The notes under the pieces were generated by a model, which saw only the letters and a list, made by a program, of their open reading frames with translations, made no database searches and had not been told where the DNA came from. Positions 1-64,000 of a stretch of DNA of 64,000 nt are shown here, one piece after another (positions within the stretch are counted from its first letter, which is position 1; every line of letters begins with the position of its first letter). Origin of the DNA: Paracoccaceae bacterium (GTDB lineage: Bacteria; Pseudomonadota; Alphaproteobacteria; Rhodobacterales; Rhodobacteraceae); assembly GCA_012103375.1 (NCBI GenBank), contig WLWX01000001.1, positions 3,018,492 to 3,082,491 on the forward strand. The letters are read 5' to 3'. The position numbers and the translations under genes were made by a program.

Positions 1-1
1 A

Positions 2-274
2 ATCGAAATCTCTGCCATCGGCGGCGCGGTCTTTCCTGTATTACTGCTGATGTTCGGCATCTGTTGTACCGTTGCGGTCGCACTTTATCGCGCTGGACTG
101 AGATGGGACAGGGCCAATTGTATTCCGGAAGTCCTGATGATCCGGCGGGTTCAGCAGACCTGCGAACGCGCCGTCAGGATGGGGTGCCGGCGCGCAGAAA
201 GCGCGGTGTCTGGCCAGGCGTCAGGGCAATCGCACTCAGCGCACCGGAATAGCATGCACCAGTGTCAATGTTGA
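2..274 (+). CDS. possible 3' end of a membrane protein gene (runs in from left edge)
   Basis: An open frame enters from the left edge. Its first roughly 30 codons read as one hydrophobic segment (around GGAVFPVLLLMFGICCTVAV) followed by an Arg-rich tail. It would overlap the 3' end of the convergent phosphatase by about 100 bp, and the overlapping part has no recognisable character. Only the membrane-like stretch argues for a real gene, and the start lies outside the window. The family is not recognised. This may equally be non-coding. Confidence 0.2.
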   Translation: MEISAIGGAVFPVLLLMFGICCTVAVALYRAGLRWDRANCIPEVLMIRRVQQTCERAVRMGCRRAESAVSGQASGQSHSAHRNSMHQCQC

Positions 275-1004
275 TACGACGGCCCGAAACCTCGGGCCGG
301 GCAACGACAGTGTGCCCATGAACACACCACAGCCCGTCGGAACGGGCGCGGCGGGCGAAATCCGCGTTGCCCCACAACAGGCTTTCAGCCGATTGATCTG
401 CGATATCCTTGGCCGGATCGGCGGCCGCATGAACAAATGCGACATTGCCGCTGACCCATGACAATGGCAGGCCACGCAACCAGGTTTCCAGCGATGGATC
501 CAGCGCGTGCATCGCCCGGCGCAAATCATCCGCAGCGTTGTGAAGCGCGCCTTCGCTGGCATTCTCGGTCAGGCCGCCAATGCGGAAACTGGCCAATGTC
601 TGCAATCCGCCGTTGGACAGCCACAAGGCGCCATTCGCCGACGGATCGTCCATGAAATCCAGCATTATGCGTTCGTGGTTGCCCATCAGCATGGCAACAT
701 TTCCCGGTACGCTACGCGCTAGGCCAAGCAACTGTGTCAGCACCCCTGCCGAGTCTTCGCCCCGGTCGACGTAATCGCCTAACAGCACCAGCGTGGTCTT
801 TGCGCCGGGCCCGTGCGTGTCGGCATCCGCATCGATGACATCCAGCATATGGGCAAGCAGATCGCTGCAGCCATGCACATCGCCGATTGCATAGATCGGA
901 CGATCGGGCATCGGATCGCCATCAGAGGGCGCCTCGGGGCCCGCTTCTGGGGGCAAATCACCCGCCACTGGCGAAGATTTGCGTTTGAACAACTTTCCAA
1001 GCAT
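174..1004 (-). CDS. PPP-family serine/threonine phosphatase / metallophosphoesterase
   Basis: This 276-residue cytoplasmic protein carries the metal-binding signatures of the PPP superfamily in order: GDVHG near residue 42, GDYVDRG near 76 and GNHE near 108. A later His-containing block (VHGHTVV) lies near residue 228. These bind a dinuclear metal centre that hydrolyses phosphoesters. The first roughly 30 residues are basic then Pro/Glu-rich and probably form a flexible extension; an alternative start is the Met before PDRPIYAIGD. It is divergent from the tyrosine autokinase gene, so a role in reversing phosphorylation around polysaccharide synthesis is possible. That is inference: PPP enzymes of this bacterial type may also act on nucleotides (ApaH-like). 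Confidence 0.85.
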   Translation of the reverse strand: MLGKLFKRKSSPVAGDLPPEAGPEAPSDGDPMPDRPIYAIGDVHGCSDLLAHMLDVIDADADTHGPGAKTTLVLLGDYVDRGEDSAGVLTQLLGLARSVPGNVAMLMGNHERIMLDFMDDPSANGALWLSNGGLQTLASFRIGGLTENASEGALHNAADDLRRAMHALDPSLETWLRGLPLSWVSGNVAFVHAAADPAKDIADQSAESLLWGNADFARRARSDGLWCVHGHTVVARPEVSGRRINIDTGACYSGALSAIALTPGQTPRFLRAGTPS

Positions 1005-1195
1005 CGGCCCGCTTTCCGGTCAATTGACGGCCGCATCTGCGTGCCATGGGTGGGTAAGCGTGCATAATCTGTTTGCACGCAGAATAACAAGGCTTTGGCG
1101 ACCCCGCATTCGAACCCGGCAAACCCACGCCATGTTTGCGTTTTTCGGGTATTCATGTGACAGTCAGGGCAATTCTTTTAGGGGCGGATTCCGCC

Positions 1196-3322
1196 ATGTT
1201 ACAACGTTCTGGCAACTTGAAGGGACCGATTTCAGTCCGCGTGCCCGCGCCCGGTGAGGGTGGCCATTCCGACCCGCAAGCCAGCGATCCGGACTTTACG
1301 CGTTTGGCGAATGCACTCTGGCGGGGCAAGTGGCTGATCGCTGCGGTTGCACTGCTGGCTTTCGTGGCATCCGGCCTTTACGCCTATCGCTTTGCAACGC
1401 CGGTCTATTCGGCAACGGCGCAGATAGTTCTGGACGGGCGACAGCAGACCGTCACCGGTCTGGACAGCGTGGTTTCGGCACTGTCGACCGATCAGATCAC
1501 GATCAATACCGAACTGGAGGTTATTCGGTCGCGCAGATTGATCGGCTTACTGGTTGACCGTCTGGGCCTGACCGAGGTGCCGGAATACAACCCCTGGCTG
1601 GCGCCTGATCCGCCTGCATTGGGGTGGCAATCGATCAAGGACGGCGTCAAATCCTGGGTATTTGCCAGTCAGCCGCGCGCGACCTCGCCGCCTGAACCCG
1701 ATCAATTGCACGACATTGTCGTTAACGCGGTTCGGGCCAGGATTGCCACGGGCAACCTGAACCGAACATCGGTATTCACGATCACCGCCAGTTCGACAGA
1801 TCGGAATCGCGCCGCCGTATTGGCGAATACCCTGGCCGAGATCTATATCCTCGACCAGTTGGAGACCAAATTTCAGGGCACCCAGAAAGCGACCGAATGG
1901 CTCAGCCGCCGGGTCGCCGATCTGAGGGTTGAGCTTGAGGCGGACGAAGCCGCCGTGAAGGCATTAACCGCCGCCTCCGATCTGGTCAGTGCGCGCGATT
2001 TTGAGATGCGGAACCTGCAGATAAAGGATCTGCGTGACAGGGCCGATGCCTTGCAACAGGCGCTTGCCACTTCGACCGGGCGTTTGGCCCTGCTAGAGGC
2101 CGCCATCGGTGATCCGGTTGCAATGCAACGCGCCGCCGATGATCCTGCCCTGACGAAGTTGGGTGCGGACGGCCACACAGAAACCACAGCGCAATTTTCG
2201 GCACGCTACGATGCCATCCTGGCACAGGTTGACGCGATCCTTTCAACCCTCGAAGGGGTAGAGATCAGCGTGGCGGAACAATCGCTCGACCTGGTCGAAC
2301 TACAGCAACTGCAGCGAGAGGCTGACGCCAGCCGCGCGATCTATGAATCTTTTCTTGCCCGCCTCAAGGAAACCAGCGTGCAGCAAGGCATTCAGAGCGC
2401 GGACAGCCGCATTCTGTCGCAAGCGACGCGTCCGAATTACGCGGCGACCCCCCGAAAAAGGCAGATGGTCCTGAATGCTTCGGCGCTGGCCGCATTGTTG
2501 GCGGGAGCGCTCGTCATTTTATGGGAATTGGCGCAGAAAGGATTTCGATCGCCCGAAGCGCTTGAGGCGACGACCGGATATCCGGTTGTCGGACAGGTGC
2601 CGCTGGTGCCCGGCGCATCCCCGGCGCAGAAATTGCGATACCTGATCGAAAAACCGAATTCGGCGGCGGCGGAGGCTGTGCGCAATCTGCGAACCTCTGT
2701 CTTGACCCAAACGGACGCGGCGCAGGTGATCATGGTAACCTCTTCGGTGCCTGCAGAAGGCAAAACGACCCAGGCAATCGCGCTTGCACAGAATATTGCA
2801 GCCATGGGCCGAAAGGTCATGCTGATCGAATGCGATGTCCGGCGTCCGTCATTTCGTGACTATTTCGGGCCTGGCACGGGCACGTGCCTGTCCGACATCC
2901 TGTCCGGTTCGACCCTGCCCGAGGCAGCCGTATTTCACGAGGTTGTGCCCGGCATGGCGGTTATTGCCGGCGCTGCCGGGCAGGGGAACGCTGCGGATCT
3001 GTTCACGTCCGAGGCTTTTGACCGCCTGATTGCCTGGGCGCGCGGGGCCTTTGACGTTGTGATAATCGACACGCCGCCGGTGCTGGTTGTTCCGGATGCG
3101 CGCGTGATCGCCGCGCGATGCGATACGCTGCTTTACGTTGTTCGGTGGGATCGCACGTCTCCGGCGCAGGTGCTGGACGGGCTGCGCCAGCTTGAGACAC
3201 CGGATCGGCGGTGTGATGGATTGATTCTTGCGCGCGTCGATCCAAAACGCATGCGTGCGCTGGGGCTTGCCCATCGCAATGGGACCTACGCGGCTTATGG
3301 CCGGGCCTACTACGAGTCTTGA
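1196..3322 (+). CDS. polysaccharide co-polymerase / tyrosine autokinase (Wzc-like BY-kinase)
   Basis: This inner-membrane protein sets polymer chain length and drives export by cycles of tyrosine autophosphorylation. An N-terminal Wzz-type domain has one membrane segment near residues 45-65, a long periplasmic coiled-coil region (about 210-410) and a second membrane segment near 430-450. The cytoplasmic kinase follows, with Walker A (SSVPAEGKTT, near 516), Walker A' (LIECDVRRP, near 542) and Walker B (VVIIDTPP, near 622). A C-terminal tyrosine cluster (TYAAYGRAYY) is the expected phosphorylation site. The ATG at 1196 was chosen because AGGGGCGG lies 8-10 bases upstream; an in-frame ATG at 1136 lacks such a site. 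It converges with the wza-like gene. Confidence 0.93.
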   Translation: MLQRSGNLKGPISVRVPAPGEGGHSDPQASDPDFTRLANALWRGKWLIAAVALLAFVASGLYAYRFATPVYSATAQIVLDGRQQTVTGLDSVVSALSTDQITINTELEVIRSRRLIGLLVDRLGLTEVPEYNPWLAPDPPALGWQSIKDGVKSWVFASQPRATSPPEPDQLHDIVVNAVRARIATGNLNRTSVFTITASSTDRNRAAVLANTLAEIYILDQLETKFQGTQKATEWLSRRVADLRVELEADEAAVKALTAASDLVSARDFEMRNLQIKDLRDRADALQQALATSTGRLALLEAAIGDPVAMQRAADDPALTKLGADGHTETTAQFSARYDAILAQVDAILSTLEGVEISVAEQSLDLVELQQLQREADASRAIYESFLARLKETSVQQGIQSADSRILSQATRPNYAATPRKRQMVLNASALAALLAGALVILWELAQKGFRSPEALEATTGYPVVGQVPLVPGASPAQKLRYLIEKPNSAAAEAVRNLRTSVLTQTDAAQVIMVTSSVPAEGKTTQAIALAQNIAAMGRKVMLIECDVRRPSFRDYFGPGTGTCLSDILSGSTLPEAAVFHEVVPGMAVIAGAAGQGNAADLFTSEAFDRLIAWARGAFDVVIIDTPPVLVVPDARVIAARCDTLLYVVRWDRTSPAQVLDGLRQLETPDRRCDGLILARVDPKRMRALGLAHRNGTYAAYGRAYYES

Positions 3323-3346
3323 GTGTTTTCGGGGGGCCACACGCTC

Positions 3347-4692
3347 CTAGTTCGCCAGGGCCTGCGTCTGTCGCCCAAGGCCCAGCGTCGGCAAGATCTG
3401 CGCGATGGCGCGGTTCCAGCGGGTCACGGGCTGCTGGCTGACAAACACAATATCGCTGGGGCGCAGTTCGAACCGGGTGGCAATAACAAAATTGACCGCG
3501 TTCGACGCATCAAGGTGCCAAGCGGTCACCGTATCCGCACCAGCAGTGCCCCGCAGAACATAAATCTGGCTGCTGTCGCCTGAGATTTGATCGTATCCGC
3601 CTTCGCCAAACAGCGCGTCGGCCAGTGACAGGCCATGGCGAAGGGCATCGCCAGGCGCGACTGACGCGAAACTTCGCCCGCAAGATAGACATAGTCGCGC
3701 CGCACTGCCCCGAATTCTTCCTGCGCGCGAAAATTCCCCTGTGCTTCGATCAAGGCGGTTCGGCGGATCTGGACGGCCGAGTTCAACGCGCTCAGCGCGT
3801 CGGCACGCGCTGCGCGGCGCAGGCCGATCAATTGGATCTGCTGGGCGAAGAAGGCCTGCGCACGTTCGTAATCGTAGTTTTCGTCGACAAAGACACTGTC
3901 ACTGCCGAACAGCTCCAAGCGCTGAAGTTCGGCGCGCCGATCAAACTCAGACAATGGAACCTGATAGATCGCGCCGTCCCGATAAATGCGGATAGCCGTG
4001 TATTCGCGATCCTTTGCGGTGACCCCGCCGGCGGCACCGATCGCTTCGACCAGCGTCAGACCTTTCTGTGTCACGGGAACAACCCTGGAGGTGCGAACCG
4101 CGCCCCCAATGGCAACCCGCTGCGAGCGATACTCGGCAATCTCCAAACTGACCGAGGGATCGATGTTGGCGCGCACCAACGCCTGAAACACCGCGCCTTC
4201 GGCTTCATCAATGGTCATGCCCGCCACGGCAACACGCCCGGCGTCGGGGATGCCGATCGTGCCGTCATCCTGAACCGCGTAGGTCTGGCGCAGGTTATCA
4301 GCGGTATTGCCCCCGATACTTTGGAGGCTGCTACTGGCGCGCGTGGCCAGTTGTACGATGTCGCCGATGCCGATTTCATAGGCCGTCTTCGGCATGTCCG
4401 GTGGCAGGCTGATGGTTGGGCGCACGGGATTGCCATTCGGACCAAGCGGCGGCGTGGGCAACGCGCCGATGCGCCCCAGACTGCCCGGCCCGCCAGAGGT
4501 TGCAAAAAATGCGTCAGACAGTTGTCTGGGTTGGTATGGGGTGCTGTTTGCCACCTCAAGCGACCGCAAGGTAATTGGTTGCACCAAAACATCCTGCCCA
4601 GCCGATGCGCCCCTGAGGACCTTTGGCGCTGAATAAATTGCGTCGCAACCCACAAGGCCCAACACAGCTAGCGCCAGAACAATCCGCACCAT
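3347..4692 (-). pseudogene. Wza-like outer-membrane polysaccharide export lipoprotein, frameshifted
   Basis: The product is an outer-membrane polysaccharide exporter. From the ATG at 4692 it has a short lipoprotein signal ending in the lipobox LVGC, then a Poly_export domain (YEIGIGDIVQLATRA) and SLBB-type segments (GAVRTSRVVPVTQKGLTLVEAIG). The frame breaks near 3638-3645, just after GEVSRQSRLAMPF. One missing base there would continue into GLSLADALFGEGGYD and the rest of the domain, which reads open in the other frame to the stop at 3347. With one base restored the gene is 448 codons plus stop, normal for the family. As written, translation gives an unrelated tail ending at 3526. This is either a real lesion or a one-base sequencing deletion. 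Confidence 0.85.
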
Positions 4693-4757
4693 TCCAATTC
4701 CCCAATCAAAATACGCCCCTAATAGCCCCACAATGCGCCAACTAAATTAGGATTTGG

Positions 4758-4771
4758 TTAACGATAGTTAA
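4758..4771. promoter_or_regulatory. paired GTTAAC half-sites, CtrA-like but with 6-bp spacing
   Basis: Two TTAAC half-sites separated by six bases lie between the divergent wza-like and manC genes. The CtrA consensus known from Caulobacter and used in Rhodobacteraceae is TTAA-N7-TTAA, so this one is one base short. It is proposed mainly because a perfect N7 pair occurs upstream of the main polysaccharide operon. Confidence 0.3.
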
Positions 4772-4918
4772 CTTCCCCCTCTGACACCGTGCTTCGGTCA
4801 ACCCGGGCTTGCGGGTGGCACGTTTTCGAGCGCGCTGATTGCGGGAACAGTGGTGCGCAGGCAATTGCTGCGCTAAAGAATTTCATACATGTGCAGTGAA
4901 TTGGGTAGCAGGGCAAAG

Positions 4919-6331
4919 ATGATCATTCCGGTAATTCTATGTGGTGGATCCGGCACGCGGCTTTGGCCGCTTTCAAGGAAAAGCTATCCCAAGCAATTCA
5001 GCAATTTCTTGGGTAATCAGAGCCTGTTTCAGGCGACGGCCCAGCGCCTTTCCCGGCCAGCCTATGGCCCGCCACTGGTGCTGACCGGTTCGGATTTCCG
5101 GTTTCTGGTTACCGATCAGCTAACGGAAGCGGGAATAGACGAAGCCACGATCTTGATCGAGCCTGAGGCGAAAAATACAGCGGCCGCCATCCTTGCCGCA
5201 GCTTTGTGGCTTGAAAAATCGGACCCCGACGCGCTGATGCTGGTCGCACCAAGCGATCATGTTGTTCCGGATGCAAACCCATTTGCCGCCTCGGTCGATG
5301 CCGGGCGCGCCACGGCCCAGGCTGGCGGGCTTGTGACTTTTGGCGTCGCCCCGGACCGGGCCGAGACCGGATATGGCTGGCTGGAGCGCGAAGACGCCGA
5401 CAACACCGGCGCGCAATCGCTGATCCGGTTTGTCGAGAAGCCGGACGCCAAAACGGCCGAGGCAATGCTGGCCGATCCGCGATATCTGTGGAACGCGGGT
5501 GTTTTCCTGTTCTCGGTCGCGGGCATACTCAGGGCATTCCGCGCGCATGCGCCTGACTTGCTTGCGCCGGTTGGGGATGCTGTTGATCGGGCGAAACCCG
5601 ACTTGAATTTCCATCGCCTGGACCCGGCAAGCTGGGCCGGGGCCGAGTCGATTTCCATCGACTATGCGGTGATGGAGAAGGCCGATAACCTGTCGGTCGT
5701 TCCGTTCACGGGACGCTGGTCAGACCTTGGCGGTTGGGATGCCGTCTGGCGCGAGATGGATCAGGATGCGGACGGCAACACGGTCAGCGATCAGGGCCTG
5801 GCGCTGGGGTGCACAAACACGCTTGTGCGTGCAGAAGACAGTGGTCAGACCGTGGTTGGTATCGGACTGACCGATACCGTGGTGGTGGCAACACCGGACG
5901 CGGTTCTGGTGGCCAACCGAAACCACGTGCAAGAGGTCAAGCAAGCCGTCGCCGCGCTGAAAGAACGCGGCACGCGCCAGGCCGAGACATTTCCGATCGA
6001 TCACCGTCCCTGGGGCTGGTTTGAAACGCTGGCATTGTCGGACAGGTTTCAGGTCAAGCGGATCGTGGTCAAGCCGGGCGCGGCACTGAGCCTGCAATCG
6101 CATATGCACCGGGCCGAACACTGGATCGTCGTGCAAGGCACCGCGCGGGTGACAGTGGATGACACGGAAAAGCTGGTTGCCGAGAACGAGTCGATCTATG
6201 TCCCGCTGGGCGCAAAACACCGGATGGAGAACCCCGGCCACGTCAACATGGTTTTGATAGAAGTTCAGACTGGCACATACCTGGGCGAGGATGACATCAA
6301 ACGCTATGAAGATGTCTATCAACGCGACTGA
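4919..6331 (+). CDS. manC: mannose-1-phosphate guanylyltransferase / mannose-6-phosphate isomerase
   Basis: This bifunctional cytoplasmic enzyme makes GDP-mannose from mannose-1-phosphate and GTP; its C-terminal cupin domain can isomerise fructose-6-phosphate. The N-terminal nucleotidyltransferase signature GGSGTRLWPLSR is at residues 9-20 and FVEKPD lies near 172. The C-terminal type II PMI cupin includes PWGWFETL, SLQSHMHRAEHW and VPLGAKHRMENPG. The start at 4919 puts the protein directly at MIIPVILCGG, as in other family members; an upstream in-frame ATG at 4889 adds ten unconserved residues. It supplies the substrate for gmd and fcl in the same locus. Confidence 0.94.
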   Translation: MIIPVILCGGSGTRLWPLSRKSYPKQFSNFLGNQSLFQATAQRLSRPAYGPPLVLTGSDFRFLVTDQLTEAGIDEATILIEPEAKNTAAAILAAALWLEKSDPDALMLVAPSDHVVPDANPFAASVDAGRATAQAGGLVTFGVAPDRAETGYGWLEREDADNTGAQSLIRFVEKPDAKTAEAMLADPRYLWNAGVFLFSVAGILRAFRAHAPDLLAPVGDAVDRAKPDLNFHRLDPASWAGAESISIDYAVMEKADNLSVVPFTGRWSDLGGWDAVWREMDQDADGNTVSDQGLALGCTNTLVRAEDSGQTVVGIGLTDTVVVATPDAVLVANRNHVQEVKQAVAALKERGTRQAETFPIDHRPWGWFETLALSDRFQVKRIVVKPGAALSLQSHMHRAEHWIVVQGTARVTVDDTEKLVAENESIYVPLGAKHRMENPGHVNMVLIEVQTGTYLGEDDIKRYEDVYQRD

Positions 6332-6440
6332 CGCACGGGCGGGCGGCCCTACGGGCGGTGCGCTAACCATCTGATAACCTTGCGATTGCAGCTACCGCGA
6401 CCGTTCCGGCCCACGCTCGGGTCCTTTCGCGGAGAAACCT

Positions 6441-6704
6441 ATGAACCCTTTCGCCAATCGCGCCATCCCGTTAAGCGGGCCGGCCAGTGATATCATTGCC
6501 GTCACCCCCAGCGACGTGACCAACCTCGACGATGTGGCCGTCGCGCTTTACATCGAAACCGGCGGTGCATTGTCGCTGGAAACCGTTGGCGGCGGCAGCC
6601 GGACGGTGAATGTTGCCGACAACGCCGTGCTTCCTGTCGGCGTTGCCCGCGTCAACGCAACCGGCACCACGGCCAGCGGTATCCACGCGCTGGTGATCGG
6701 CTGA
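6441..6704 (+). CDS. ghsA: GTA head-spike base protein (RCAP_Rcc01079 / GhsA family)
   Basis: This 87-residue protein matches, from memory, the spike-base protein of the R. capsulatus gene transfer agent (Rcc01079, GhsA). Shared blocks are the opening MNPFANRAIPLSGPA, the central VALYIETGG and the closing LPVGVARVNATGTTASGIHA. In R. capsulatus GhsA and GhsB form head spikes needed for particle binding to the polysaccharide capsule. The gene has a plausible ribosome site (GGAG) and overlaps the next ATG by one base (TGATG), so the pair is translationally coupled. No other structural GTA gene is in the window; in R. capsulatus this pair likewise lies outside the main GTA cluster, next to capsule genes. 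Confidence 0.85.
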   Translation: MNPFANRAIPLSGPASDIIAVTPSDVTNLDDVAVALYIETGGALSLETVGGGSRTVNVADNAVLPVGVARVNATGTTASGIHALVIG

Positions 6705-8164
6705 TGCTGGGGCTGGATGTCAGCGTCACCGGTCTGGTGGCGATGGGCCGCAGCGGTCCGATCGCCCTGCCCGACATCGGATTGCTGGCGGATTGGCGGT
6801 TTGAGGAGGGCAGCGGCTCCACCGTTGCCGATCAGACCGGCAGTCACGCCATCGACCTGACAGCAGCAGCCAGCCCGAACACCGCCTGGCAAGCCTATGG
6901 TCTGAGCGCGGACAACGGCGCGGTGCAGACACCCGTAATCACGGGCGTGCGAACCGTCGCGATGCTTTATCGGGCCAATGCTGGCACCGGCGGGTTCCAC
7001 CACTCGGGGCCGGTGGCGACCAATAAGGGTATATTGGGCAGCGCTGCAAACGGCGCGTCGTTGCAATTGACCGATACGATCCATATCGCGAAGGGCGCAG
7101 GGATCGCACGGGCGTATCGGCGCGACGATACCGGATCGGGCGCGTTCACGCTCAACACCGGCGGCTGGCAAGTGGTGTTCCGCGAGATGGCGAACTCGGC
7201 CAGCGGCAATCTGACATTCGGCGGGCGCGGCGGGACCACGACCAACCGAAATACCTCGTTCGATCTGGGCTGGGCCGGGGTCTATGACCGGGCGCTGGAT
7301 GACACGGATCGCGCCAGGATATTTGCCTTCTGCCGCAGCCTTTTGCGCGCGCGTGGCGGGGGAAATTACGTCGCCTTTGCGGATTGCGCGGTCCAGGCAG
7401 ACGCGCTGATCCTTTGGGGGCAGTCGAATGCTGATGGACGTGCGCTGATCGCTGATCTGTCCGCGTCCAATCAGGCCCGCACCTACACAGAGGCCTATAT
7501 TCTGCAGAATGAGTTCCTGAATGCGACAACGGCGTTTGCGACGCTCGACCTTGGGACAAATCACTGTGATGGCGGTTCGGCCTATTTCGGGGCCGAAGTG
7601 ATCTGGGCGAATCTGCGGCAGGACACACCGACGGGCCGCGATCTCTATATTGAAGAGACAGCGCGCGGGTCGTCGTTTCTGGCGCCGTCCTCGGACGCCA
7701 ATGTCGCCAATGGTGCGTCGTGGTCCGAAGGTGAGTTAGAGACGAATGCGGGCTGGTGGCGGTCCGCATTGCACAACCACTATCTGGCGATCGCGGATGC
7801 TTTGGAGGCGGGCGTCGGACTGAACTGGCGCGGCGTGGGCTGGTGGCAGGGCGAACAGGACGCGATGTTCACCTCGACCGCTGATGTCCATCAGGCAGAG
7901 CTGACGGCGATGGTCGCCTCTTTCGATGCCCATACCGGGCTGGACAGCGTGCCTTGGGTGATTGTGCAGACCAAAGAAACACCGCCAACGAACGCCAGCG
8001 CGGAAACAACGGTGCGCACGGCACAATCATCTGTCGTCAGTGCGCTTGGCGCGCGCGCGACGTTGATCGACGCCTCGGGCTATGGGGTGGGCGGTGATGG
8101 CCTGCATCTGAATGCGACCGGCATGGAGGGTCTGGCCGCAAGCATCTATGCGACGTTGTTCTGA
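6704..8164 (+). CDS. ghsB: GTA head-spike fibre with SGNH / sialate O-acetylesterase-like domain (GhsB family)
   Basis: This 486-residue protein follows ghsA directly and corresponds in position and character to Rcc01080 (GhsB). Residues 1-30 probably anchor it to the base protein. Residues about 25-215 resemble a LamG/concanavalin-type beta-sandwich ([17 protein letters not shown] is a typical entry). The C-terminal half is an SGNH hydrolase: block [10 protein letters not shown] with candidate nucleophile Ser241, block III GWWQGE near 379-384, and block V GDGLHLN with Asp465 and His468. The intact triad suggests the spike can deacetylate a polysaccharide, which is inference. The gene converges on fcl with a 19-bp overlap. 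Confidence 0.8.
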
Positions 8165-9096
8165 TACCAGTCATAGGTCTGCGCGATCCCTTCGCGCAGG
8201 CCGATTTTCGCGCTCCAGCCCAGATCGGCCAGCCGCGCCACGTCGAGCAGTTTTCGCGGTGTCCCGTCAGGTTTGCTGCCGTCAAACGCGATCTGCCCTT
8301 TGTACCCAGTCACCTTGGCCAGCATCGTGGCCAGCTCGCCGATCGAGATATCCTGCCCGGTGCCCACATTCAGAAACCTGCTGCGTGGGTGGGTGGCGCT
8401 GTTCCAATCGGATTTCGGCAGGTCCAGAACATGCAGTGACGCCGCCGCCATATCGTCGACATGCAGAAACTCGCGCTTCGGGGCGCCGCTGCCCCAAACC
8501 TCAACCACGTCATCACCCGCCTGTGCGGCGTGGTGAAACCGCTGCATCAGCCCGGGCAACACATGGCTTTTGACCGGATCGAAGTTGTCGCCGGGACCGT
8601 AGAGGTTCGTCGGCATCACACTTCGATAATCGACGCCGTGCTGAAGATTGTAGCTTTCGCAAAGCTTGATCCCCGCGATCTTGGCGATGGCATAGGGTTC
8701 GTTGGTCAGCTCCAACGGGCCGGTCAGCAGCGCGTCTTCGCGCATCGGTTGCGCCGCATCGCGCGGATAGATGCAGGACGACCCGAGGTTCAGAAGGCGC
8801 GTGACCCCATGGGCATAGGCCTGATGGATCACATTCGCCTCGATCATCAGGTTGTCATAGATGAAATCGGCGGGGTAATCATTGTTTGCCAGAATACCGC
8901 CGACACGGGCGGCGGCCAGAATAACGACATCCGGGCGCTGATCGGCAAAGAACGCAGCTGTCGCGGCCTGATCCTTTAGGTCAAGTTCCGCGTGGCTTCG
9001 GGTGATCACGCTGACACCGGTTCGACCTTTCAACTGTCGTGCGATGGCGCCGCCGACCATGCCGCGATGCCCAGCGAGGAAGATCCGCATGCTCAT
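8146..9096 (-). CDS. fcl: GDP-L-fucose synthase
   Basis: This enzyme converts GDP-4-keto-6-deoxy-D-mannose to GDP-L-fucose by epimerisation at C3 and C5 and NADPH reduction. It is an extended SDR of 316 residues, normal for the family. The nucleotide motif is GHRGMVGGA at residues 9-17; an SSCIYP block carries the catalytic Ser, and YAIAK gives the catalytic Tyr and Lys. It is the last gene of the minus-strand operon and overlaps gmd by four bases (ATGA), so the two steps are coupled. It shows no lesion. Confidence 0.94.
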
Positions 9097-10214
9097 TCCC
9101 CCGCAGCAACTGGCAGATCATAGCCGTGTTCGCGCAGGAAGGCGTGGCGACGCGCATCGGCCAGATCGGTGGCAACCATTTCGGTGCACATCTCACGCGC
9201 CGTGGTCGTCGCAGACCAACCCAGATCGCGTTTTGCGCGCGATGGATCGCCCAACAGAGTCTCAACCTCGGCCGGGCGGAAATAACGCGGGTCGATCCGC
9301 ATGACCACGTCACCAACACTCAGCGCAGGGGCGGCATCGCCAATGATCCCTGCGACCACGGCATGCTCATCCAGGCCATCGCCGCGGAACACCAGCGTCA
9401 GGCCCAGGTCTTCGCCTGCCCATCGGATGAAATCGCGCACGGAATGCTGAACGCCCGAGGCGATGACGTAATCTTTCGGGTCGTCCTGTTGCAGCATCAG
9501 CCATTGCGCCTGGACATAGTCGCGCGCATGACCCCAATCGCGCAAAGCGTCGATATTTCCCATAAACAGACACTTTTCCAGCCCCTGCGCGATCATGGAC
9601 AACCCGCGCGTGATCTTCCGGGTCACGAAAGTTTCGCCCCGTCGCGGGCTTTCATGATTGAACAGGATGCCGTTGCAGGCGAACATCCCATAGGCCTCGC
9701 GGAAGTTCACGCAGGCCCAATAGGCATAGAGCTTGGCAACCGCATAGGGGCTGCGCGGATAGAATGGAGTGGATTCCGACTGCGGTGTCTCGACCACTTT
9801 TCCATAGAGCTCGGACGTTGACGCCTGATAGAATCGCGTTGTCTTTTCCAGGCCAAGGAACCGGATCGCCTCCAACAGGCGCAGCGTGCCAATGGCATCG
9901 ACGTCCGCGGTATATTCGGGCGATTCAAAGCTGACGGCGACATGGGACTGCGCCCCCAGATTATAGACCTCGTCAGGGCGAATGTCCGAAACCAGCCGCG
10001 TCAGGTTTGATGTGTCCGACAGATCGCCATAATGCAGATACAACTGTGGGTTCGCTTCATGGGGATCCTGATAGATATGGTCGATGCGTGACGTGTTCAG
10101 CGATGACGCGCGCCGCTTGATGCCGTGAACTTCATACCCTTTTTCCAGCAACAGCTCGGCCAGAAACGATCCGTCCTGGCCCGTGATGCCGGTGATTAGC
10201 GCGCGTTTGGTCAT
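9093..10214 (-). CDS. gmd: GDP-mannose 4,6-dehydratase
   Basis: This enzyme converts GDP-D-mannose to GDP-4-keto-6-deoxy-D-mannose, the precursor of GDP-L-fucose, GDP-rhamnose or related sugars. The protein is 373 residues, typical for Gmd. It opens with [19 protein letters not shown], followed by HYGDLSD and the catalytic TSELYGKV...[15 protein letters not shown] region with the YxxxK pair. It sits 15 bp downstream of the GT2 stop codon and overlaps fcl. ManC, encoded nearby, supplies its substrate. Confidence 0.95.
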
Positions 10215-10229
10215 CTGCTGGCCCTGTAA

Positions 10230-10972
10230 TCATATATGTATCTGGGGCAACTTGCGCAGGGATTTCAACGCCAGCGCCCCATACCCCCCCATGCCGTTTT
10301 TTCGCAGAACCTGCAAATCCTCTCGGGTGCGGCGGATCAGTTTACGAACCGAACCGTTGCTGAGGCCGCCGCTTCGCATCCGGACCAGAACCTGAGGGAT
10401 GTATCGAACCGCGCCGCCGTCGCTGCGCAACAGACGTATCATCAGATCGTAATCTGCCGAGATCTGGAAGCTGCTGTCATATGGCCCGACTTCCGGCAGC
10501 GCGCTGCGTCGCACAAACAGCGTTGGATGCGGCGGCATCCACCCGCGCCGTAGCCTTCGCGCATCAAAAGCGTGGCTGCGCCATCTGCGGACAATACGAG
10601 TGGGGTCGTGCCGGGAAACATAGTCCAGATCACCGTAAACCACCGCGACCGCCCGATCCTCGAACACTGTTGCGACCTGTTGCAGCACATCGGCGCTGGC
10701 AAAGACATCATCTGAATGGAGGATGCCGACAACCTCGCCAGTGGCCCGCCGGGTTGCTGTGTTCAGCGCGTCGTAGACACCGGCGTCGGGCGACCGGCTG
10801 ACCGTTCTGCCGGATCGGCGCGCGCTGCCAGCAGGTTTGCCGTGGCATCGTCGGTTCCGCCATCCTGAATCAGATGTTCCCAATCGGTGAATGTCTGCGC
10901 ATCCAGGCAATCCAGCGCCGCGCCCAGCACATCCGCGCGGTCCCGCGTGGCTGTCAAAATGGAGATCTTCAT
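10230..10972 (-). pseudogene. family 2 glycosyltransferase, frameshifted
   Basis: The ATG at 10972 overlaps the carbamoyltransferase stop by four bases and begins MKISILTATRDRADVLGAAL, a typical GT2 opening. The frame runs through QTFTDWEHLIQDGGTDDAT to about 10805, where one base is missing. In the next frame it continues as SPDAGVYDALN, HSDDVF (the DxD-type region) and ISADYDLMIRLL to the stop at 10230. Restoring one base gives 247 codons plus stop, as usual for this WcaA-like type. As written the N-terminal piece stops near 10763. Together with the wza frameshift, this suggests either locus decay or residual single-base errors. Confidence 0.83.
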
Positions 10973-12675
10973 GGCGCGGCCCGTTTGACCAGCACATGGC
11001 GCCCAAGCACCAGCGCGTCGAGGTCGGTTCGCAGATAGCAGGCAATGGCCTGCTCCGGGCGGTCGACGATCGGCTCGTTCTCATTAAAACTGGTGTTCAG
11101 GACCATACCGTGACCTGTGCGCGATTTCACCGCGCGAATCAGATGATGAAACAGCGGGTTCGTCGTGGCATCAACCGTGTGCAGGCGTCCGGTTCCGTCC
11201 ACATGGGTCACCGCCGGAAAGCGGTCGCGCCATTTCCGCCGGAACCGCACGACATGCATCATGAAGGGGCTGGTTGTGGGTTGTTCGAAATACTCCGCCG
11301 CATCTTCGGCCAGGACAGAGGGGGCGAAGGGGCGGAAGGATTCGCGCCGTTTGATGCGCGCGTTGATTGTCGCTTTCATGTCCGCGGCGGCGGGGTTTGC
11401 CAGGATTGACCGATTGCCCAACGCCCGCGGCCCCCATTCGCTGCGCCCCTGATACCAGCCAATCACCGCACCATCCGCGATCAGATCGGCGGCCCTTTCG
11501 GCCGCTGCGGCCGGGCTTGGCATCTGTTCCGCGCGCAGACCGGCCTGATCAATTGCGGCGCGAATTTCGGCATCGGAGTATTCCGGCCCCCAGAACGCGT
11601 GTTGCATTCGGAACCGTTCGGTCCGCCCCAACCCGACATGCCAGCAGTGCAGCGCCGCGCCAAGTGCGGTGCCGTCATCAGCGCTTGCCGGTTGGTGGAA
11701 GACTGCCGTGAATTCCGTGTCGCGCGGTATACGCGCGTTCATAACCCCGTTCAGCCCGCACCCCCCGGCAAGGGCCAGTCGGGCGGTTGGGATCAGATCG
11801 TGGGCGCGGCCAAACAGGTGCAACGCCGCCGCCTCAAACCGCAGTTGAACCGACCGCGCAATGTCCTTTTCACGCTGGGTAATCGGGTCATTGCGATGGC
11901 GCGGCGGACCAAACAGATCGGAAATCCTGGTGAAATAGAGACTTGCATTTAGGTTGGCGGCGGGTTTGAGCGCCCCCTCTGCGACCTGCACAAGCTCCCT
12001 TCCCCCGCAGGGCAGGATCTGCTCAATCTCGCGGGCAAACCGATCTTCGCCATATGGGGCAAGACCCATCACCTTATATTCCTCGCCAAACCGGTCAAAT
12101 CCGATGAACTGGCTGAGCGCGGTATAGAAGTGCCCCAGAGAGTGGGGCAGCATAGCCCGCTGACATACCTCGATCCTGTTCCCTTCGCAGCGCGCCACCA
12201 TGGCAGAGGCGAAATCGCCCGATCCGTCATAGGATACCCCCGCTGTCACCGCGTCGAAGTCCGAGGCGAAATAGGCGCTGGCGATATGGGCCAGATGATG
12301 TTCGACCCGGTGAATGCGAAACGTCACGCGCGCCGGGTCTTCGCCGCACATCCGGGCCAGCCCACCAAGACCGACGCGACCGGCACGCTGCCGCCCCAGA
12401 AATCGCCACGCCGCCGATGGGTGGCGCAGCCCATGGCGCAGCTTTGCGGCTGCGTTGGCCCAGGGGTCGCGCGCGACCGCCACATGCCCGACATCGCGCA
12501 ACCGCAGGCCATTCTCCGACAGTAGCCATAGGATCGCGTGTTCCGGGAAGGCATCACTATGTTTGATCCGGGGGCCCAGTCGTTCCTCGGCCACGGCACC
12601 GACAAGCTGACCGTCGATCAGCAGGCAGGCGGCAGCATCCGGGTGATGCGCGTTGAGGCCAAGAATGACGCTCAA
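10969..12675 (-). CDS. carbamoyltransferase, NodU/CmcH family
   Basis: Members of this family transfer a carbamoyl group from carbamoyl phosphate to a sugar hydroxyl through a carbamoyl-adenylate intermediate. The 568-residue protein has the N-terminal ASKHA-like domain (ILGLNAHHPDAAACLL, AVAEERL, then YDGSGDFASA). The C-terminal ATP-binding domain has GWYQGRSEWGPRALGNRSIL. Cytoplasmic location is expected. The substrate is probably a residue of the capsule repeat unit or its nucleotide sugar, judged from its place between glycosyltransferases. It overlaps its neighbours on both sides by four bases. The reading frame is intact. Confidence 0.9.
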   Translation of the reverse strand: MSVILGLNAHHPDAAACLLIDGQLVGAVAEERLGPRIKHSDAFPEHAILWLLSENGLRLRDVGHVAVARDPWANAAAKLRHGLRHPSAAWRFLGRQRAGRVGLGGLARMCGEDPARVTFRIHRVEHHLAHIASAYFASDFDAVTAGVSYDGSGDFASAMVARCEGNRIEVCQRAMLPHSLGHFYTALSQFIGFDRFGEEYKVMGLAPYGEDRFAREIEQILPCGGRELVQVAEGALKPAANLNASLYFTRISDLFGPPRHRNDPITQREKDIARSVQLRFEAAALHLFGRAHDLIPTARLALAGGCGLNGVMNARIPRDTEFTAVFHQPASADDGTALGAALHCWHVGLGRTERFRMQHAFWGPEYSDAEIRAAIDQAGLRAEQMPSPAAAAERAADLIADGAVIGWYQGRSEWGPRALGNRSILANPAAADMKATINARIKRRESFRPFAPSVLAEDAAEYFEQPTTSPFMMHVVRFRRKWRDRFPAVTHVDGTGRLHTVDATTNPLFHHLIRAVKSRTGHGMVLNTSFNENEPIVDRPEQAIACYLRTDLDALVLGRHVLVKRAAP

Positions 12676-13988
12676 CTGCCCGGCCCAGCCAAAAGCGCTT
12701 CGATCTGGTCAAGGCGGGCGGCATAGCTGGCCGCCAATGCGGTTTCGATCCGGCGTTTGTACAGGCATTCGGACCCAGGTGCGGTCAGCAACTGGCCCAG
12801 CATATCCGGCATCGCTGAATTACTGCCTCGTTCGGCCATCGTGACCAGATCGTTTTCGGCCCAGTTTGCCAGCCACGATGTCAGGATCGGCGCGCCGGTC
12901 GACAGATACTCCAGCATCTTGTGGGTGTCGGTTGGCCCGCCCTGTACCTGTTCGTTGAATGCAATCAGCCAGACCGCAACCTTGTCGCCCAGCGCGGCAA
13001 TCTGTTCGGGCAAAAGCCGCCCGGTGAAGATGCAGTTTAGCGCGTTCTGGAGTGCTGCGAACGCGGGTGACGGCGCAAGCCGGGGCAGCGGGCCGATTAA
13101 GCGGAAGGTCACATCCGGAAATCGCCTTACCAAGTCCAGAATAACCGGCCAGTCGATCCAGATGGCGCAGAGGTTTCCAACCATCGCCACTTCGCCGCCC
13201 GTAGCGGTCGTTCCATTTCGCAATCGCCGCTGCGCCGCGCGCGCATGGACCGGGGACAGACCATGGCCAATCACAGGTACCGCGCACCGTGCACCGGATT
13301 TTGCCATGAAATCAGCATGCAGCGCGGCCAGCCTTGTGGCGTGTTTGGTCCCAACCGAGGGGCGCGACGGCGCATCGACCAGATGAAACAGAGACTGTTT
13401 TGCCCCAAACGCGCGCAGATCCGAAAATTGCCCGGTGTTGTCGAAATCCCAGATCAGATCGGCAGGGCCACCCAACGCTCTGGCAATCAGCCGGGCCTGC
13501 CGATGCATGGCGATATCGAACAGGCGCGGCGCGTGAAACTTCATGCGATAGGGAAACCACGTGCCATAGCGAACACACTCGATACCGCTGACGCCCGTTG
13601 CAATACGGCGAATGCCCCTGCCACCGCCCGGCGGCCCGATGAAGGACACACGACAGCCCCGCGCGGCAAGTTCGCGCGCGTAGTAATGTTTCGACACCGG
13701 CAGGCCGTCCCAGTGCTGAGGTGAGATCAGCCGATTGTGTTGAAAAACTCCGTTTTAGGGCCTGAACGATGATTTTTCTTTCCATGCAGCCCGATCCTAA
13801 ATTTTTGGCGCGGGGGTCGGCCCAAATCGCCTACATGCGCTCACGCGCAGCCATGCGCTGTCTCGTGGTCAAAGCTTTCCGACTATTTCGCTTCATAGGT
13901 TTTCGCAAGAAATCCGCGACGCTCTGATTTCGGAGTTTTTCAACACAATCAGCCAGATGCGGGCACCGGGTTTGAACAGGCAACTCAC
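12672..13988 (-). pseudogene. glycosyltransferase (family 1/4 type) interrupted by a 218-bp MITE
   Basis: The longest open stretch (13697 down to 12672) lacks a proper N-terminus. Reading past the insertion restores it: the 38 bp from the GTG at 13988 to 13951 encode SCLFKPGARIWL and join to ISPQHWDGLPVSKHYYAREL once the element at 13733-13950 and one AGCC copy are removed. The joined gene is exactly 364 codons plus stop, and its GTG overlaps the preceding acyltransferase stop, like the other junctions of this operon. The C-terminal half has the GT-B donor-site pattern (GPTDTHKMLEYLSTGAPILTS). The short N-terminal piece stops inside the element, so normal product is unlikely. Confidence 0.85.
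13733..13950. mobile_element. MITE-like element, copy 1 (218 bp)
   Basis: The element has perfect 20-bp terminal inverted repeats (GATTGTGTTGAAAAACTCCG) and is flanked by a 4-bp direct repeat AGCC (13729-13732 and 13951-13954). It carries no transposase gene. It appears base-for-base identical to copy 2 at 14906-15123 and has the same orientation. The TIR shares the core TGTTGAAAAACTCC with the left end of the IS1182-like element at 43896, so that IS family may have mobilised it. It disrupts a glycosyltransferase gene. Confidence 0.9.
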
Positions 13989-14638
13989 AAGTTCAACTCG
14001 GCGGCGCGGAAAGCGGCAAACTCGGCCTGCGGGATATAGCCGTGATAGATATGCGTGGCGGGGCGTATCCTGCAATCTGCGGGGTCCAATCGGCGGATGA
14101 TTCGCGCGGGGTTGCCCGCGATGACAGCATGGCCATCCGGGACATTTTTCGTGACGATCGCACCCGCACCGACCGTGGTGAAATCGCCCAGAGCCACTCC
14201 AGGCAGAACCACAGCCCCGGCCCCGATCCAGCAACCGCGTCCGATGGTGATCCCGCCAGGCTCATGCTGTGCCAGATCGGTTGGCACATGATTCTCGGAT
14301 ATCAGGCAGACGTTCGGCCCGATCCGGGTGTAATCACCGATGCGGATTGGTGACAGCGCCTGAATGTAACATCCCGGCATATAGCCCGGCGCGACCTCGG
14401 CCCCGCACAGCACATTGCGCCACCGGGTCACACGGCTGCTGCGATGCACCGGCCAATAGGGTCCGCGGTTAATGCCGCGCACTTCTTGATCGAACCACAT
14501 GCCAAAGCTGATCGGCGTCGCGCTGTCCGCAGTTTCGGCGATGAAGCGAAACCGGGGCAGGCGCGTGCAGACAACCTCGGCCAGTCGCAGCGGTGAACGC
14601 CAGATGCGCCGCGCGATAGGTGCATTTTGCCCGGTCAT
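13985..14638 (-). CDS. hexapeptide-repeat (LbetaH) acyltransferase
   Basis: This protein of about 217 residues transfers an acyl, probably acetyl, group to a sugar in the cytoplasm. The C-terminal half shows left-handed beta-helix repeats of the [LIV]-G-x4 type (IRIGDYTRIGPNVCLI, ITIGRGCWIGAGAVVLPGV, VGAGAIVTKNVPDG) and closes with VIAGNPARIIRR, as in WbbJ/NodL-type acetyltransferases. The ATG at 14638 overlaps the wzx stop by four bases. A longer in-frame extension to 14998 runs into wzx and the MITE and was rejected. If the polymer is O-acetylated, this enzyme is the best candidate for the step and GhsB a candidate for the reverse. Confidence 0.88.
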   Translation of the reverse strand: MTGQNAPIARRIWRSPLRLAEVVCTRLPRFRFIAETADSATPISFGMWFDQEVRGINRGPYWPVHRSSRVTRWRNVLCGAEVAPGYMPGCYIQALSPIRIGDYTRIGPNVCLISENHVPTDLAQHEPGGITIGRGCWIGAGAVVLPGVALGDFTTVGAGAIVTKNVPDGHAVIAGNPARIIRRLDPADCRIRPATHIYHGYIPQAEFAAFRAAELNL

Positions 14639-16098
14639 GGCCCGCAAACCCGCAGTCCGGCGACGAAGTAAACGCAATAGACCAGGGAATAGGCGAAGCT
14701 GAATCCGGCGATCACGCCCAGCGCCGTCGCCCCTGAAAGCATCGCTGCGACGACGCAGCCTCCGATCAGTGCAGCCGCCCCTAGCGACAGCGCGAACGCC
14801 ATTTTCTGCCGCCCGGTGATCTGAAAAACCGACGACACGGGCGAGACTGCAAGCCGCAGCAACAGCATCGGCGCGAGGATCCGCGCGAATTGCCCGGCCT
14901 CGGCCGATTGTGTTGAAAAACTCCGTTTTAGGGCCTGAACGATGATTTTTCTTTCCATGCAGCCCGATCCTAAATTTTTGGCGCGGGGGTCGGCCCAAAT
15001 CGCCTACATGCGCTCACGCGCAGCCATGCGCTGTCTCGTGGTCAAAGCTTTCCGACTATTTCGCTTCATAGGTTTTCGCAAGAAATCCGCGACGCTCTGA
15101 TTTCGGAGTTTTTCAACACAATCGGCCCATTGCGGCCCGAGGTAGAGCGTGAAGACCGCAGGCGCCGCCCAGATTAAAGCGGCGCAGGGAAGCAGCCCGA
15201 CCAGAAACACCCCGACAGCCGTGTTCAGGTACAGGGTCCGGCAACTTCCAGTGTTGCGCCAAGCCACCGCTGCTTCGGCGCGAAACACTTGCCCGACGGA
15301 CGCGCCGATCAGTGTTATAGGCAGGCCTGCAAGTCGCCGCGCCCGGGAAAATGCGCCCAGCGCTGGCCCCGCGCCAAGGGTCGCCAATGCGAAAACGGGC
15401 AGGTGCTGGTTCCAGCTGCCGACCAACTCGGACGGCAAGGTGAACTGGGCAAAGCGGCGATGTCGCACGGCGACCACATGCATGCGTCGAAGCGATGGCC
15501 GCTTACCCGGTAGCTCTGTCCGCCAAAGATGCATCCCAAAACCAAGGGTGACAAGCTGACCCGTCAGATAGCCAGCGAAAAGCCCGGCCTGCCCCCACCC
15601 CAAGATACCGCACAGGAGGGAAACCACGACAATCCCCGCTGTGCTGCTCACCTGCAGGCGTGCCAGAAATCCGTATCGGCGCGCGCGGTTCGCCAGGGTG
15701 GTCAGCGCCGCCATCGCGCCTGCGATCGCGACGGTGATCGGCAGCAGCCACAACCAGCCAACCGCCACATTGATAAGTGAGGCAAGACTCAGCGCGACAA
15801 GAAGGCCCAGGGCCAGACAGATCGCCAGACCAAAGCAGAGCCAGACCAGCGCCCGCGCCGCCTGTTCTGAGCGCGCCGCAATGATCCCATGGTGCATCTG
15901 CAGCGCGGCCACAACGCTCAGTATTCCGGTCGCGGCCATAAACAATGCCAGCGCGCCATAATCCGCCGGGGAGTAAAGCCGCCCCAGCAGTGGTGCCGCC
16001 AGGATCGGCAACACCAGCGCCACCGCCTGCCCGGTGCCAAGCCGCGCGACATTGCCAATGAACGCCCGTTGCGGCCGGGCAATCAGTGGCACGCTCAA
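14635..16098 (-). pseudogene. Wzx-type polysaccharide flippase interrupted by a 218-bp MITE
   Basis: This multispanning inner-membrane protein would flip the lipid-linked repeat unit. From the ATG at 16098 (MSVPLIARPQRAFIGNVARL) about ten hydrophobic segments are visible up to TLYLGPQWA, where the element at 14906-15123 enters. The reading frame continues on the other side as EAGQFARILAPMLLL and two or three more membrane segments to the stop at 14635. Removing the element and one GGCC copy gives exactly 413 codons plus stop. In its present state the N-terminal part ends in 38 element-encoded residues. The C-terminal part is open in frame with an ATG inside the element (MERKIIVQALKRS), so a detached C-terminal fragment could be made. 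Confidence 0.88.
14906..15123. mobile_element. MITE-like element, copy 2 (218 bp)
   Basis: This is a second copy with the same perfect 20-bp inverted ends as copy 1. It is flanked by the 4-bp direct repeat GGCC (14902-14905 and 15124-15127). It lies in wzx, about 1.2 kb from copy 1, in the same orientation. By eye no base differs between the copies, which indicates very recent movement. Element plus one target repeat is 222 bp (74 codons), so only internal stops, not frame, disrupt the host gene. Confidence 0.9.
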
Positions 16099-17297
16099 CG
16101 GATCGCTCGCTTAAGTTCAGGCTCTGAATCGCCGAAAAACCGTTGATTTCTGGCGTGATCAGAGGCAATGGAACGATAAACTCTCGTGAATTTCCCGGCG
16201 ATCCGGGGCCATCCGAATTCCCGCGCGATCCGGCCCGGTGTGCGGTCCGCAATACGCCGACACCGCGCAGGATCGGACAGCAGCCCGCGCAACGCATGGG
16301 CCAGGGCGTCCGGCGTTCGATCAACAACGCAGCTCGCAACGAGTTCCGCAACAACAGGCGAGATTCCGACGCCGGGCGTCGTGATGACCGGCGTTCCAAC
16401 GTCCAGCGCCTCGGCCACTGCGATGCCAAAGCTTTCGTGCAGCGACGGCGCGACCAGAACATCCGCGCCTGCCAGAAATGCCCATTTCGCCGCATCATCC
16501 AGCGGTCCGACAAACTGCACCCCCGGCCCGACCAGACCCGCATTGGTCAAGGCCGCGCGCAGCCCGATGGGATCCGGCCCGGCGATTCGCAACTGGGTGC
16601 CTCCCACCAGCGCTGCCGCCTGAAGCACAAGATCGACGCCTTTCATCCGGTCCAGCCGCCCAAGAAACGCCACGCGCCGCCCCTGCGGAACACCCTTCCA
16701 GATCGGACTGGCCGACAGCGGCAACGCAGGTGGGTCGATGCCATTTCCGATCACGTGAACCGGGCGAAGATCGAGGGCGAGTGAGCGTATACCGCACGCC
16801 TCGCCCTCCGACGTTGCGTGGATCGCCCCGGCAGTCGCCAGCAGACGCCGTTCGAACCCCGCGATCCACAGGCGTTTCGCCAGCGCCGATTTTCCGGCGA
16901 TCAGATCGCGTTGCAGCATCCCGCGCGGCGAGGTCACATAAGGCACGCCCGCGCGCCGCGCCAATCGTGCCAGCGCAGGCCCGGGCCAGAGGTAGCAGCC
17001 ATTCAGATGCAGCACATCGGCATCGGCCAATGCCGCAGAAACTGATTTGGCCATTGCCGGGCAAAAATACAGCCGATGCGGCGGGCGTGTCGCGAAATAG
17101 CGAACTGTCACGCCATCCACATCCAGCGGAGTATCCAACGGCACATCCGACCGATCCGGCCCGTCAACATCGGTGGTGAACACCTGCACCCTGTGGCCTG
17201 CCTTCACCAGCGCCTTTGCCAGACCATGCCCCGATCGGATTGGGCCGCCATAGCGGGTGGCGGGCAGATAGTTCGGCATATAGAGCAGGATATTCAT
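16095..17297 (-). CDS. family 4 glycosyltransferase
   Basis: This 400-residue GT-B enzyme probably adds one sugar to the lipid-linked repeat unit on the cytoplasmic face. The acceptor domain opens NILLYMPNYLPATRYGGPIR, with a glycine-rich loop. The donor domain shows FLGRLDRMKGVDLVLQAA and the E-x7-E-type motif (PSLHESFGIAVAEALDVGTP) near residue 300. It overlaps wzx and the next gene upstream by four bases each. Donor and linkage cannot be told from sequence alone. Confidence 0.9.
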   Translation of the reverse strand: MNILLYMPNYLPATRYGGPIRSGHGLAKALVKAGHRVQVFTTDVDGPDRSDVPLDTPLDVDGVTVRYFATRPPHRLYFCPAMAKSVSAALADADVLHLNGCYLWPGPALARLARRAGVPYVTSPRGMLQRDLIAGKSALAKRLWIAGFERRLLATAGAIHATSEGEACGIRSLALDLRPVHVIGNGIDPPALPLSASPIWKGVPQGRRVAFLGRLDRMKGVDLVLQAAALVGGTQLRIAGPDPIGLRAALTNAGLVGPGVQFVGPLDDAAKWAFLAGADVLVAPSLHESFGIAVAEALDVGTPVITTPGVGISPVVAELVASCVVDRTPDALAHALRGLLSDPARCRRIADRTPGRIAREFGWPRIAGKFTRVYRSIASDHARNQRFFGDSEPELKRAIR

Positions 17298-18418
17298 GAC
17301 CGATGCCCGATCGCCTGCTCATAAAACACGCGATGCTTGGCGGCAAAGGCCTCAAAGCCGAAGCGTTCTTCGGCGACGTGTCGGGCCGCGCGGCGCGCCG
17401 CTTTGACGGGCTGGTTCAGGACTTCGGCCAAAGCGGCGACATAGGCGCACGGATCCCGGGGTGAGATTACGCGCCCGTTGCGGTCCGCATCCACCGCCTC
17501 ACAAGAGCCATCTTCGTTTCCCACGATTGCCGGGACTCCGCAGGCCAATGCCTCGATCGGGGTCAGGGGCAACCCTTCGCCCCGGTTATAGCCCTTGTCA
17601 GATACAAGCGCGAAAACCCGCGCGGCGCGATAGATGTCCGGCAGATCAGCCTCGTCCACGGATCCAATAAAGCGGCAGCATCCGTTTAGCCCGTGCTGAT
17701 TGGCCACCCCCTCAAGCCGGGCGCGATCTGTGCCATCACCAGCGATGACAAGGCGCGCATCTGGGTGATTCAGGGTCGAAAACGCCGAGATCATCCGGTC
17801 GAACCCTTTGTGGCGCGAATCCTGCGCCAATCGCCCCAACGACAGGATGATCGGCCTGTCAAAGCTGGACGCGAGTCCATAGCGCGACAGAACCTTCGGG
17901 TCCGCCGCCCCCGGGGAGAACCGCGCAAGGTCGACACAATCCCAGATCACGGTGGCCGGTTCAGGATGCATCGCCCCACGCTGCAGATGATCGGCTGTCG
18001 AATAGCAATCGGCGATGACATGGTTGCTGCAATAAAGCGCGCGACGTCGCCGGTGGCTGAGATCCCCCCAGACCTCGCGCCCATAAACATTCAGAATCGT
18101 CCGCGCCCCGGTGAAACGGGCCAGATGTGCGGCCAGCGGGCCGAGGTTCACGTGGGCGGCGTGAATCACATTGGGACGCCAGGTCAGCGCTTGGCGAATG
18201 GCCTGGGCGACCATGGCGGCCCGGCTGCACAGGTTTGGCCGGGTGCTGTGCCAGAACACATCGAAGGGATCCTCGAAACTGTCAGCATCCGGCCCGGCGA
18301 GGGACAGGACACGCAGATCCGCAAACTCCGCCATTGCCTTGATCTGATAACGGCCATACCGGCTGATCCCGCCCTTATCGAAAACTCCGGGGGTTAGGTA
18401 GAGGATGCGCGCGCTCAT
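17294..18418 (-). CDS. family 4 glycosyltransferase
   Basis: This 374-residue GT-B protein opens ARILYLTPGVFDKGGISRYG and has the donor-site signatures LSLGRLAQDSRHKGFDRMI and GEGLPLTPIEALACGVPAIV (E-x7-E). The acceptor-side VNVYGREVWGDL-like stretch (LNVYGREVWGDLSHRRRRAL) is typical of capsule and O-antigen transferases. It overlaps both neighbours by four bases in the operon. It is intact; the sugar specificity is unknown. Confidence 0.9.
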   Translation of the reverse strand: MSARILYLTPGVFDKGGISRYGRYQIKAMAEFADLRVLSLAGPDADSFEDPFDVFWHSTRPNLCSRAAMVAQAIRQALTWRPNVIHAAHVNLGPLAAHLARFTGARTILNVYGREVWGDLSHRRRRALYCSNHVIADCYSTADHLQRGAMHPEPATVIWDCVDLARFSPGAADPKVLSRYGLASSFDRPIILSLGRLAQDSRHKGFDRMISAFSTLNHPDARLVIAGDGTDRARLEGVANQHGLNGCCRFIGSVDEADLPDIYRAARVFALVSDKGYNRGEGLPLTPIEALACGVPAIVGNEDGSCEAVDADRNGRVISPRDPCAYVAALAEVLNQPVKAARRAARHVAEERFGFEAFAAKHRVFYEQAIGHRS

Positions 18419-19536
18419 GCCGCGTCCCGCAGGTCATCATTGCGGATACCTACCAACAGCGGTGCGAATGCCGCTTCATAATTGTACGCTGTCCGGTGCA
18501 GGTTCGCTGCGCGCGCGCCTTCGGACCGCAGCGCGTCAGGGTCTTGCGCATAGTGGTGCACCAATCGCGCAAGCGCCGCGGCTGAATAGGTTTCAAGGCA
18601 TCGCCCGATGCGCTGGCCTTCCAGCAAATCCGCAACGCCCGGATTGCGATCTCCGATCTGCGCCAACCCGACCTGCATATATTGATAGCGCTTGTTGCTG
18701 GCCCCCAGCGCGGTGCGAAACTGCACCGGCGCGTCATCCAGAAGGCACAGCCCCAGATCGGCCTGCGCCAGCCTTTCGGGAAGTTCTGCAAGATCAACCC
18801 AGCCGGTAAAGCGGATACGCCGGGAAAGCCCCGCGTCCCGTACCTGCGCCTGCAGCGCGCGTCCCAACCCGGTCTCGCATTCCCCGATCAGCGTCAGCCG
18901 GGTGTCGGCAGGCCACAAAGGCACAGATGCAAGGATCAGCGGCAGATTCTGACCCCTTCCCAGCACGCCGCAATACAACACCTCCAACCCGGGGCGTGTG
19001 GTCGGTTTGCGCGGCGGCGCGCACAAAAGCGGATAGTTCGGCACCACCAGCGGTGCCGCGCGCAGGTCCAGTTGTTGCAACAACGCCTGGCCGCGCCCTT
19101 CATCGGGAACGACGACGCGGCTGAACCCTTTGATCGCGGTTCGCATCCGCCGTTCAATCCATCGCCCGGACGAAAGCGATTCATGGAAATGCGCTATACG
19201 CTGAGGCGGCTTTTGCGGCGCCAGATCGCTGTAGAGCATCGCCAGCGGGTCATAGGCGATTTCAACGTCAAGCTTGCGATTGCGGCGTGCGTTCGTGATC
19301 GCGCGAACGAATGAAATCAGTCTCTGAATCCGCGCAACTTGCCCAAATCCGGTTTTCGGTTCGCACAATGTGACGACCGTTACCCCCGGTTCGTTAAACC
19401 TCACCTGGCCCGTGTGTCGGCGTGCCGTCGTCACCAGAGTTACGGAATACCCCTCCCGCGCCAGAAGCCGGGCCTGCGCTTGTACGGGTGGATAACCATC
19501 CACCGGCGGTGGAGAGATCAGCAGCGGGCGCCGCAT
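18415..19536 (-). CDS. glycosyltransferase (GT4-like)
   Basis: This is a protein of about 373 residues. The start at 19536 (MRRPLLISPPPVDGYPPVQA) was chosen because its ATG overlaps the wzy stop by one base. A longer frame to 19674 would lie inside wzy and is Arg/Asp-rich nonsense. The N-terminal domain has the YPPVQAQARLLAREGYSVTL pattern of GT4 acceptor domains. The C-terminal half contains EVLYCGVLGRGQNLPLIL and a degenerate donor motif (GASNKRYQYMQVGLAQIG). It belongs to the same repeat-unit assembly operon. Confidence 0.82.
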   Translation of the reverse strand: MRRPLLISPPPVDGYPPVQAQARLLAREGYSVTLVTTARRHTGQVRFNEPGVTVVTLCEPKTGFGQVARIQRLISFVRAITNARRNRKLDVEIAYDPLAMLYSDLAPQKPPQRIAHFHESLSSGRWIERRMRTAIKGFSRVVVPDEGRGQALLQQLDLRAAPLVVPNYPLLCAPPRKPTTRPGLEVLYCGVLGRGQNLPLILASVPLWPADTRLTLIGECETGLGRALQAQVRDAGLSRRIRFTGWVDLAELPERLAQADLGLCLLDDAPVQFRTALGASNKRYQYMQVGLAQIGDRNPGVADLLEGQRIGRCLETYSAAALARLVHHYAQDPDALRSEGARAANLHRTAYNYEAAFAPLLVGIRNDDLRDAA

Positions 19537-20882
19537 CAGATTGTGCGCATTCTGCGGGGGCGACGCAGCATCGCGCCAAGCGCCGTCATCCCGATATAGG
19601 CCATCGCAGCCGACGCCGCGACGAAGATCATCATCGACGAAGGCGCAATCAGCGCGACGCCGATCGTGAACCACTTGAGAAATCCGAACAGATCACACCC
19701 TGCCAGTGACATCGCGGCGCGGCGGTCCAGCCAGCGCAGGCAGAACCCCAGGATCACGCATCCCAAGAAGATGCCGGAATAGCCGAAATTCACGTAGAAC
19801 TCGATGATCGGACCGACCCCGAACGTTGAGCTTTCCGAGAAGACGCGCCCGGTGTGCTCGGCCATGAAGGTGCTGCCGCCCATCTCGGGCTTGCCGGGCC
19901 ACAGGACGCGCGGCACCCAGGCCAGCAGGACGACCCACAGCGTTGCGCCGTGTTGGCGTAACTCCGGGTGGTGGCCGTGCCGTTCGATCACTTTGCCGAC
20001 CATCATGGTCTGGTTCAGCCGGATGTTGATCCAGTCCAATGCTGCGGGGCTGGCAGGCCAGGCCCATTCGATGCCAGCCAGCGCCTGTGCCAGGACTGCC
20101 CAGCGCGCTGACCAGGTTCCGCCTGTCCAGATGACGCCGCGAATTTCGGACCGGAACGACATCCAGGCGACGAACAGCATCAACAGAAGGTAAAGCGTCG
20201 CCACCCCTAACAGGACAAGTTTCCAGCGCGCCAATCGCCTGGGACGCAGAACGCTGATACAAAATCCGGCATAGATTGTCAGGACAACGAAACCGTAGGA
20301 CACGAACCCCCAGACCAACAGGAAATACGCGGGCAGCAATCCACCAATCATTGCCCAGGTCCACAGGGGCCGCCCACGCGCCACCGCGATTGCCGCCCCA
20401 AGGCAGACACAAGCGACCGCCATGTTGCGGGTGACCTGCAGGATGGCCGCCGACATCGGAAAGCTGACGCGCGATGCATGCAGAACCAACCCGATTGCCG
20501 CGATCCCGCCCATGAACCACAGCAGCTGAGAGGCATGTGCCGTGTTGGTTCGGGTGGGCAGCGGCTTTGCCGCAACGCGCCGCGGCGCGAAAGCACCACA
20601 GCCCAGCGCAAACCCAGCCAGCCCCAGCAAGCTGGCCATCAGCCCGGTCAGGACTGTCGATCCGGTGAAATCCAGTGTGCGCAGGTACCAATGACCATCA
20701 GGGCGCAGGTGATCGTATGCGGGCAGGGCGTATACGAAGGCTCCGCCATACATGAAGCTGACCGCAAACAGCCAGGCAGCAGGCAATCCGACGCTGCCGG
20801 CGCCAATTGTGCGCGACACGACACGCGCCACCAACCAGACCCAGCCGAGCGCGCAAATTGTGAACAGCATCGGTTCAGACAT
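19536..20882 (-). CDS. Wzy-type O-antigen/capsule polymerase
   Basis: This 448-residue membrane protein has about eleven hydrophobic segments and a large extracytoplasmic loop (roughly residues 255-350, with GATLWVVLLAWVPRVLWP and STFMAEHTG). Wzy proteins join repeat units at the periplasmic face and are too divergent to call by motif. The call rests on topology and on its place in a cluster with Wzx, glycosyltransferases and a Wzc-like kinase. An oligosaccharide-repeat polymerase of the oligo_alt type is the main alternative. It overlaps the DegT gene by eight bases. Confidence 0.7.
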   Translation of the reverse strand: MSEPMLFTICALGWVWLVARVVSRTIGAGSVGLPAAWLFAVSFMYGGAFVYALPAYDHLRPDGHWYLRTLDFTGSTVLTGLMASLLGLAGFALGCGAFAPRRVAAKPLPTRTNTAHASQLLWFMGGIAAIGLVLHASRVSFPMSAAILQVTRNMAVACVCLGAAIAVARGRPLWTWAMIGGLLPAYFLLVWGFVSYGFVVLTIYAGFCISVLRPRRLARWKLVLLGVATLYLLLMLFVAWMSFRSEIRGVIWTGGTWSARWAVLAQALAGIEWAWPASPAALDWINIRLNQTMMVGKVIERHGHHPELRQHGATLWVVLLAWVPRVLWPGKPEMGGSTFMAEHTGRVFSESSTFGVGPIIEFYVNFGYSGIFLGCVILGFCLRWLDRRAAMSLAGCDLFGFLKWFTIGVALIAPSSMMIFVAASAAMAYIGMTALGAMLRRPRRMRTI

Positions 20883-22020
20883 GACCCACGCTCGCGTGCT
20901 GTGCGGAGGCTGTGCATCGGGCGACCTCTTCGGTCACGATGGCGCAGATGCGGGCAATGTCTGCGTCCTGAAGGTCGGCATAGGTCGGCAGGTTCAGACC
21001 GCGCCCCGAAATGGCGTGGGCAACCGGTGTGTCCGCCGTGGGCAGGAACGGCATCGCCGACATCGGGTTGAAATAGGGCCGGGTGTCCACACCGCGCGCG
21101 CGCAGCCGGTCCGCAAGCCGATCCCGATCCGGTGCGGCAAACCCGTCAACCTCCAGGCAGACCATCCAGCAGGCTGGGCTGGTTCCGGCAACCGAACGGT
21201 TGAGCGTCAGCCCGGGCCGCTTGCCCAGATACCGACGATAGCTGCGCACGACACGACGGCGCGCGCCCTTCATCTGTTCGGCGCGGGCCATCTGGCCACA
21301 GCCAATGGCGGCCTGAAGATTGGTCATCCGATAGTTGAAGCCCGGTTCATCATGCCAATAGCGCCGATCAGGTGACATTGCATGATCGCGCAAATGCCGC
21401 AGGCGGGCGGCAAGCGCGCTGTCGTTCGTGGTGATCATCCCGCCTTCACCGGTGGTCAGGCATTTGTTCGTATAGAAACTGAAGGCTGCGCAGGTGCCCC
21501 AACCACCGACCCGCCGGGTGCCAATTGCCGCGCCATGCGCCTCGGCCGCGTCTTCGATCACCACCAAACCATGGTCCCGGGCAATCCGGTTGATCGCCAC
21601 CATGTCGGCGCGCTGACCGTACAGATGCACCGGAATGATCGCGCGGGTCTTCGTGGTGATCAGTGGGGCAAGGGCCGCCGGGTCCAGGCACAGGGAGTGC
21701 GGCTCGATCTCTGCGCAAACGGGTGTTGCCCCGGTCATCAGTACCGCGTTCGCGGTCGCAATGAACGACAGATCGGGCACAATAACTTCGTCGCCACGAC
21801 CGATGCCCAATGCATGCAATGCCAGATGCAGCGCTGCGGTTCCGCTGCTGACGGACACGGCATGATCGGTGCCGCAGAATTCGGCGAACTCGGCCTCGAA
21901 TCGGGTTACGAAGCTGCCCAGGGACGAGATCCAGCCAGAGGATACGGCCTCAAACACGTATGCCATCTCCAGCGAGCCCAGCGAGGGGCGAGAGACGGGG
22001 TATTCCGGTTCACCACTCAT
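20875..22020 (-). CDS. DegT/DnrJ/EryC1/StrS family aminotransferase
   Basis: This PLP enzyme would aminate a 3- or 4-keto nucleotide sugar, giving an amino sugar for the repeat unit. Visible signatures are SSGTAALHLALHALGIG, the VIEDAAEAHGA block (Asp against the PLP nitrogen) and FSFYTNKCLTTGEGG with the Schiff-base lysine. The start at 22020 (MSGEPEYPVSRPSLG) gives 381 residues and a four-base overlap with the upstream gene. The longer frame to 22197 overlaps that gene and is not protein-like. Perosamine- or viosamine-type synthases are close relatives; GDP-4-keto-6-deoxymannose from Gmd is a plausible substrate. Confidence 0.9.
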   Translation of the reverse strand: MSGEPEYPVSRPSLGSLEMAYVFEAVSSGWISSLGSFVTRFEAEFAEFCGTDHAVSVSSGTAALHLALHALGIGRGDEVIVPDLSFIATANAVLMTGATPVCAEIEPHSLCLDPAALAPLITTKTRAIIPVHLYGQRADMVAINRIARDHGLVVIEDAAEAHGAAIGTRRVGGWGTCAAFSFYTNKCLTTGEGGMITTNDSALAARLRHLRDHAMSPDRRYWHDEPGFNYRMTNLQAAIGCGQMARAEQMKGARRRVVRSYRRYLGKRPGLTLNRSVAGTSPACWMVCLEVDGFAAPDRDRLADRLRARGVDTRPYFNPMSAMPFLPTADTPVAHAISGRGLNLPTYADLQDADIARICAIVTEEVARCTASAQHASVGHV

Positions 22021-23003
22021 GCGGCCTCCAGAATGCGGGTCAGGCGGTGTTGATAGGTGTGTTCGGCGCTGGCCCGGGCCAGACCTGCGGCGCGGATGTT
22101 TCGGGCCCATCCCGGATTGCTGCGCGCGTGGTCCAGATGGCCCAGAATGTCGTCGATCGAGCGATAGGTCAGGACTTCGTGATCGGGCGCGAAGCAATCC
22201 GCAACAATGGCGCGATCTTCGATAAGTTGCAGACCACCCGCGCCGCAGATTTCAAATGCGCGGCAATTGAGCGAGTCGCCCTCGGCCAGTGATGTCGAAT
22301 TCAGGCAGGCCAGTGCGCCTTCGAAGACCTGCGATTTCTGCTGCTTTACCAGATATGTTCCGCGATGCAGGTCGCGAAGCGACCGGTCCCCCCAGCGGGG
22401 AAGTGGCGGGCCATAAAGCGCCTGCGGCACACCCTTCGCGGCCAATCGAGCGGCCAGCGCCTGCCGGTATCCATAGAAGTTGCCGACCACGGCAACGTCT
22501 GGCACTGACTGCGCCCCCTGCGGGCAATGCCAATCCGGGTTCATCGCTTCATGGGTCAGTTGTGCTGGCAGGCCCAGCGCGCGGAACCGTCCCACGGCGG
22601 CCCGGTCTTTCAGATGGATCGCGTCCCATTCATCGCTCAGCAGGCCCATGGTGCGCATGTTGGCGGGGGGATCGCCCCACCAGGCGATGCGTCGGATGCC
22701 CAGACGACCAACCTCGGCCAAAGCGTCGTCGCGCAGGGCCTGCGTCATGCACAACAGCACATCGGGCCGCAGCGCGCGGGCGGCTGCCACGGCCCAGCGC
22801 TCAGCCCGTGTCCAGAACTGCGGGAACGCGGATTGCGCCGCACGTCCTGCACCATCGAGGATCGGACGCCGGGATCGTCCGAACGGACGCGGCGCGCAGG
22901 TCACGCGATGCCCCATCTGTTGCAGGCAATGGGCGACATTGTCGACAAACCCGTCCGGTGACGGGAAATTCGGAATAAGAATATGCAGCGCCGCACCACT
23001 CAT
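22017..23003 (-). CDS. CgeB-like glycosyltransferase
   Basis: This protein of about 328 residues opens GAALHILIPNFPSPDGFVDN. The middle reads RRIAWWGDPPANM and the C-terminal half NCRAFEICGAGGLQLIEDRA, the pattern of the CgeB/Glyco_trans_1_2 family of GT-B enzymes. The ATG at 23003 was taken; a GTG at 23015 is equally possible. It lies just downstream of the UDP-sugar dehydrogenase and overlaps the DegT gene by four bases. Its acceptor is unknown, but the context is repeat-unit assembly. Confidence 0.75.
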   Translation of the reverse strand: MSGAALHILIPNFPSPDGFVDNVAHCLQQMGHRVTCAPRPFGRSRRPILDGAGRAAQSAFPQFWTRAERWAVAAARALRPDVLLCMTQALRDDALAEVGRLGIRRIAWWGDPPANMRTMGLLSDEWDAIHLKDRAAVGRFRALGLPAQLTHEAMNPDWHCPQGAQSVPDVAVVGNFYGYRQALAARLAAKGVPQALYGPPLPRWGDRSLRDLHRGTYLVKQQKSQVFEGALACLNSTSLAEGDSLNCRAFEICGAGGLQLIEDRAIVADCFAPDHEVLTYRSIDDILGHLDHARSNPGWARNIRAAGLARASAEHTYQHRLTRILEAA

Positions 23004-23022
23004 CCCCGGGACCACAGGCGCA

Positions 23023-24363
23023 TCACAGCCGCAAGTCCGAGCATTCAGGCGGCAGCATCCCCTTCAGATCGTAGATCAGCGCCCCGGGTTTGCCCAAGGC
23101 GCGCAATCGCTCCGGGCCGAGGGCGCGAAAAGCCTGATGCGCGACGGCCAGCACGACCGCATCGTAAAGACCGGGTACGGGGTGCGCGATCAGGTCAACA
23201 TCACAGTCGGCCAGCGCGACATCCGGGTCTGCCAGCGGGTCATGGACATCGACGCGAAGCCCGTGTTCGCATAGCGCCTCGATCAGGCCCAGCACGCCGG
23301 TATTGCGCAGGTCAGGGCAGTTTTCCTTGAACGTCAGCCCCATGATCAGAACCCGCGCGGCGGTCAGGTCACGCCCCGGCGCCGACATCGCCCTGACCAG
23401 CCGCGCGGCGCACCACGCCCCCATCCGGTCATTCAGACGGCGACCGGCCAGGATGACCTCGGGCTCATGCCCGGCGGCGCGGGCCTTGTGGGTCAGGTAG
23501 TAGGGATCCACGCCAATGCAGTGGCCCCCGACCAGCCCCGGCCTGAACGGCAGAAAATTCCACTTGGTCCCGGCGGCTTCAAGTACAGCCTCGGTATCCA
23601 GATCAAGACGGTCAAAGATCATCGCCAGTTCATTGACCAGCGCGATGTTGAGGTCGCGCTGCGTATTCTCAATCACTTTGGCCGCTTCGGCCACGCGGAT
23701 GCTGGGGGCCGGATGCGTGCCTGCGGTGATGATTTGCCGATAGAGCGCGTCGACCAGCCCGGCCGCATCCGGGGTCGAGCCCGAAGTGACCTTTACGACA
23801 TCCTGCAACCGATGGGCGGGATCGCCGGGGTTGGTGCGTTCGGGCGAATAGCCGACCCAGAAATCCCGGTTCAGCCGCAGGCCCGAGGCGCGTTCCAGCG
23901 CCGGGACACAATCATCTTCGGTCGCGCCGGGATAAACGGTGCTTTCAAAGATCACCAGATTTCCCGGCGACAGCACCGCGCCGACCTGCGCGCAGGCCTT
24001 CAGCAGCGGGGCCAGATCGGGGCGCTTGTGGGCGTCAATCGGGGTTGGAACCGTGACGATGTAACAATTCGCAGCCGTCAGCTTGCCGGATTGATCGGTC
24101 AGCCGAATTGGCAGTTTGCGCGCCGCGCTCAGCCGGTCGGGCGCAACCTCACCCGTGGTATCGGTTCCGTCGCGCAGCGCGGCGATCCGACCACGCGACA
24201 GGTCGTACCCGATCGTGGGCCGCGTTTGTGCAAGTGCCATCGCCAGCGGCAAACCGACATAGCCCAGCCCGATGACAGCCGGGCACAGGTCTTTCAGTGC
24301 TGGCAGACCTGATTGCGCGATCCGCTGCGGCAGGGCCGCATTGGCAATCCCTTCCTGTCCCAC
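23023..24363 (-). CDS. UDP-N-acetylhexosamine 6-dehydrogenase (TviB/WbpO type)
   Basis: This NAD-dependent enzyme oxidises C6 of a UDP-sugar to the uronic acid. It has the N-terminal Rossmann motif (VIGLGYVGLPLAMALA), VTVPTPID, FESTVYPGATED and the catalytic cysteine in GLVGGHCIGVDPYYL. The family includes TviB, WbpO and WecC; exact sugar specificity is not certain. The GTG start at 24363 is preceded by GAAGGGGAAG. An in-frame extension to 24495 is Pro/Gly-rich, resembles no family member and was rejected. It is the first gene of the roughly 16-kb operon; the CtrA-like site lies about 140 bp upstream of its start. Confidence 0.9.
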   Translation of the reverse strand: MGQEGIANAALPQRIAQSGLPALKDLCPAVIGLGYVGLPLAMALAQTRPTIGYDLSRGRIAALRDGTDTTGEVAPDRLSAARKLPIRLTDQSGKLTAANCYIVTVPTPIDAHKRPDLAPLLKACAQVGAVLSPGNLVIFESTVYPGATEDDCVPALERASGLRLNRDFWVGYSPERTNPGDPAHRLQDVVKVTSGSTPDAAGLVDALYRQIITAGTHPAPSIRVAEAAKVIENTQRDLNIALVNELAMIFDRLDLDTEAVLEAAGTKWNFLPFRPGLVGGHCIGVDPYYLTHKARAAGHEPEVILAGRRLNDRMGAWCAARLVRAMSAPGRDLTAARVLIMGLTFKENCPDLRNTGVLGLIEALCEHGLRVDVHDPLADPDVALADCDVDLIAHPVPGLYDAVVLAVAHQAFRALGPERLRALGKPGALIYDLKGMLPPECSDLRL

Positions 24364-24499
24364 ATCTTCCCCTTCCCCCCCGTCGGCACCCCGCCCCCAC
24401 GGGGGTTTCGGCGAACACGCGGCGACTGCGGGCCATCGGAAATCCTCCGGTCCGCGCCACGTATTCGACGCTGCCATCTTCTGTGGTGGGGCCATTGAG

Positions 24500-24515
24500 T
24501 TAACAGACGGTTAAC
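24500..24515. promoter_or_regulatory. CtrA-like TTAA-N7-TTAAC site upstream of the capsule operon
   Basis: A perfect TTAA-N7-TTAAC pair is followed six bases later by a third TTAA (24521-24524). It lies in the 231-bp gap between the epimerase stop (24595) and the dehydrogenase start (24363). CtrA is the cell-cycle and GTA master regulator in alphaproteobacteria, so operon expression may be tied to it. No -35/-10 pair could be assigned with confidence. Confidence 0.5.
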
Positions 24516-24594
24516 ATCCGTTAATTGAATCTTAGCGCAGCCCGATCACGGCGGGGTTGCACCAGGGTTGTGGCCGGGGGGCCGCCGGATCGGA

Positions 24595-25638
24595 TCAGCT
24601 GTGCGCAGACCAGTCGCGGTACCATGCAACGAATTGGGCGATGCCTGTGGCGATGTCCGTATTCGGGCGATACCCGGTAAGGTGCTGCAACAGACTGGCA
24701 TCGGCCCATGTGGCCGGGACATCGCCCATCTGCATCTCCATAAGGTTTCGCTGGGCCTTGCAGCCAAGCTCGGCCTCGATCGCGTCGATGAAGTCGGACA
24801 GGCGCACCTTGTCGGAATTGCCGATGTTCACGACCCGCCAGGGCGCAACCGGGCTGAGGCTTTCACCCGGGTCGATCTGCGTGGCATCATCAAGGCGCAC
24901 TGGCACGACATCAATCAGCAGACGGATCGCGCGTGCTAGATCGTCAACATAAGTGAAATCGCGCCACATCTCGCCGTGATTGTAGACGTCGATCGGCTGG
25001 CCCTTGCTGATCGCGTCGACAAATTTGAACAGGGCCATGTCGGGCCGGCCCCAAGGGCCGTAGACGGTGAAAAACCGGAACATCGTGGTCGGAATGTTCC
25101 ACAGGTGGGCATAAGAATGACTCATCCCCTCGGCCGCTTTCTTGGTCGCCGCATACAGCGTCAGCGGCAGGTCGGCCTTATGCGTTTCGCCGTAGGGCAT
25201 TTCGGTATTCGCGCCGTAAATACTGCTGGTTGACGCCATGAGGAGGTGCGCCACTTTCAGTTCCCGCGCGACCTCCATCACATTGAAAGTGCCGACCAGA
25301 TTGGCATCGACATAGGCGCGCGGGTTTTCAAGGCTGTAACGAACCCCGGCTTGCGCGGCGAGGTGGACGATCACATCGGGGGCAAACTCGGCCACGATAT
25401 TCCGCAGGCTGTCGGCGTCTTCCAGCATCGCTTCCGTGGCCGAAAACCCTTCGGATTGCAGCAACATGGCATGGCGGCGCCGTTTCAGGGCGACGTCATA
25501 GTAATCCGTCATCCCGTCATACCCGTGCACCCGAAACCCATCGTCCAGCAGGGTCCGGGCAAGGTGATATCCGATAAATCCGGCAGTACCGGTGACAAGA
25601 ACCCGTGTACCGGGCGGAAATGGAGGCTTTCGCATCAA
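24595..25638 (-). CDS. UDP-glucuronate 4-epimerase (LpsL-like), NAD-dependent
   Basis: This extended SDR of 347 residues interconverts UDP-glucuronate and UDP-galacturonate. It has the NAD motif TGTAGFIGYHLA near residues 16-27, the DGMTDYYDVALKRRR segment characteristic of GlcA epimerases, STSSIYG and the catalytic YAATKKAAE pair. It has its own spacing from the downstream operon (231 bp) and may be transcribed separately. Together with the UDP-sugar dehydrogenase it suggests an acidic polymer. Confidence 0.9.
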   Translation of the reverse strand: MMRKPPFPPGTRVLVTGTAGFIGYHLARTLLDDGFRVHGYDGMTDYYDVALKRRRHAMLLQSEGFSATEAMLEDADSLRNIVAEFAPDVIVHLAAQAGVRYSLENPRAYVDANLVGTFNVMEVARELKVAHLLMASTSSIYGANTEMPYGETHKADLPLTLYAATKKAAEGMSHSYAHLWNIPTTMFRFFTVYGPWGRPDMALFKFVDAISKGQPIDVYNHGEMWRDFTYVDDLARAIRLLIDVVPVRLDDATQIDPGESLSPVAPWRVVNIGNSDKVRLSDFIDAIEAELGCKAQRNLMEMQMGDVPATWADASLLQHLTGYRPNTDIATGIAQFVAWYRDWSAHS

Positions 25639-25740
25639 GACAGGCGTCCGCAGATCGGAAAATCTGCCCGGTTCTTATCCTGCGCGGATCGCCAAGAACA
25701 CCATCATTTCAATTGCAATCCGGCGCGATCCAAACCGATG

Positions 25741-26073
25741 TCACAGCTCGGCAAAGGCGTGGACCTGCCGCTTGGCTGGCTGTCCGGGTTTGTTCCATGC
25801 CTTCATATGGCGCAGAATTGACAGTTCCTTTTCATAGAGACTGCGGGTGAATTTTACACCGATCATCTCTCCCCGGGTCCAGCGAACGGTGGCAATCAGC
25901 GGCTTTTCCATGATCCACAGCGTGATCGTTTCCCCGGTCTGCAGATCAGACCGGCCACATTCGACACGCGCACCGGCGGGCGTGACATCGCGCAGCATGA
26001 CCTTCGCGCGCGTTGTTCCGACCTTCAGTTCCGACAGGTAATTACAGGGGTGACGAATGGCGCGGTATTTCAT
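25741..26073 (-). CDS. PilZ-domain protein
   Basis: This 110-residue single-domain protein has the second PilZ motif in a modified form (RDVTPAGARVE instead of D/N-x-S-x-x-G) and a basic N-terminus (YRAIRHP) where RxxxR is expected. It also has the usual VRWTRGEMIGVKF beta-strand near residues 62-75. PilZ domains bind cyclic di-GMP, but the degenerate motifs leave that open. It is placed 102 bp upstream of the epimerase on the same strand, so it may link c-di-GMP to polysaccharide production. Confidence 0.75.
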   Translation of the reverse strand: MKYRAIRHPCNYLSELKVGTTRAKVMLRDVTPAGARVECGRSDLQTGETITLWIMEKPLIATVRWTRGEMIGVKFTRSLYEKELSILRHMKAWNKPGQPAKRQVHAFAEL

Positions 26074-26257
26074 AGTCGCCTCACAGGTTATTGCGGTCGA
26101 CGGATCCTTGCGGGCAGCGGGTTAACAAAACGCCCGGCCGGGAGGGCAATCTATGTGGGATTTGAATCGACTTGCGGTGTAGTTGTTTCGCAAAATGCCA
26201 ATTGTCACCACTCAGGAACCAGCTAGGGTTGCTTGACATCGACCCGAGGGCCCGCAC

Positions 26258-27382
26258 ATGTTCGGCACGCAGGTGATCAGCGATCTTGTGGTTCATTGCG
26301 TCCACATCCCGGCGCGTGCCGTGCATTCGCACGGGTCGGGCGATGTGTCCGGGATCAACGTCGCGGTGTTGGAGCTGACGACCGATACCGGGTTGACGGG
26401 CTGGGGCGAAGCGTCGCCGTGGCCTGTGTTTACCGGCACGCTTGAAGGCGCCGCCGCCGCGCTGCACACCCATTTGCGCCCCCATCTGATCGGGGCCGAC
26501 CCGATCCTGGTTGAGCGTCACATGGCGATGGCAGACAGGGTACTGATCGGCCATCCTGAGGCCAAGGCCGCATTGGAATGCGCCTTGCTGGACCTGACCG
26601 GGCAAATCTGCGGCCTGCCGATTGCCGAACTTGTCGGTGGCAGGCACCGGGACGCGATCCCCATGAGTTTTTCCGTCGCCAACCCTGATTTCGACGCCGA
26701 TCTTGCGGATATCGAGGCTTTGGTCGCGGACGATGTACGCATTCTGAAACTAAAAACCGGCTTCAGCGATCACGCCTTCGATCTGATGCGGCTTGAGGCG
26801 CTGCGCGACATTTACGGCGATAAACTCAGCCTCAGAATCGACTACAATCAAGGCCTGCCAGCCTATGATGCGATCCGTTGCATCCGCGATCTGGAGGCGT
26901 TCCGCCCCACGTTCGTCGAACAGCCCGTCAAGATGCACGAACGCGCCGCGCTGGCGGCGATCACGGCGGCGGTGGACGTGCCGATCATGGCAGATGAATC
27001 GGTGTTCAACCCCGTCCAGGCCGTCGAAGGCGCGGCGATGCGGATTGCCGACATATTCTCGCTCAAGATCATGAAATCGGGCGGCATCCGGCGCGCGCAG
27101 GAGGTTGCGGCGATTGCCCGTGCCGCCGGGATCGAGGTTTATGGCGGCTGCATGTTCGAAACCGGGATCGCCCATGCCGCGGGCGCGCATCTGATGGCTG
27201 CCGTGCCTGACCTGAAACTGGGCTGCGAATTTTATATGCCGACGTATTATGCCGCTGACGATCTGCTGGCTGATCCGTTTCCGGTTCACAAGGGGCAGGT
27301 GCAGGTGCCGACCGGCCCCGGGCTGGGGGTGGTGGTGGATCGCGACAAACTGGCGGCGTATCGGACGGATCATCTGACCTGA
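26258..27382 (+). CDS. enolase-superfamily enzyme, muconate-lactonizing subgroup
   Basis: This 374-residue enzyme abstracts a proton alpha to a carboxylate using a Mg2+ site. Visible are the KxK lysines (ILKLKTGF), the metal ligands in LRIDYNQG, TFVEQPVK and IMADESVF, and the second-face lysine in LKIMKSGG. Related Rhodobacteraceae proteins include cis-3-hydroxy-L-proline dehydratases, N-acyl amino acid racemases and cycloisomerases; the substrate cannot be chosen here. It stands alone between the PilZ gene and an ABC exporter, with no obvious pathway partner. Confidence 0.85.
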   Translation: MFGTQVISDLVVHCVHIPARAVHSHGSGDVSGINVAVLELTTDTGLTGWGEASPWPVFTGTLEGAAAALHTHLRPHLIGADPILVERHMAMADRVLIGHPEAKAALECALLDLTGQICGLPIAELVGGRHRDAIPMSFSVANPDFDADLADIEALVADDVRILKLKTGFSDHAFDLMRLEALRDIYGDKLSLRIDYNQGLPAYDAIRCIRDLEAFRPTFVEQPVKMHERAALAAITAAVDVPIMADESVFNPVQAVEGAAMRIADIFSLKIMKSGGIRRAQEVAAIARAAGIEVYGGCMFETGIAHAAGAHLMAAVPDLKLGCEFYMPTYYAADDLLADPFPVHKGQVQVPTGPGLGVVVDRDKLAAYRTDHLT

Positions 27383-27497
27383 AGCGGTGCGCTGATGCCG
27401 CGCCGACCACCTGTCAGCAGACGGCACTGTTCAACACAGCCCCCCTTCACCCCGCCCCGATCTGTCGTTAAACCCGCGCTTCCAGACGGAGCATCCC

Positions 27498-28427
27498 ATG
27501 ACCCCCATCGTGAAAATTGAACAGGTGACCAAGACCTATGACGGCGGTCATCAGGCGTTGAAAGGCGTCAGCCTTGATATTGCGCAGGGCGAAATCCTGG
27601 CGCTTCTGGGGCCCAACGGGGCCGGCAAGACGACGCTGATCTCGATCATCTGTGGGATCGTGAATGCGACGGGCGGGACAATCTCGTTCGGCGGGCATGA
27701 CACGCGCAGCGATTTTCGCGCGGCGCGGCGGATGATCGGACTTGTCCCGCAAGAGGTGAACCTTGAACCATTCGAGAAGGTGATCAACACCGTGCGGTTT
27801 TCGCGCGGGCTGTTTGGACGGGCGCCGGATCCCGCACATCTTGAAAAAGTGCTGCGGCAGCTGTCCCTGTGGGACAAGCGCGACGCGAAGATTATGGAGT
27901 TGTCTGGCGGCATGAAGCGCCGGGTGCTGATCGCCAAGGCGCTGGCACATGAACCGCGGGTGCTGTTCCTGGACGAGCCCACCGCCGGTGTCGATGTCGA
28001 GCTTAGGAAAGAAATGTGGAACACGGTGCGCGAATTGCAAGCCGACGGTGTCACTATCATCCTGACCACCCATTACATCGAAGAGGCCGAAGCAATGGCC
28101 GACCGCATCGGCGTCATCGCTAAGGGAGAGATCCTGCTGGTCGAAGACACCGCCGCCCTGATGAACCGGATGGGCAAGAAGGAAATGCGGATCGAGGTGC
28201 AATCACCGCTGGACGCAATTCCCGATGCGCTCGCAGAATATGCGCTGGACCGCAGCGATGATGGCAGCGCGCTGACCTATTCCTACGACACACGGGGGGA
28301 ACGGACCGGCATCACCCGCCTGCTGGCCGACCTGCAATCCGCCGGGATCGCCTTGCGCGACGTGCAGACCAAACAGTCGAGCCTTGAAGAAATATTCGTC
28401 GATCTTGTGCGCGAGGAAAGCCCATGA
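27498..28427 (+). CDS. ABC-2 type transporter, ATP-binding protein (YadG/CcmA-like)
   Basis: This 309-residue cytoplasmic ATPase has Walker A ([10 protein letters not shown] near residue 38), the signature LSGGMKRR, Walker B ([13 protein letters not shown]) and the switch His ([11 protein letters not shown]). A C-terminal extension of about 70 residues is typical of the exporter subfamily. It overlaps the permease gene by four bases. The cargo is unknown; YadGH- or DrrAB-like multidrug or lipid export is the closest analogy. Confidence 0.92.
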
Positions 28428-29185
28428 ACCTTTATGCCATCATCGCCATCTACCGCTTCGAAATGGCCCGTTTTTTCCGCACCATCTGGCAAAGCATGGT
28501 GTCGCCTGTGATCTCGACCTCGCTCTATTTCGTGGTCTTCGGCGCCGCCATCGGCAGCCGCATTCAGGAGGTTGAGGGGATATCCTATGGCGCCTTCATA
28601 GTGCCCGGTCTGATTATGCTGTCGGTCCTGACCCTCAGCATGACCAACGCCAGCCTTGGCATCTATTTTCCCAAGTTCATCGGCACGATTTATGAATTGT
28701 TGTCGGCCCCAGTGTCTTTCGTAGAGATCTGCATCGGCTATGTCGGGGCAGCGGCCACCAAAAGCCTGATTATCGGGCTGATCATCCTGGGAACCTCGTT
28801 CCTGTTTGTTCCGATCGAGATTCTGCATCCGGTCTGGATGCTGACGTTTCTGGTGCTGACCTGTCTGACCTTCAGCCTGTTCGGCTTTATCGTTGGCATC
28901 TGGGCGAAGTCCTTCGAGCAGTTGAACCTTATCCCGATGCTGGTAATCACGCCTTTGGTCTTCCTGGGCGGTTCGTTCTATTCGATCACCATGTTGCCGC
29001 CATTCTGGCAGAACGTGACCCTGTTCAACCCGGTGGTTTACCTGATCTCGGGGTTCCGTTGGAGCTTCTTCGGGCAAGCCGATGTGGCAATCTGGATCAG
29101 CCTGCTGGCAATCCTGGGTTTCTTTGCCTTGTGCCTGACGGTGATCGCCTGGATCTTCCGCACCGGCTGGCGCATTCGGTCGTAG
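28424..29185 (+). CDS. ABC-2 type transporter permease (YadH-like)
   Basis: This 253-residue inner-membrane protein has six hydrophobic segments and the ABC-2 signature region near residues 175-215 ([16 protein letters not shown] followed by [12 protein letters not shown]). It forms the export channel with the ATPase encoded immediately upstream. The start ATG lies inside the ATPase stop (ATGA), so the pair is translationally coupled. Confidence 0.92.
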
Positions 29186-29221
29186 AAGGCTTTCACCTTG
29201 TTCCATGACCGGCTGGGCCCT

Positions 29222-30034
29222 ATGTCAGCATCCATGAAACACCTGATACCTTTCACCAAAAAACCGCCCCTTGTCGCTGTGATCCGGCTGCAAGGCACGA
29301 TCGCAGCCAGTGGCGCGCCGAACGCGCTGAATGATGCAGGCACGTCGGCCATGATTGAACGGGCCTTCAAACGCGGCAAGCCAAAGGCCGTGGCGCTGGT
29401 CATCAACTCGCCCGGCGGCTCTCCGGCGCAATCGTCTCTGATTGCGGCACGTATCCGGCGGTTGGCGGCCGAAAAAGGCGTGCCGGTGGTGGCCTTCGTC
29501 GAAGACGTCGCCGCCTCGGGCGGCTATTGGCTGGCCACGGCTGCGGATGAGATATTTGCCGACAGCAACTCGATCCTCGGGTCAATCGGCGTCGTGTCGG
29601 CCGGGTTCGGCTTCCCCGAGTTTCTGTCGCGCCATGGTATCGAGCGGCGCGTGCACACGGCGGGCAAGTCCAAGACCATGCTGGATCCGTTCCGTGCCGA
29701 GAAACCGGCAGACGTGAAGCGGCTGAAGGCGCTGCAGGAACAGATCCATCAGGGATTTATTGCGCAGGTGAAGACCCGGCGCGGTACCCGGCTGGCCGAC
29801 GATCCCGAGCTTTTCACCGGCGAGATCTGGGTCGGCGATGCGGCGCGCGAGGTTGGCCTGATCGACGGTATCGGCCATCTGGTGCCGGTGATGAAGTCCC
29901 GCTTTGGCGACGATGTCCGATTTGCAACCTACCAACGCCGCCGCCCTTTGTTGGGGCGTCTGACGGCGCAGGTTGTGGGTGATGTCAGCGCGTCGATTGA
30001 AGATCGTGCCGCCTATGCGCGTTTCGGCCTCTAA
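29222..30034 (+). CDS. S49 family serine protease (SppA/SohB-like)
   Basis: This protein of about 270 residues belongs to the short S49 class. The nucleophile is the Ser in AASGGYWLA and the general-base Lys is in HTAGKSKTMLDPFR, both at the expected spacing. It has no clear signal peptide but begins with a basic stretch before PLVAVIRLQG. Family members degrade signal peptides or membrane proteins. The ATG at 29222 was chosen over an in-frame TTG at 29198. A small zinc-ribbon gene follows after three bases. Confidence 0.88.
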   Translation: MSASMKHLIPFTKKPPLVAVIRLQGTIAASGAPNALNDAGTSAMIERAFKRGKPKAVALVINSPGGSPAQSSLIAARIRRLAAEKGVPVVAFVEDVAASGGYWLATAADEIFADSNSILGSIGVVSAGFGFPEFLSRHGIERRVHTAGKSKTMLDPFRAEKPADVKRLKALQEQIHQGFIAQVKTRRGTRLADDPELFTGEIWVGDAAREVGLIDGIGHLVPVMKSRFGDDVRFATYQRRRPLLGRLTAQVVGDVSASIEDRAAYARFGL

Positions 30035-30037
30035 CCG

Positions 30038-30205
30038 ATGAGCATCGTCAAGATCGTCACCCTGTTTCTTGTCGGCATGGTCGTTCTGGCCATGTTCGGC
30101 AGGCTGCGCTATCCGGGCCAAAAGCGGCTTCAGTCGATGAAATGCAGCCGCTGCGGGCGCTATCGCATCGGCAAGGGCCCCTGTTCTTGCAGGAAATCCA
30201 GCTAG
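30038..30205 (+). CDS. 55-residue membrane-anchored zinc-ribbon-like protein
   Basis: This small gene fits exactly between the S49 protease and the antiporter, with three bases before it and one after. Residues 4-20 form a hydrophobic anchor (VKIVTLFLVGMVVLAMF). A basic stretch follows, then four cysteines arranged CSRCG and CSC (residues 36, 39, 49 and 51) that could bind zinc. The tight spacing and normal codon use support a real gene. Its function is unknown. Confidence 0.7.
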   Translation: MSIVKIVTLFLVGMVVLAMFGRLRYPGQKRLQSMKCSRCGRYRIGKGPCSCRKSS

Positions 30206-30206
30206 G

Positions 30207-31142
30207 ATGTTGGCTATTCTGTCTGTCGTCGCCGGATTGGTGATCTTGCTGATCGGCGGAGATCTTCTGGTGCGCGGTGCGGTCAACCTGGCGCTGCGGC
30301 TGGGCGTTCCGGCGCTGATTGTCAGCCTGACGATTGTGGCATTCGGAACCTCGGCGCCTGAGCTTCTGATTTCGGTCGATTCGGTCCTTCAAGGGGCAGG
30401 AGGGCTGGCCCTGGGCAATGTTGTTGGTTCGAACATTGCCAACGTTCTGCTGGTGCTGGGTGTTCCAGCGCTGGTGTCGCGGCTGGCCACCGGCGATCCG
30501 GAAACGCGCCACAGCTATCTGATCATGCTGGCGGTATCGGTGTTGTTCATCGCGGTCTGTTTCTTCGGGCCGATCACCTGGGTGGCCGGGCTGGTCCTGT
30601 TGGCGGTTCTGGCCGTAATTCTGACAGGGCAGTTCCGCGCCGCCCGCGCCCATGCCGACGCTGCGCCCGATGATATCGAACTGGGTGACACGCATATGCC
30701 CTGGCCAAAAATCTGGCTGTTCCTGATCCTCGGGTTGATCGGTCTGCCACTGGGTGCGCATTTGCTGGTCGAAGGTGCGGTCACACTGGCAGAAGCTTTC
30801 GGCGTCACCGACCGCATCATCGGCCTGACCCTGATCGCCATCGGCACCTCGTTGCCCGAACTAGCGACCACCGTGGTTGCGGCCCTGCGCCGACAGGCGG
30901 ATGTCGCGCTGGGCAATGTGATCGGATCGAACCTGTTCAACCTGCTTGCGATCATCGGCGTGACGGCAATGATCGGGCCGATCCCGGTGGACCCGTCTTT
31001 CGTGCGCTTTGATCTGTGGGTGATGCTGGCAGCCTCACTTGCGCTGGCCCCGTTCGTCTTCGGCTGGCGCAACCTGACGCGGCGCTGGGGCACGCTGTTT
31101 CTTGGCCTCTATGTCGCGTACCTGATACTGGTTGTTGTATGA
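30207..31142 (+). CDS. calcium/sodium antiporter, CaCA family (YrbG-like)
   Basis: This 311-residue membrane protein is built of two inverted repeats. Each holds an alpha-repeat signature: FGTSAPELLISVDS...LGNVVGSNIANVLLVLG in the first half and IGTSLPELATTVVAA...GNVIGSNLFNLLAIIG in the second, with the acidic ion-binding residue in each. It probably exports calcium in exchange for sodium or protons. It overlaps the following SDR gene by four bases. Confidence 0.94.
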   Translation: MLAILSVVAGLVILLIGGDLLVRGAVNLALRLGVPALIVSLTIVAFGTSAPELLISVDSVLQGAGGLALGNVVGSNIANVLLVLGVPALVSRLATGDPETRHSYLIMLAVSVLFIAVCFFGPITWVAGLVLLAVLAVILTGQFRAARAHADAAPDDIELGDTHMPWPKIWLFLILGLIGLPLGAHLLVEGAVTLAEAFGVTDRIIGLTLIAIGTSLPELATTVVAALRRQADVALGNVIGSNLFNLLAIIGVTAMIGPIPVDPSFVRFDLWVMLAASLALAPFVFGWRNLTRRWGTLFLGLYVAYLILVVV

Positions 31143-31918
31143 AACGTGCATTGGTCACCGGGGCTTCGGCCCGTCTGGGTCGTGCCATGACCTTGTCGCT
31201 GGCCAAGGCAGGCTGGGACGTGGCCGTGCATTATGCCTCGTCCGAGGCGCAGGCGCGTGCCGTCGCCGCTGAGGTGGACGAACAGGGCCAGCACGCCGTC
31301 ACCATGAAGGCGGACCTGTCGGATGAAGCGCAGGTTCAATCGCTGATCAACCGCGCCACGGACGGTCTGGGCGGGCCGCTAAGCTTGCTGATCAACAATG
31401 CGGCGGCCTTCGATCACGACACGATCCGGACGGCTGATCTGGACAGCTGGACCAAACACATGGGTATCAACCTGCACGCGCCGTTCGTTCTGTGCCAGAA
31501 CTTTGCCGAACAGGCCCCGAAAGCGGTACTTGATGCGCAGGATGAACCGGTCGCCCAGGCCGCAATCATCAACATCATCGACCAGCGGGTTCGAAAACTG
31601 ACACCCCACTTCATGACCTACACGCTGGCAAAATCCGCACTGTGGACACTGACCCAGACCGCCGCACAGGGGCTGGCCCCGGACATCCGGGTGAACGCAA
31701 TCGGCCCGGGCCCGACCCTGATCGGATCGCGGGAAAGTGACAGCCACTTTGCCCTTCAACGGGCCGGAACCGTGCTTGAGAGGGGCTCGGATGTTGAGGA
31801 TGTGACAGGCGCGATGCATTATCTGATAGGCGCGAAATCGGTCACCGGGCAGCTGATCTGCACCGATGGGGGCCAGCATCTGGCCTGGAAAACCCCCGAT
31901 ATCGAGGCGCGGAAATAG
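31139..31918 (+). CDS. short-chain dehydrogenase/reductase (FolM/pteridine-reductase-like)
   Basis: This 259-residue SDR has the nucleotide motif TGASARLGRAM, INNAA and the catalytic YTLAK. The TGA-x-RLG start and overall shape resemble FolM and pteridine reductases, which reduce dihydropterins; the specific substrate is inferred only. The ATG at 31139 overlaps the antiporter stop. It lies upstream of uvrC on the same strand with a 295-bp AT-richer gap. Confidence 0.82.
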   Translation: MKRALVTGASARLGRAMTLSLAKAGWDVAVHYASSEAQARAVAAEVDEQGQHAVTMKADLSDEAQVQSLINRATDGLGGPLSLLINNAAAFDHDTIRTADLDSWTKHMGINLHAPFVLCQNFAEQAPKAVLDAQDEPVAQAAIINIIDQRVRKLTPHFMTYTLAKSALWTLTQTAAQGLAPDIRVNAIGPGPTLIGSRESDSHFALQRAGTVLERGSDVEDVTGAMHYLIGAKSVTGQLICTDGGQHLAWKTPDIEARK

Positions 31919-32213
31919 GGCCGATTCAGACCCGTCCGGTTCGATTTGTACACCGGGCGGCGAAGTTTCACCTTTCTGGCATAAAACCTGCAAGGATTTC
32001 AGGGTCTTGCCGACAGCTCTATATTTTACCGTTTTATATCAAAGCGTTACAATACTGCCTATTTTTTGGGCAGATCGTCGAAGCAGGCTGAAAACAACGA
32101 AATTTCCTGGATGGCGGGAAGTTGTCCGCAGAGTTATCCCCAAGTTGCGGGGACAGGTTTTTGCTTGCTCTTATTCGTGATCAGATGCAGCAGGCGACAG
32201 AATCAGGCAGGCC

Positions 32214-34088
32214 ATGACGACCGAGGCAAACAGCAGCGACCAGAAGGTTACCGGCCACCGGCTTATCGCGGGGTATTTGCGCACGCTTGATGGTTCGCCC
32301 GGGGTGTACCGGATGCTCGATACCAAGGGTGCGGTGCTTTATGTCGGCAAGGCGCGCAACCTGAAGGCGCGGGTCAGCAGCTATGCCCGCCCGACCGGAC
32401 ACAGCCCCCGGATTGCGCGGATGATCCGCGACACCGCCAGCATGATGTTCCTGACGACGCGCACGGAAACCGAGGCGCTGTTGCTGGAACAGAACCTGAT
32501 CAAGCAGCTGAAACCGCGCTACAACGTGCTGCTGCGCGACGACAAGTCGTTCCCGAACATCGTTGTCGCCAAGGATCACGCCTTTCCACAGATCAAAAAG
32601 CATCGCGGCGCAAAGAAGCAGAAGGGCGATTACTACGGTCCCTTCGCCAGCGCCGGGGCGGTGAACCGGACACTGAACCAGCTGCAGAAGGTGTTCCTGC
32701 TGCGGTCCTGTTCTGATGCGGATTACGAAGGGCGCACCCGGCCTTGCCTGCTGTACCAAATCAAACGCTGCAGCGCACCCTGTGTCGGCCATATCGACGA
32801 AGCCGCCTATGGCGCGCTGGTCCGCGATGCCGAGCAGTTTCTGCAAGGGCGCACCACCCGCGTGCAGGGCGATCTGGCCAAGCAGATGGAGGCCGCCAGC
32901 GCCGATCTGGAATTCGAACGCGCCGCCGCACTGCGTGACCGGATCAAGGCGCTGACACAGGTGCAGCAGGCGCAGGGGATCAACCCGGCCAACGTGACTG
33001 AGGCTGACGTGATCGGGTTGCACACCGACGGCGGGCAAGCCTGCGTGCAGGTGTTCTTCATCCGCGCCAACCAGAATTGGGGCAACCGCGATTATTATCC
33101 GCGCACCGGGTCTGGGGCCTCCAAGGCCGAGATCATGGAAGGCTTCGTCGGTCAGTTCTACGAAAACAAGGATCCGCCGCGACAGATCATCCTGTCAGAC
33201 GGTTTCGACGACATGGAGCTGATGGCCGCGGCGCTGACCGAAAAGGCCGGGCGCAAGGTCGAATTGCTCCTCCCCCAACGCGGCGAGAAGGCCGAGCTGG
33301 TGGCGGGCGCACTCAGGAATGCCCGCGAAAGCCTGGCGCGCAAGATGTCCGAAACCGCGACCCAAGGCAGGTTGCTGAAAGGTCTGGCCGAGGCCTTCGA
33401 TCTGGGCGATCCACCGCGCCGGATCGAGGTTTACGACAACTCCCACATTTCCGGCAGTCACGCGGTCGGGGCGATGATTGTGGCGGGGGCCGAGGGGTTC
33501 GAGAAGGGCCAGTACCGCAAATTCAACATCAAGGACGAAACCCTGACCCCCGGCGACGATTTCGGGATGATGAAAGAGGTTCTGACCCGCCGCTTCAAAC
33601 GCCTGCTAAAGGAAGACCCGGATCGCAAGGCGGGCACCTGGCCCGACCTGCTGCTGATCGATGGCGGCGCCGGGCAGGTCAGCGCCGTACAGCAGATCAT
33701 GACCGAAATGGGCGTGACCGACATCGCGATGATCGGTGTTGCCAAGGGCGAGGACCGCGATGCGGGCAAGGAAGAATTCCACCGCACCGGCAAACGGCCA
33801 TTCGCCCTCAGGCGCGGTGATCCGGTCCTCTATTTCCTGCAGCGACTACGGGATGAGGCGCACCGCTTTGCCATCGGCACCCACCGCGCCAAACGCGCCA
33901 AAGCCATCGGTGCCACCCCGCTGGATGAGGTTCCCGGCGTCGGCGCGACCCGCAAACGCGCCCTGCTGGCGCATTTCGGATCCGCCAAGGCGGTGGCGCG
34001 CGCCGGGCTGGCGGATCTCAAAGCGGTCGAGGGGGTATCGGGGACACTTGCCGAAACAATCTATGACTTCTTCCATGCGCGGGGCTGA
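32214..34088 (+). CDS. uvrC: excinuclease ABC subunit C
   Basis: This nucleotide-excision-repair endonuclease makes the dual incisions in the UvrB-DNA complex. The 624 residues show the N-terminal GIY-YIG nuclease (GVYRMLD...[14 protein letters not shown]), a cysteine-rich segment ([13 protein letters not shown]) and the UVR motif ([13 protein letters not shown]). The RNase H-like C-terminal nuclease ([25 protein letters not shown]) and tandem helix-hairpin-helix domain ([15 protein letters not shown]) follow. The AT-rich 295-bp region upstream probably holds its promoter, but no clear boxes were assigned. Confidence 0.97.
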
Positions 34089-34106
34089 CGGGATAAGGGT
34101 GGGGCC

Positions 34107-34796
34107 ATGCGGCTGACGATCCCGAATATACTGACAATTCTGCGCCTGATTGCCGCGCCCGGCATCGTGTTTCTGTTCCTGTGGCTGCCGCGCCCCTGGG
34201 CCGATATGGCTGCACTGGTGCTGTTCGGCTTTGCCGCCCTGACCGATTGGATCGACGGGCATCTTGCGCGCCGCTGGGCGCAGGTGACAAAGCTTGGAAC
34301 AATGCTGGACCCGATCGCAGACAAGGCGATGGTCGTGATCGCGCTGCTGGTCATTTCGGTTCTGACGGGTATCGACCCGGTGCCCGGCATTGCCGGGTTC
34401 GATGCGCTGATCATCATCCCCGCCACGCTGATCGTGTTTCGCGAGGTCTTCGTTTCAGGCTTGCGAGAGTTCCTTGGCGACACGGCCGGGACGCTGAAGG
34501 TCACCCGGATCGCCAAATGGAAAACCGCGATGCAGATGATCGCGATCTCGGTGCTTCTGGCGCAGGGGATCGCGGCGCATTACCTTGGCATGTGGACCTG
34601 GGGCATGGACGTTGACATGGCGCAGGCCGTTCTGGCGGGCGAGGTTGAAGATACGCTGGGCATCCGCCTGATGTACTACGCGAACCTGATCTTCGCCTGG
34701 GGCGGGCTAATGCTGCTCTGGCTGGCAGCGATACTGACGCTTCTGTCGGGTGCAGATTATTTCCGCAAGGCGCTGCCCTATTTGCAGGAAGATTGA
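34107..34796 (+). CDS. pgsA: CDP-diacylglycerol--glycerol-3-phosphate 3-phosphatidyltransferase
   Basis: This membrane enzyme makes phosphatidylglycerophosphate, the first committed step to phosphatidylglycerol. The 229-residue protein has the CDP-alcohol phosphotransferase signature D-G-x2-A-R-x8-G-x3-D-x3-D as DGHLARR...GTMLDPIAD, and four to five membrane segments. It follows uvrC by 18 bp and its stop overlaps the moaD ATG by one base. Confidence 0.95.
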   Translation: MRLTIPNILTILRLIAAPGIVFLFLWLPRPWADMAALVLFGFAALTDWIDGHLARRWAQVTKLGTMLDPIADKAMVVIALLVISVLTGIDPVPGIAGFDALIIIPATLIVFREVFVSGLREFLGDTAGTLKVTRIAKWKTAMQMIAISVLLAQGIAAHYLGMWTWGMDVDMAQAVLAGEVEDTLGIRLMYYANLIFAWGGLMLLWLAAILTLLSGADYFRKALPYLQED

Positions 34797-35044
34797 TGGT
34801 TGAGGTTGTCTATTTCGCCTGGGTGCGTGAACGGATCGGGATTCCGCGTGAAACGGTCGAAACCGGGGCCACCACCGTTGCCGATCTTGTCGCCGAACTG
34901 ATTGCACGCGAAGCCCGGTACGAAGCGGCCTTCGCTGACACCACAGCAATACGCGTTGCGCTGGATCAGGAACTTGCGGAATTCGATGCGCCGCTGAAGG
35001 GCGTGCGCGAAGTGGCCTTCTTTCCCCCGATGACCGGCGGTTGA
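34796..35044 (+). CDS. moaD: molybdopterin synthase sulfur carrier subunit
   Basis: This 82-residue beta-grasp protein ends in the diagnostic MTGG, whose terminal glycine is thiocarboxylated by MoeB. FFPPMTGG is the usual MoaD ending. It pairs with MoaE, encoded one base downstream, to convert cyclic pyranopterin monophosphate to molybdopterin. Confidence 0.94.
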   Translation: MVEVVYFAWVRERIGIPRETVETGATTVADLVAELIAREARYEAAFADTTAIRVALDQELAEFDAPLKGVREVAFFPPMTGG

Positions 35045-35045
35045 G

Positions 35046-35483
35046 ATGTCGGTTCGGGTGCAAAGCGACCCGTTTGATGCCGGGGCCGAGCTGACAGCGT
35101 TTTCAGGCACGGTTCCCGGCGCGGGGGCCGTCGTCTCGTTCACTGGTATCGTTCGCGGTGACAATGATCTGGCGGCGCTGGAGATCGAGCATTATCCGGC
35201 CATGACGCAATCGGCGATCGAGGCAATGGTTGCCGAGGCGCGCAGCCGCTGGTCGCTGAGCGGGTGTCTGGTAATCCACCGCCATGGGACGCTGGCGGTG
35301 GGCGAAGCAATCATGATGGTCGCCACTGCCGCGCCGCATCGTCGCGCGGCTTTCGAGGCTGCGGATTTCCTGATGGATTACCTCAAATCCCGCGCGCCGT
35401 TCTGGAAAAAGGAAATAGGCCCGGAAGGCGCGGCCTGGGTCGCGGCCAAGGACAGCGATGAGGATGATTTGAACCGGTGGTGA
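35046..35483 (+). CDS. moaE: molybdopterin synthase catalytic subunit
   Basis: This 145-residue protein has the MoaE landmarks SFTGIVRG, LEIEHYPAMT, HRHGTLAVGE and the catalytic lysine region RAPFWKKE near residue 118. It forms a heterotetramer with MoaD. It is the last gene of the uvrC-pgsA-moaD-moaE run and is followed by a stable stem-loop. Confidence 0.96.
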   Translation: MSVRVQSDPFDAGAELTAFSGTVPGAGAVVSFTGIVRGDNDLAALEIEHYPAMTQSAIEAMVAEARSRWSLSGCLVIHRHGTLAVGEAIMMVATAAPHRRAAFEAADFLMDYLKSRAPFWKKEIGPEGAAWVAAKDSDEDDLNRW

Positions 35484-35519
35484 ACCCGGCGCGAATGGTT
35501 GCTGCGGGCGCGCCGGGTT
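35483..35519. terminator. stem-loop after moaE (no T-tract)
   Basis: A perfect 11-bp stem (AACCCGGCGCG / CGCGCCGGGTT) with a 15-base loop starts at the moaE stop codon, between convergent moaE and the FecR gene. It lacks a run of T, so intrinsic termination is uncertain. It may instead stabilise the mRNA end. Confidence 0.45.
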
Positions 35520-35555
35520 GAACAATGTTACAGGAACAGGGTCCTGTTTGCCGGA

Positions 35556-36395
35556 TCAATCCGTTTCGGAATAATCGTAGTCGTCGTCGTAATAATCATC
35601 GTCATAGTCGTCATCGTCTTCGTCATCCGACTCGTCCGTCCTGCGATCTTCACCCAGCGGTTGTGGTCCGGCCTTGGGGTCTTCGCGGAACGGGACGTAC
35701 CCTGCCGGGATCGGACCAATTTGACCGCAGGACGCGATGTTGAGCTGGAACGGCTGTGACAACGGTGATTGATCCACGACAAACGGCATATCGCTGCGGA
35801 GTATGGCGTCACGCTCTGCCCTGTCATTCGGTGCCCGAACGGGTGAGAAACTGGGCGCCTGACCGACCGAACAACTGCCCGAGACAAAGGCGCAGGAGCT
35901 CAGCTCGTTACACATGAAAATGATGCCGCCAAATGAAACCAGATCGGTCAGCGTGGTTGTGACGATCGTGAAATCAAACTCGGTTCCGCGGATGCCAAGC
36001 GTCGCCGAGGGGGTCTGTATGTCGTAGACCTCTTTGCGGCTTTTTCCCGAAAGAAAGCGATAGGTACCGCTGACCGCGCGCAGCGTGAAACGTTCGGCCC
36101 GGTTTGATGCGCCGATCAACACATCCGAAACCACCAGTTTTGATCGCGGACCAACCGCCAGTTTGGTGCTGTCGTCAAAAATGATCTTGACCAGTCCGGT
36201 ACGGTTTGTGACCACGGTGTCGCCACGCTCGACCGCGACGCCCGCCGCAATCGCGACCCGGCTGCCGCTGCGCAGGAAGCTTGCGCCCGGGGTCACATTG
36301 ACCACCTTGCCCACGGATTGTGCGAATGCGGGGCTTACCCAGGCCGCCGAGATGACGGCCAGACACAAGAAGATGCTGCGTATTGAGTATGCCAT
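35556..36395 (-). CDS. secreted FecR-domain protein with acidic Asp/Tyr tail
   Basis: A Sec signal (about residues 1-25, ending SPAFAQS) precedes a FecR domain: residues 30-140 include GKVVNVTPGASFLRSG, GDTVVTNRTGLVKIIFDD and LGIRGTEFDF. The last 27 residues are almost only Asp, Glu and Tyr (DDEDDDDYDDDYYDDDYDY). This tail could bind Ca2+ or cations. FecR-like domains of this kind occur in secreted proteins unrelated to iron signalling; no sigma factor is adjacent. The ATG at 36395 follows AAGGAG. Confidence 0.83.
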   Translation of the reverse strand: MAYSIRSIFLCLAVISAAWVSPAFAQSVGKVVNVTPGASFLRSGSRVAIAAGVAVERGDTVVTNRTGLVKIIFDDSTKLAVGPRSKLVVSDVLIGASNRAERFTLRAVSGTYRFLSGKSRKEVYDIQTPSATLGIRGTEFDFTIVTTTLTDLVSFGGIIFMCNELSSCAFVSGSCSVGQAPSFSPVRAPNDRAERDAILRSDMPFVVDQSPLSQPFQLNIASCGQIGPIPAGYVPFREDPKAGPQPLGEDRRTDESDDEDDDDYDDDYYDDDYDYSETD

Positions 36396-36697
36396 CAAGT
36401 CCGCTCCTTACCCCGTGTCTGTTCGTTAACCGGAAGGATATGGGTCCAAACCTTGCAGTCAAGGGAACATCGGGAACAGGCGTGGATATGTTGCGGGCTG
36501 GAATATTGAATCGTTACATCGACACGGTTGCCCGTGACGACGCAAAATTCGAATCCCGGTCCCGGTCATGATCCCGGCACCGGTATTGGGTTGCAAACCT
36601 TTGGCAGAGGCACTGCCAGCAATCGTTAACTTATTTCTGTCGCGCTTGGCCGGAATCTGTCAATCTGACGCGGGATTACGGACGATACGGGACCAAC

Positions 36698-38488
36698 ATG
36701 CGCTTTGTAAGCGAACTCTTTGGCGCATCAATTGTCGGCGCGATGGTCGTGATCATGACGATCTCGTTTGTTTCAATCGTCTATACCGGCCCGCTGGAAC
36801 AATTTCTGGATCGCGGCATCGGGACGACGCTGCTTGGTGCCTCGATCATGATGTTCGTAGGAACTTTGCTGTTTTCCTGGCGCGTCACCGTGATGAACCC
36901 GCAGGATCTGACGGCCATTCTGTTGGCCGGAGCCGCCGCCAATATTGCAGCACAGGGCGCCCTGGCGCCGCCAGATCAGCTTTTTGCCACTGTATTGATG
37001 ATGATTGCAGTGACCGCGTTTGCCGGTGGAATTTTTGCAATGCTGTCGGGCAGGTTGCGCCTGACCTTCATTGTGCGTTTCATCCCCTATCCGGTCATGG
37101 GTGGCTTTCTGGCCGCGACCGGATATCTGCTGGTGCTGGTGCTGGGCGCATGCAGCATGCTGGTCGGGGAACCGATTGATCTGTGGACCCTTGGGCGGCT
37201 GGCCAAACCTGACGTCGTTTGGCTGTGGCTTCCCTGGCTGGCGGTCGCCGCTGTGGTGCTTTGGGCGACCAAGCGGCTGCGATCGCTGCATACGCTTCCG
37301 GTCGCCATCGCACTGACCTGCATCAGATTTTATGTTGTCCTCGGCGCAGTGGGCATCAGCCTTGAAACGGCATCTCTGAACGGGCTGCTTCTTGGGCCGT
37401 TTGGTTCCGGAAGTTTTCTTGCCGGGTTTGACGCAGCAACGGTCACACAGGCAGACTGGAGCCTGATTGCCGGTCAGATACCAACCATCCTGGCCGTGAT
37501 CGCGATGATGCTTCTGGGTGCGGCGCTGAACCTTTCGGGCATCGAAATTGCCATAGGTCAGCCCATCAAACGCGACCGGGATTTCGTGGTGCTTGGCCTT
37601 GCAAATGCGGTCATGGCGCCCACGGGCGGATTGCTGGGATTCCCCGGAATCTCTACGACAATCCTGGGTCATCGCCTGGGGCTTCGCACCATTGCATCCG
37701 GTCTGTTGATCGCAGGTTTCAGCCTGACCACGGCCCTGTTTGGCGCCGGCCTGCTGGAGGTGCTGCCCCGTGGTCTGTTTGCCGCCACGATCATGTATCT
37801 TGGACTTGAATTGCTGGTGACCTGGCTTTGGATTGAACGTAAGCGCCTTATGGCCAGCGATTTTTCGATCGTTCTGTTCATCCTGGCCACCTCGGCCGCA
37901 TTCGGATTTCTCGAAGCGCTCGTACTGGGATTGTTTCTATCGATCGTGCTGTTTGTGGTTTCTTATTCCACCCAAAACTTTGTCCATCTCAGAACCACAT
38001 TGAACACCCGACGTTCGACCATCGAACGTGACCTTGCCGAGCTGGATTTTTTCGCCCGGGTTGGGGACTCGGTCCGCATTATCGAATACTCGGGCTATCT
38101 TTTCTTCGGGACTGCGGCGCGCATGCGTGAGGACATTGACGCCGAACTGGCCGAGGCTGCGTCCCTGCCGGACAGAATGATCCTCGACTTCTCGCGCGTG
38201 CAGGGGATCGACGCCTCGGCGGCCAACAGCCTTGATCAGATCATCCGGGGTTGCGAGTTGCGCGGTGTATCGATGCTTATCAGCGGCCTGTCCGGCAGTT
38301 CCAAAGAAAAGCTCGAAAAATTCTATGGCGCCAAGAACCCCGTTTCGGCAATCAGCTATGACAGCTTGGACAAGGCGCTTCAGGCCGCAGAGCAATCGTT
38401 GCTCGACTCGGCCCCCGACGCCGGAGATGAGAAATACAGCAGTTCATTTTACAAGACCCTGGTCAGCAGAAGCCCGGGATATGTCTAG
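36698..38488 (+). CDS. SulP/SLC26-family anion transporter with STAS domain, truncated by an IS3 element
   Basis: The protein has ten or more membrane segments (residues about 5-430), with the SulP core around FIPYPVMGGFLAATGYLL and MAPTGGLLGFPGISTT, then a cytoplasmic STAS domain (VRIIEYSGYLFFG, MILDFSRVQGIDASAA). The last three codons and the TAG stop lie at or inside the terminal repeat of the IS3 element at 38482. Relatives of this architecture often continue into a cyclic-nucleotide-binding domain, so the C-terminus has probably been lost. The membrane and STAS parts are complete, so residual activity is possible. The substrate (sulfate, bicarbonate or other anion) is unknown. Confidence 0.85.
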   Translation: MRFVSELFGASIVGAMVVIMTISFVSIVYTGPLEQFLDRGIGTTLLGASIMMFVGTLLFSWRVTVMNPQDLTAILLAGAAANIAAQGALAPPDQLFATVLMMIAVTAFAGGIFAMLSGRLRLTFIVRFIPYPVMGGFLAATGYLLVLVLGACSMLVGEPIDLWTLGRLAKPDVVWLWLPWLAVAAVVLWATKRLRSLHTLPVAIALTCIRFYVVLGAVGISLETASLNGLLLGPFGSGSFLAGFDAATVTQADWSLIAGQIPTILAVIAMMLLGAALNLSGIEIAIGQPIKRDRDFVVLGLANAVMAPTGGLLGFPGISTTILGHRLGLRTIASGLLIAGFSLTTALFGAGLLEVLPRGLFAATIMYLGLELLVTWLWIERKRLMASDFSIVLFILATSAAFGFLEALVLGLFLSIVLFVVSYSTQNFVHLRTTLNTRRSTIERDLAELDFFARVGDSVRIIEYSGYLFFGTAARMREDIDAELAEAASLPDRMILDFSRVQGIDASAANSLDQIIRGCELRGVSMLISGLSGSSKEKLEKFYGAKNPVSAISYDSLDKALQAAEQSLLDSAPDAGDEKYSSSFYKTLVSRSPGYV

Positions 38489-39330
38489 CCCCCAAGTTCT
38501 GGGCCATTTCTGATTAGAGTTTCTGGCATTGGTGGTCGCATGTTCAGAGCCTGGTGCGGACGTGTGTGGTTGTACTGCTTAAGCCAATGATTGATGACGA
38601 TCTGTGCCTGTTTCGTTGTTGTGAACCATTCAGCGTTGAGGATCTCGTGCCGGAGAGTGCCGTTGAACCTCTCGTTGTATCCGTTTTCCCAAGGGGACCC
38701 CGGATAGATTCTAATTGGTCGAACACCAACGCGAACCAACCACTCCTGCATCGCCTTGGCTACGAACTCTGGGCCGTTGTCGGAGCGGATATACTCCGGC
38801 GTGCCATGGCAGAGGAGCAGCGGATATAGCGCCTCCAGAACATCTTCGGCGCCCATCCTGCTGCGAACTTCCACGGCCAGGGCCTGCCGGGTGTACTCAT
38901 CCAGAACGGTCAGCATCTTGTAGCTCCGGCCATTGCTGAGCTTGTCGTGAACGAAGTCGATGCTCCAGATGTGGTTCGGATGCGTCGGCCTGAGGCGAAT
39001 GATCGAGCTGTCCTTGTGATAAAGCCGTCTGCGCTTCCTGTGCCGCTGCGGGAGTTGCAGTCCTTCTTCCTGCCAGAGACGCTCAACCTTCTTATGATTG
39101 ACCCGCCAGCCCTCGATGCGCAGGAGTTCCGAAACTTTACGATAGCCGTAGCGCCCATATTGCTTGGCCAGGCGGATCAAAGCGAGCCGTAGAGCATCAT
39201 CGTCTTTTGGCGCGGGTCGATATTGCAGAGAGCTTCGCGCCAGACCGACGACCCGGCAGGTCCTCCGCTCCGAGGTCGCGAGCTTTTGGCGCGTATGAAT
39301 AACGGCCTGACGGAGCTCCCCAGTCGTCAG
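38485..39330 (-). CDS. IS3-family transposase OrfB (expressed by -1 frameshift from OrfA)
   Basis: This is the integrase-type catalytic half (rve fold). The DDE residues fall in HIWSIDFVHDKL, YIRSDNGPEF and SPWENGYNERFNG. The first ATG is at 39180 (MIRLAKQYGRYGYRKVSEL), but the frame is open back to the OrfA stop (LTTGELRQAVIHTRQKLA...), the usual arrangement where OrfAB is made by programmed -1 frameshifting. The stop lies within the terminal repeat of the IS. Confidence 0.88.
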   Translation of the reverse strand: MTTGELRQAVIHTRQKLATSERRTCRVVGLARSSLQYRPAPKDDDALRLALIRLAKQYGRYGYRKVSELLRIEGWRVNHKKVERLWQEEGLQLPQRHRKRRRLYHKDSSIIRLRPTHPNHIWSIDFVHDKLSNGRSYKMLTVLDEYTRQALAVEVRSRMGAEDVLEALYPLLLCHGTPEYIRSDNGPEFVAKAMQEWLVRVGVRPIRIYPGSPWENGYNERFNGTLRHEILNAEWFTTTKQAQIVINHWLKQYNHTRPHQALNMRPPMPETLIRNGPELGG

Positions 39331-39614
39331 GCCCTGGGCTTTAAGTAGTTCAGGCTTTCTTTGAGGATCAGCTTGTCCAATTCAAGCTCAGCGACGATCT
39401 TCTTGAGACGCCCATTCTCCTTTTCCAGGCTGCGCATCTCCGACAACTGCGACCGTCCCATACCACCAAACCGTTTCCGCCAGTTGTAATATGTCGCATC
39501 GCTGATGCCGACGCTACGACACGCCGATGCAACGTCACTTCCTCCCGTCAGCTTCAGCTCAATCTCACGCAGCAGCTTCAATACATCTTCGTCCGAATGC
39601 CGTTTCCGTGCCAT
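39327..39614 (-). CDS. IS3-family transposase OrfA
   Basis: This 95-residue protein has an N-terminal helix-turn-helix (ACRSVGISDATYYNWRKRF) and a leucine-zipper segment (LEKENGRLKKIVAELELDK), the normal OrfA layout. The start at MARKRHSDEDV (39614) is preferred over 39638. Confidence 0.88.
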   Translation of the reverse strand: MARKRHSDEDVLKLLREIELKLTGGSDVASACRSVGISDATYYNWRKRFGGMGRSQLSEMRSLEKENGRLKKIVAELELDKLILKESLNYLKPRA

Positions 39615-39669
39615 TACATATTCCCCTCTCAAGACCAATGTAGTGGCCCAGTTTTAGGGGGGAAGGACA

Positions 39670-39924
39670 CAAGTGTACCTCTTCACAGAGCCGCCGCTCG
39701 GACCGGATGCCGAAGCAGTAACCGACGATCAGCATCCGGATCAGCAGTTCAGGATCGATCGAAGGACGACCGGTGTGGCTGTAGAAATCGGCAAGATGGG
39801 CGCGGATGCTGCTCAGATCGACGAAACGATCAATCGATCGCAGCAGGTGATCTTGCGGGACATGGTCTTCCAGCGAGAACTCATAGAACAGCGCCGCCTG
39901 TGCTTCCTGCCTCGGTCCCATCAT
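39670..39924 (-). pseudogene. truncated IS1182-family transposase
   Basis: This is the N-terminal 85 codons of the transposase (MMGPRQEAQAALFYEFSLED onward to RLCEEVHL), ending where the IS3 element begins. The remaining 376 codons are absent. It is non-functional. Confidence 0.88.
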
Positions 39925-40001
39925 GGCTGATCCTCCCGCTTGTTGAGAGGATTGAATCAGCGCCATAGCCCTCGATCAAGCAGGAGTTTTTCAACAAAAT
40001 T
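39670..40001 (-). mobile_element. IS1182-like element, 5' fragment (332 bp)
   Basis: This is the reverse-strand left end of the same element that is complete at 43896-45430. It has the outer terminal repeat (AATTTTGTTGAAAAACTCCT on the minus strand, ending at 40001) and the first 85 codons of the transposase. It is cut off exactly at the IS3 right end (39669). The encoded part appears identical to the full copy, so the truncation is recent. Confidence 0.88.
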
Positions 40002-40008
40002 AGGCCAA

Positions 40009-40026
40009 AGCGGGCTTTCGCCCGCT
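40009..40026. terminator. short GC-rich stem-loop between the IS fragment and a secreted-protein gene
   Basis: A perfect 7-bp stem AGCGGGC / GCCCGCT closes a 4-base loop (GAAA on the minus strand). It lies about 105 bp past the stop of the minus-strand gene at 40132. Only two or three T follow on that strand, so it is a weak terminator candidate. Confidence 0.35.
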
Positions 40027-40131
40027 ATATCAAGTGATCCCGGAGCGATTGCGACCGAGCAGCCAAAGCAACTTAAATCCGAAAATTCTCAAGATCAGTC
40101 GAAACTGTACTAATGCCAGATCGCAGCGATC

Positions 40132-40593
40132 CTAGTCAGGGATTTCAACTGTTCCGACAATGTGAGTTTTCCTCAGGGGAAGCGCCCGGTATGCTGACGC
40201 GATGTCGGTTGTCGCGATTCCGCTACCAGTCATTCCTTCGTAGCGCCCCGTCCCGGTGATGATTTCCCAGGTGTTTGCCGCGCCTTTTTCACCTGCCTTC
40301 CATCGCATGGTGAAAGTGTCATCGCCGTCACCGAACACGCATATTCCAGTGATCGAGTTTGTTCCGTCTTCGAATCCAAATCCAGAACCCAGACATCTGG
40401 CGGGCCCATCATCCATGGGACCCTCAATTACTTCGAAGCCGCCAGTGTTGTCCGTCAGGTGAAAAATGCGATCACCAAGGCCAAAGTTCTCTTGGTTCAG
40501 AGGGTAGACATTGTTGATTTCGATGCGTTGTTCTCCTGCACTAACTGGTGCAGCGAGTATCGCCAAAAGTAGGGTGATCCGAAAGGTTTGCAT
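40132..40593 (-). CDS. small secreted protein of unknown function
   Basis: The protein is about 153 residues. A Sec signal (MQTFRITLLLAILAAPVSAG) precedes a beta-rich, Gly/Asp-rich domain with paired cysteines (ARCLGSG and TGICVFG). The segment WEIITGTGRYEGMTGSGIA resembles the allene-oxide-cyclase/dirigent-like barrel seen in secreted bacterial proteins; this is a weak resemblance. GC content is lower than in the polysaccharide locus. It is divergent from rplK, an unusual neighbour for ribosomal genes. Confidence 0.65.
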   Translation of the reverse strand: MQTFRITLLLAILAAPVSAGEQRIEINNVYPLNQENFGLGDRIFHLTDNTGGFEVIEGPMDDGPARCLGSGFGFEDGTNSITGICVFGDGDDTFTMRWKAGEKGAANTWEIITGTGRYEGMTGSGIATTDIASAYRALPLRKTHIVGTVEIPD

Positions 40594-40637
40594 TTTGTTT
40601 TCCATGAATACCTCTCACCCTAAGGGCCGTTGAAACT

Positions 40638-40651
40638 TTTGCAATTGCAAA
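40638..40651. promoter_or_regulatory. 14-bp perfect palindrome upstream of the secreted-protein gene and rplK
   Basis: The palindrome TTTGCAATTGCAAA lies 45 bp upstream of the secreted-protein start and about 245 bp upstream of rplK. Its symmetry suggests an operator for a dimeric regulator, but the regulator is not identifiable. Confidence 0.3.
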
Positions 40652-40894
40652 GATGTTGGTGGCCATCGACGTATGGTGTGCGGGGGAAGGCGCCGATGCT
40701 ATGTCAAGAATGCGCTCCATGCCGACCTCCAAGCATCCCGCTTGCCAAGCGCCGCGACCTCCGCTATCCTGCGCCGGTTCCCGCATGGGGACATCCCTGT
40801 GGAAGGCGAGGGGGCGCGCGCGTCCCGGACCGGACCACATCAACCCATCCGGCGGGTCGCGTCCCGTTCGGAGTTGAGACGAAGGAGAGGCCAG

Positions 40895-41323
40895 ATGGCC
40901 AAGAAAATCGCTGGCACCATGAAGCTTCAGGTGCCTGCCGGACAAGCCAACCCATCCCCGCCCGTCGGGCCGGCATTGGGTCAGCGCGGCATCAACATCA
41001 TGGAATTCTGCAAGGCATTCAACGCCAAAACGCAGGAACTTGAAGCGGGCGCCCCATGCCCGACCGTGATCACCTATTATCAGGACAAATCGTTCTCGAT
41101 GGATATCAAGACGCCGCCTGCGTCCTACTTCCTGAAAAAAGCGGCCAAGCTGAAGTCCGGCGCCAAGACCCCCAGCCGCGAGGTTGTCGGTTCGGTCACC
41201 ACCAAGCAGGTGCGTGAGATTGCCGAGGCAAAGATGAAAGACCTGAACGCGACCAGCATCGAAGGCGCGATGAAGATCATCATCGGCTCGGCCGGGTCGA
41301 TGGGCATCGAGGTGAAAGGGTAA
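40895..41323 (+). CDS. rplK: 50S ribosomal protein L11
   Basis: The 142-residue protein opens [20 protein letters not shown] and contains [19 protein letters not shown] and the C-terminal rRNA-binding domain ([19 protein letters not shown]). It forms the GTPase-associated centre of the large subunit. A strong ribosome site (GAAGGAGAGG) precedes the ATG; an upstream in-frame extension to 40673 is not protein-like. The preceding 289 bp is a GC-rich leader without secE or nusG. Confidence 0.98.
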
Positions 41324-41326
41324 ATC

Positions 41327-42028
41327 ATGGCAAAGCTAGGAAAACGCACCCGCGCCGCCCGTGAAGCCATCGCTGGCAAGGGCGACATGAGCGTCGCAGA
41401 CGCCGTCGCCGCCGTGAAGGCCAATGCGACCGCGAAATTCGATGAGACGATCGAGATTGCAATGAACCTGGGCGTCGACCCGCGCCACGCCGACCAGATG
41501 GTCCGTGGCTCGGTCAACCTGCCCAACGGCACCGGCAAGACGGTCCGCGTGGCGGTGTTCGCCCGTGGTCCGAAAGCGGATGAGGCGAAAGAGGCCGGGG
41601 CGGATATCGTCGGGGCCGAGGACCTGATGGAAATCGTCCAGGGCGGCAAGATAGAGTTCGACCGCTGCATCGCAACGCCGGACATGATGCCGATTGTGGG
41701 TCGTCTGGGCAAAGTTCTGGGCCCGCGCAATCTGATGCCGAACCCACGGGTCGGCACGGTGACGATGGACGTCAAAGAGGCGGTCGAGGCAGCCAAAGGC
41801 GGCCAAGTGCAGTTCAAGGCCGAAAAGAACGGCGTTGTGCATGCAGGCGTCGGCAAAGCCTCGTTCGATGAAAAAGCGCTGAACGAGAATGTTCAGGCCT
41901 TCGTCGACGCGGTCAGCAAAGCCAAGCCGAGTGGCTCCAAGGGGACATACATGAAGAAGGTCAGCCTGACCTCGACCATGGGCCCGGGGGTGACGATTGA
42001 CGTGGCGAGCGCCACTGGCAATGACTGA
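41327..42028 (+). CDS. rplA: 50S ribosomal protein L1
   Basis: The 233-residue protein contains [20 protein letters not shown] and [15 protein letters not shown], the L1 signature. It forms the L1 stalk and in E. coli represses its own operon by binding the rplK leader. It lies three bases after rplK and is followed by a Rho-independent terminator, so this is a complete two-gene unit. rplJ-rplL do not follow. Confidence 0.98.
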
Positions 42029-42058
42029 GGCGGATCGCCCCGGTTTGAGATGAGAAAG

Positions 42059-42084
42059 GCGCGCCCGTTGGGCGCGCTTTTTTT
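42059..42084 (+). terminator. Rho-independent terminator after rplA
   Basis: An 8-bp stem GCGCGCCC / GGGCGCGC with a 3-base loop (GTT) is followed by seven T. It lies 30 bp past the rplA stop and closes the rplK-rplA transcript. Confidence 0.93.
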
Positions 42085-42128
42085 GTTGTTGGCCAATATT
42101 GGAGAGTGAAATTGATTTTCGAACATCT

Positions 42129-42713
42129 ATGACTTTGGCGTCAACGCTGCGTCACGCGTTTGACGCCGCCTGTGTATTCATCATCGCTTCAATACTGATT
42201 ACGTCCGTGGCAAAAGCGGACCATTTGTCCAATTCTCAATGCTACGAATACTATGAATGCGTTCTCGGAGAGGAAAGCGCGCTTAACGAATGCTACGACA
42301 ACGACTATCTCAAGGAAATTGGGACGAACCGAGACGTCTGCATGAGAATTGCCCAACATCAATGCAAGGTTATTGCGGGCATTCAAGGGACGGGCAGATC
42401 AATGACATTATCGCGTCCATTGAATTGGTATCACCGACCTTCGTTGCTGGATCATGACTCAGGCGTTGTGGCTTTGGTCGATGAAGACATTCGTATCTAC
42501 AATTATGCTGGCTGGAATCACTGCAAACCGCAATATCAGGGTTTGAGGGATTTCTGGTGTGATCCCCAGCAACTTCGATACCCGCCAGAACCCTGGTGCG
42601 ATGTGCTGCCGAACTACAATGTGAACCTGACGCTGCCAGAGGGCGCCGAGGAATTATTGCATCCGCTGCGACGCGAACTCATAAAGAAAATCAGGAATTA
42701 CGCAACGGAATAA
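42129..42713 (+). CDS. secreted cysteine-rich protein of unknown function
   Basis: The protein has about 194 residues from the ATG at 42129. A signal peptide (hydrophobic core CVFIIASILITSVAKA) is followed by about 155 residues with eight cysteines, often near Tyr/Trp (NSQCYEYYECV, NHCKP, DFWCDPQQ, EPWCDV). The even number suggests four disulfides in the periplasm. The family is not recognised. Codon use is AT-richer than in rplKA, which may indicate acquisition. Confidence 0.6.
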   Translation: MTLASTLRHAFDAACVFIIASILITSVAKADHLSNSQCYEYYECVLGEESALNECYDNDYLKEIGTNRDVCMRIAQHQCKVIAGIQGTGRSMTLSRPLNWYHRPSLLDHDSGVVALVDEDIRIYNYAGWNHCKPQYQGLRDFWCDPQQLRYPPEPWCDVLPNYNVNLTLPEGAEELLHPLRRELIKKIRNYATE

Positions 42714-42731
42714 CAGATAAGGTATCGCATC

Positions 42732-43088
42732 ATGCGGATTACACGCCGGTCAATTCTGAAAAATGCGGCCCTTGCACCTATCACCGCTGCGCTGACGCGC
42801 TTTGCAAGCGCTGCTACGTCTGCGACGACGCATATTGTCACCATTAAAGACTTCACATTTGACCCGCCGATGTTGGACGCCAAGATTGGCGACACCGTCG
42901 AATGGAAGAACCTTGACGGCTTTATTCACACTGCAACAAGAGATGAAGAAGGTCGATTTGACACAAAGATCATCAGGACCGGGCGCTCCAAGTCACACAC
43001 GTTTACAGGTGATAACGGCAGCGGAGAGTTCTCCTATCATTGCCAGATCTATCCGATGATGAAGGGCAAAATCACAGTTCGCAGATGA
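42732..43088 (+). CDS. cupredoxin-like protein with Tat-type signal; one copper ligand replaced
   Basis: The 118-residue protein has a twin-arginine type leader (RITRRSILKNAALAP) and a plastocyanin/amicyanin-like fold (IKDFTFDPPMLDAKIGDTVEW). Expected copper ligands are His in DGFIHTAT, Cys in YHCQIYPMM and Met in the same block. At the position of the second His (CxxHPxM in the family) this protein has Tyr (CQIYPMM). The site may be altered or metal-free. It probably acts in the periplasm as an electron carrier or copper-binding protein. Confidence 0.85.
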   Translation: MRITRRSILKNAALAPITAALTRFASAATSATTHIVTIKDFTFDPPMLDAKIGDTVEWKNLDGFIHTATRDEEGRFDTKIIRTGRSKSHTFTGDNGSGEFSYHCQIYPMMKGKITVRR

Positions 43089-43302
43089 TCTCGGCGCCGG
43101 GCGCTGCTTCGGTCACCTCGTACTTAAGTGAAGTCATCCGTCGACTCTAATCGAGACACGGCTGCCCCTTGTGGGTCCGCGCGGCGGATGTCTGAAGCTT
43201 TGCTGCCGATTGTCTGACAGGAAATTTCTGTTAGCCTTCTGATCGTGAGGCATTCAGGACAATGCCTATGCCAGCGCAGCAAATGTTCACGGAGGCCACC
43301 GA

Positions 43303-43875
43303 ATGAAGAAGCTGTTTCCTTCGCTTCCCGAGGATGCGTCGCTCGGTAGTCTGTTCCAGATGTTTGGGGAAAAACTCGCGCCCTGGTGCCAATATGAGAG
43401 TCTTGTGATGCGCGGAGAGAGTGAGCTTTCTGCCGCCGAACGCGAATTAATTGCCGCCTATGTTTCCGGATTGAACGCCTGCTCTTATTGTCACGATGCA
43501 CACACTATCTTTGCCCACGCATATGGTATTGAGCCAAGCGTGATTGAGGCGCTGATAGACGACCCAGATTCAGCACAGGTTGATCACCGGATGAAGCCTG
43601 TTCTTGCGTATGTTGCAAAGCTCACTTTGTCGCCTTCGCGTATGACAGAAGCGGACGCACAGGCTGTCTATGATGCTGGATGGTCCGAACGCGCTTTGTT
43701 CGATGCCATACAGGTTTGTGGCGTGTTCAATTTGGTGAACCGCCTTATCGAGGGAACCGGTATTGCAAATGTTGCCCGCGGCCCGGCAACGCTTGATGAA
43801 CAGGCCGTGGAAAAGTTCACCAGCAATTCGTTCTATACTGATTTTGGCAGATCCAATGGTCTTGACGTAAAATAG
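43303..43875 (+). CDS. AhpD-like / carboxymuconolactone decarboxylase family protein
   Basis: The 190-residue all-helical protein has the AhpD redox motif: LNACSYCHDAHTIFA with the CxxC pair and trailing His, preceded by AAERELIAAYVSG with the Glu. Such proteins act as alkylhydroperoxidases that reduce peroxides through a dithiol. Upstream are 214 bp with no gene; 20 bp after its stop begins the full IS1182-like copy. There is no identifiable partner reductase nearby. Confidence 0.87.
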   Translation: MKKLFPSLPEDASLGSLFQMFGEKLAPWCQYESLVMRGESELSAAERELIAAYVSGLNACSYCHDAHTIFAHAYGIEPSVIEALIDDPDSAQVDHRMKPVLAYVAKLTLSPSRMTEADAQAVYDAGWSERALFDAIQVCGVFNLVNRLIEGTGIANVARGPATLDEQAVEKFTSNSFYTDFGRSNGLDVK

Positions 43876-43895
43876 CACCCGATCCGCTATGGGCC

Positions 43896-45430
43896 AATTT
43901 TGTTGAAAAACTCCTGCTTGATCGAGGGCTATGGCGCTGATTCAATCCTCTCAACAAGCGGGAGGATCAGCCATGATGGGACCGAGGCAGGAAGCACAGG
44001 CGGCGCTGTTCTATGAGTTCTCGCTGGAAGACCATGTCCCGCAAGATCACCTGCTGCGATCGATTGATCGTTTCGTCGATCTGAGCAGCATCCGCGCCCA
44101 TCTTGCCGATTTCTACAGCCACACCGGTCGTCCTTCGATCGATCCTGAACTGCTGATCCGGATGCTGATCGTCGGTTACTGCTTCGGCATCCGGTCCGAG
44201 CGGCGGCTCTGTGAAGAGGTACACTTGAACCTCGCGTACAGGTGGTTTTGTCGGCTCGACCTGGCCGATCGGGTGCCGGATCACTCGACCTTTTCAAAGA
44301 ACCGGCATGGTCGGTTCCGCGAGAGTGAGCTGCTGCGCCATCTCTTCGAGACCACGGTCGCGCGATGCATCGCCGAAGGTCTCGTCAGCGGTCAGCGCCT
44401 GGCCGTCGATGCCAGCTTGATCGAGGCGGATGCCAACAAGCAGTACTCTGCGCCAAAGGAAGAATGGGACATTGCGCGGATCGATGCAGACGCTGCACCC
44501 CGCGCGGTCCGCGAGTATCTCGACACTCTGGATGAGGCCGCATTCGGAGCAGCGACACCGGTCGAGCCAAAGTTCACGTCCTATTCCGACCCAGCCAGCC
44601 AGTGGACGGCGGCGCGTAAGGGTCCCGCATTTTTTGCCTACTCCGACAACTATCTCATCGATACCGATCATGGTGTCATCGTCGACGTGGAAGCGACACG
44701 GTCGATCCGTCAAGCCGAGGTGGGGTCAACCAAGACGATGCTGAAGCGGGCCAAAGAGCGCTTCGATCTTCATCCCGAACGGCTGATCGCCGACACCGCC
44801 TACGGATCGGGACCCATGCTCGGATGGCTGGTGGGTGAAAAGATCGCACCGCACATCCCGGTCTTCGACAAAGCCGGGCGCACCGATGGCACCTGGTCCC
44901 GAGCTGACTTCGAATGGGATGCCGAGAACAATCAATACATCTGCCCGGAAGGCGAGGCTCTGAAGCAGTTCCGCCGAAACTACTCCGACCCCAATCGCGG
45001 CCCAACCGGCAAGGGCGTGGCCAAGTACCAAGCGCTGAAGCACACCTGCCAATCCTGTCCTTCCAAGCCGAAGTGCTGCCCGAATGCCGACGCCCGTAAG
45101 ATCACCCGTGAGGAACATGAGGACGCTCGCGACATCGCCCGCGCAATCGCCAAAACGCCGCAATACAAGATCTCGGTGAAGCTCCGGAAGAAGGTCGAAA
45201 TGCTCTTTGCCCACCTCAAGCGCATTCTCGGCCTGGGACGGCTCCGATTACGTGGACCATGCGGCGCAAATGACGAATTCCTGCTCGCCGCCACTGCCCA
45301 AAACCTTCGCAAACTGGCAAAGATCTTTCCTGCACCGCAGCAAACGCGCAAAGCCTGATCAGAAAGGCGCTCGCGCTATGTTCAAATCGCTACTTTCTGC
45401 GCCCGCAACACGTTGTTTTTCCACAGAATC
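43896..45430 (+). mobile_element. IS1182-like insertion sequence, complete (about 1.5 kb)
   Basis: The left end (AATTTTGTTGAAAAACTCCT) and the inverted right end (reverse strand GATTCTGTGGAAAAACAACG, ending at 45430) match at about 13 of the first 15 positions around TTGAAAAAC. One transposase gene fills the element. The flanks are GGCC on the left and GGCT on the right, not an exact duplication. The right side has entered a LacI-type regulator gene; the left side is unrelated sequence, so the two flanks were not originally contiguous. Confidence 0.85.
43973..45358 (+). CDS. IS1182-family DDE transposase
   Basis: The 461-residue protein starts at 43973 (MMGPRQEAQAALF), preceded by GGGAGGATC. 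It has an N-terminal DUF772-type domain (DHLLRSIDRFVDL, HTGRPSIDPELLIRMLIVGY). The catalytic core has Asp in LAVDASLIEADANK and Asp in LIADTAYGSGPMLG, followed by a cysteine cluster (HTCQSCPSKPKCCP) and a C-terminal KVEMLFAHLKRILGLGRLR block. It is intact and could act in trans on the 5' fragment at 39670 and possibly on the MITE copies. Confidence 0.93.
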   Translation: MMGPRQEAQAALFYEFSLEDHVPQDHLLRSIDRFVDLSSIRAHLADFYSHTGRPSIDPELLIRMLIVGYCFGIRSERRLCEEVHLNLAYRWFCRLDLADRVPDHSTFSKNRHGRFRESELLRHLFETTVARCIAEGLVSGQRLAVDASLIEADANKQYSAPKEEWDIARIDADAAPRAVREYLDTLDEAAFGAATPVEPKFTSYSDPASQWTAARKGPAFFAYSDNYLIDTDHGVIVDVEATRSIRQAEVGSTKTMLKRAKERFDLHPERLIADTAYGSGPMLGWLVGEKIAPHIPVFDKAGRTDGTWSRADFEWDAENNQYICPEGEALKQFRRNYSDPNRGPTGKGVAKYQALKHTCQSCPSKPKCCPNADARKITREEHEDARDIARAIAKTPQYKISVKLRKKVEMLFAHLKRILGLGRLRLRGPCGANDEFLLAATAQNLRKLAKIFPAPQQTRKA

Positions 45431-46306
45431 GGCTATGTTCCGAACCTTGCTGCAAACACACTCAGACGCAAGCGAAGCGGGATCATCGTTGCAATGGTCC
45501 CGACAATTGAGAATTCGATCTTCAGCGACACGATCCAGGGAATTTCAGACGTACTTGAAAGGGCTGGATATCAGTTGCTTTTGGGCTGTACGTCCTACGA
45601 TCTGAAGAAAGAAGAAAAACTGACCCGCGCGTTCCTGGGGCGTCGGCCGGACGGTGTCATCTTAACGGGCACGTCTCATTCCGACAAAACTAGGAAACTC
45701 CTTGAAAATGCGGACATTCCCATTGTCGAAATGTGGGACCTGTCCGACAACCAGATAGACAATGGCGTCGGCTTCGACAATTTTCAGGCTGGGTATGAGA
45801 TTGCGCGCTATATGCTGGAATGCGGATTTTCCAATATCGGCTATGTTGCCCCGACGCTCAGCCACGAAGCACATGAAAGCCGCGCCGCAAAGCGTAGCGC
45901 CGGCATCTATGCTGCCTTTGAAAACGCCGGCCGGTCTGCGCCCCTTCGCCGCAACGTGGACGATCCCCTGAATATCGATGAATGCGGTGTGATCGCGGCA
46001 GATTTCGTTGCCTCGCAAAAGGAATTGGACGCCATCATCTGCTCGAGCGAGGTTATCGGCGTCGGCGCCATAAAGGAGTTGCAACACCGCGGCTGGAAAA
46101 TCCCCAGTCAGATCAGCATTGCCGGTATCGGTGATGCCAATATCGCCGGATTGGTCCACCCCGGCCTGACCACCATTCGAATTCTGGGCAGAAGAATTGG
46201 CGAACGCTCTGCCGAGGTGGTGCTGGAACATCTGAAAGACCCGAGCAGGGCCCGAATTCAAGATGACATCGGATTTCAGCTTGTGGTTCGCGATAGCACA
46301 AGGTGA
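45428..46306 (+). pseudogene. LacI-family regulator lacking its DNA-binding domain (truncated by IS1182)
   Basis: The coding sequence resumes at the IS right end with IGYVPNLAANTLRRKRSG, the C-terminal end of a LacI headpiece and hinge, then continues through a full periplasmic-binding-protein-like effector domain (IIVAMVPTIENSIFSDTI, AIICSSEVIGVGAIKEL, LTTIRILGRRIGERSAE). The helix-turn-helix is missing, and no matching N-terminal piece was found to the left of either IS copy. It resembles GntR/gluconate-type LacI proteins. DNA binding is not expected. Confidence 0.87.
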
Positions 46307-46502
46307 CACAGCCAAACGCCTGAAACCTGCCCATGAGTAAGCTGTGTATTTCGCATCACCGTCGTGCGAATACAGCACCCGATTTTGCTCCGCTATTTTA
46401 CAATTGAAACCAGTTGCGGCGGACGGGCGTATTGGCATCGCCCAAATTCTGCCCGATTGAACAGCCCATTCCTAATTGACTATCGCATCGCCTAAATACG
46501 TT

Positions 46503-47780
46503 CTATTCCAATAACTTACCAGCATCCTGACGCCGCGATTCCGTCGCGGCCTGTTTTGCCAGGTTTTTGACAGCCGGCGCGGCAGCGATCTGTTTGCGCT
46601 TGGAGAATTGCGCCGAGTATTTGGCAATTCTCGAAAGATCATAGCGATAATTCACCATCGCGCCCGCGGATTGTGCCTTGCCAATTTCCGATCTGTTGGC
46701 GTCTGTGTGAATGGCATGCACAAGGGCGCCATTGGCAAGGTGAAATCTGGCGACGGGATCCAGCGGAAGCCCATCCGCTGCCTTCGCGGTCAGCAGGTAA
46801 CGCGCCGCCAGCCGTTCAATATGGCGCGGATCGCCTTCGTCCTTTGGCAGGCCCAATTTCTGCAACCAACACATCAGCCCGGGAATTGGCGACAGCGTCA
46901 CGAAGGTTTTGATATTGGGGAAGTCATGTGAAAGATCACGCGCGACCTGTTTGATCAGTGAATTGCCAAACGAAACACCAGCCAACCCTTTCTGGCAGTT
47001 GGAAATGGAATAAAATACCGCTGTATTGGCGTCTTCGGCGCCGATCTCTTTGCGTGTATCTGCCAGGACGGATTCGATTGATTTTGGAATCCCGTGGTTC
47101 AGCGCAACTTCGACGAATATCAGCGGTTCATCCGGCATCGAGGGGTGAAAAAAGCCAAAGCACCGCCGGTCGGTCGGCTGAAGCCTTCGGCGTAAATCGT
47201 CCCAGGTGCCGATCTCATGCACGGCTTCGTAAGCGATAATTTTTTCCAGTATCGATGCCGGGCTGTCCCAATTGATCTGCCGCATCACCAGAAAGCCGCG
47301 ATTGAACCAGCTGCGCAGCAGGGACACCAGATCATGATCGGTTCGGGCAAGCTGTGGCCGTTCCTTCATCAGCTCCAGAAGATCCTGCCGCAGCCGCACA
47401 ATCCCGGCGGTGGCACCGGGTGCCTCGTTCAATTTGCGAAACAGTGTCTGCCTTTGCGGCTCTGACGCGTCAGACAGGGCCCGAAAGTATTCCAATGACG
47501 GATCATCGCCGTACAGGCGCGCGCATTCCGCGATTTTGCTCGGGTCCAGGTCCAGTTCTTCATTCAAAAATTCGAAGAACGCGTATTTTTCAGTGCTGTC
47601 CAATTCGATGTAGCGACCAAGTATGGTGGTGGCCAGTTGGCGCACGGTCGATTCTGCCCCCTCGGACAGCAGCGCGCGGCAGATGTCGCGGATGTCGCGC
47701 CCGTCTTTCACACGCCGGCCAAAGACAGGTCGGTCTATGAGCGTTGTCAAGAGATCGCCGAGCGCACTGGTTTTCAACAT
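46503..47780 (-). CDS. malonyl-CoA decarboxylase
   Basis: This enzyme converts malonyl-CoA to acetyl-CoA and CO2. The 425-residue protein has the MCD landmarks RRCFGFFHPSMPDEPLIFVE, FYSISNCQKGLAGVSFGN, FVTLSPIPG and VARFHLANGA, the last with the catalytic His-containing region. There is a helical N-terminal domain. A ribosome site (GAGGAAACAGGG) precedes the ATG at 47780. It may serve malonate or malonic semialdehyde catabolism together with the RutE-like reductase across the divergent promoter. Confidence 0.93.
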   Translation of the reverse strand: MLKTSALGDLLTTLIDRPVFGRRVKDGRDIRDICRALLSEGAESTVRQLATTILGRYIELDSTEKYAFFEFLNEELDLDPSKIAECARLYGDDPSLEYFRALSDASEPQRQTLFRKLNEAPGATAGIVRLRQDLLELMKERPQLARTDHDLVSLLRSWFNRGFLVMRQINWDSPASILEKIIAYEAVHEIGTWDDLRRRLQPTDRRCFGFFHPSMPDEPLIFVEVALNHGIPKSIESVLADTRKEIGAEDANTAVFYSISNCQKGLAGVSFGNSLIKQVARDLSHDFPNIKTFVTLSPIPGLMCWLQKLGLPKDEGDPRHIERLAARYLLTAKAADGLPLDPVARFHLANGALVHAIHTDANRSEIGKAQSAGAMVNYRYDLSRIAKYSAQFSKRKQIAAAPAVKNLAKQAATESRRQDAGKLLE

Positions 47781-47792
47781 CGCCCTGTTTCC

Positions 47793-48179
47793 TCAATGAA
47801 GTGACGCTTTTCCTGTGGAAAGCCCGACATTCAAGGAAATATTGCCCTCGTTCACCAGCCACTTTCGCAAAGAGTAACTTCGCGCACCACTCTGGTGCAT
47901 TGGATCGGCATCGGCCAACGCCTTCGCTTCGCTCATCGATCCGGCGCGGTAAATGATCAGACCCGCGCCCTGCATCTCTTCGCCGGAAGAATCTGATGTG
48001 GGACCCGCAAGAACCAGCACGCCGCGCCGCTCAAGATCGCCTTGGTAATCAAGATGTGCGGGAAGGTTTTTCTTGACCTCATCGGCCTCTTTTTGCGGTT
48101 TCGTTTCAACAACATACAGTTCCAACGCCAGGGCGCCGCGTTCCTTTGCGATTGCCTTATAGTCATTCCACTGAACCAT
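47793..48179 (-). CDS. YciI-like protein
   Basis: The 128-residue ferredoxin-like alpha/beta-barrel protein contains LVLAGPTSDSSGEEMQGAGL and the His-containing ADPMHQSGARSYSLRKW, typical of the YciI/YCII family. Some relatives are muconolactone isomerases or dehydrochlorinases; most are unassigned. The start at 48179 (MVQWNDYKAIA) was preferred over one ten codons upstream. It lies 12 bp from malonyl-CoA decarboxylase and is probably cotranscribed. Confidence 0.85.
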   Translation of the reverse strand: MVQWNDYKAIAKERGALALELYVVETKPQKEADEVKKNLPAHLDYQGDLERRGVLVLAGPTSDSSGEEMQGAGLIIYRAGSMSEAKALADADPMHQSGARSYSLRKWLVNEGNISLNVGLSTGKASLH

Positions 48180-48328
48180 CGGATTCTCCACAAGAGCTGA
48201 TCTGACCATAAAATATCGATATTAATTGACAACGCAAGAAAACATCGTCAAAAATTCAGAATGCGGAGAACACGCCCCACATCAGCCATTCACGAATTGA
48301 CCGGCATCACCTGTGGGCTGCTGACGAC

Positions 48329-49009
48329 GTGCGGAGCATCAGATTGACGCTGCACCCGGCAGTCGACGCTCAGGATGCGCGCGCGCTGGCGCAACAAGCG
48401 GTTCGTGATTTGCGCGGGCGGATTGAACGCCTGGATGACGATGCGATCGACCTGATCCTGCGGGACGCACGCAATCACTATAAATGGACGGATCGCCCGG
48501 TGCCCGCCGGGATTATCGAACAGGCGTATCAGATTGCGGCGCGTGGTCCGACCAGCATGAACAGTTGCCCGGCGCGATTCATCTTCGTGACCAGCCAGGC
48601 CGGGAAAGACAAGCTGGCGAAGTCATTGAAACCGCTGAACGTTCCCAAGATGCAGGCGGCACCGATCACAATCATCCTCGCCTATGATCTGGAGTTCTGG
48701 ACCCATCTGCCGGTCCTGTTCCCGCACGAAGATCGGACGCATTTTTTTCGTGACAAGCCAGAGTTCACGCAGGAAACCGCTTTTCGCAACTCTACCCTGC
48801 AAGGCGGTTATTTCATGGTGGCGGCGCGCGCGCTGGGGTTGGACATCGGCGCTATGTCAGGCTTCGACAATGCCATCGTCGATGCGGAATTTTTCGCCGG
48901 GACCAGCATGAGGTCCAATTTTCTGATAAATATGGGCTACGCAGACGAATCCGCCCTGTTCCAGCGCTTGCCCCGCCTCGCGTTCGAAGACGCCTGCAAA
49001 TTTGTATGA
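48329..49009 (+). CDS. malonic semialdehyde reductase, RutE/HadB-type nitroreductase fold
   Basis: This FMN-dependent enzyme of the RutE branch reduces malonic semialdehyde to 3-hydroxypropionate. The RutE pattern is visible throughout: QIAARGPTSMNSCPARFIF, KMQAAPITIILAYDLEF, FRNSTLQGGYFMVAARALGLDIG and MSGFDNAIVDAEFF. The start is a GTG at 48329; the first roughly 30 residues are less conserved, so the true start may be later. It is divergent from the malonyl-CoA decarboxylase unit and nine bases before an OsmC gene. Confidence 0.87.
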   Translation: MRSIRLTLHPAVDAQDARALAQQAVRDLRGRIERLDDDAIDLILRDARNHYKWTDRPVPAGIIEQAYQIAARGPTSMNSCPARFIFVTSQAGKDKLAKSLKPLNVPKMQAAPITIILAYDLEFWTHLPVLFPHEDRTHFFRDKPEFTQETAFRNSTLQGGYFMVAARALGLDIGAMSGFDNAIVDAEFFAGTSMRSNFLINMGYADESALFQRLPRLAFEDACKFV

Positions 49010-49017
49010 GGACCTGA

Positions 49018-49473
49018 ATGGCCATCCGACAGAAAACCACCATCACAGTGAAAATGTCCGGCAAAGGCACAAGCCATGCCCGGTCCGAAGTCTATTCGCC
49101 CGACCTGACTGTCGCGATTGACGAACCCGTCGCGCGCGGCGGCACCAACACCGGGTTTTCGCCGACCGAAACCGCCTATGCGGCGCTGATCGGTTGCACC
49201 AACGTCATCGGTAACAAATGCGCCGACAAGCTGGGCGTCGACATCGGCCACCTGACTTTCGAGATGGAGATCGACTTTGACCGTCGCGGCGTTCTGCTGA
49301 TGGAAGAAGTCGACGTGCCCTTCAAGGCCGTGCGGCTGGACGTGACCGCCGACGGCCCGGCCTCGGAAGAAGATATCAGGCGTGTCGGGCTCGAAACCGA
49401 CAAATACTGCCCTATCGGCAAACTCTATCAGCAGGCCGGAACGGACCTGACTGTAACCTGGCGCAAGGGCTGA
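49018..49473 (+). CDS. OsmC-family protein
   Basis: The 151-residue OsmC fold has the core TETAYAALIGCTNVIGNKCADKLG, with one of the two peroxidatic cysteines, and the second in ETDKYCPIGKLY. OsmC proteins reduce organic hydroperoxides; the uncharacterised YhfA-like branch has a similar layout. It lies between the RutE-like reductase and the TRAP transporter. Confidence 0.87.
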   Translation: MAIRQKTTITVKMSGKGTSHARSEVYSPDLTVAIDEPVARGGTNTGFSPTETAYAALIGCTNVIGNKCADKLGVDIGHLTFEMEIDFDRRGVLLMEEVDVPFKAVRLDVTADGPASEEDIRRVGLETDKYCPIGKLYQQAGTDLTVTWRKG

Positions 49474-49502
49474 ACCCGCGCCACACTCTGGGAGGAGACA
49501 CC

Positions 49503-50582
49503 ATGATCGCAACATTCACACGCCGCACGGCCCTTGGCCTTGCCATAGCGCTGACCACTGCCCCGGCCTTCGCTGCCGAGACTATCAAGGCAGTTGTCAT
49601 CGACGGCTATCCAGCGCGCGCGCTCTGGGTTGCTGAGTTCACCAATTTCTTCATTCCCGAGGTCGACAAACGCCTGGCCGCAAACGGCAATTACGTGATG
49701 GAGTGGCAGGAAAGCTATGGCGGCGCGATCGTCAAACCCAAAAGCGTGCTGGAAGGCGTCAAGCTGGGCCTGGGCGATATCGGCATTGTCACCACCATCT
49801 TCCATTCCTCGAAACTGCCCAGCCAGGCGATTTCCGCAGTGACCCCCTTCGTCGCCGCCGATTCCCGCGCTGTGGCCAAGGCCGTGGACGAAATAGCCCG
49901 CGAATACCCGACCATGCAGAACGAGATGGCCGCCCAGAACCAGGTCTATCTGGCGACCGGCGTGGTTCTGGATACTTATCAGGTGTTCTCGAAAAACCCG
50001 GTCAGTGGTCTGAAAGACATCGAAGGCGGCAAGGTCGCTGGCGCGGGCATGAATCTGCGTTACCTCGAAGGTATTGAAGGTGCCGCCGGTGTGCGCGGCG
50101 GTCTGACGGATTTCTACAACATGTTGCAAACGGGTCTTGTGGATCACGCAATGCTCTGGCCGGAAGCCGCCAAGACCTTCAAGATCGCAGAAGTCGCGCC
50201 TTACATGCTGAAGGCGGACCTTGGCGCGGTGAATTCCAAGACCATCACCGTCAACAAAGATTACTGGGATGGCCTGCCGGAAGAAGTTCAGGGCGTGTTG
50301 AAAGACGTTGCCATCGCCTATCGCGATCACGTCGCGGGTATCGCCATGGACCGCGCAGCTGCCAGCCGCGAAGCCTATGTTGCCGCTGGCGGAACAATCG
50401 TCGATCTGGACCCGGCTGAACGTGCTGCCTGGGCGGCCGCGATCCCGAATATTGCAGCTGAATGGGCCGCCGATCTGGACGGCAAGGGCGAACCCGGCAC
50501 AGACATGCTGAACGCCTATCTCGGCAAGTTGAAGGACGCTGGCTATACCGGCGTGCGCGACTGGTCCGCAGTGACCAACTGA
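49503..50582 (+). CDS. TRAP transporter solute-binding protein (DctP-like)
   Basis: The 359-residue periplasmic protein has an N-terminal signal (hydrophobic ALGLAIALTTAPAFAA). DctP-family features are YGGAIVKPKSVLEGVKLGLGDIG, VSGLKDIEGGKVAGAGMN and a conserved LGAVNSKTITVNKDYWDGLPEEVQ stretch. It binds an unidentified organic acid and delivers it to the DctQM pair encoded 16 bp downstream. A GGGAGGAG ribosome site is present. Confidence 0.93.
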   Translation: MIATFTRRTALGLAIALTTAPAFAAETIKAVVIDGYPARALWVAEFTNFFIPEVDKRLAANGNYVMEWQESYGGAIVKPKSVLEGVKLGLGDIGIVTTIFHSSKLPSQAISAVTPFVAADSRAVAKAVDEIAREYPTMQNEMAAQNQVYLATGVVLDTYQVFSKNPVSGLKDIEGGKVAGAGMNLRYLEGIEGAAGVRGGLTDFYNMLQTGLVDHAMLWPEAAKTFKIAEVAPYMLKADLGAVNSKTITVNKDYWDGLPEEVQGVLKDVAIAYRDHVAGIAMDRAAASREAYVAAGGTIVDLDPAERAAWAAAIPNIAAEWAADLDGKGEPGTDMLNAYLGKLKDAGYTGVRDWSAVTN

Positions 50583-50598
50583 ACCCAGGGCGGCTGAT

Positions 50599-51156
50599 AT
50601 GCAGTCCCTGATATCGGCCGCAACCAGCCTTTGGAGGCTGGGCGGCGGGGTGGCCATCGCGGCAAACGCGGTGGGTACCCTGGTCGTATTGGCCCTGGTC
50701 GGCGTCGTCAGCTTTGACATCGTCGCGCGCGGGCTGTTCAACGCCCCGTTTCTGGGCGCTGTCGAAGTGGTGCAATTCTCGATGGTGCTGATCGTGTTCC
50801 TGCAATTGCCTGATGTGGTGCGGGTGAACCGCTTGACCCGCTCGGACGGTTTCCTGACCGTGATCGGCCCGCGCTATCCGCGACTGGCGCGCGCCCTGCA
50901 ACGCGCCATCGACACGCTGTCGGCGGTGTTCATGGCGCTGGTTGCCGTCGCCATTTTCCCCGAATTCACCGAGATGTGGCACACCAAGGATTACTTTGGC
51001 GTTCCCGGCGTCTTTACCGCGCCATGGTGGCCGATCAAACTGGTCATCTTGCTCAGCGCCGCCCTCTGCACACTGTTGTTCGTGCTGAAAGTTGTCCTGC
51101 CCATGGCAAGAACCCAAATCGCCCGCGCGCCCGAACCGCAAAGCGCCCCGGAATGA
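50599..51156 (+). CDS. TRAP transporter small permease (DctQ)
   Basis: The 185-residue protein has four membrane segments and the DctQ pattern (VVSFDIVARGLFNAPFLGAVE, then a C-terminal WWPIKLVILLSAALC). It associates with DctM. Its stop overlaps the dctM ATG by four bases. Confidence 0.91.
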   Translation: MQSLISAATSLWRLGGGVAIAANAVGTLVVLALVGVVSFDIVARGLFNAPFLGAVEVVQFSMVLIVFLQLPDVVRVNRLTRSDGFLTVIGPRYPRLARALQRAIDTLSAVFMALVAVAIFPEFTEMWHTKDYFGVPGVFTAPWWPIKLVILLSAALCTLLFVLKVVLPMARTQIARAPEPQSAPE

Positions 51157-52460
51157 GTCCGGTCGAAATCGGCTTCGCCTCGGTCGGGGCCATCGTCCTG
51201 CTGATCTATCTGGGCGTCTATATCCCCATCGCCCTGGGTGCGGTCAGCTTCGTGTCGATCTGGCTGATGCGTGACAACTTCACGCTGGCAATGAACCTGC
51301 TGAAAATCGCCATCGGCGATTCTGCGATGGAATACACATTCGCCACCATTCCGCTGTTTACATTCATGGGGCTGATCGTCTCCAAGGCCGGGCTGGGCGC
51401 GGATGTATATGAGGTTATGTCCACCGGATTCCGCCGGGTAAAAGGCGGCATCGGCATGGCCACGGTCGGGGCAAACGCGGTGTTTGCCGCCGTCACAGGA
51501 TCATCCATCGCTTCGGCCTCGGTGTTTTCCAAGGTCTCAGTCCCGCAGATGCTGGGCCATGACTATAACCCGCGTTTCGCGGTGGGCGTCGTCGCAGGAT
51601 CCAGCGTGCTTGGCATGATCATCCCGCCCTCGGCGATGCTGATCATCTATTCTTTCGTCGCCGAACAATCCGTGGGCGAAATGTTCCTGGCCGGGGTCGT
51701 CCCCGGCATCATGCTGGCCGTCGCCTATATCGGCGCGATCTGGGCCATGGGCCGTCTGACACCCGGATTTGTCGGCGGACGCCCCGCGACGGATTACGAG
51801 CGTATGCCAGCCGGCGAAATCGCCTCCAAAACCCTGCCCGTGGTGGGGCTGATCCTTGTCGTACTCGGCGGCATCTACACCGGCTGGCTGACCCCGGTTG
51901 AGGCAGGCGCAGCTGGAGCTTTGGTCGCCCTTGGCATCGCCATCGTCCGCCGTTCGATGTCCTGGCGCGATTTCTGGCACGCGCTTCTTGAAACCGGCCA
52001 CATCACCGCCTTCCTGCTGTTCCTGATCACCGCCGCCTCGATCTATTCGCGGATGCTGGGGCTGGCCGGGGTGCCGAACCAACTGGCCGACATGCTTGCG
52101 GGCAACCAGAGCAGTTTCTTCACGATCATGGTCCTTTACGTGATCCTGATGCTGTTCCTGGGCACGCTTCTGGACACCGCCTCGATCATCCTGATTGTCG
52201 TGCCGCTGTTCCTGCCACTGATCGAACCGATGGGCCTCAGCCTTGTTTGGTTTGGCATTATCACAGTCGTAGGTGCCGAAATCGGGTTGCTCACGCCGCC
52301 GCTCGGCATCTCTTGCTTCGTCATCAAATCAACACTGGACGACCCGCGCATTAGCCTCAAAGATGTGTTCATGGGCGCATTGCCGTTTGCAGGCGTCATG
52401 CTGATTGTACTGATCCTGCTGATCCGGTTCCCGGCGCTCAGCCTGGCAATCCTGAACTAA
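51153..52460 (+). CDS. TRAP transporter large permease (DctM)
   Basis: The 435-residue protein has about twelve membrane segments and DctM landmarks AVTGSSIASASVFSKV, VGVVAGSSVLGMIIPPSAM and EIGLLTPPLGISCFVIK. It catalyses Na+-dependent uptake. The start at 51153 gives the overlap with dctQ; the longer frame from 50976 lies inside dctQ. It is followed by the dioxygenase after ten bases, so transport and ring cleavage are probably one operon. Confidence 0.94.
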   Translation: MSPVEIGFASVGAIVLLIYLGVYIPIALGAVSFVSIWLMRDNFTLAMNLLKIAIGDSAMEYTFATIPLFTFMGLIVSKAGLGADVYEVMSTGFRRVKGGIGMATVGANAVFAAVTGSSIASASVFSKVSVPQMLGHDYNPRFAVGVVAGSSVLGMIIPPSAMLIIYSFVAEQSVGEMFLAGVVPGIMLAVAYIGAIWAMGRLTPGFVGGRPATDYERMPAGEIASKTLPVVGLILVVLGGIYTGWLTPVEAGAAGALVALGIAIVRRSMSWRDFWHALLETGHITAFLLFLITAASIYSRMLGLAGVPNQLADMLAGNQSSFFTIMVLYVILMLFLGTLLDTASIILIVVPLFLPLIEPMGLSLVWFGIITVVGAEIGLLTPPLGISCFVIKSTLDDPRISLKDVFMGALPFAGVMLIVLILLIRFPALSLAILN

Positions 52461-52470
52461 AAGGTCACAG

Positions 52471-53340
52471 ATGCGCAACGTCACAAAGGACAACATCACC
52501 GAGGTGTTCCTCGGCTATTTCGGCAAAGACACCGACCCGCGCCTGATGGAGATCATGACCTCTTTGGCGACCCATCTGCATGCTTTCGTCAAAGATACGG
52601 GGCTGACCCACGCCGAATGGGAAAAGGGCATCCAGCTGCTGGAATGGGCGGGCGAGATTTCCGACAAGGAGCGGCATGAATTCGTGCTACTGTCCGATGT
52701 GCTTGGGGTGTCGTCGCTGGTCGATATGGTCAATACCGTCGAAGGTGGAACCTCATCCTCGGTCCTTGGCCCGTTTCATATCACCGATGCCCCGGCGATT
52801 CCGATGGGTCACGACATGAAGCGCCATTATGAGGGTGCCGTGTTGATGGCCACTGGCGTGGTGCAAGACATGCACGGCAATCCGATCGAAGGCGCCAGCC
52901 TCGATATCTGGCAGACTGCGCCAAATGGTCTTTATTCCAGCCAGGACGACGAACAGGATACCTATTCCTTCCATGGTATTCAGACGACCGGGGCCGATGG
53001 CCGCTATGGATTCACGACCGTAAAGCCAGTCAGCTATACGGTGCCGACCGATGGCCCGGTTGGTGAAATCCTGAACGCCACCGGGCGCCATCCGTGGCGC
53101 CCAAGCCATCTGCATTTCATCGCCAAGGCCGATGGCTTCAAAACGCTGGTTTCCGAAGTGTTCGCCGACGACGATCCCTATCTGGATCAGGACACGGTGT
53201 TTGGCGTGCGCGAAGATCTGGTCATGCGCTACGTCGAACAACCCGCGGGATCATTTCCGTCAGAAGGGTTTGACCTGTCCGGCAAAGTCGATGGTCCCTG
53301 GCTGAAAGTCGACTTCGATCTGGTGCTGACGCCCGCCTGA
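52471..53340 (+). CDS. intradiol ring-cleavage dioxygenase, hydroxyquinol 1,2-dioxygenase type
   Basis: The 289-residue protein has an N-terminal helical dimerisation domain (residues 1-95) and a catalytic beta-sandwich. Iron ligands are visible as Tyr in APNGLYSSQD, Tyr in PVSYTVPTDGPVG and two His in RPSHLHFIA. EGGTSSSVLGPFH marks the catechol/hydroxyquinol group. It opens the ring between adjacent hydroxyls to a maleylacetate- or muconate-type acid. No maleylacetate reductase is in the window. It is the last gene of the TRAP operon. Confidence 0.9.
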   Translation: MRNVTKDNITEVFLGYFGKDTDPRLMEIMTSLATHLHAFVKDTGLTHAEWEKGIQLLEWAGEISDKERHEFVLLSDVLGVSSLVDMVNTVEGGTSSSVLGPFHITDAPAIPMGHDMKRHYEGAVLMATGVVQDMHGNPIEGASLDIWQTAPNGLYSSQDDEQDTYSFHGIQTTGADGRYGFTTVKPVSYTVPTDGPVGEILNATGRHPWRPSHLHFIAKADGFKTLVSEVFADDDPYLDQDTVFGVREDLVMRYVEQPAGSFPSEGFDLSGKVDGPWLKVDFDLVLTPA

Positions 53341-53412
53341 CATCGGTCCGACAAGTGCCATACGATTTGCATACGGTTTGCCGACGCAGTGCCGACCCGC
53401 AAGTTGCAGTAT

Positions 53413-54078
53413 TTACAGGCCAAGCAATTCCGCCAAAAACGCGCCGGTCTTGCGGTAGTGATCAAGCAGATTTTCGCAAACGGCATCGACGTCCCGCGCC
53501 ACCGCCGCGTCCAGTATTGCGCGATGCTCGGCCTCGACATTGCGGCGCCCATATCCTTCAGAGCGTGCCGCAAGATACCGATAGCGCACATTCAGATCAT
53601 AAAGCTGGCTGCAAAACCGCAACAGGATCGGCGACGGGCAGGCAGCCAACATCGCCATGTGAAAGTTTTTGTGAAGTTTTTCATAGGCTTCTGCGTCACG
53701 CCGGCTGGCCTGCGCCATATGGTGATGGGCCAGAACCAGGTGATCCTCCCAGCCGGCATCGGCATGTGCCAGGGATTCTCGTACCGCCAGCTCTTCAAGA
53801 TTGCATCGCAGGTCCAGAATCTCTCGGAATTGGGCGTTGCTGGTTTCGGCCACGCGAAATCCGCGCTGGTCCAACCGTTCGACCAATTGATCCGAGGTCA
53901 GCAGGCTCAACGCTTCGCGAACAGGCGAAGACCCTGTATCCAAAGAGTTTTTCAGAGATTCGATCTTCAATCTCTCGCCCGGAACCAGCCGCCCGGTTAT
54001 GATGTCATCGCGTAGTCTTAGATAAACACGCTGCGTTGAAGACTGCGTCGACTTCGGATCATTGGCGGATTGTTTCAT
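53413..54078 (-). CDS. GntR-family regulator, FCD subgroup
   Basis: The 221-residue protein has an N-terminal winged helix (RLRDDIITGRLVPGERL, SPVREALSLLTSDQLVE) and an all-helical FCD effector domain with metal-binding-type residues (LRCNLEELAVRESLAH, HKNFHMAML, AEHRAILDA). The start at 54078 was chosen over 54117, whose extra residues are unconserved. It is convergent with the dioxygenase gene and divergent from the synthase-like gene, and probably regulates one or both. Confidence 0.92.
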   Translation of the reverse strand: MKQSANDPKSTQSSTQRVYLRLRDDIITGRLVPGERLKIESLKNSLDTGSSPVREALSLLTSDQLVERLDQRGFRVAETSNAQFREILDLRCNLEELAVRESLAHADAGWEDHLVLAHHHMAQASRRDAEAYEKLHKNFHMAMLAACPSPILLRFCSQLYDLNVRYRYLAARSEGYGRRNVEAEHRAILDAAVARDVDAVCENLLDHYRKTGAFLAELLGL

Positions 54079-54127
54079 GCGACAAAACTGACATCTGCAA
54101 ACACAAATAACAAACACTATCCATTCG

Positions 54128-54146
54128 CAAAAAAGTAGTTTTTTTG
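54128..54146. promoter_or_regulatory. A/T inverted repeat in the GntR/lyase divergent promoter
   Basis: CAAAAAA and TTTTTTG face each other across five bases in the 128-bp gap between the GntR regulator and the downstream synthase-like gene. It is a candidate operator or promoter spacer; the A/T runs make chance symmetry possible. Confidence 0.3.
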
Positions 54147-54206
54147 TTGAGGTGCATCGAAATATAGGCGAAAAATCAAAAGTGAAAACAGCCCGGAGGC
54201 ACCTCG

Positions 54207-55421
54207 ATGCGCGAATCCCATTTCGAAGACGGCAAATGGTGGGTCAGCCCCTACAACTTTGTCCCCGAGGTTCGCAAGTCACTGAACTTGCCGCCAAAAG
54301 TCGAAATCCACGATGCAACGCTGCGCGACGGTGAACAGACCCCCGGTGTGGTGTTTTCGATCGACGACAAGATCCGCATCGCCACCAAAATGGATGAGAT
54401 CGGCATCGAACGGATTGAAGCCGGGATGCCTGCAGTATCGCCCATGGACGCCGAGGCAATAAAAGAAATCTCGAAACTTGGTCTGAAATCAAAGGTTTAT
54501 ACCTTCGCGCGCGCCATGAAAGCCGATATCGACATGGCCCTGGAATGCGGCGCGCAGGGCGTCATCATCGAAGTGCCAATCGGTTATCCCAAGCTGGTCA
54601 CCCAGTTCGGCTGGACCTGGGAGGACGTGTTCAAGAAGTCCCGCGACGTCATCAACTATGCCCGCGAAAGCGGCCTTCACGCGGTCTATTTTCCGTATGA
54701 CACCACCCGCGCGCGTCCAGATGATCTGACCAACCTGTGCAAGGCGATCATGGCCGAGTCGCCCCCGGATGCCATTGGAATCGTTGATACAATGGGGTGC
54801 GCAACACCAGAGGCGATCAAATATATGGTGCGCTGGGTGAAAGAAATGACCGGCCTGCCGATCGAGATTCACACGCATAATGACTTTGGCATGGGCGTTG
54901 CCACTGAACTTGCCGCCGTGACCGCGGGCGCTGAATGCGTCCACTCCTGCGGCAACGGATTGGGAGAGCGCACCGGCAACGCCGCGCTGGAAGAGCTGAT
55001 GCTGGGCCTCGACCTGCTTTATGGGTACGACACCGGCTATCGTCTGGACAAACTGCCAGAGCTTGGGGCGCTGCTGAGCGACCTTTCCAACATCCCGATC
55101 GCACGCAACAAACCGGTTCTGGGCGACGGCAACTTCATCCGCGAAAGCGGTATCGGCATCCAATATGTCATGCACGACCCGCTGGTCATGTTCGGCACCC
55201 ATCCCGCCCTTACCGGGCGCACGGGTGAGGTCGTTCTGGGCAAGAAAAGCGGCAAGGCTTCGGTCACCTATAAGATGGAGGCGCTGGGCCTGGGGGCGTT
55301 GGACGATGAGCAATCCGCCGAGGTTCTGGCCGCTGTCAAAGCCAAGGGCATCGAAAAACGCGACATACTCAGCGATGCGGAATTCCAGGATATCGTCGGG
55401 GCCGTGCGCGGCGCTGCCTGA
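54207..55421 (+). CDS. isopropylmalate/homocitrate synthase-like (HMGL-like) enzyme, substrate unknown
   Basis: The 404-residue TIM-barrel protein has the family signatures ATLRDGEQTPGV (residues 37-48), IEAGMPAVS, HTHNDFGMG with the metal-binding His pair, and SCGNGLGERTGNAALEEL. The GERTGN form is closer to isopropylmalate and homocitrate synthases than to HMG-CoA lyase, but the regulatory LeuA dimer domain is absent. It is alone on its strand, divergent from a GntR regulator in an aromatic/TRAP context rather than with leu or nif genes. This suggests a catabolic aldol or retro-aldol step, which is inference. Confidence 0.85.
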   Translation: MRESHFEDGKWWVSPYNFVPEVRKSLNLPPKVEIHDATLRDGEQTPGVVFSIDDKIRIATKMDEIGIERIEAGMPAVSPMDAEAIKEISKLGLKSKVYTFARAMKADIDMALECGAQGVIIEVPIGYPKLVTQFGWTWEDVFKKSRDVINYARESGLHAVYFPYDTTRARPDDLTNLCKAIMAESPPDAIGIVDTMGCATPEAIKYMVRWVKEMTGLPIEIHTHNDFGMGVATELAAVTAGAECVHSCGNGLGERTGNAALEELMLGLDLLYGYDTGYRLDKLPELGALLSDLSNIPIARNKPVLGDGNFIRESGIGIQYVMHDPLVMFGTHPALTGRTGEVVLGKKSGKASVTYKMEALGLGALDDEQSAEVLAAVKAKGIEKRDILSDAEFQDIVGAVRGAA

Positions 55422-55619
55422 CGTCAACGCCCGCGGGTTCCGTTCCCGCGTATCACGCTATGTTTGCGACACCCCGTACCCGCTTTGCCCTGGGGGCAGG
55501 GCATCGGGGAGGCCCGTGTGACCTGTCAACGGCAGGATGGGGTCTGATCGTACTCTCTGCGCAAAAGTGAACAGGAAGGATCAGATCGCTCCGGGAAGGC
55601 CATCAAAGGCGATACTGGT

Positions 55620-56375
55620 TCAATAGGTCGCGCGGCCACCGGACAGATCAAATACAGCGCCAGTTGTGAACGAGTTTTCCGCGCTCGCCAGCCAACAAAT
55701 CATGGATGCGGCTTCGGCAAGCTCTAACATGCGTCCGCGCGGTATTTTTGACAGGATCATATTCAGAAATTCCGGGTCCTGGCTGAGGGCCATTTTGGTT
55801 TTGGCAACGGCCGGGGTCACCGCATTCACCGAAATATCGTGCCCTGCCAGTTCCTTACCCATCGATTTGGTCAATGCCAGAACGGCGGCTTTTGTTGACG
55901 AATAAGCCGGCGCGCCGGGGTTTCCTTCTTTGCCGGCTACCGAGCTTAGGTTGACGATCCGCCCATAGCCCGCGGAAATCATATGCGGCACAACTGCACG
56001 GCTGACGTAATAGGCTCCGACCAGGCCGATGCGAACAACATCCTCGAACGCGCCATCTGGATATTCCCAGGTGGGCGCATTGGGGCCCACGATCGCTGCA
56101 TTGTTGATCAGAATGTCGATTTTGCCGAAGTGCTCGACGACGCTCTGCGTTGCGGCGCGAACACCTTTCAGATCGCTGATATCGACATTCAGCGCCTGAA
56201 TATTGTCCGAATTGCCACCAAGGCTTTCGCCAAGATCATCCAGCAGCGTCTGGTCCACCTCCCAGATCGACACTTTGCCGCCGCTGTCCAGAATGCGCTT
56301 GGCGACCGTATGGCCGATGCCTTGCCCGCCGCCGGTAACAATTGCGACGCGATTTTCAAAATCATAACGGTTCAT
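55620..56375 (-). CDS. SDR dehydrogenase, probably 2-keto-3-deoxy-sugar-acid dehydrogenase
   Basis: The 251-residue classical SDR has TGGGQGIGHTVA, NNAAIVG, the catalytic Ser in NLSSVAG and YSSTK. Given its place at the end of a deoxysugar transport operon it probably oxidises 2-keto-3-deoxy-L-fuconate or -rhamnonate at C4 or C5, as in the non-phosphorylated pathway. A 3-oxoacyl-ACP-reductase-like enzyme cannot be excluded by sequence alone. It lies 62 bp after the solute-binding protein gene. Confidence 0.83.
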   Translation of the reverse strand: MNRYDFENRVAIVTGGGQGIGHTVAKRILDSGGKVSIWEVDQTLLDDLGESLGGNSDNIQALNVDISDLKGVRAATQSVVEHFGKIDILINNAAIVGPNAPTWEYPDGAFEDVVRIGLVGAYYVSRAVVPHMISAGYGRIVNLSSVAGKEGNPGAPAYSSTKAAVLALTKSMGKELAGHDISVNAVTPAVAKTKMALSQDPEFLNMILSKIPRGRMLELAEAASMICWLASAENSFTTGAVFDLSGGRATY

Positions 56376-56437
56376 GGGGGGGTGCTTTCAGTGTTGGAAA
56401 GCGGGCGCCAGACCGGCGCCCGCTCTTAATTCAGTAT

Positions 56438-57433
56438 TCAGAAGTCGAAGTCGTCGATGTTGTCGGCGTTGAAAGTTGTCAGCGCTGACTGTGTGTTGAT
56501 CGAGTTGCCTTCGTTGATGGTAATGGTCCCAAGGTTCGGCACGTCGAATGTCCCGCCGACCTCATTACTCATCGAGCCGTTTTTCAAGCCAACCGCAAAA
56601 TGCGCCGCCAGCCAGCCTTCGTTGTATGGGGACCAAAGCTGGAACCCCTCAACCGTGCCGTCTTTGACGAACTCACGCATTTCCGAGGGCAGCCCCAAAC
56701 CGGTGACCTTCACCTGATCGGCAATGCCACGGCTTTGCACGACCTGGGCGCCAGCAGCGATGCCGACCGTCGTTGGCGCAATGACGCCTTTCAGGTTCGG
56801 GAAGTTGGCAAGCAGTGCCTCCATCTCGGTTGTCGACTTCTCGGGCTGGTCGTCACCGTAGACGGTGGCCACCAATGTCATGTTGGCGTATTTCGGGTCA
56901 TTCGCGATGGTCTCGTTCATGCCCTCGATCCAGAAGTTCTGGTCCGGCGCTTCCGTGGTTGCCGAAAGAATCGCAATCTCACCCTCATAACCAATCAAAG
57001 AGCCGACCATTTCGATCTGATCCGCGCCGACTTTGGTAAAGTCTGTCGGCAGGATCGTGGCATCGCGATGGCTTTCATTGCCGGTGATGTCGCCGTTGAC
57101 GGTCAGGACGATGATGCCCTGTTCACGCGCCGAATCGAACACCTGGTTCAATGCATCGGGTGAGTTTGGCGAGATTGCGATCACATCAACGCCGCGCTGG
57201 ATCTGTGCCTCCAGGAACGGGATCTGCGATGTCGCTTCGGCGGTTGCCGGAGCCACGAATTCGAAGTTGCAGGCGATGACTTCGCAAGCCTCAACAAAGC
57301 CCTGGGTCAGTGAATCGAAATACGGATTGCCGGTGTTCTTGCCGACAAACACGATATCGATGTCCTGCGCGATGGCCCCGCCGGTCGAAATGACCAGCGC
57401 GGCTGTCGCGGCGGTGAGTGTCTTCTTTAGCAT
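56438..57433 (-). CDS. sugar ABC transporter periplasmic binding protein (RhaS/RbsB type)
   Basis: The 331-residue protein has a Sec signal (TAATAALVISTGGAIAQ) and a type I periplasmic sugar-binding fold (VFVGKNTGNPYFDSLTQGF, VIAISPNSPDALNQVFD, LKGVIAPTTVGIAAGAQV). The closest remembered relatives are rhamnose-binding RhaS proteins and autoinducer-2/LsrB-like proteins. It is encoded directly downstream of the permeases and should define sugar specificity. Confidence 0.9.
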   Translation of the reverse strand: MLKKTLTAATAALVISTGGAIAQDIDIVFVGKNTGNPYFDSLTQGFVEACEVIACNFEFVAPATAEATSQIPFLEAQIQRGVDVIAISPNSPDALNQVFDSAREQGIIVLTVNGDITGNESHRDATILPTDFTKVGADQIEMVGSLIGYEGEIAILSATTEAPDQNFWIEGMNETIANDPKYANMTLVATVYGDDQPEKSTTEMEALLANFPNLKGVIAPTTVGIAAGAQVVQSRGIADQVKVTGLGLPSEMREFVKDGTVEGFQLWSPYNEGWLAAHFAVGLKNGSMSNEVGGTFDVPNLGTITINEGNSINTQSALTTFNADNIDDFDF

Positions 57434-57486
57434 AGTAACCTCCTGTTGACGTTATGGAATTGGGGCAAGCCCCCTTGGCGCACCCG

Positions 57487-58476
57487 TCAGCGTTGCGTTC
57501 GGGCGTAGATGAAATTGGTGGCGATGATTGCGACGATCAGCAGTATACCCAGCACCGTCAGTTGGATGGCAGGCAGCAGGTTTGCGACCGTCATCCCGGT
57601 GGACACTATCACCAGCAACCAGGCGGCAAGGAACGTCCCCAGAATTGTGCCGCGCCCGCCGAAGATATAAGTGCCGCCCAGCATGGCCATCAGCACCATC
57701 TGAAGCTCTCCGCCCAACACCAGGTCATAGCGAACTGATCCAAGCCGGGATGCGGCCATGATCCCTGCCGCTGCGCTGACCACGCCAAGCGTCAGGAACA
57801 GACCCACTTTGATCCGCTTGGCATTGATGCCCGCGTGCAAGGCCGCCTGTTGATTTGTACCGATCTGGTAGATCTGGCGGCCAATCACCGTGGTGCCCAG
57901 AACCAGCCCCAGCGCCAGCGCGACCACGAAAAAGATGACCACTGGCAGCGGCACACCGAACACCATGATCGTGTTGATGCCGATGAAACTGTCCGGAACC
58001 CGGATCGAGCGGTCGCCAGCAATGACCTGCGCCAATCCCCGATAAAAGATCAGGGTTCCGATGGTGACGATGATCGACGGAAGCTGCATGCGGATCGACA
58101 TGAACGCGTTGATTGCGCCCATGACCAATCCGGCGAGCAAACCAACCAGAACGGCCAAAGGCAGATAGACACCGGCGTCGAGCACCCAGGCAAAGATGCA
58201 CGCCGACAGCGCCATATTTGCGGCAGGCGACAGGTCGATCTCGCCCGAGATCACAACCATCGTCAGCACCAGCGCGACGATCGACATTTCGGCCGTCAGG
58301 GTAAAGCTGCGCAGAATGTAATTCGCGTCCAGAAAGAACGGCGACAGGATGCTGGCCCCGATCACTCCGGCGATCAGAAGGAACAGCGTCATGGTTTCCG
58401 GGCGCACCAGAACAACGTGCCATGTCGGGCGTGCCGGGGCCATTTCGCGGGTTGGTGCGGCGGCGGTTTCGGTCAT
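57487..58476 (-). CDS. sugar ABC transporter permease (RhaQ/RbsC type)
   Basis: The 329-residue inner-membrane protein has eight to ten hydrophobic segments. The family blocks are SGEIDLSPAANMALSACIFA, LPSIIVTIGTLIFYRGLAQV and LGGTYIFGGRGTILGTFLAA. It overlaps the companion permease gene by four bases. Two different permeases indicate a heterodimeric channel, as in RhaPQ and LsrCD. Confidence 0.92.
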   Translation of the reverse strand: MTETAAAPTREMAPARPTWHVVLVRPETMTLFLLIAGVIGASILSPFFLDANYILRSFTLTAEMSIVALVLTMVVISGEIDLSPAANMALSACIFAWVLDAGVYLPLAVLVGLLAGLVMGAINAFMSIRMQLPSIIVTIGTLIFYRGLAQVIAGDRSIRVPDSFIGINTIMVFGVPLPVVIFFVVALALGLVLGTTVIGRQIYQIGTNQQAALHAGINAKRIKVGLFLTLGVVSAAAGIMAASRLGSVRYDLVLGGELQMVLMAMLGGTYIFGGRGTILGTFLAAWLLVIVSTGMTVANLLPAIQLTVLGILLIVAIIATNFIYARTQR

Positions 58477-59459
58477 GCGGCCCCCCGGTTCATCGCCAAT
58501 ATGCCGCGTTGGCGCACTGTGCGGTCAATAAGCAGCGCAATCAGGATCACAGCGCCGTAAATGGCATTCTGGGTCGAGCCGGGTATGCCCAACAACGGCA
58601 GCGCCGCCGCGACGCAGCCCAGCAACAGAACGCCGAGCACGGTGCCCATGACCGTTCCAACGCCGCCGTTGATCGACACGCCCCCGATTACCACGGCGGC
58701 GATCACCTGAAATTCGAACCCTGCGCCGGTGTTTGATGGATTCACAAAGCCCCAGCGACTTACGTAAAGAATGCCAGCCAACCCGCTGAGTGCGCCGGCA
58801 AGTGCGAAGACAATCAGCGTGACTTTGGTGACGTTGATGCCGCGCAGGGGTGCGGCCTCTGGGTTGGATCCCAAAGCATAAATCTGGCGACCAAGCTGCG
58901 TGTGGCGCGCGATCACATAGGTCGCAAATGCAATCGCGAATGCGATCAAGATGATCCAGGGAATGTCGAATATGGGCGAGGTTCGCGACATCGCCTTCAA
59001 CTCGGTCGGGATGTTGGCTCGGTTGATCTGGCGCGCGTCTGAAATGATAAACGTCAACCCGCGGTACAGGCTGAGCGTGCCCAGCGTCACAATGATCGAC
59101 GGCAGCCGGAACACCGTAACAAGCAACCCGTTGACCAGCCCCAGCGCAGCGCCGGTCGCCATTGCAACCGGAAATCCGATCAGCCAGTAAACGTCCGGCA
59201 AATCGCGGTACATCAGGCCGACGACCATCGCTGAAAATCCAAGCATCGACCCGATTGAAAGATCAACATGGCGTGCAACCAGCACCAGCATCTGCGCCAT
59301 GGCGCCGATCATGATCAATGGCGTCAAAAGCAGCACAATCCGCAGGCTCTGGCCGGTCAGGAATTGCGGCTTGTAGAGCCCTACGGCTGCGCAAAACAGG
59401 ACGATCATCACCAGGATGCCAGCCTCGCGGCGCAGGAAGATAAAGCGCAGCGCGTTCAC
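58473..59459 (-). CDS. sugar ABC transporter permease (RhaP/RbsC type)
   Basis: The 328-residue inner-membrane protein has the same architecture as its neighbour: VARHVDLSIGSMLGFSAMVV, LPSIIVTLGTLSLYRGLTFI and VIGGVSINGGVGTVMGTVLG. It overlaps the ATPase gene by four bases and the second permease gene by four bases. Confidence 0.92.
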   Translation of the reverse strand: MNALRFIFLRREAGILVMIVLFCAAVGLYKPQFLTGQSLRIVLLLTPLIMIGAMAQMLVLVARHVDLSIGSMLGFSAMVVGLMYRDLPDVYWLIGFPVAMATGAALGLVNGLLVTVFRLPSIIVTLGTLSLYRGLTFIISDARQINRANIPTELKAMSRTSPIFDIPWIILIAFAIAFATYVIARHTQLGRQIYALGSNPEAAPLRGINVTKVTLIVFALAGALSGLAGILYVSRWGFVNPSNTGAGFEFQVIAAVVIGGVSINGGVGTVMGTVLGVLLLGCVAAALPLLGIPGSTQNAIYGAVILIALLIDRTVRQRGILAMNRGAA

Positions 59460-60967
59460 GCGGCAACGCCCCGGCGCGGCACAGCTGCCTGCATGACGTT
59501 TTCCTGCGTGGCCTCGGCCCGCGGGATTTCGGCGGTCAGACGCCCTTCGGACATAACCAGGATGCGGTCACACAGCGACAACAGTTCCGGCAGCTCGGAT
59601 GAGATCAGCAAAATCGCCCGACCCGCTTCGGACAGATCACCAATCATGTCGTAAAATTCGGCCTTTACGCCGATGTCGATGCCGCGCGTCGGTTCATCAA
59701 GGATCAGGATGTCCGGCTCGGTCAGTAACCAGCGGGCCAGTATGACCTTTTGCTGATTGCCGCCCGAAAGTTCGACAATAGGCTGGTTGAGCGAGGCGAG
59801 CCTGATCGACAGATCATCAACCGATTTGTTCGAGAACCCGCGTTCAAGCCCACGCTTGATAACGCCACTTGGTGCAATCTTGCCGGGAATTGCCGCGGTC
59901 AGATTGTGTTCAACCGGCAGCGTCGCGAAGATACCGTCGCCGGCGCGATCTTCGGGAACGAAAGCAATACCCAGATCGATAGCATCGGCTGGTTTGGTGA
60001 TACGCGCCTCTGAACCATTGACGTGAACATGCCCCGACGACACAGGAGCGATCCCGAACAGCGCACGTGCGACATCGGTTCGCCCGGCCCCAACCAGACC
60101 GCCCAAGCCAATGATTTCACCCTTGCGGAGTGTGAAACTGACGTCTTCGAACGCTCCGGCCAGGCTGAGGTTCGAAACCTCCAGCGCCGTGTCGCCAATC
60201 GTGGCGGTGTGCTTGCGCATATATTTCTTCAACGTGCGCCCGATCATCAGGCGCACAATCTCATCGTCCGAAATGCTGTCGATGGTCTGGGTCGCGATAT
60301 GGGCGCCATCGCGGAAGATCGTCAAACGGTCGCACAACATCCGAACCTCTTCCAGGCGGTGCGAAATAAAGATGATGGTGCGGCCTTCGTCGCGCAATTG
60401 CCGGGCAATGGTGAAAAGCGTGTCGACCTCGCGCGGGGTCAGGGGCGCGGTCGGTTCGTCCATGATGATCAGGCGACTGTCAGATGCCAGCGCCCGCGCG
60501 ATTTCCACCATCTGCTGATTGGCAATGGACAGCCCGCGCATCGGACGATTGACGTCGATCGAAACGCCCAGCAGGTCCATATAGCGCCGCGCATCGGCAA
60601 TGATCGTGGCCCAGGGGACCCGCGACAAAAGCGCCTTGCCCTGGCGACCCATGACGATGTTTTCGGCGACGGACAGGTCGGGAAATGACACAGGTTCCTG
60701 ATGAATTAGGGCGATGCCCAGTTTTTGTGCCGCAATCGGGTTGGGCACCTCGACCGGGGCACCGTTCAGGCGCAGCGTGCCACGGGTCGGGCGGTGAACT
60801 CCGGCCAGAATTTTCGCAAATGTTGACTTTCCCGCACCGTTTTCCCCCAACAGTGCGTGGATTTCACCCGCATGCAGGTCAAGATCAACATCGCTGAGCA
60901 CTTCGACCCCGCCGAACTGCTTCGACACGCCGCGCGCTTCGATCAGGATAGGGGAATCGTCTGTCAC
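59456..60967 (-). CDS. sugar ABC transporter ATPase, two nucleotide-binding domains
   Basis: The 503-residue protein carries tandem ABC domains. The first has Walker A LLGENGAGKSTFAK, a signature variant LSIANQQMVEIARAL and Walker B RLIIMDEPTAPL. The second has a degenerate Walker A (LGGLVGAGRTDVARA), signature LSGGNQQKV and Walker B DILILDEPTRGID. This layout is the RbsA/RhaT/XylG class. It overlaps the aldose dehydrogenase and permease genes by four bases each. Confidence 0.94.
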   Translation of the reverse strand: MTDDSPILIEARGVSKQFGGVEVLSDVDLDLHAGEIHALLGENGAGKSTFAKILAGVHRPTRGTLRLNGAPVEVPNPIAAQKLGIALIHQEPVSFPDLSVAENIVMGRQGKALLSRVPWATIIADARRYMDLLGVSIDVNRPMRGLSIANQQMVEIARALASDSRLIIMDEPTAPLTPREVDTLFTIARQLRDEGRTIIFISHRLEEVRMLCDRLTIFRDGAHIATQTIDSISDDEIVRLMIGRTLKKYMRKHTATIGDTALEVSNLSLAGAFEDVSFTLRKGEIIGLGGLVGAGRTDVARALFGIAPVSSGHVHVNGSEARITKPADAIDLGIAFVPEDRAGDGIFATLPVEHNLTAAIPGKIAPSGVIKRGLERGFSNKSVDDLSIRLASLNQPIVELSGGNQQKVILARWLLTEPDILILDEPTRGIDIGVKAEFYDMIGDLSEAGRAILLISSELPELLSLCDRILVMSEGRLTAEIPRAEATQENVMQAAVPRRGVAA

Positions 60968-62001
60968 GGGGCTGATCCTGGCACTGGGGCATCCGAATCG
61001 ATCAGACCTTCGGACTTCAAATCACTCCAGAACTGCGCCGGAATACCGACATCCAGCGACGCGATATTGGCGACCAGCTCCTCGGGTTTTGCGGCACCGG
61101 GAATGATGGCGACGGCAGCCGGGTGCGCCATCGGAAATTGAAGCGCAGCTGCCTGCAAGGAAACCTTGTGCGCAGCGCAGACAGCTTCGATGCGGCGGAC
61201 CTTCTCAATCACCTCAGCATCGGCGGCACCATAGTTATAGTGCGCAGCACCTGCCGATCCGGTTGCAAGAATGCCCGAGGCGAACGGCGCCCCGACAATC
61301 ACACTGACATTGCGGTCAACGCAGGCCTTCATTCCGCTATGCAGGCTGTCCTGATCAATTAAGGTGTAAGGCATTGCGACCAGAGCAAAATCCAGGTCGA
61401 CCGCTTGCGCAAGATCGGCAAGCTGTTCTTTCATGTTGATACCCATGCCAAACGCCGTGATATCGCCTGCTGACTTCAGCTCGTCCAAGGCTTTCATCCC
61501 GGTTGAAGCCAGGTCTTTGGTGTGCGCGGCGATGGTTGGCGGATCATGGAACAGACTGTCGAGGTCGTGGATCACCAATGCGTCCACAGTATCAAGTGCA
61601 AGGCGCTGCAACGCCTGTTCATAGGACCGCATGATCCCGTCATAGGAATAGTCGAATTTCACCTCGAAGTTCAGCCCGCCAACCCAGGGACCACGGTCAA
61701 AGGCGCGCGGGTCGGCAGGGCGATGAAGCGTCCGGCCTACTTTCGTACTGATCAGAAATTCGTCGCGCGGTTTGGTGCGCAGAAAGCCGCCCAACCGATG
61801 TTCGGCCAAGCCGCGCCCATACCAGGCGGCGGTGTCGTAATAGCGCACGCCACCGTCCCATGCGGCATTGAAAGTGGCTTGCGAGACAGCCTCTTCAACC
61901 GTTCCGTACAGCTCACCAACGTGGGCTGTACCCATTCCAAATGTGGGAAGTCGCAGTGACGTATCTGCCACTTTGCGGCGACTGTGAAACAGTCCGGCCA
62001 C
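60964..62001 (-). CDS. aldo/keto reductase, D-threo-aldose (L-fucose) 1-dehydrogenase-like
   Basis: The protein of about 345 residues has the AKR features TFGMGTAHVGELYG, FNAAWDGGVRYYDTAAWYGRG (Asp and Tyr of the tetrad), FLISTKVGR (Lys) and VDALVIHD (His). Such enzymes oxidise L-fucose or similar aldoses to the lactone. The GTG at 62001 is preceded by AAGGGGGAGGG and was preferred over an in-frame start at 62076, which would place the start inside the operator pair. It is the first gene of the transport operon. Confidence 0.88.
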   Translation of the reverse strand: MAGLFHSRRKVADTSLRLPTFGMGTAHVGELYGTVEEAVSQATFNAAWDGGVRYYDTAAWYGRGLAEHRLGGFLRTKPRDEFLISTKVGRTLHRPADPRAFDRGPWVGGLNFEVKFDYSYDGIMRSYEQALQRLALDTVDALVIHDLDSLFHDPPTIAAHTKDLASTGMKALDELKSAGDITAFGMGINMKEQLADLAQAVDLDFALVAMPYTLIDQDSLHSGMKACVDRNVSVIVGAPFASGILATGSAGAAHYNYGAADAEVIEKVRRIEAVCAAHKVSLQAAALQFPMAHPAAVAIIPGAAKPEELVANIASLDVGIPAQFWSDLKSEGLIDSDAPVPGSAP

Positions 62002-62050
62002 TACACCATCCCTCCCCCTTGTCGGGTCAATTCGACTCTGTTTTGTATAT

Positions 62051-62076
62051 TTGTCAGACAAAAATTTGTTTGACAA
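62051..62076. promoter_or_regulatory. tandem TTGTC-N-GACAA operator in divergent sugar promoter
   Basis: TTGTCAGACAA (62051-62061), a perfect palindrome around a central A, is followed 15 bp later by TTGTTTGACAA (62066-62076, 9 of 11 identical). This is the shape of GntR/FCD operators. It lies between the AKR-led transporter operon and the dehydratase gene, so one regulator could control both. No regulator gene is adjacent within the window. Confidence 0.6.
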
Positions 62077-62201
62077 GTATTATTGTAAGCGCCAAACCAG
62101 AGCCAGGTTTTTGCACGCTGAATACGCACCATTGGTCGCGGATCGCTTCGTGGGCGTGTGACGTAAACAAGTTGCGACAGGTAAAAAGGGAACGGTTTCG
62201 G

Positions 62202-63377
62202 ATGGTGCGGATTACCGACGTCAGAACGACAATTTGGGAATGGATCGGCCCGGTTGCGCCGATGCCGCCACATTTCTGCACCACCGCCGGAGACCTCGTT
62301 TCAGACGTGTCGGGGTCAATCGCAGGCTTTCGGTTTCTGGGCTGGCTGGTTGTCGAAATTGAATGTGACGATGGCACAATCGGGATCGGCAATGCCGCCC
62401 TTGCGCCGCATGCCTGTAAGGCAACCATCGATACTTATCTGAAACCGCTGCTGATCGGCGCGGACCCGCTTGATACGGAATACCTTTGGGAATCAATGTA
62501 TCGCCGCACCCTGCCTTTCGGGCGCAAAGGCATCGGTATGACGGCGATCTCGGCCGTCGATCTGGCGCTTTGGGATGCCAAGGGTAAATTGCTGTCACAA
62601 CCGGTGTTCAAGCTGCTGGGCGGACGCACAAAACCCAAGATCCCGGTCTATGCCAGCCGGCTTTACAGCCAACCGCTTGAGACGTTGTTTTCCGAAGCCA
62701 AAGCCTATGCGGATGAGGGGTTTACAGCCGTCAAAATGCGTTTTGGCTGGGGGCCGAAGGACGGACTTGAGGGGATCAACAAGAACCTCGATCTGGTCAG
62801 AACGGTGCGCGAAGCTGTCGGCCCGGATGTGGATATCATGGGCGACGCCTATATGGGGTGGAATGTCGAATTTACCAAGCGGATGCTGCGGCTGCTGGAA
62901 CCGCTGAACATGCGCTGGGTGGAAGAACCCGTAATCTCGGACAACCTGGCCGGATATGCCGAACTTCGGGCCATGAACAAGGTCGCGATTTCGGGCGGTG
63001 AGCATGAATATACGTTGCATGGGTTCCGACAGGCGCTGGACATGGGCGCCTTTGACATCGCCCAATTCGATGTAAACCGGGTCGGGGGCATCACCGCCGC
63101 CAGGAAAATCGCGGCGCTGTGTGAAGCCAATGACGTCGCCGTCATTCCGCATGCCGGGCAAATGCACAATTATCACATCAGCATGTCGTCCTATGCTGCG
63201 CCGATTTCCGAATACTTTCCAAAGGTCCCGGTCGAGGTTGGGAACGAGTTGTTCTGGTATATCTTTGACGGTGAAGCCGTCGCCGAGGATGGCTTTATCA
63301 ACCTGTCCGACGAAAGACCGGGCTTTGGGCTGACGTTGCAATCCCCGGATCCCAAAAACTTCCGGCTGACGAGTTAA
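62202..63377 (+). CDS. enolase-superfamily sugar-acid dehydratase (L-rhamnonate dehydratase-like)
   Basis: The 391-residue protein starts at 62202 (MVRITDVRTTIWEWIG); an extension to 61941 would cover the operator. Family features are AVDLALWDAKGKLLSQPVFKLLGG, MGDAYMGWNVEF and MRWVEEPV with metal ligands, the third ligand in ISGGEHEYTLHGF, and the catalytic His region VIPHAGQMHNYHI. This resembles L-rhamnonate dehydratase more than mannonate dehydratase. It converts an aldonic acid to the 2-keto-3-deoxy acid. It is followed five bases later by the amidohydrolase. Confidence 0.88.
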   Translation: MVRITDVRTTIWEWIGPVAPMPPHFCTTAGDLVSDVSGSIAGFRFLGWLVVEIECDDGTIGIGNAALAPHACKATIDTYLKPLLIGADPLDTEYLWESMYRRTLPFGRKGIGMTAISAVDLALWDAKGKLLSQPVFKLLGGRTKPKIPVYASRLYSQPLETLFSEAKAYADEGFTAVKMRFGWGPKDGLEGINKNLDLVRTVREAVGPDVDIMGDAYMGWNVEFTKRMLRLLEPLNMRWVEEPVISDNLAGYAELRAMNKVAISGGEHEYTLHGFRQALDMGAFDIAQFDVNRVGGITAARKIAALCEANDVAVIPHAGQMHNYHISMSSYAAPISEYFPKVPVEVGNELFWYIFDGEAVAEDGFINLSDERPGFGLTLQSPDPKNFRLTS

Positions 63378-63382
63378 AGGCC

Positions 63383-64000
63383 ATGCCCGATTTCGCGATC
63401 ATCGACACGCATTTGCACATCTGGGACATGGAGCGCCTGAAGTATTCGGCGTTCGAAGGTCACCCGCTGTTCGGCAAGTCCTACCAGATCGAGGATTATC
63501 AGAAGGCCTGTGGCGATATTGAAGTCGAAGCCATGGTTTTCCTGGAATGTTTCGCGGATTTCACGGCCACTGGCGGGCAATATATCGATGAGATCAGGTT
63601 CGTCGAAGACAGCGCCAAACGCGATCCGCGCATCAAGGGCATCGTGCCGATGGCGCCGTTGGAATGGGGTGCGCGGGTGGAACCGATGTTGCGGCAGATG
63701 CAGACCGACCACCCGACGGTGAAGGGTATCCGCCGGATCATGGAATTCGACGAAGACCCGCGCGCGCTGACCCTGTCGCCGGCGTTTATCGAAGGCGTCA
63801 ACCTGCTGCACAAGTTTGGCTGGCACTTTGAAATCAACGTCAACTTCACCCAGATGGACATCATCCGCGAATTTGTGCAGCACATCCCCGACGTGCCGAT
63901 GATCCTGGATCATTGCGGCAAACCCGGGATCAAAGAAGGGGCGATCGATCAATACCGCGCCGACATTCGCGACCTGGCACAACATTCGAATATGTGGATC
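63383..64000 (+). CDS. amidohydrolase-2 family lactonase (partial, runs off right edge)
   Basis: The first 206 codons are visible. The protein opens FAIIDTHLHIWDMERLKYSA, with the HxH metal motif, and continues to VPMILDHCGKPGI with a further conserved His. These features match the amidohydrolase-2 group that includes L-fucono-1,5-lactonase, L-rhamnonolactonase and pyrone dicarboxylate lactonase. In this operon the likely job is opening the lactone made by the aldose dehydrogenase. The C-terminal part is outside the window. Confidence 0.87.
   Translation, partial: MPDFAIIDTHLHIWDMERLKYSAFEGHPLFGKSYQIEDYQKACGDIEVEAMVFLECFADFTATGGQYIDEIRFVEDSAKRDPRIKGIVPMAPLEWGARVEPMLRQMQTDHPTVKGIRRIMEFDEDPRALTLSPAFIEGVNLLHKFGWHFEINVNFTQMDIIREFVQHIPDVPMILDHCGKPGIKEGAIDQYRADIRDLAQHSNMWI

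Follow-up and report, generated by a model that had tools for sequence, protein, structure and literature searches.

Two promoters of a capsule locus in a Paracoccaceae genome carry arrays of TTAAC half-sites that are, quite probably, real ancestral CtrA boxes of this locus, orphaned by recent mobile-element decay. The boxes are conserved in a congener and their spacers are enriched in the genome, while ctrA is absent from the assembly and divL is broken. Both arrays lie in a window of 64,000 nucleotides, the whole stretch of DNA that was analysed (contig WLWX01000001.1 of assembly GCA_012103375.1; the present genome, G000), and the comparison was made with one congener, G001.

The first array, TTAACGGATGTTAACCGTCTGTTAAC, has the form TTAAC-N5-TTAAC-N6-TTAAC and is located at 24499-24524 on the minus strand, the coding strand of the 14-gene capsule operon, upstream of ugd. 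Its core box, TTAACCGTCTGTTAAC (24499-24514, minus strand), is a CtrA-type pair, TTAA-N7-TTAAC, with the consensus reported in PMC4046655. The site thus has the TTAA-N7-TTAA(C) form and the 11-bp period of a CtrA box. The sequence-only reading had described such a pair, together with a third TTAA, ahead of the operon, and this is what is found: the plus strand at 24500-24524 reads TTAAC-AGACGG-TTAAC-ATCCG-TTAA, in which TTAA-N7-TTAA (TTAACAGACGGTTAA, 24500-24514) is the single occurrence of this pattern in the window and the third TTAA forms a TTAA-N6-TTAA pair (24511-24524), one of two such pairs in the window. The TTAAC triple occurs once in the whole genome of 4.02 Mb, and since its half-sites are 10 and 11 bp apart, all of them fall on one face of the helix. 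The array is situated in a gap of ~230 bp, assuming a GTG start of ugd near 24366, between ugd and an NAD-dependent epimerase gene (24595-25638, 84% identical in G001), both on the minus strand. Reading the ugd array by eye, we did not see the CenR motif TGA-N8-TGA, and no sigma-70-like promoter was found adjoining this array or the one described next. A second conserved block is found at 24456-24475, ~25 bp downstream of the ugd array; its G001 version, GGCGGCAGCGTC, bears a faint likeness to the ops element of enterobacterial capsule leaders.

The second array, GTTAACGATAGTTAAC (4757-4772), reads TTAAC-N5-TTAAC on both strands and lies between a wza-like polysaccharide export gene (3526-4692, minus strand; PF02563 and SLBB; 76% identical in G001) and a manC-like mannose-1-phosphate guanylyltransferase gene (4889-6331, plus strand, with a start that may be at 4919; 86% in G001). 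The 6-bp-spaced pair that had been noted between these two genes is indeed present, as TTAA-N6-TTAA at 4758-4771. Here the spacing of the sites is 10 bp and not the 11-bp period of the ugd site, and the array is ~66 bp from the ATG of wza (4692). Directly before manC, the present genome and G001 also share a conserved block, TAAAGAATTTCA (4874-4885).

The TTAA-N6/7-TTAA pairs of the window are confined to these two capsule promoters. All 14 genes of the leftward series that begins with ugd and ends with fcl were confirmed to be present: the first, a ugd-like UDP-glucose/GDP-mannose dehydrogenase gene with PF03721, PF00984 and PF03720 (23023-24366, minus strand; the GTG start near 24366 is uncertain), is followed by the remaining capsule operon (8146-23015, minus strand), which encodes glycosyltransferases, an aminotransferase, Wzy, Wzx, an acetyltransferase, a carbamoyltransferase, Gmd and Fcl. 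One of the 14 genes (12672-13697) had no Pfam match, and PDB searches with two window proteins gave no match. The sequence-only reading had proposed that a GTA spike pair could share the control of the capsule genes, without giving coordinates for this pair; in those open reading frames of the window that were scanned, neither Pfam nor PHROGs identified a spike family.

In order to judge these pairs against background, they were counted in the window, in dinucleotide shuffles of it and in the whole genome. For the window, the shuffles give an expectation of 0.05 TTAA-N7-TTAA (mean of 100 shuffles, with at least one in 5/100), and TTAA-N6-TTAA is observed twice against a shuffle mean of 0.09, with two or more in 0/100 shuffles. 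The genome-wide scan gave 13 TTAA-N7-TTAA, so that the pair alone, not being very rare, is weak evidence; the reversed control pattern gave 31. The counts of the pair across 81 genomes were too noisy to separate those bearing ctrA from those without it. The spacing of complete TTAAC half-sites is more informative. Counted by hand, with palindromic sites (present on both strands) taken once, the genome has 24 distinct TTAAC-Nk-TTAAC pairs for k = 0-20, seven of them at k = 6 and five at k = 5, and the remaining 12 scattered over the other 19 values of k (binomial p 9e-5 for k = 6, 0.005 for k = 5 and 5e-7 combined). The enrichment persists when the three pairs of the window are removed (9/21 at k = 5-6, p 7e-5). 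It is weaker in G001, where k = 6 and k = 5 account for five and three of 23 pairs (8/23 combined, p 9e-4), or for 5/20 (p 0.04) when its three capsule pairs are left out. Under a uniform TTAAC density, the chance expectation of the triple in the window is ~3e-7 per strand. Several further N5/N6 sites in the genome are without an obvious CtrA-type gene, and in a scan of spacers N0-24 the dominant repeat among the matches listed was the end of an IS630 element.

The same type of box is found at genes of the CtrA relay itself. A box in the divL promoter, TTAACCCGCTGTTAAT, is identical in the present genome and in G001 and is placed within a strongly conserved block, and the ctrA box of G001, GTAACCTGCAATTAAC, has the form GTAAC-N6-TTAAC. 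The gene called divL in G001 encodes PAS domains only; this name is our assumption from the PAS-only architecture, no model having given it. A further pair common to both genomes precedes a GT2/MshEN glycosyltransferase gene, which itself follows a gene that we take to be carA-like from its N-terminus. The GTAAC-N6-TTAAC form is that of the Rhodobacter capsulatus ctrA promoter (PMC6363796), and in Dinoroseobacter shibae, where the consensus is TTAA-N7-TTAAC, CtrA sites were predicted at divL and ctrA (PMC4046655). In a comparative study (PMC2877005), CtrA sites are also predicted at divL, and in its cluster B, which on our own reading corresponds to the Rhodobacterales, CtrA controls itself, CckA and DivL, the latter without a kinase domain. 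Given the spacing, the conservation in the congener and the same box at divL and ctrA, the capsule sites are best taken as CtrA boxes, as had been proposed from the sequence.

In order to evaluate how far the boxes are conserved, we scanned for Ugd proteins using one genome per species, retained the best 80 loci and read 500 bp upstream of each (367 bp for L064). The nearest locus, L025, comes from an uncultured Rhodobacteraceae MAG (K_MB387) with a Ugd 80% identical, and is apparently the congener G001 itself, judging from identical contig positions. It carries the triple at the same place, with 24 of 26 bases identical, and in 20-bp alignment windows the identity is 0.80-0.90 over the array and 0.25-0.85 elsewhere in the gap. 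The wza/manC pair is also retained in G001, as GTTAACGAATATTAAC, amid poorly alignable DNA. As one congener was compared, "conserved" refers here to a single species pair. The comparison of orthologous promoters had a divided outcome, with both sites kept in G001 and no such retention further afield. Among the best 80 ugd loci, TTAA-N7-TTAA occurs in four (L025, L069, L088 and L089) and the triple in L025 alone, the other 79 lacking it. Matches to Wza at E-value ≤ 1e-60 were obtained in 71 of 295 family genomes, and in the 30 of these 71 loci that were read a TTAA-N6/7-TTAA pair is present only in the present genome and its congener, and in none of the other 28. A family-wide capsule box was not seen in these loci and is rejected.

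The triple pattern was also searched in 394 family genomes and found in 25, against seven for the reversed control (our own count). In the 23 triple-bearing genomes other than the present one and its congener, none of ugd, the epimerase gene, wza, divL, ctrA or sciP was found within the locus (≤ 3 kb), and these genomes thus lend no support to a capsule rule. In five of the 23 (L124, L129, L130, L132 and L136), the triple stands 35-70 bp before a gene for a staphylococcal-nuclease-like protein (PF00565), which, as seen in these five other genera, is a possible CtrA-type target.

Conservation of CtrA is reported to be almost universal among the Alphaproteobacteria (PMC9836097). Using the Caulobacter CtrA as query at E-value ≤ 1e-45, 70 of 81 genomes gave a match, including 44 of 48 other family members, and the CtrA of G001 is 73% identical to the query. 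The present genome has no CtrA at this threshold (best match 122 bits, 34%), and a search with the CtrA of the congener again retrieved none, in an assembly of two contigs that is 99.96% complete. With the CtrA equivalog model NF045991 of NCBIfam (cut-off 350), the G001 protein scores 420, and the three best regulators of the present genome 155, 150 and 145. The G001 ctrA neighbourhood is syntenic with contig C1:3847500-3852700 (L111) of the present genome, where sciP is followed by an IS630 copy, a remnant of 66 bp, an unrelated segment of ~0.8 kb and another IS630 copy. The remnant comes from the old sciP-ctrA spacer and retains its GTAAC-N6-TTAAC box, and the point at which it meets the unrelated segment falls in unique sequence and outside any repeat. 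The suggestion in the sequence-only reading that CtrA could control the capsule genes is consequently not supported for this organism, whose assembled genome encodes no CtrA and whose ctrA locus is replaced by IS630 copies.

The divL gene has in-frame stops introduced by a 230-bp insert, so that DivL is not intact; the sciP and chpT frames are open, and ChpT (PF10090) is present in both genomes. No match to the flagellar rod family was obtained in either of them. At E-value ≤ 1e-45, four family members gave no CtrA match, namely G009 (82% complete), G034 (74%), G015 (98%) and G030 (97%), and the high completeness of the last two indicates that loss of ctrA may have occurred more than once. A search of titles and abstract openings found no published case of natural ctrA loss, which is no proof of absence. 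According to a review (PMC8116508), bacteria of this kind survive the loss of the CtrA relay genes, which makes a ctrA-less member plausible.

Mobile elements are abundant in this genome. The 3' end of IS630 was found, by hand count, in at least 53 places and in mixed orientations in the first 2.13 Mb of contig C1, which amounts to more than 50 copies in one half of the genome, with none found in the 64 kb window. Divergence among the copies compared is ≤ 0.3%, in keeping with a recent burst. One IS630 copy splits the gene of another OmpR-type response regulator (C1:1992300-1994600, L211), with the N-terminal match at 1992588-1992842 and the C-terminal part beyond the element. Within the capsule operon there are two copies of a MITE-like element, one of 230 bp with inverted ends of 19-23 bp at the Wzx gene (14903-15132) and the other at 13728-13954, and both are 99-100% identical to the insert that breaks divL. 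The copy at 14903-15132 ends a Wzx-like frame (15004-16098) early, and a hydrophobic frame of ~88 residues resumes beyond it; the Wzx flippase gene thus appears to be split by the element. No Wzx orthologue was found in the G001 stretch compared. Inverted ends similar to those of the MITE-like element occur at 39983 and also at 43896, next to a transposase gene (43931-45358).

Several other explanations can be considered. That the TTAA pairs are due to chance, or to AT-rich promoter DNA in general, is in line with the genome-wide excess of the reversed control pattern and with the shuffles, in which a window expectation of 0.05 still reached one occurrence in 5/100. Nevertheless, this account is scarcely credible in view of the spacer enrichment, the conservation at two promoters and the low chance expectation of the triple, and a chance origin was rejected. 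It is also very unlikely that CtrA exists in the living organism and is missing from the assembly, as a result of a lost plasmid or of misassembly at IS copies: the many near-identical IS630 copies could mislead assembly, but ctrA is nowhere in two contigs of such completeness, the junction of the remnant is not in a repeat, and divL was broken independently.

It is rather unlikely that the boxes are read, by takeover or from the start, by a different protein, such as another OmpR-type regulator, MucR/Ros, or SciP with a partner. In favour of a different reader, the boxes are nearly intact despite the missing ctrA, several further OmpR-type regulators and an intact sciP are encoded, and the promoter of hvyA, a capsule gene of Caulobacter, is shared by CtrA and MucR (PMC4241560). 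However, boxes of the same type also stand at divL and in what is left of the sciP-ctrA spacer, which points to CtrA itself, and retention is likewise expected after a recent loss, as indicated by the small divergence of the IS630 copies. CenR was rejected as the reader, since its motif, TGA-N8-TGA (PMC9275681), is absent from the element and differs from the TTAAC repeats. It is improbable that, after a recent natural loss of CtrA, the boxes were kept because another regulator now reads them, with part of the CtrA regulon passing to a new master in one step.

Our preferred reading, of ancestral CtrA boxes that lost their regulator recently, would work as follows. In the common ancestor, and presumably still in the congener, CtrA~P molecules would have occupied adjacent half-sites along one face of the helix; with such sites upstream of ugd and in the wza-manC gap, capsule synthesis and export could have been tuned together. 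In a ctrA-bearing relative, ugd and wza/manC may be switched jointly, with the capsule tied to the CtrA programme. That CtrA bound the boxes is our inference, and it may have acted there as an activator or as a repressor, no sigma-70-like promoter having been seen next to them. In the present genome, an IS630 insertion, with a replacement linked to it, would have removed ctrA, while divL was disrupted by a small mobile element. The boxes would thereby have lost their reader and are probably now unused, as relics of a recent loss.

The capsule boxes share with known Rhodobacterales CtrA boxes (R. capsulatus ctrA and gafA; D. shibae divL, cckA and ctrA) the TTAAC half-sites and the 11-bp period, as well as the GTAAC-N6-TTAAC form at ctrA and divL as a target, and the wza box is at ~66 bp before the start codon, compared to 65-71 for the R. 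capsulatus gafA box (PMC6363796). They differ in having capsule export and synthesis genes as targets, a third half-site at 10 bp and a missing regulator gene. With the Caulobacter CtrA/MucR-hvyA system (PMC4241560) they have in common a CtrA-type control tied to capsulation, but there the route is through the restriction factor HvyA, whereas here the boxes are directly at ugd and wza/manC. The CenR regulon of R. sphaeroides (PMC9275681) also combines an OmpR-type tandem direct repeat with cell-envelope genes, its TGA-N8-TGA motif being different from the TTAAC repeats of the capsule boxes. The R. capsulatus GTA is reported to need the capsule for attachment (PMC10218006). With ctrA lost to insertion sequences and its boxes still recognisable, this genome represents a natural knock-out caught early, which allows one to ask what becomes of a regulon once its master goes, and whether the capsule drops out of GTA-linked control.
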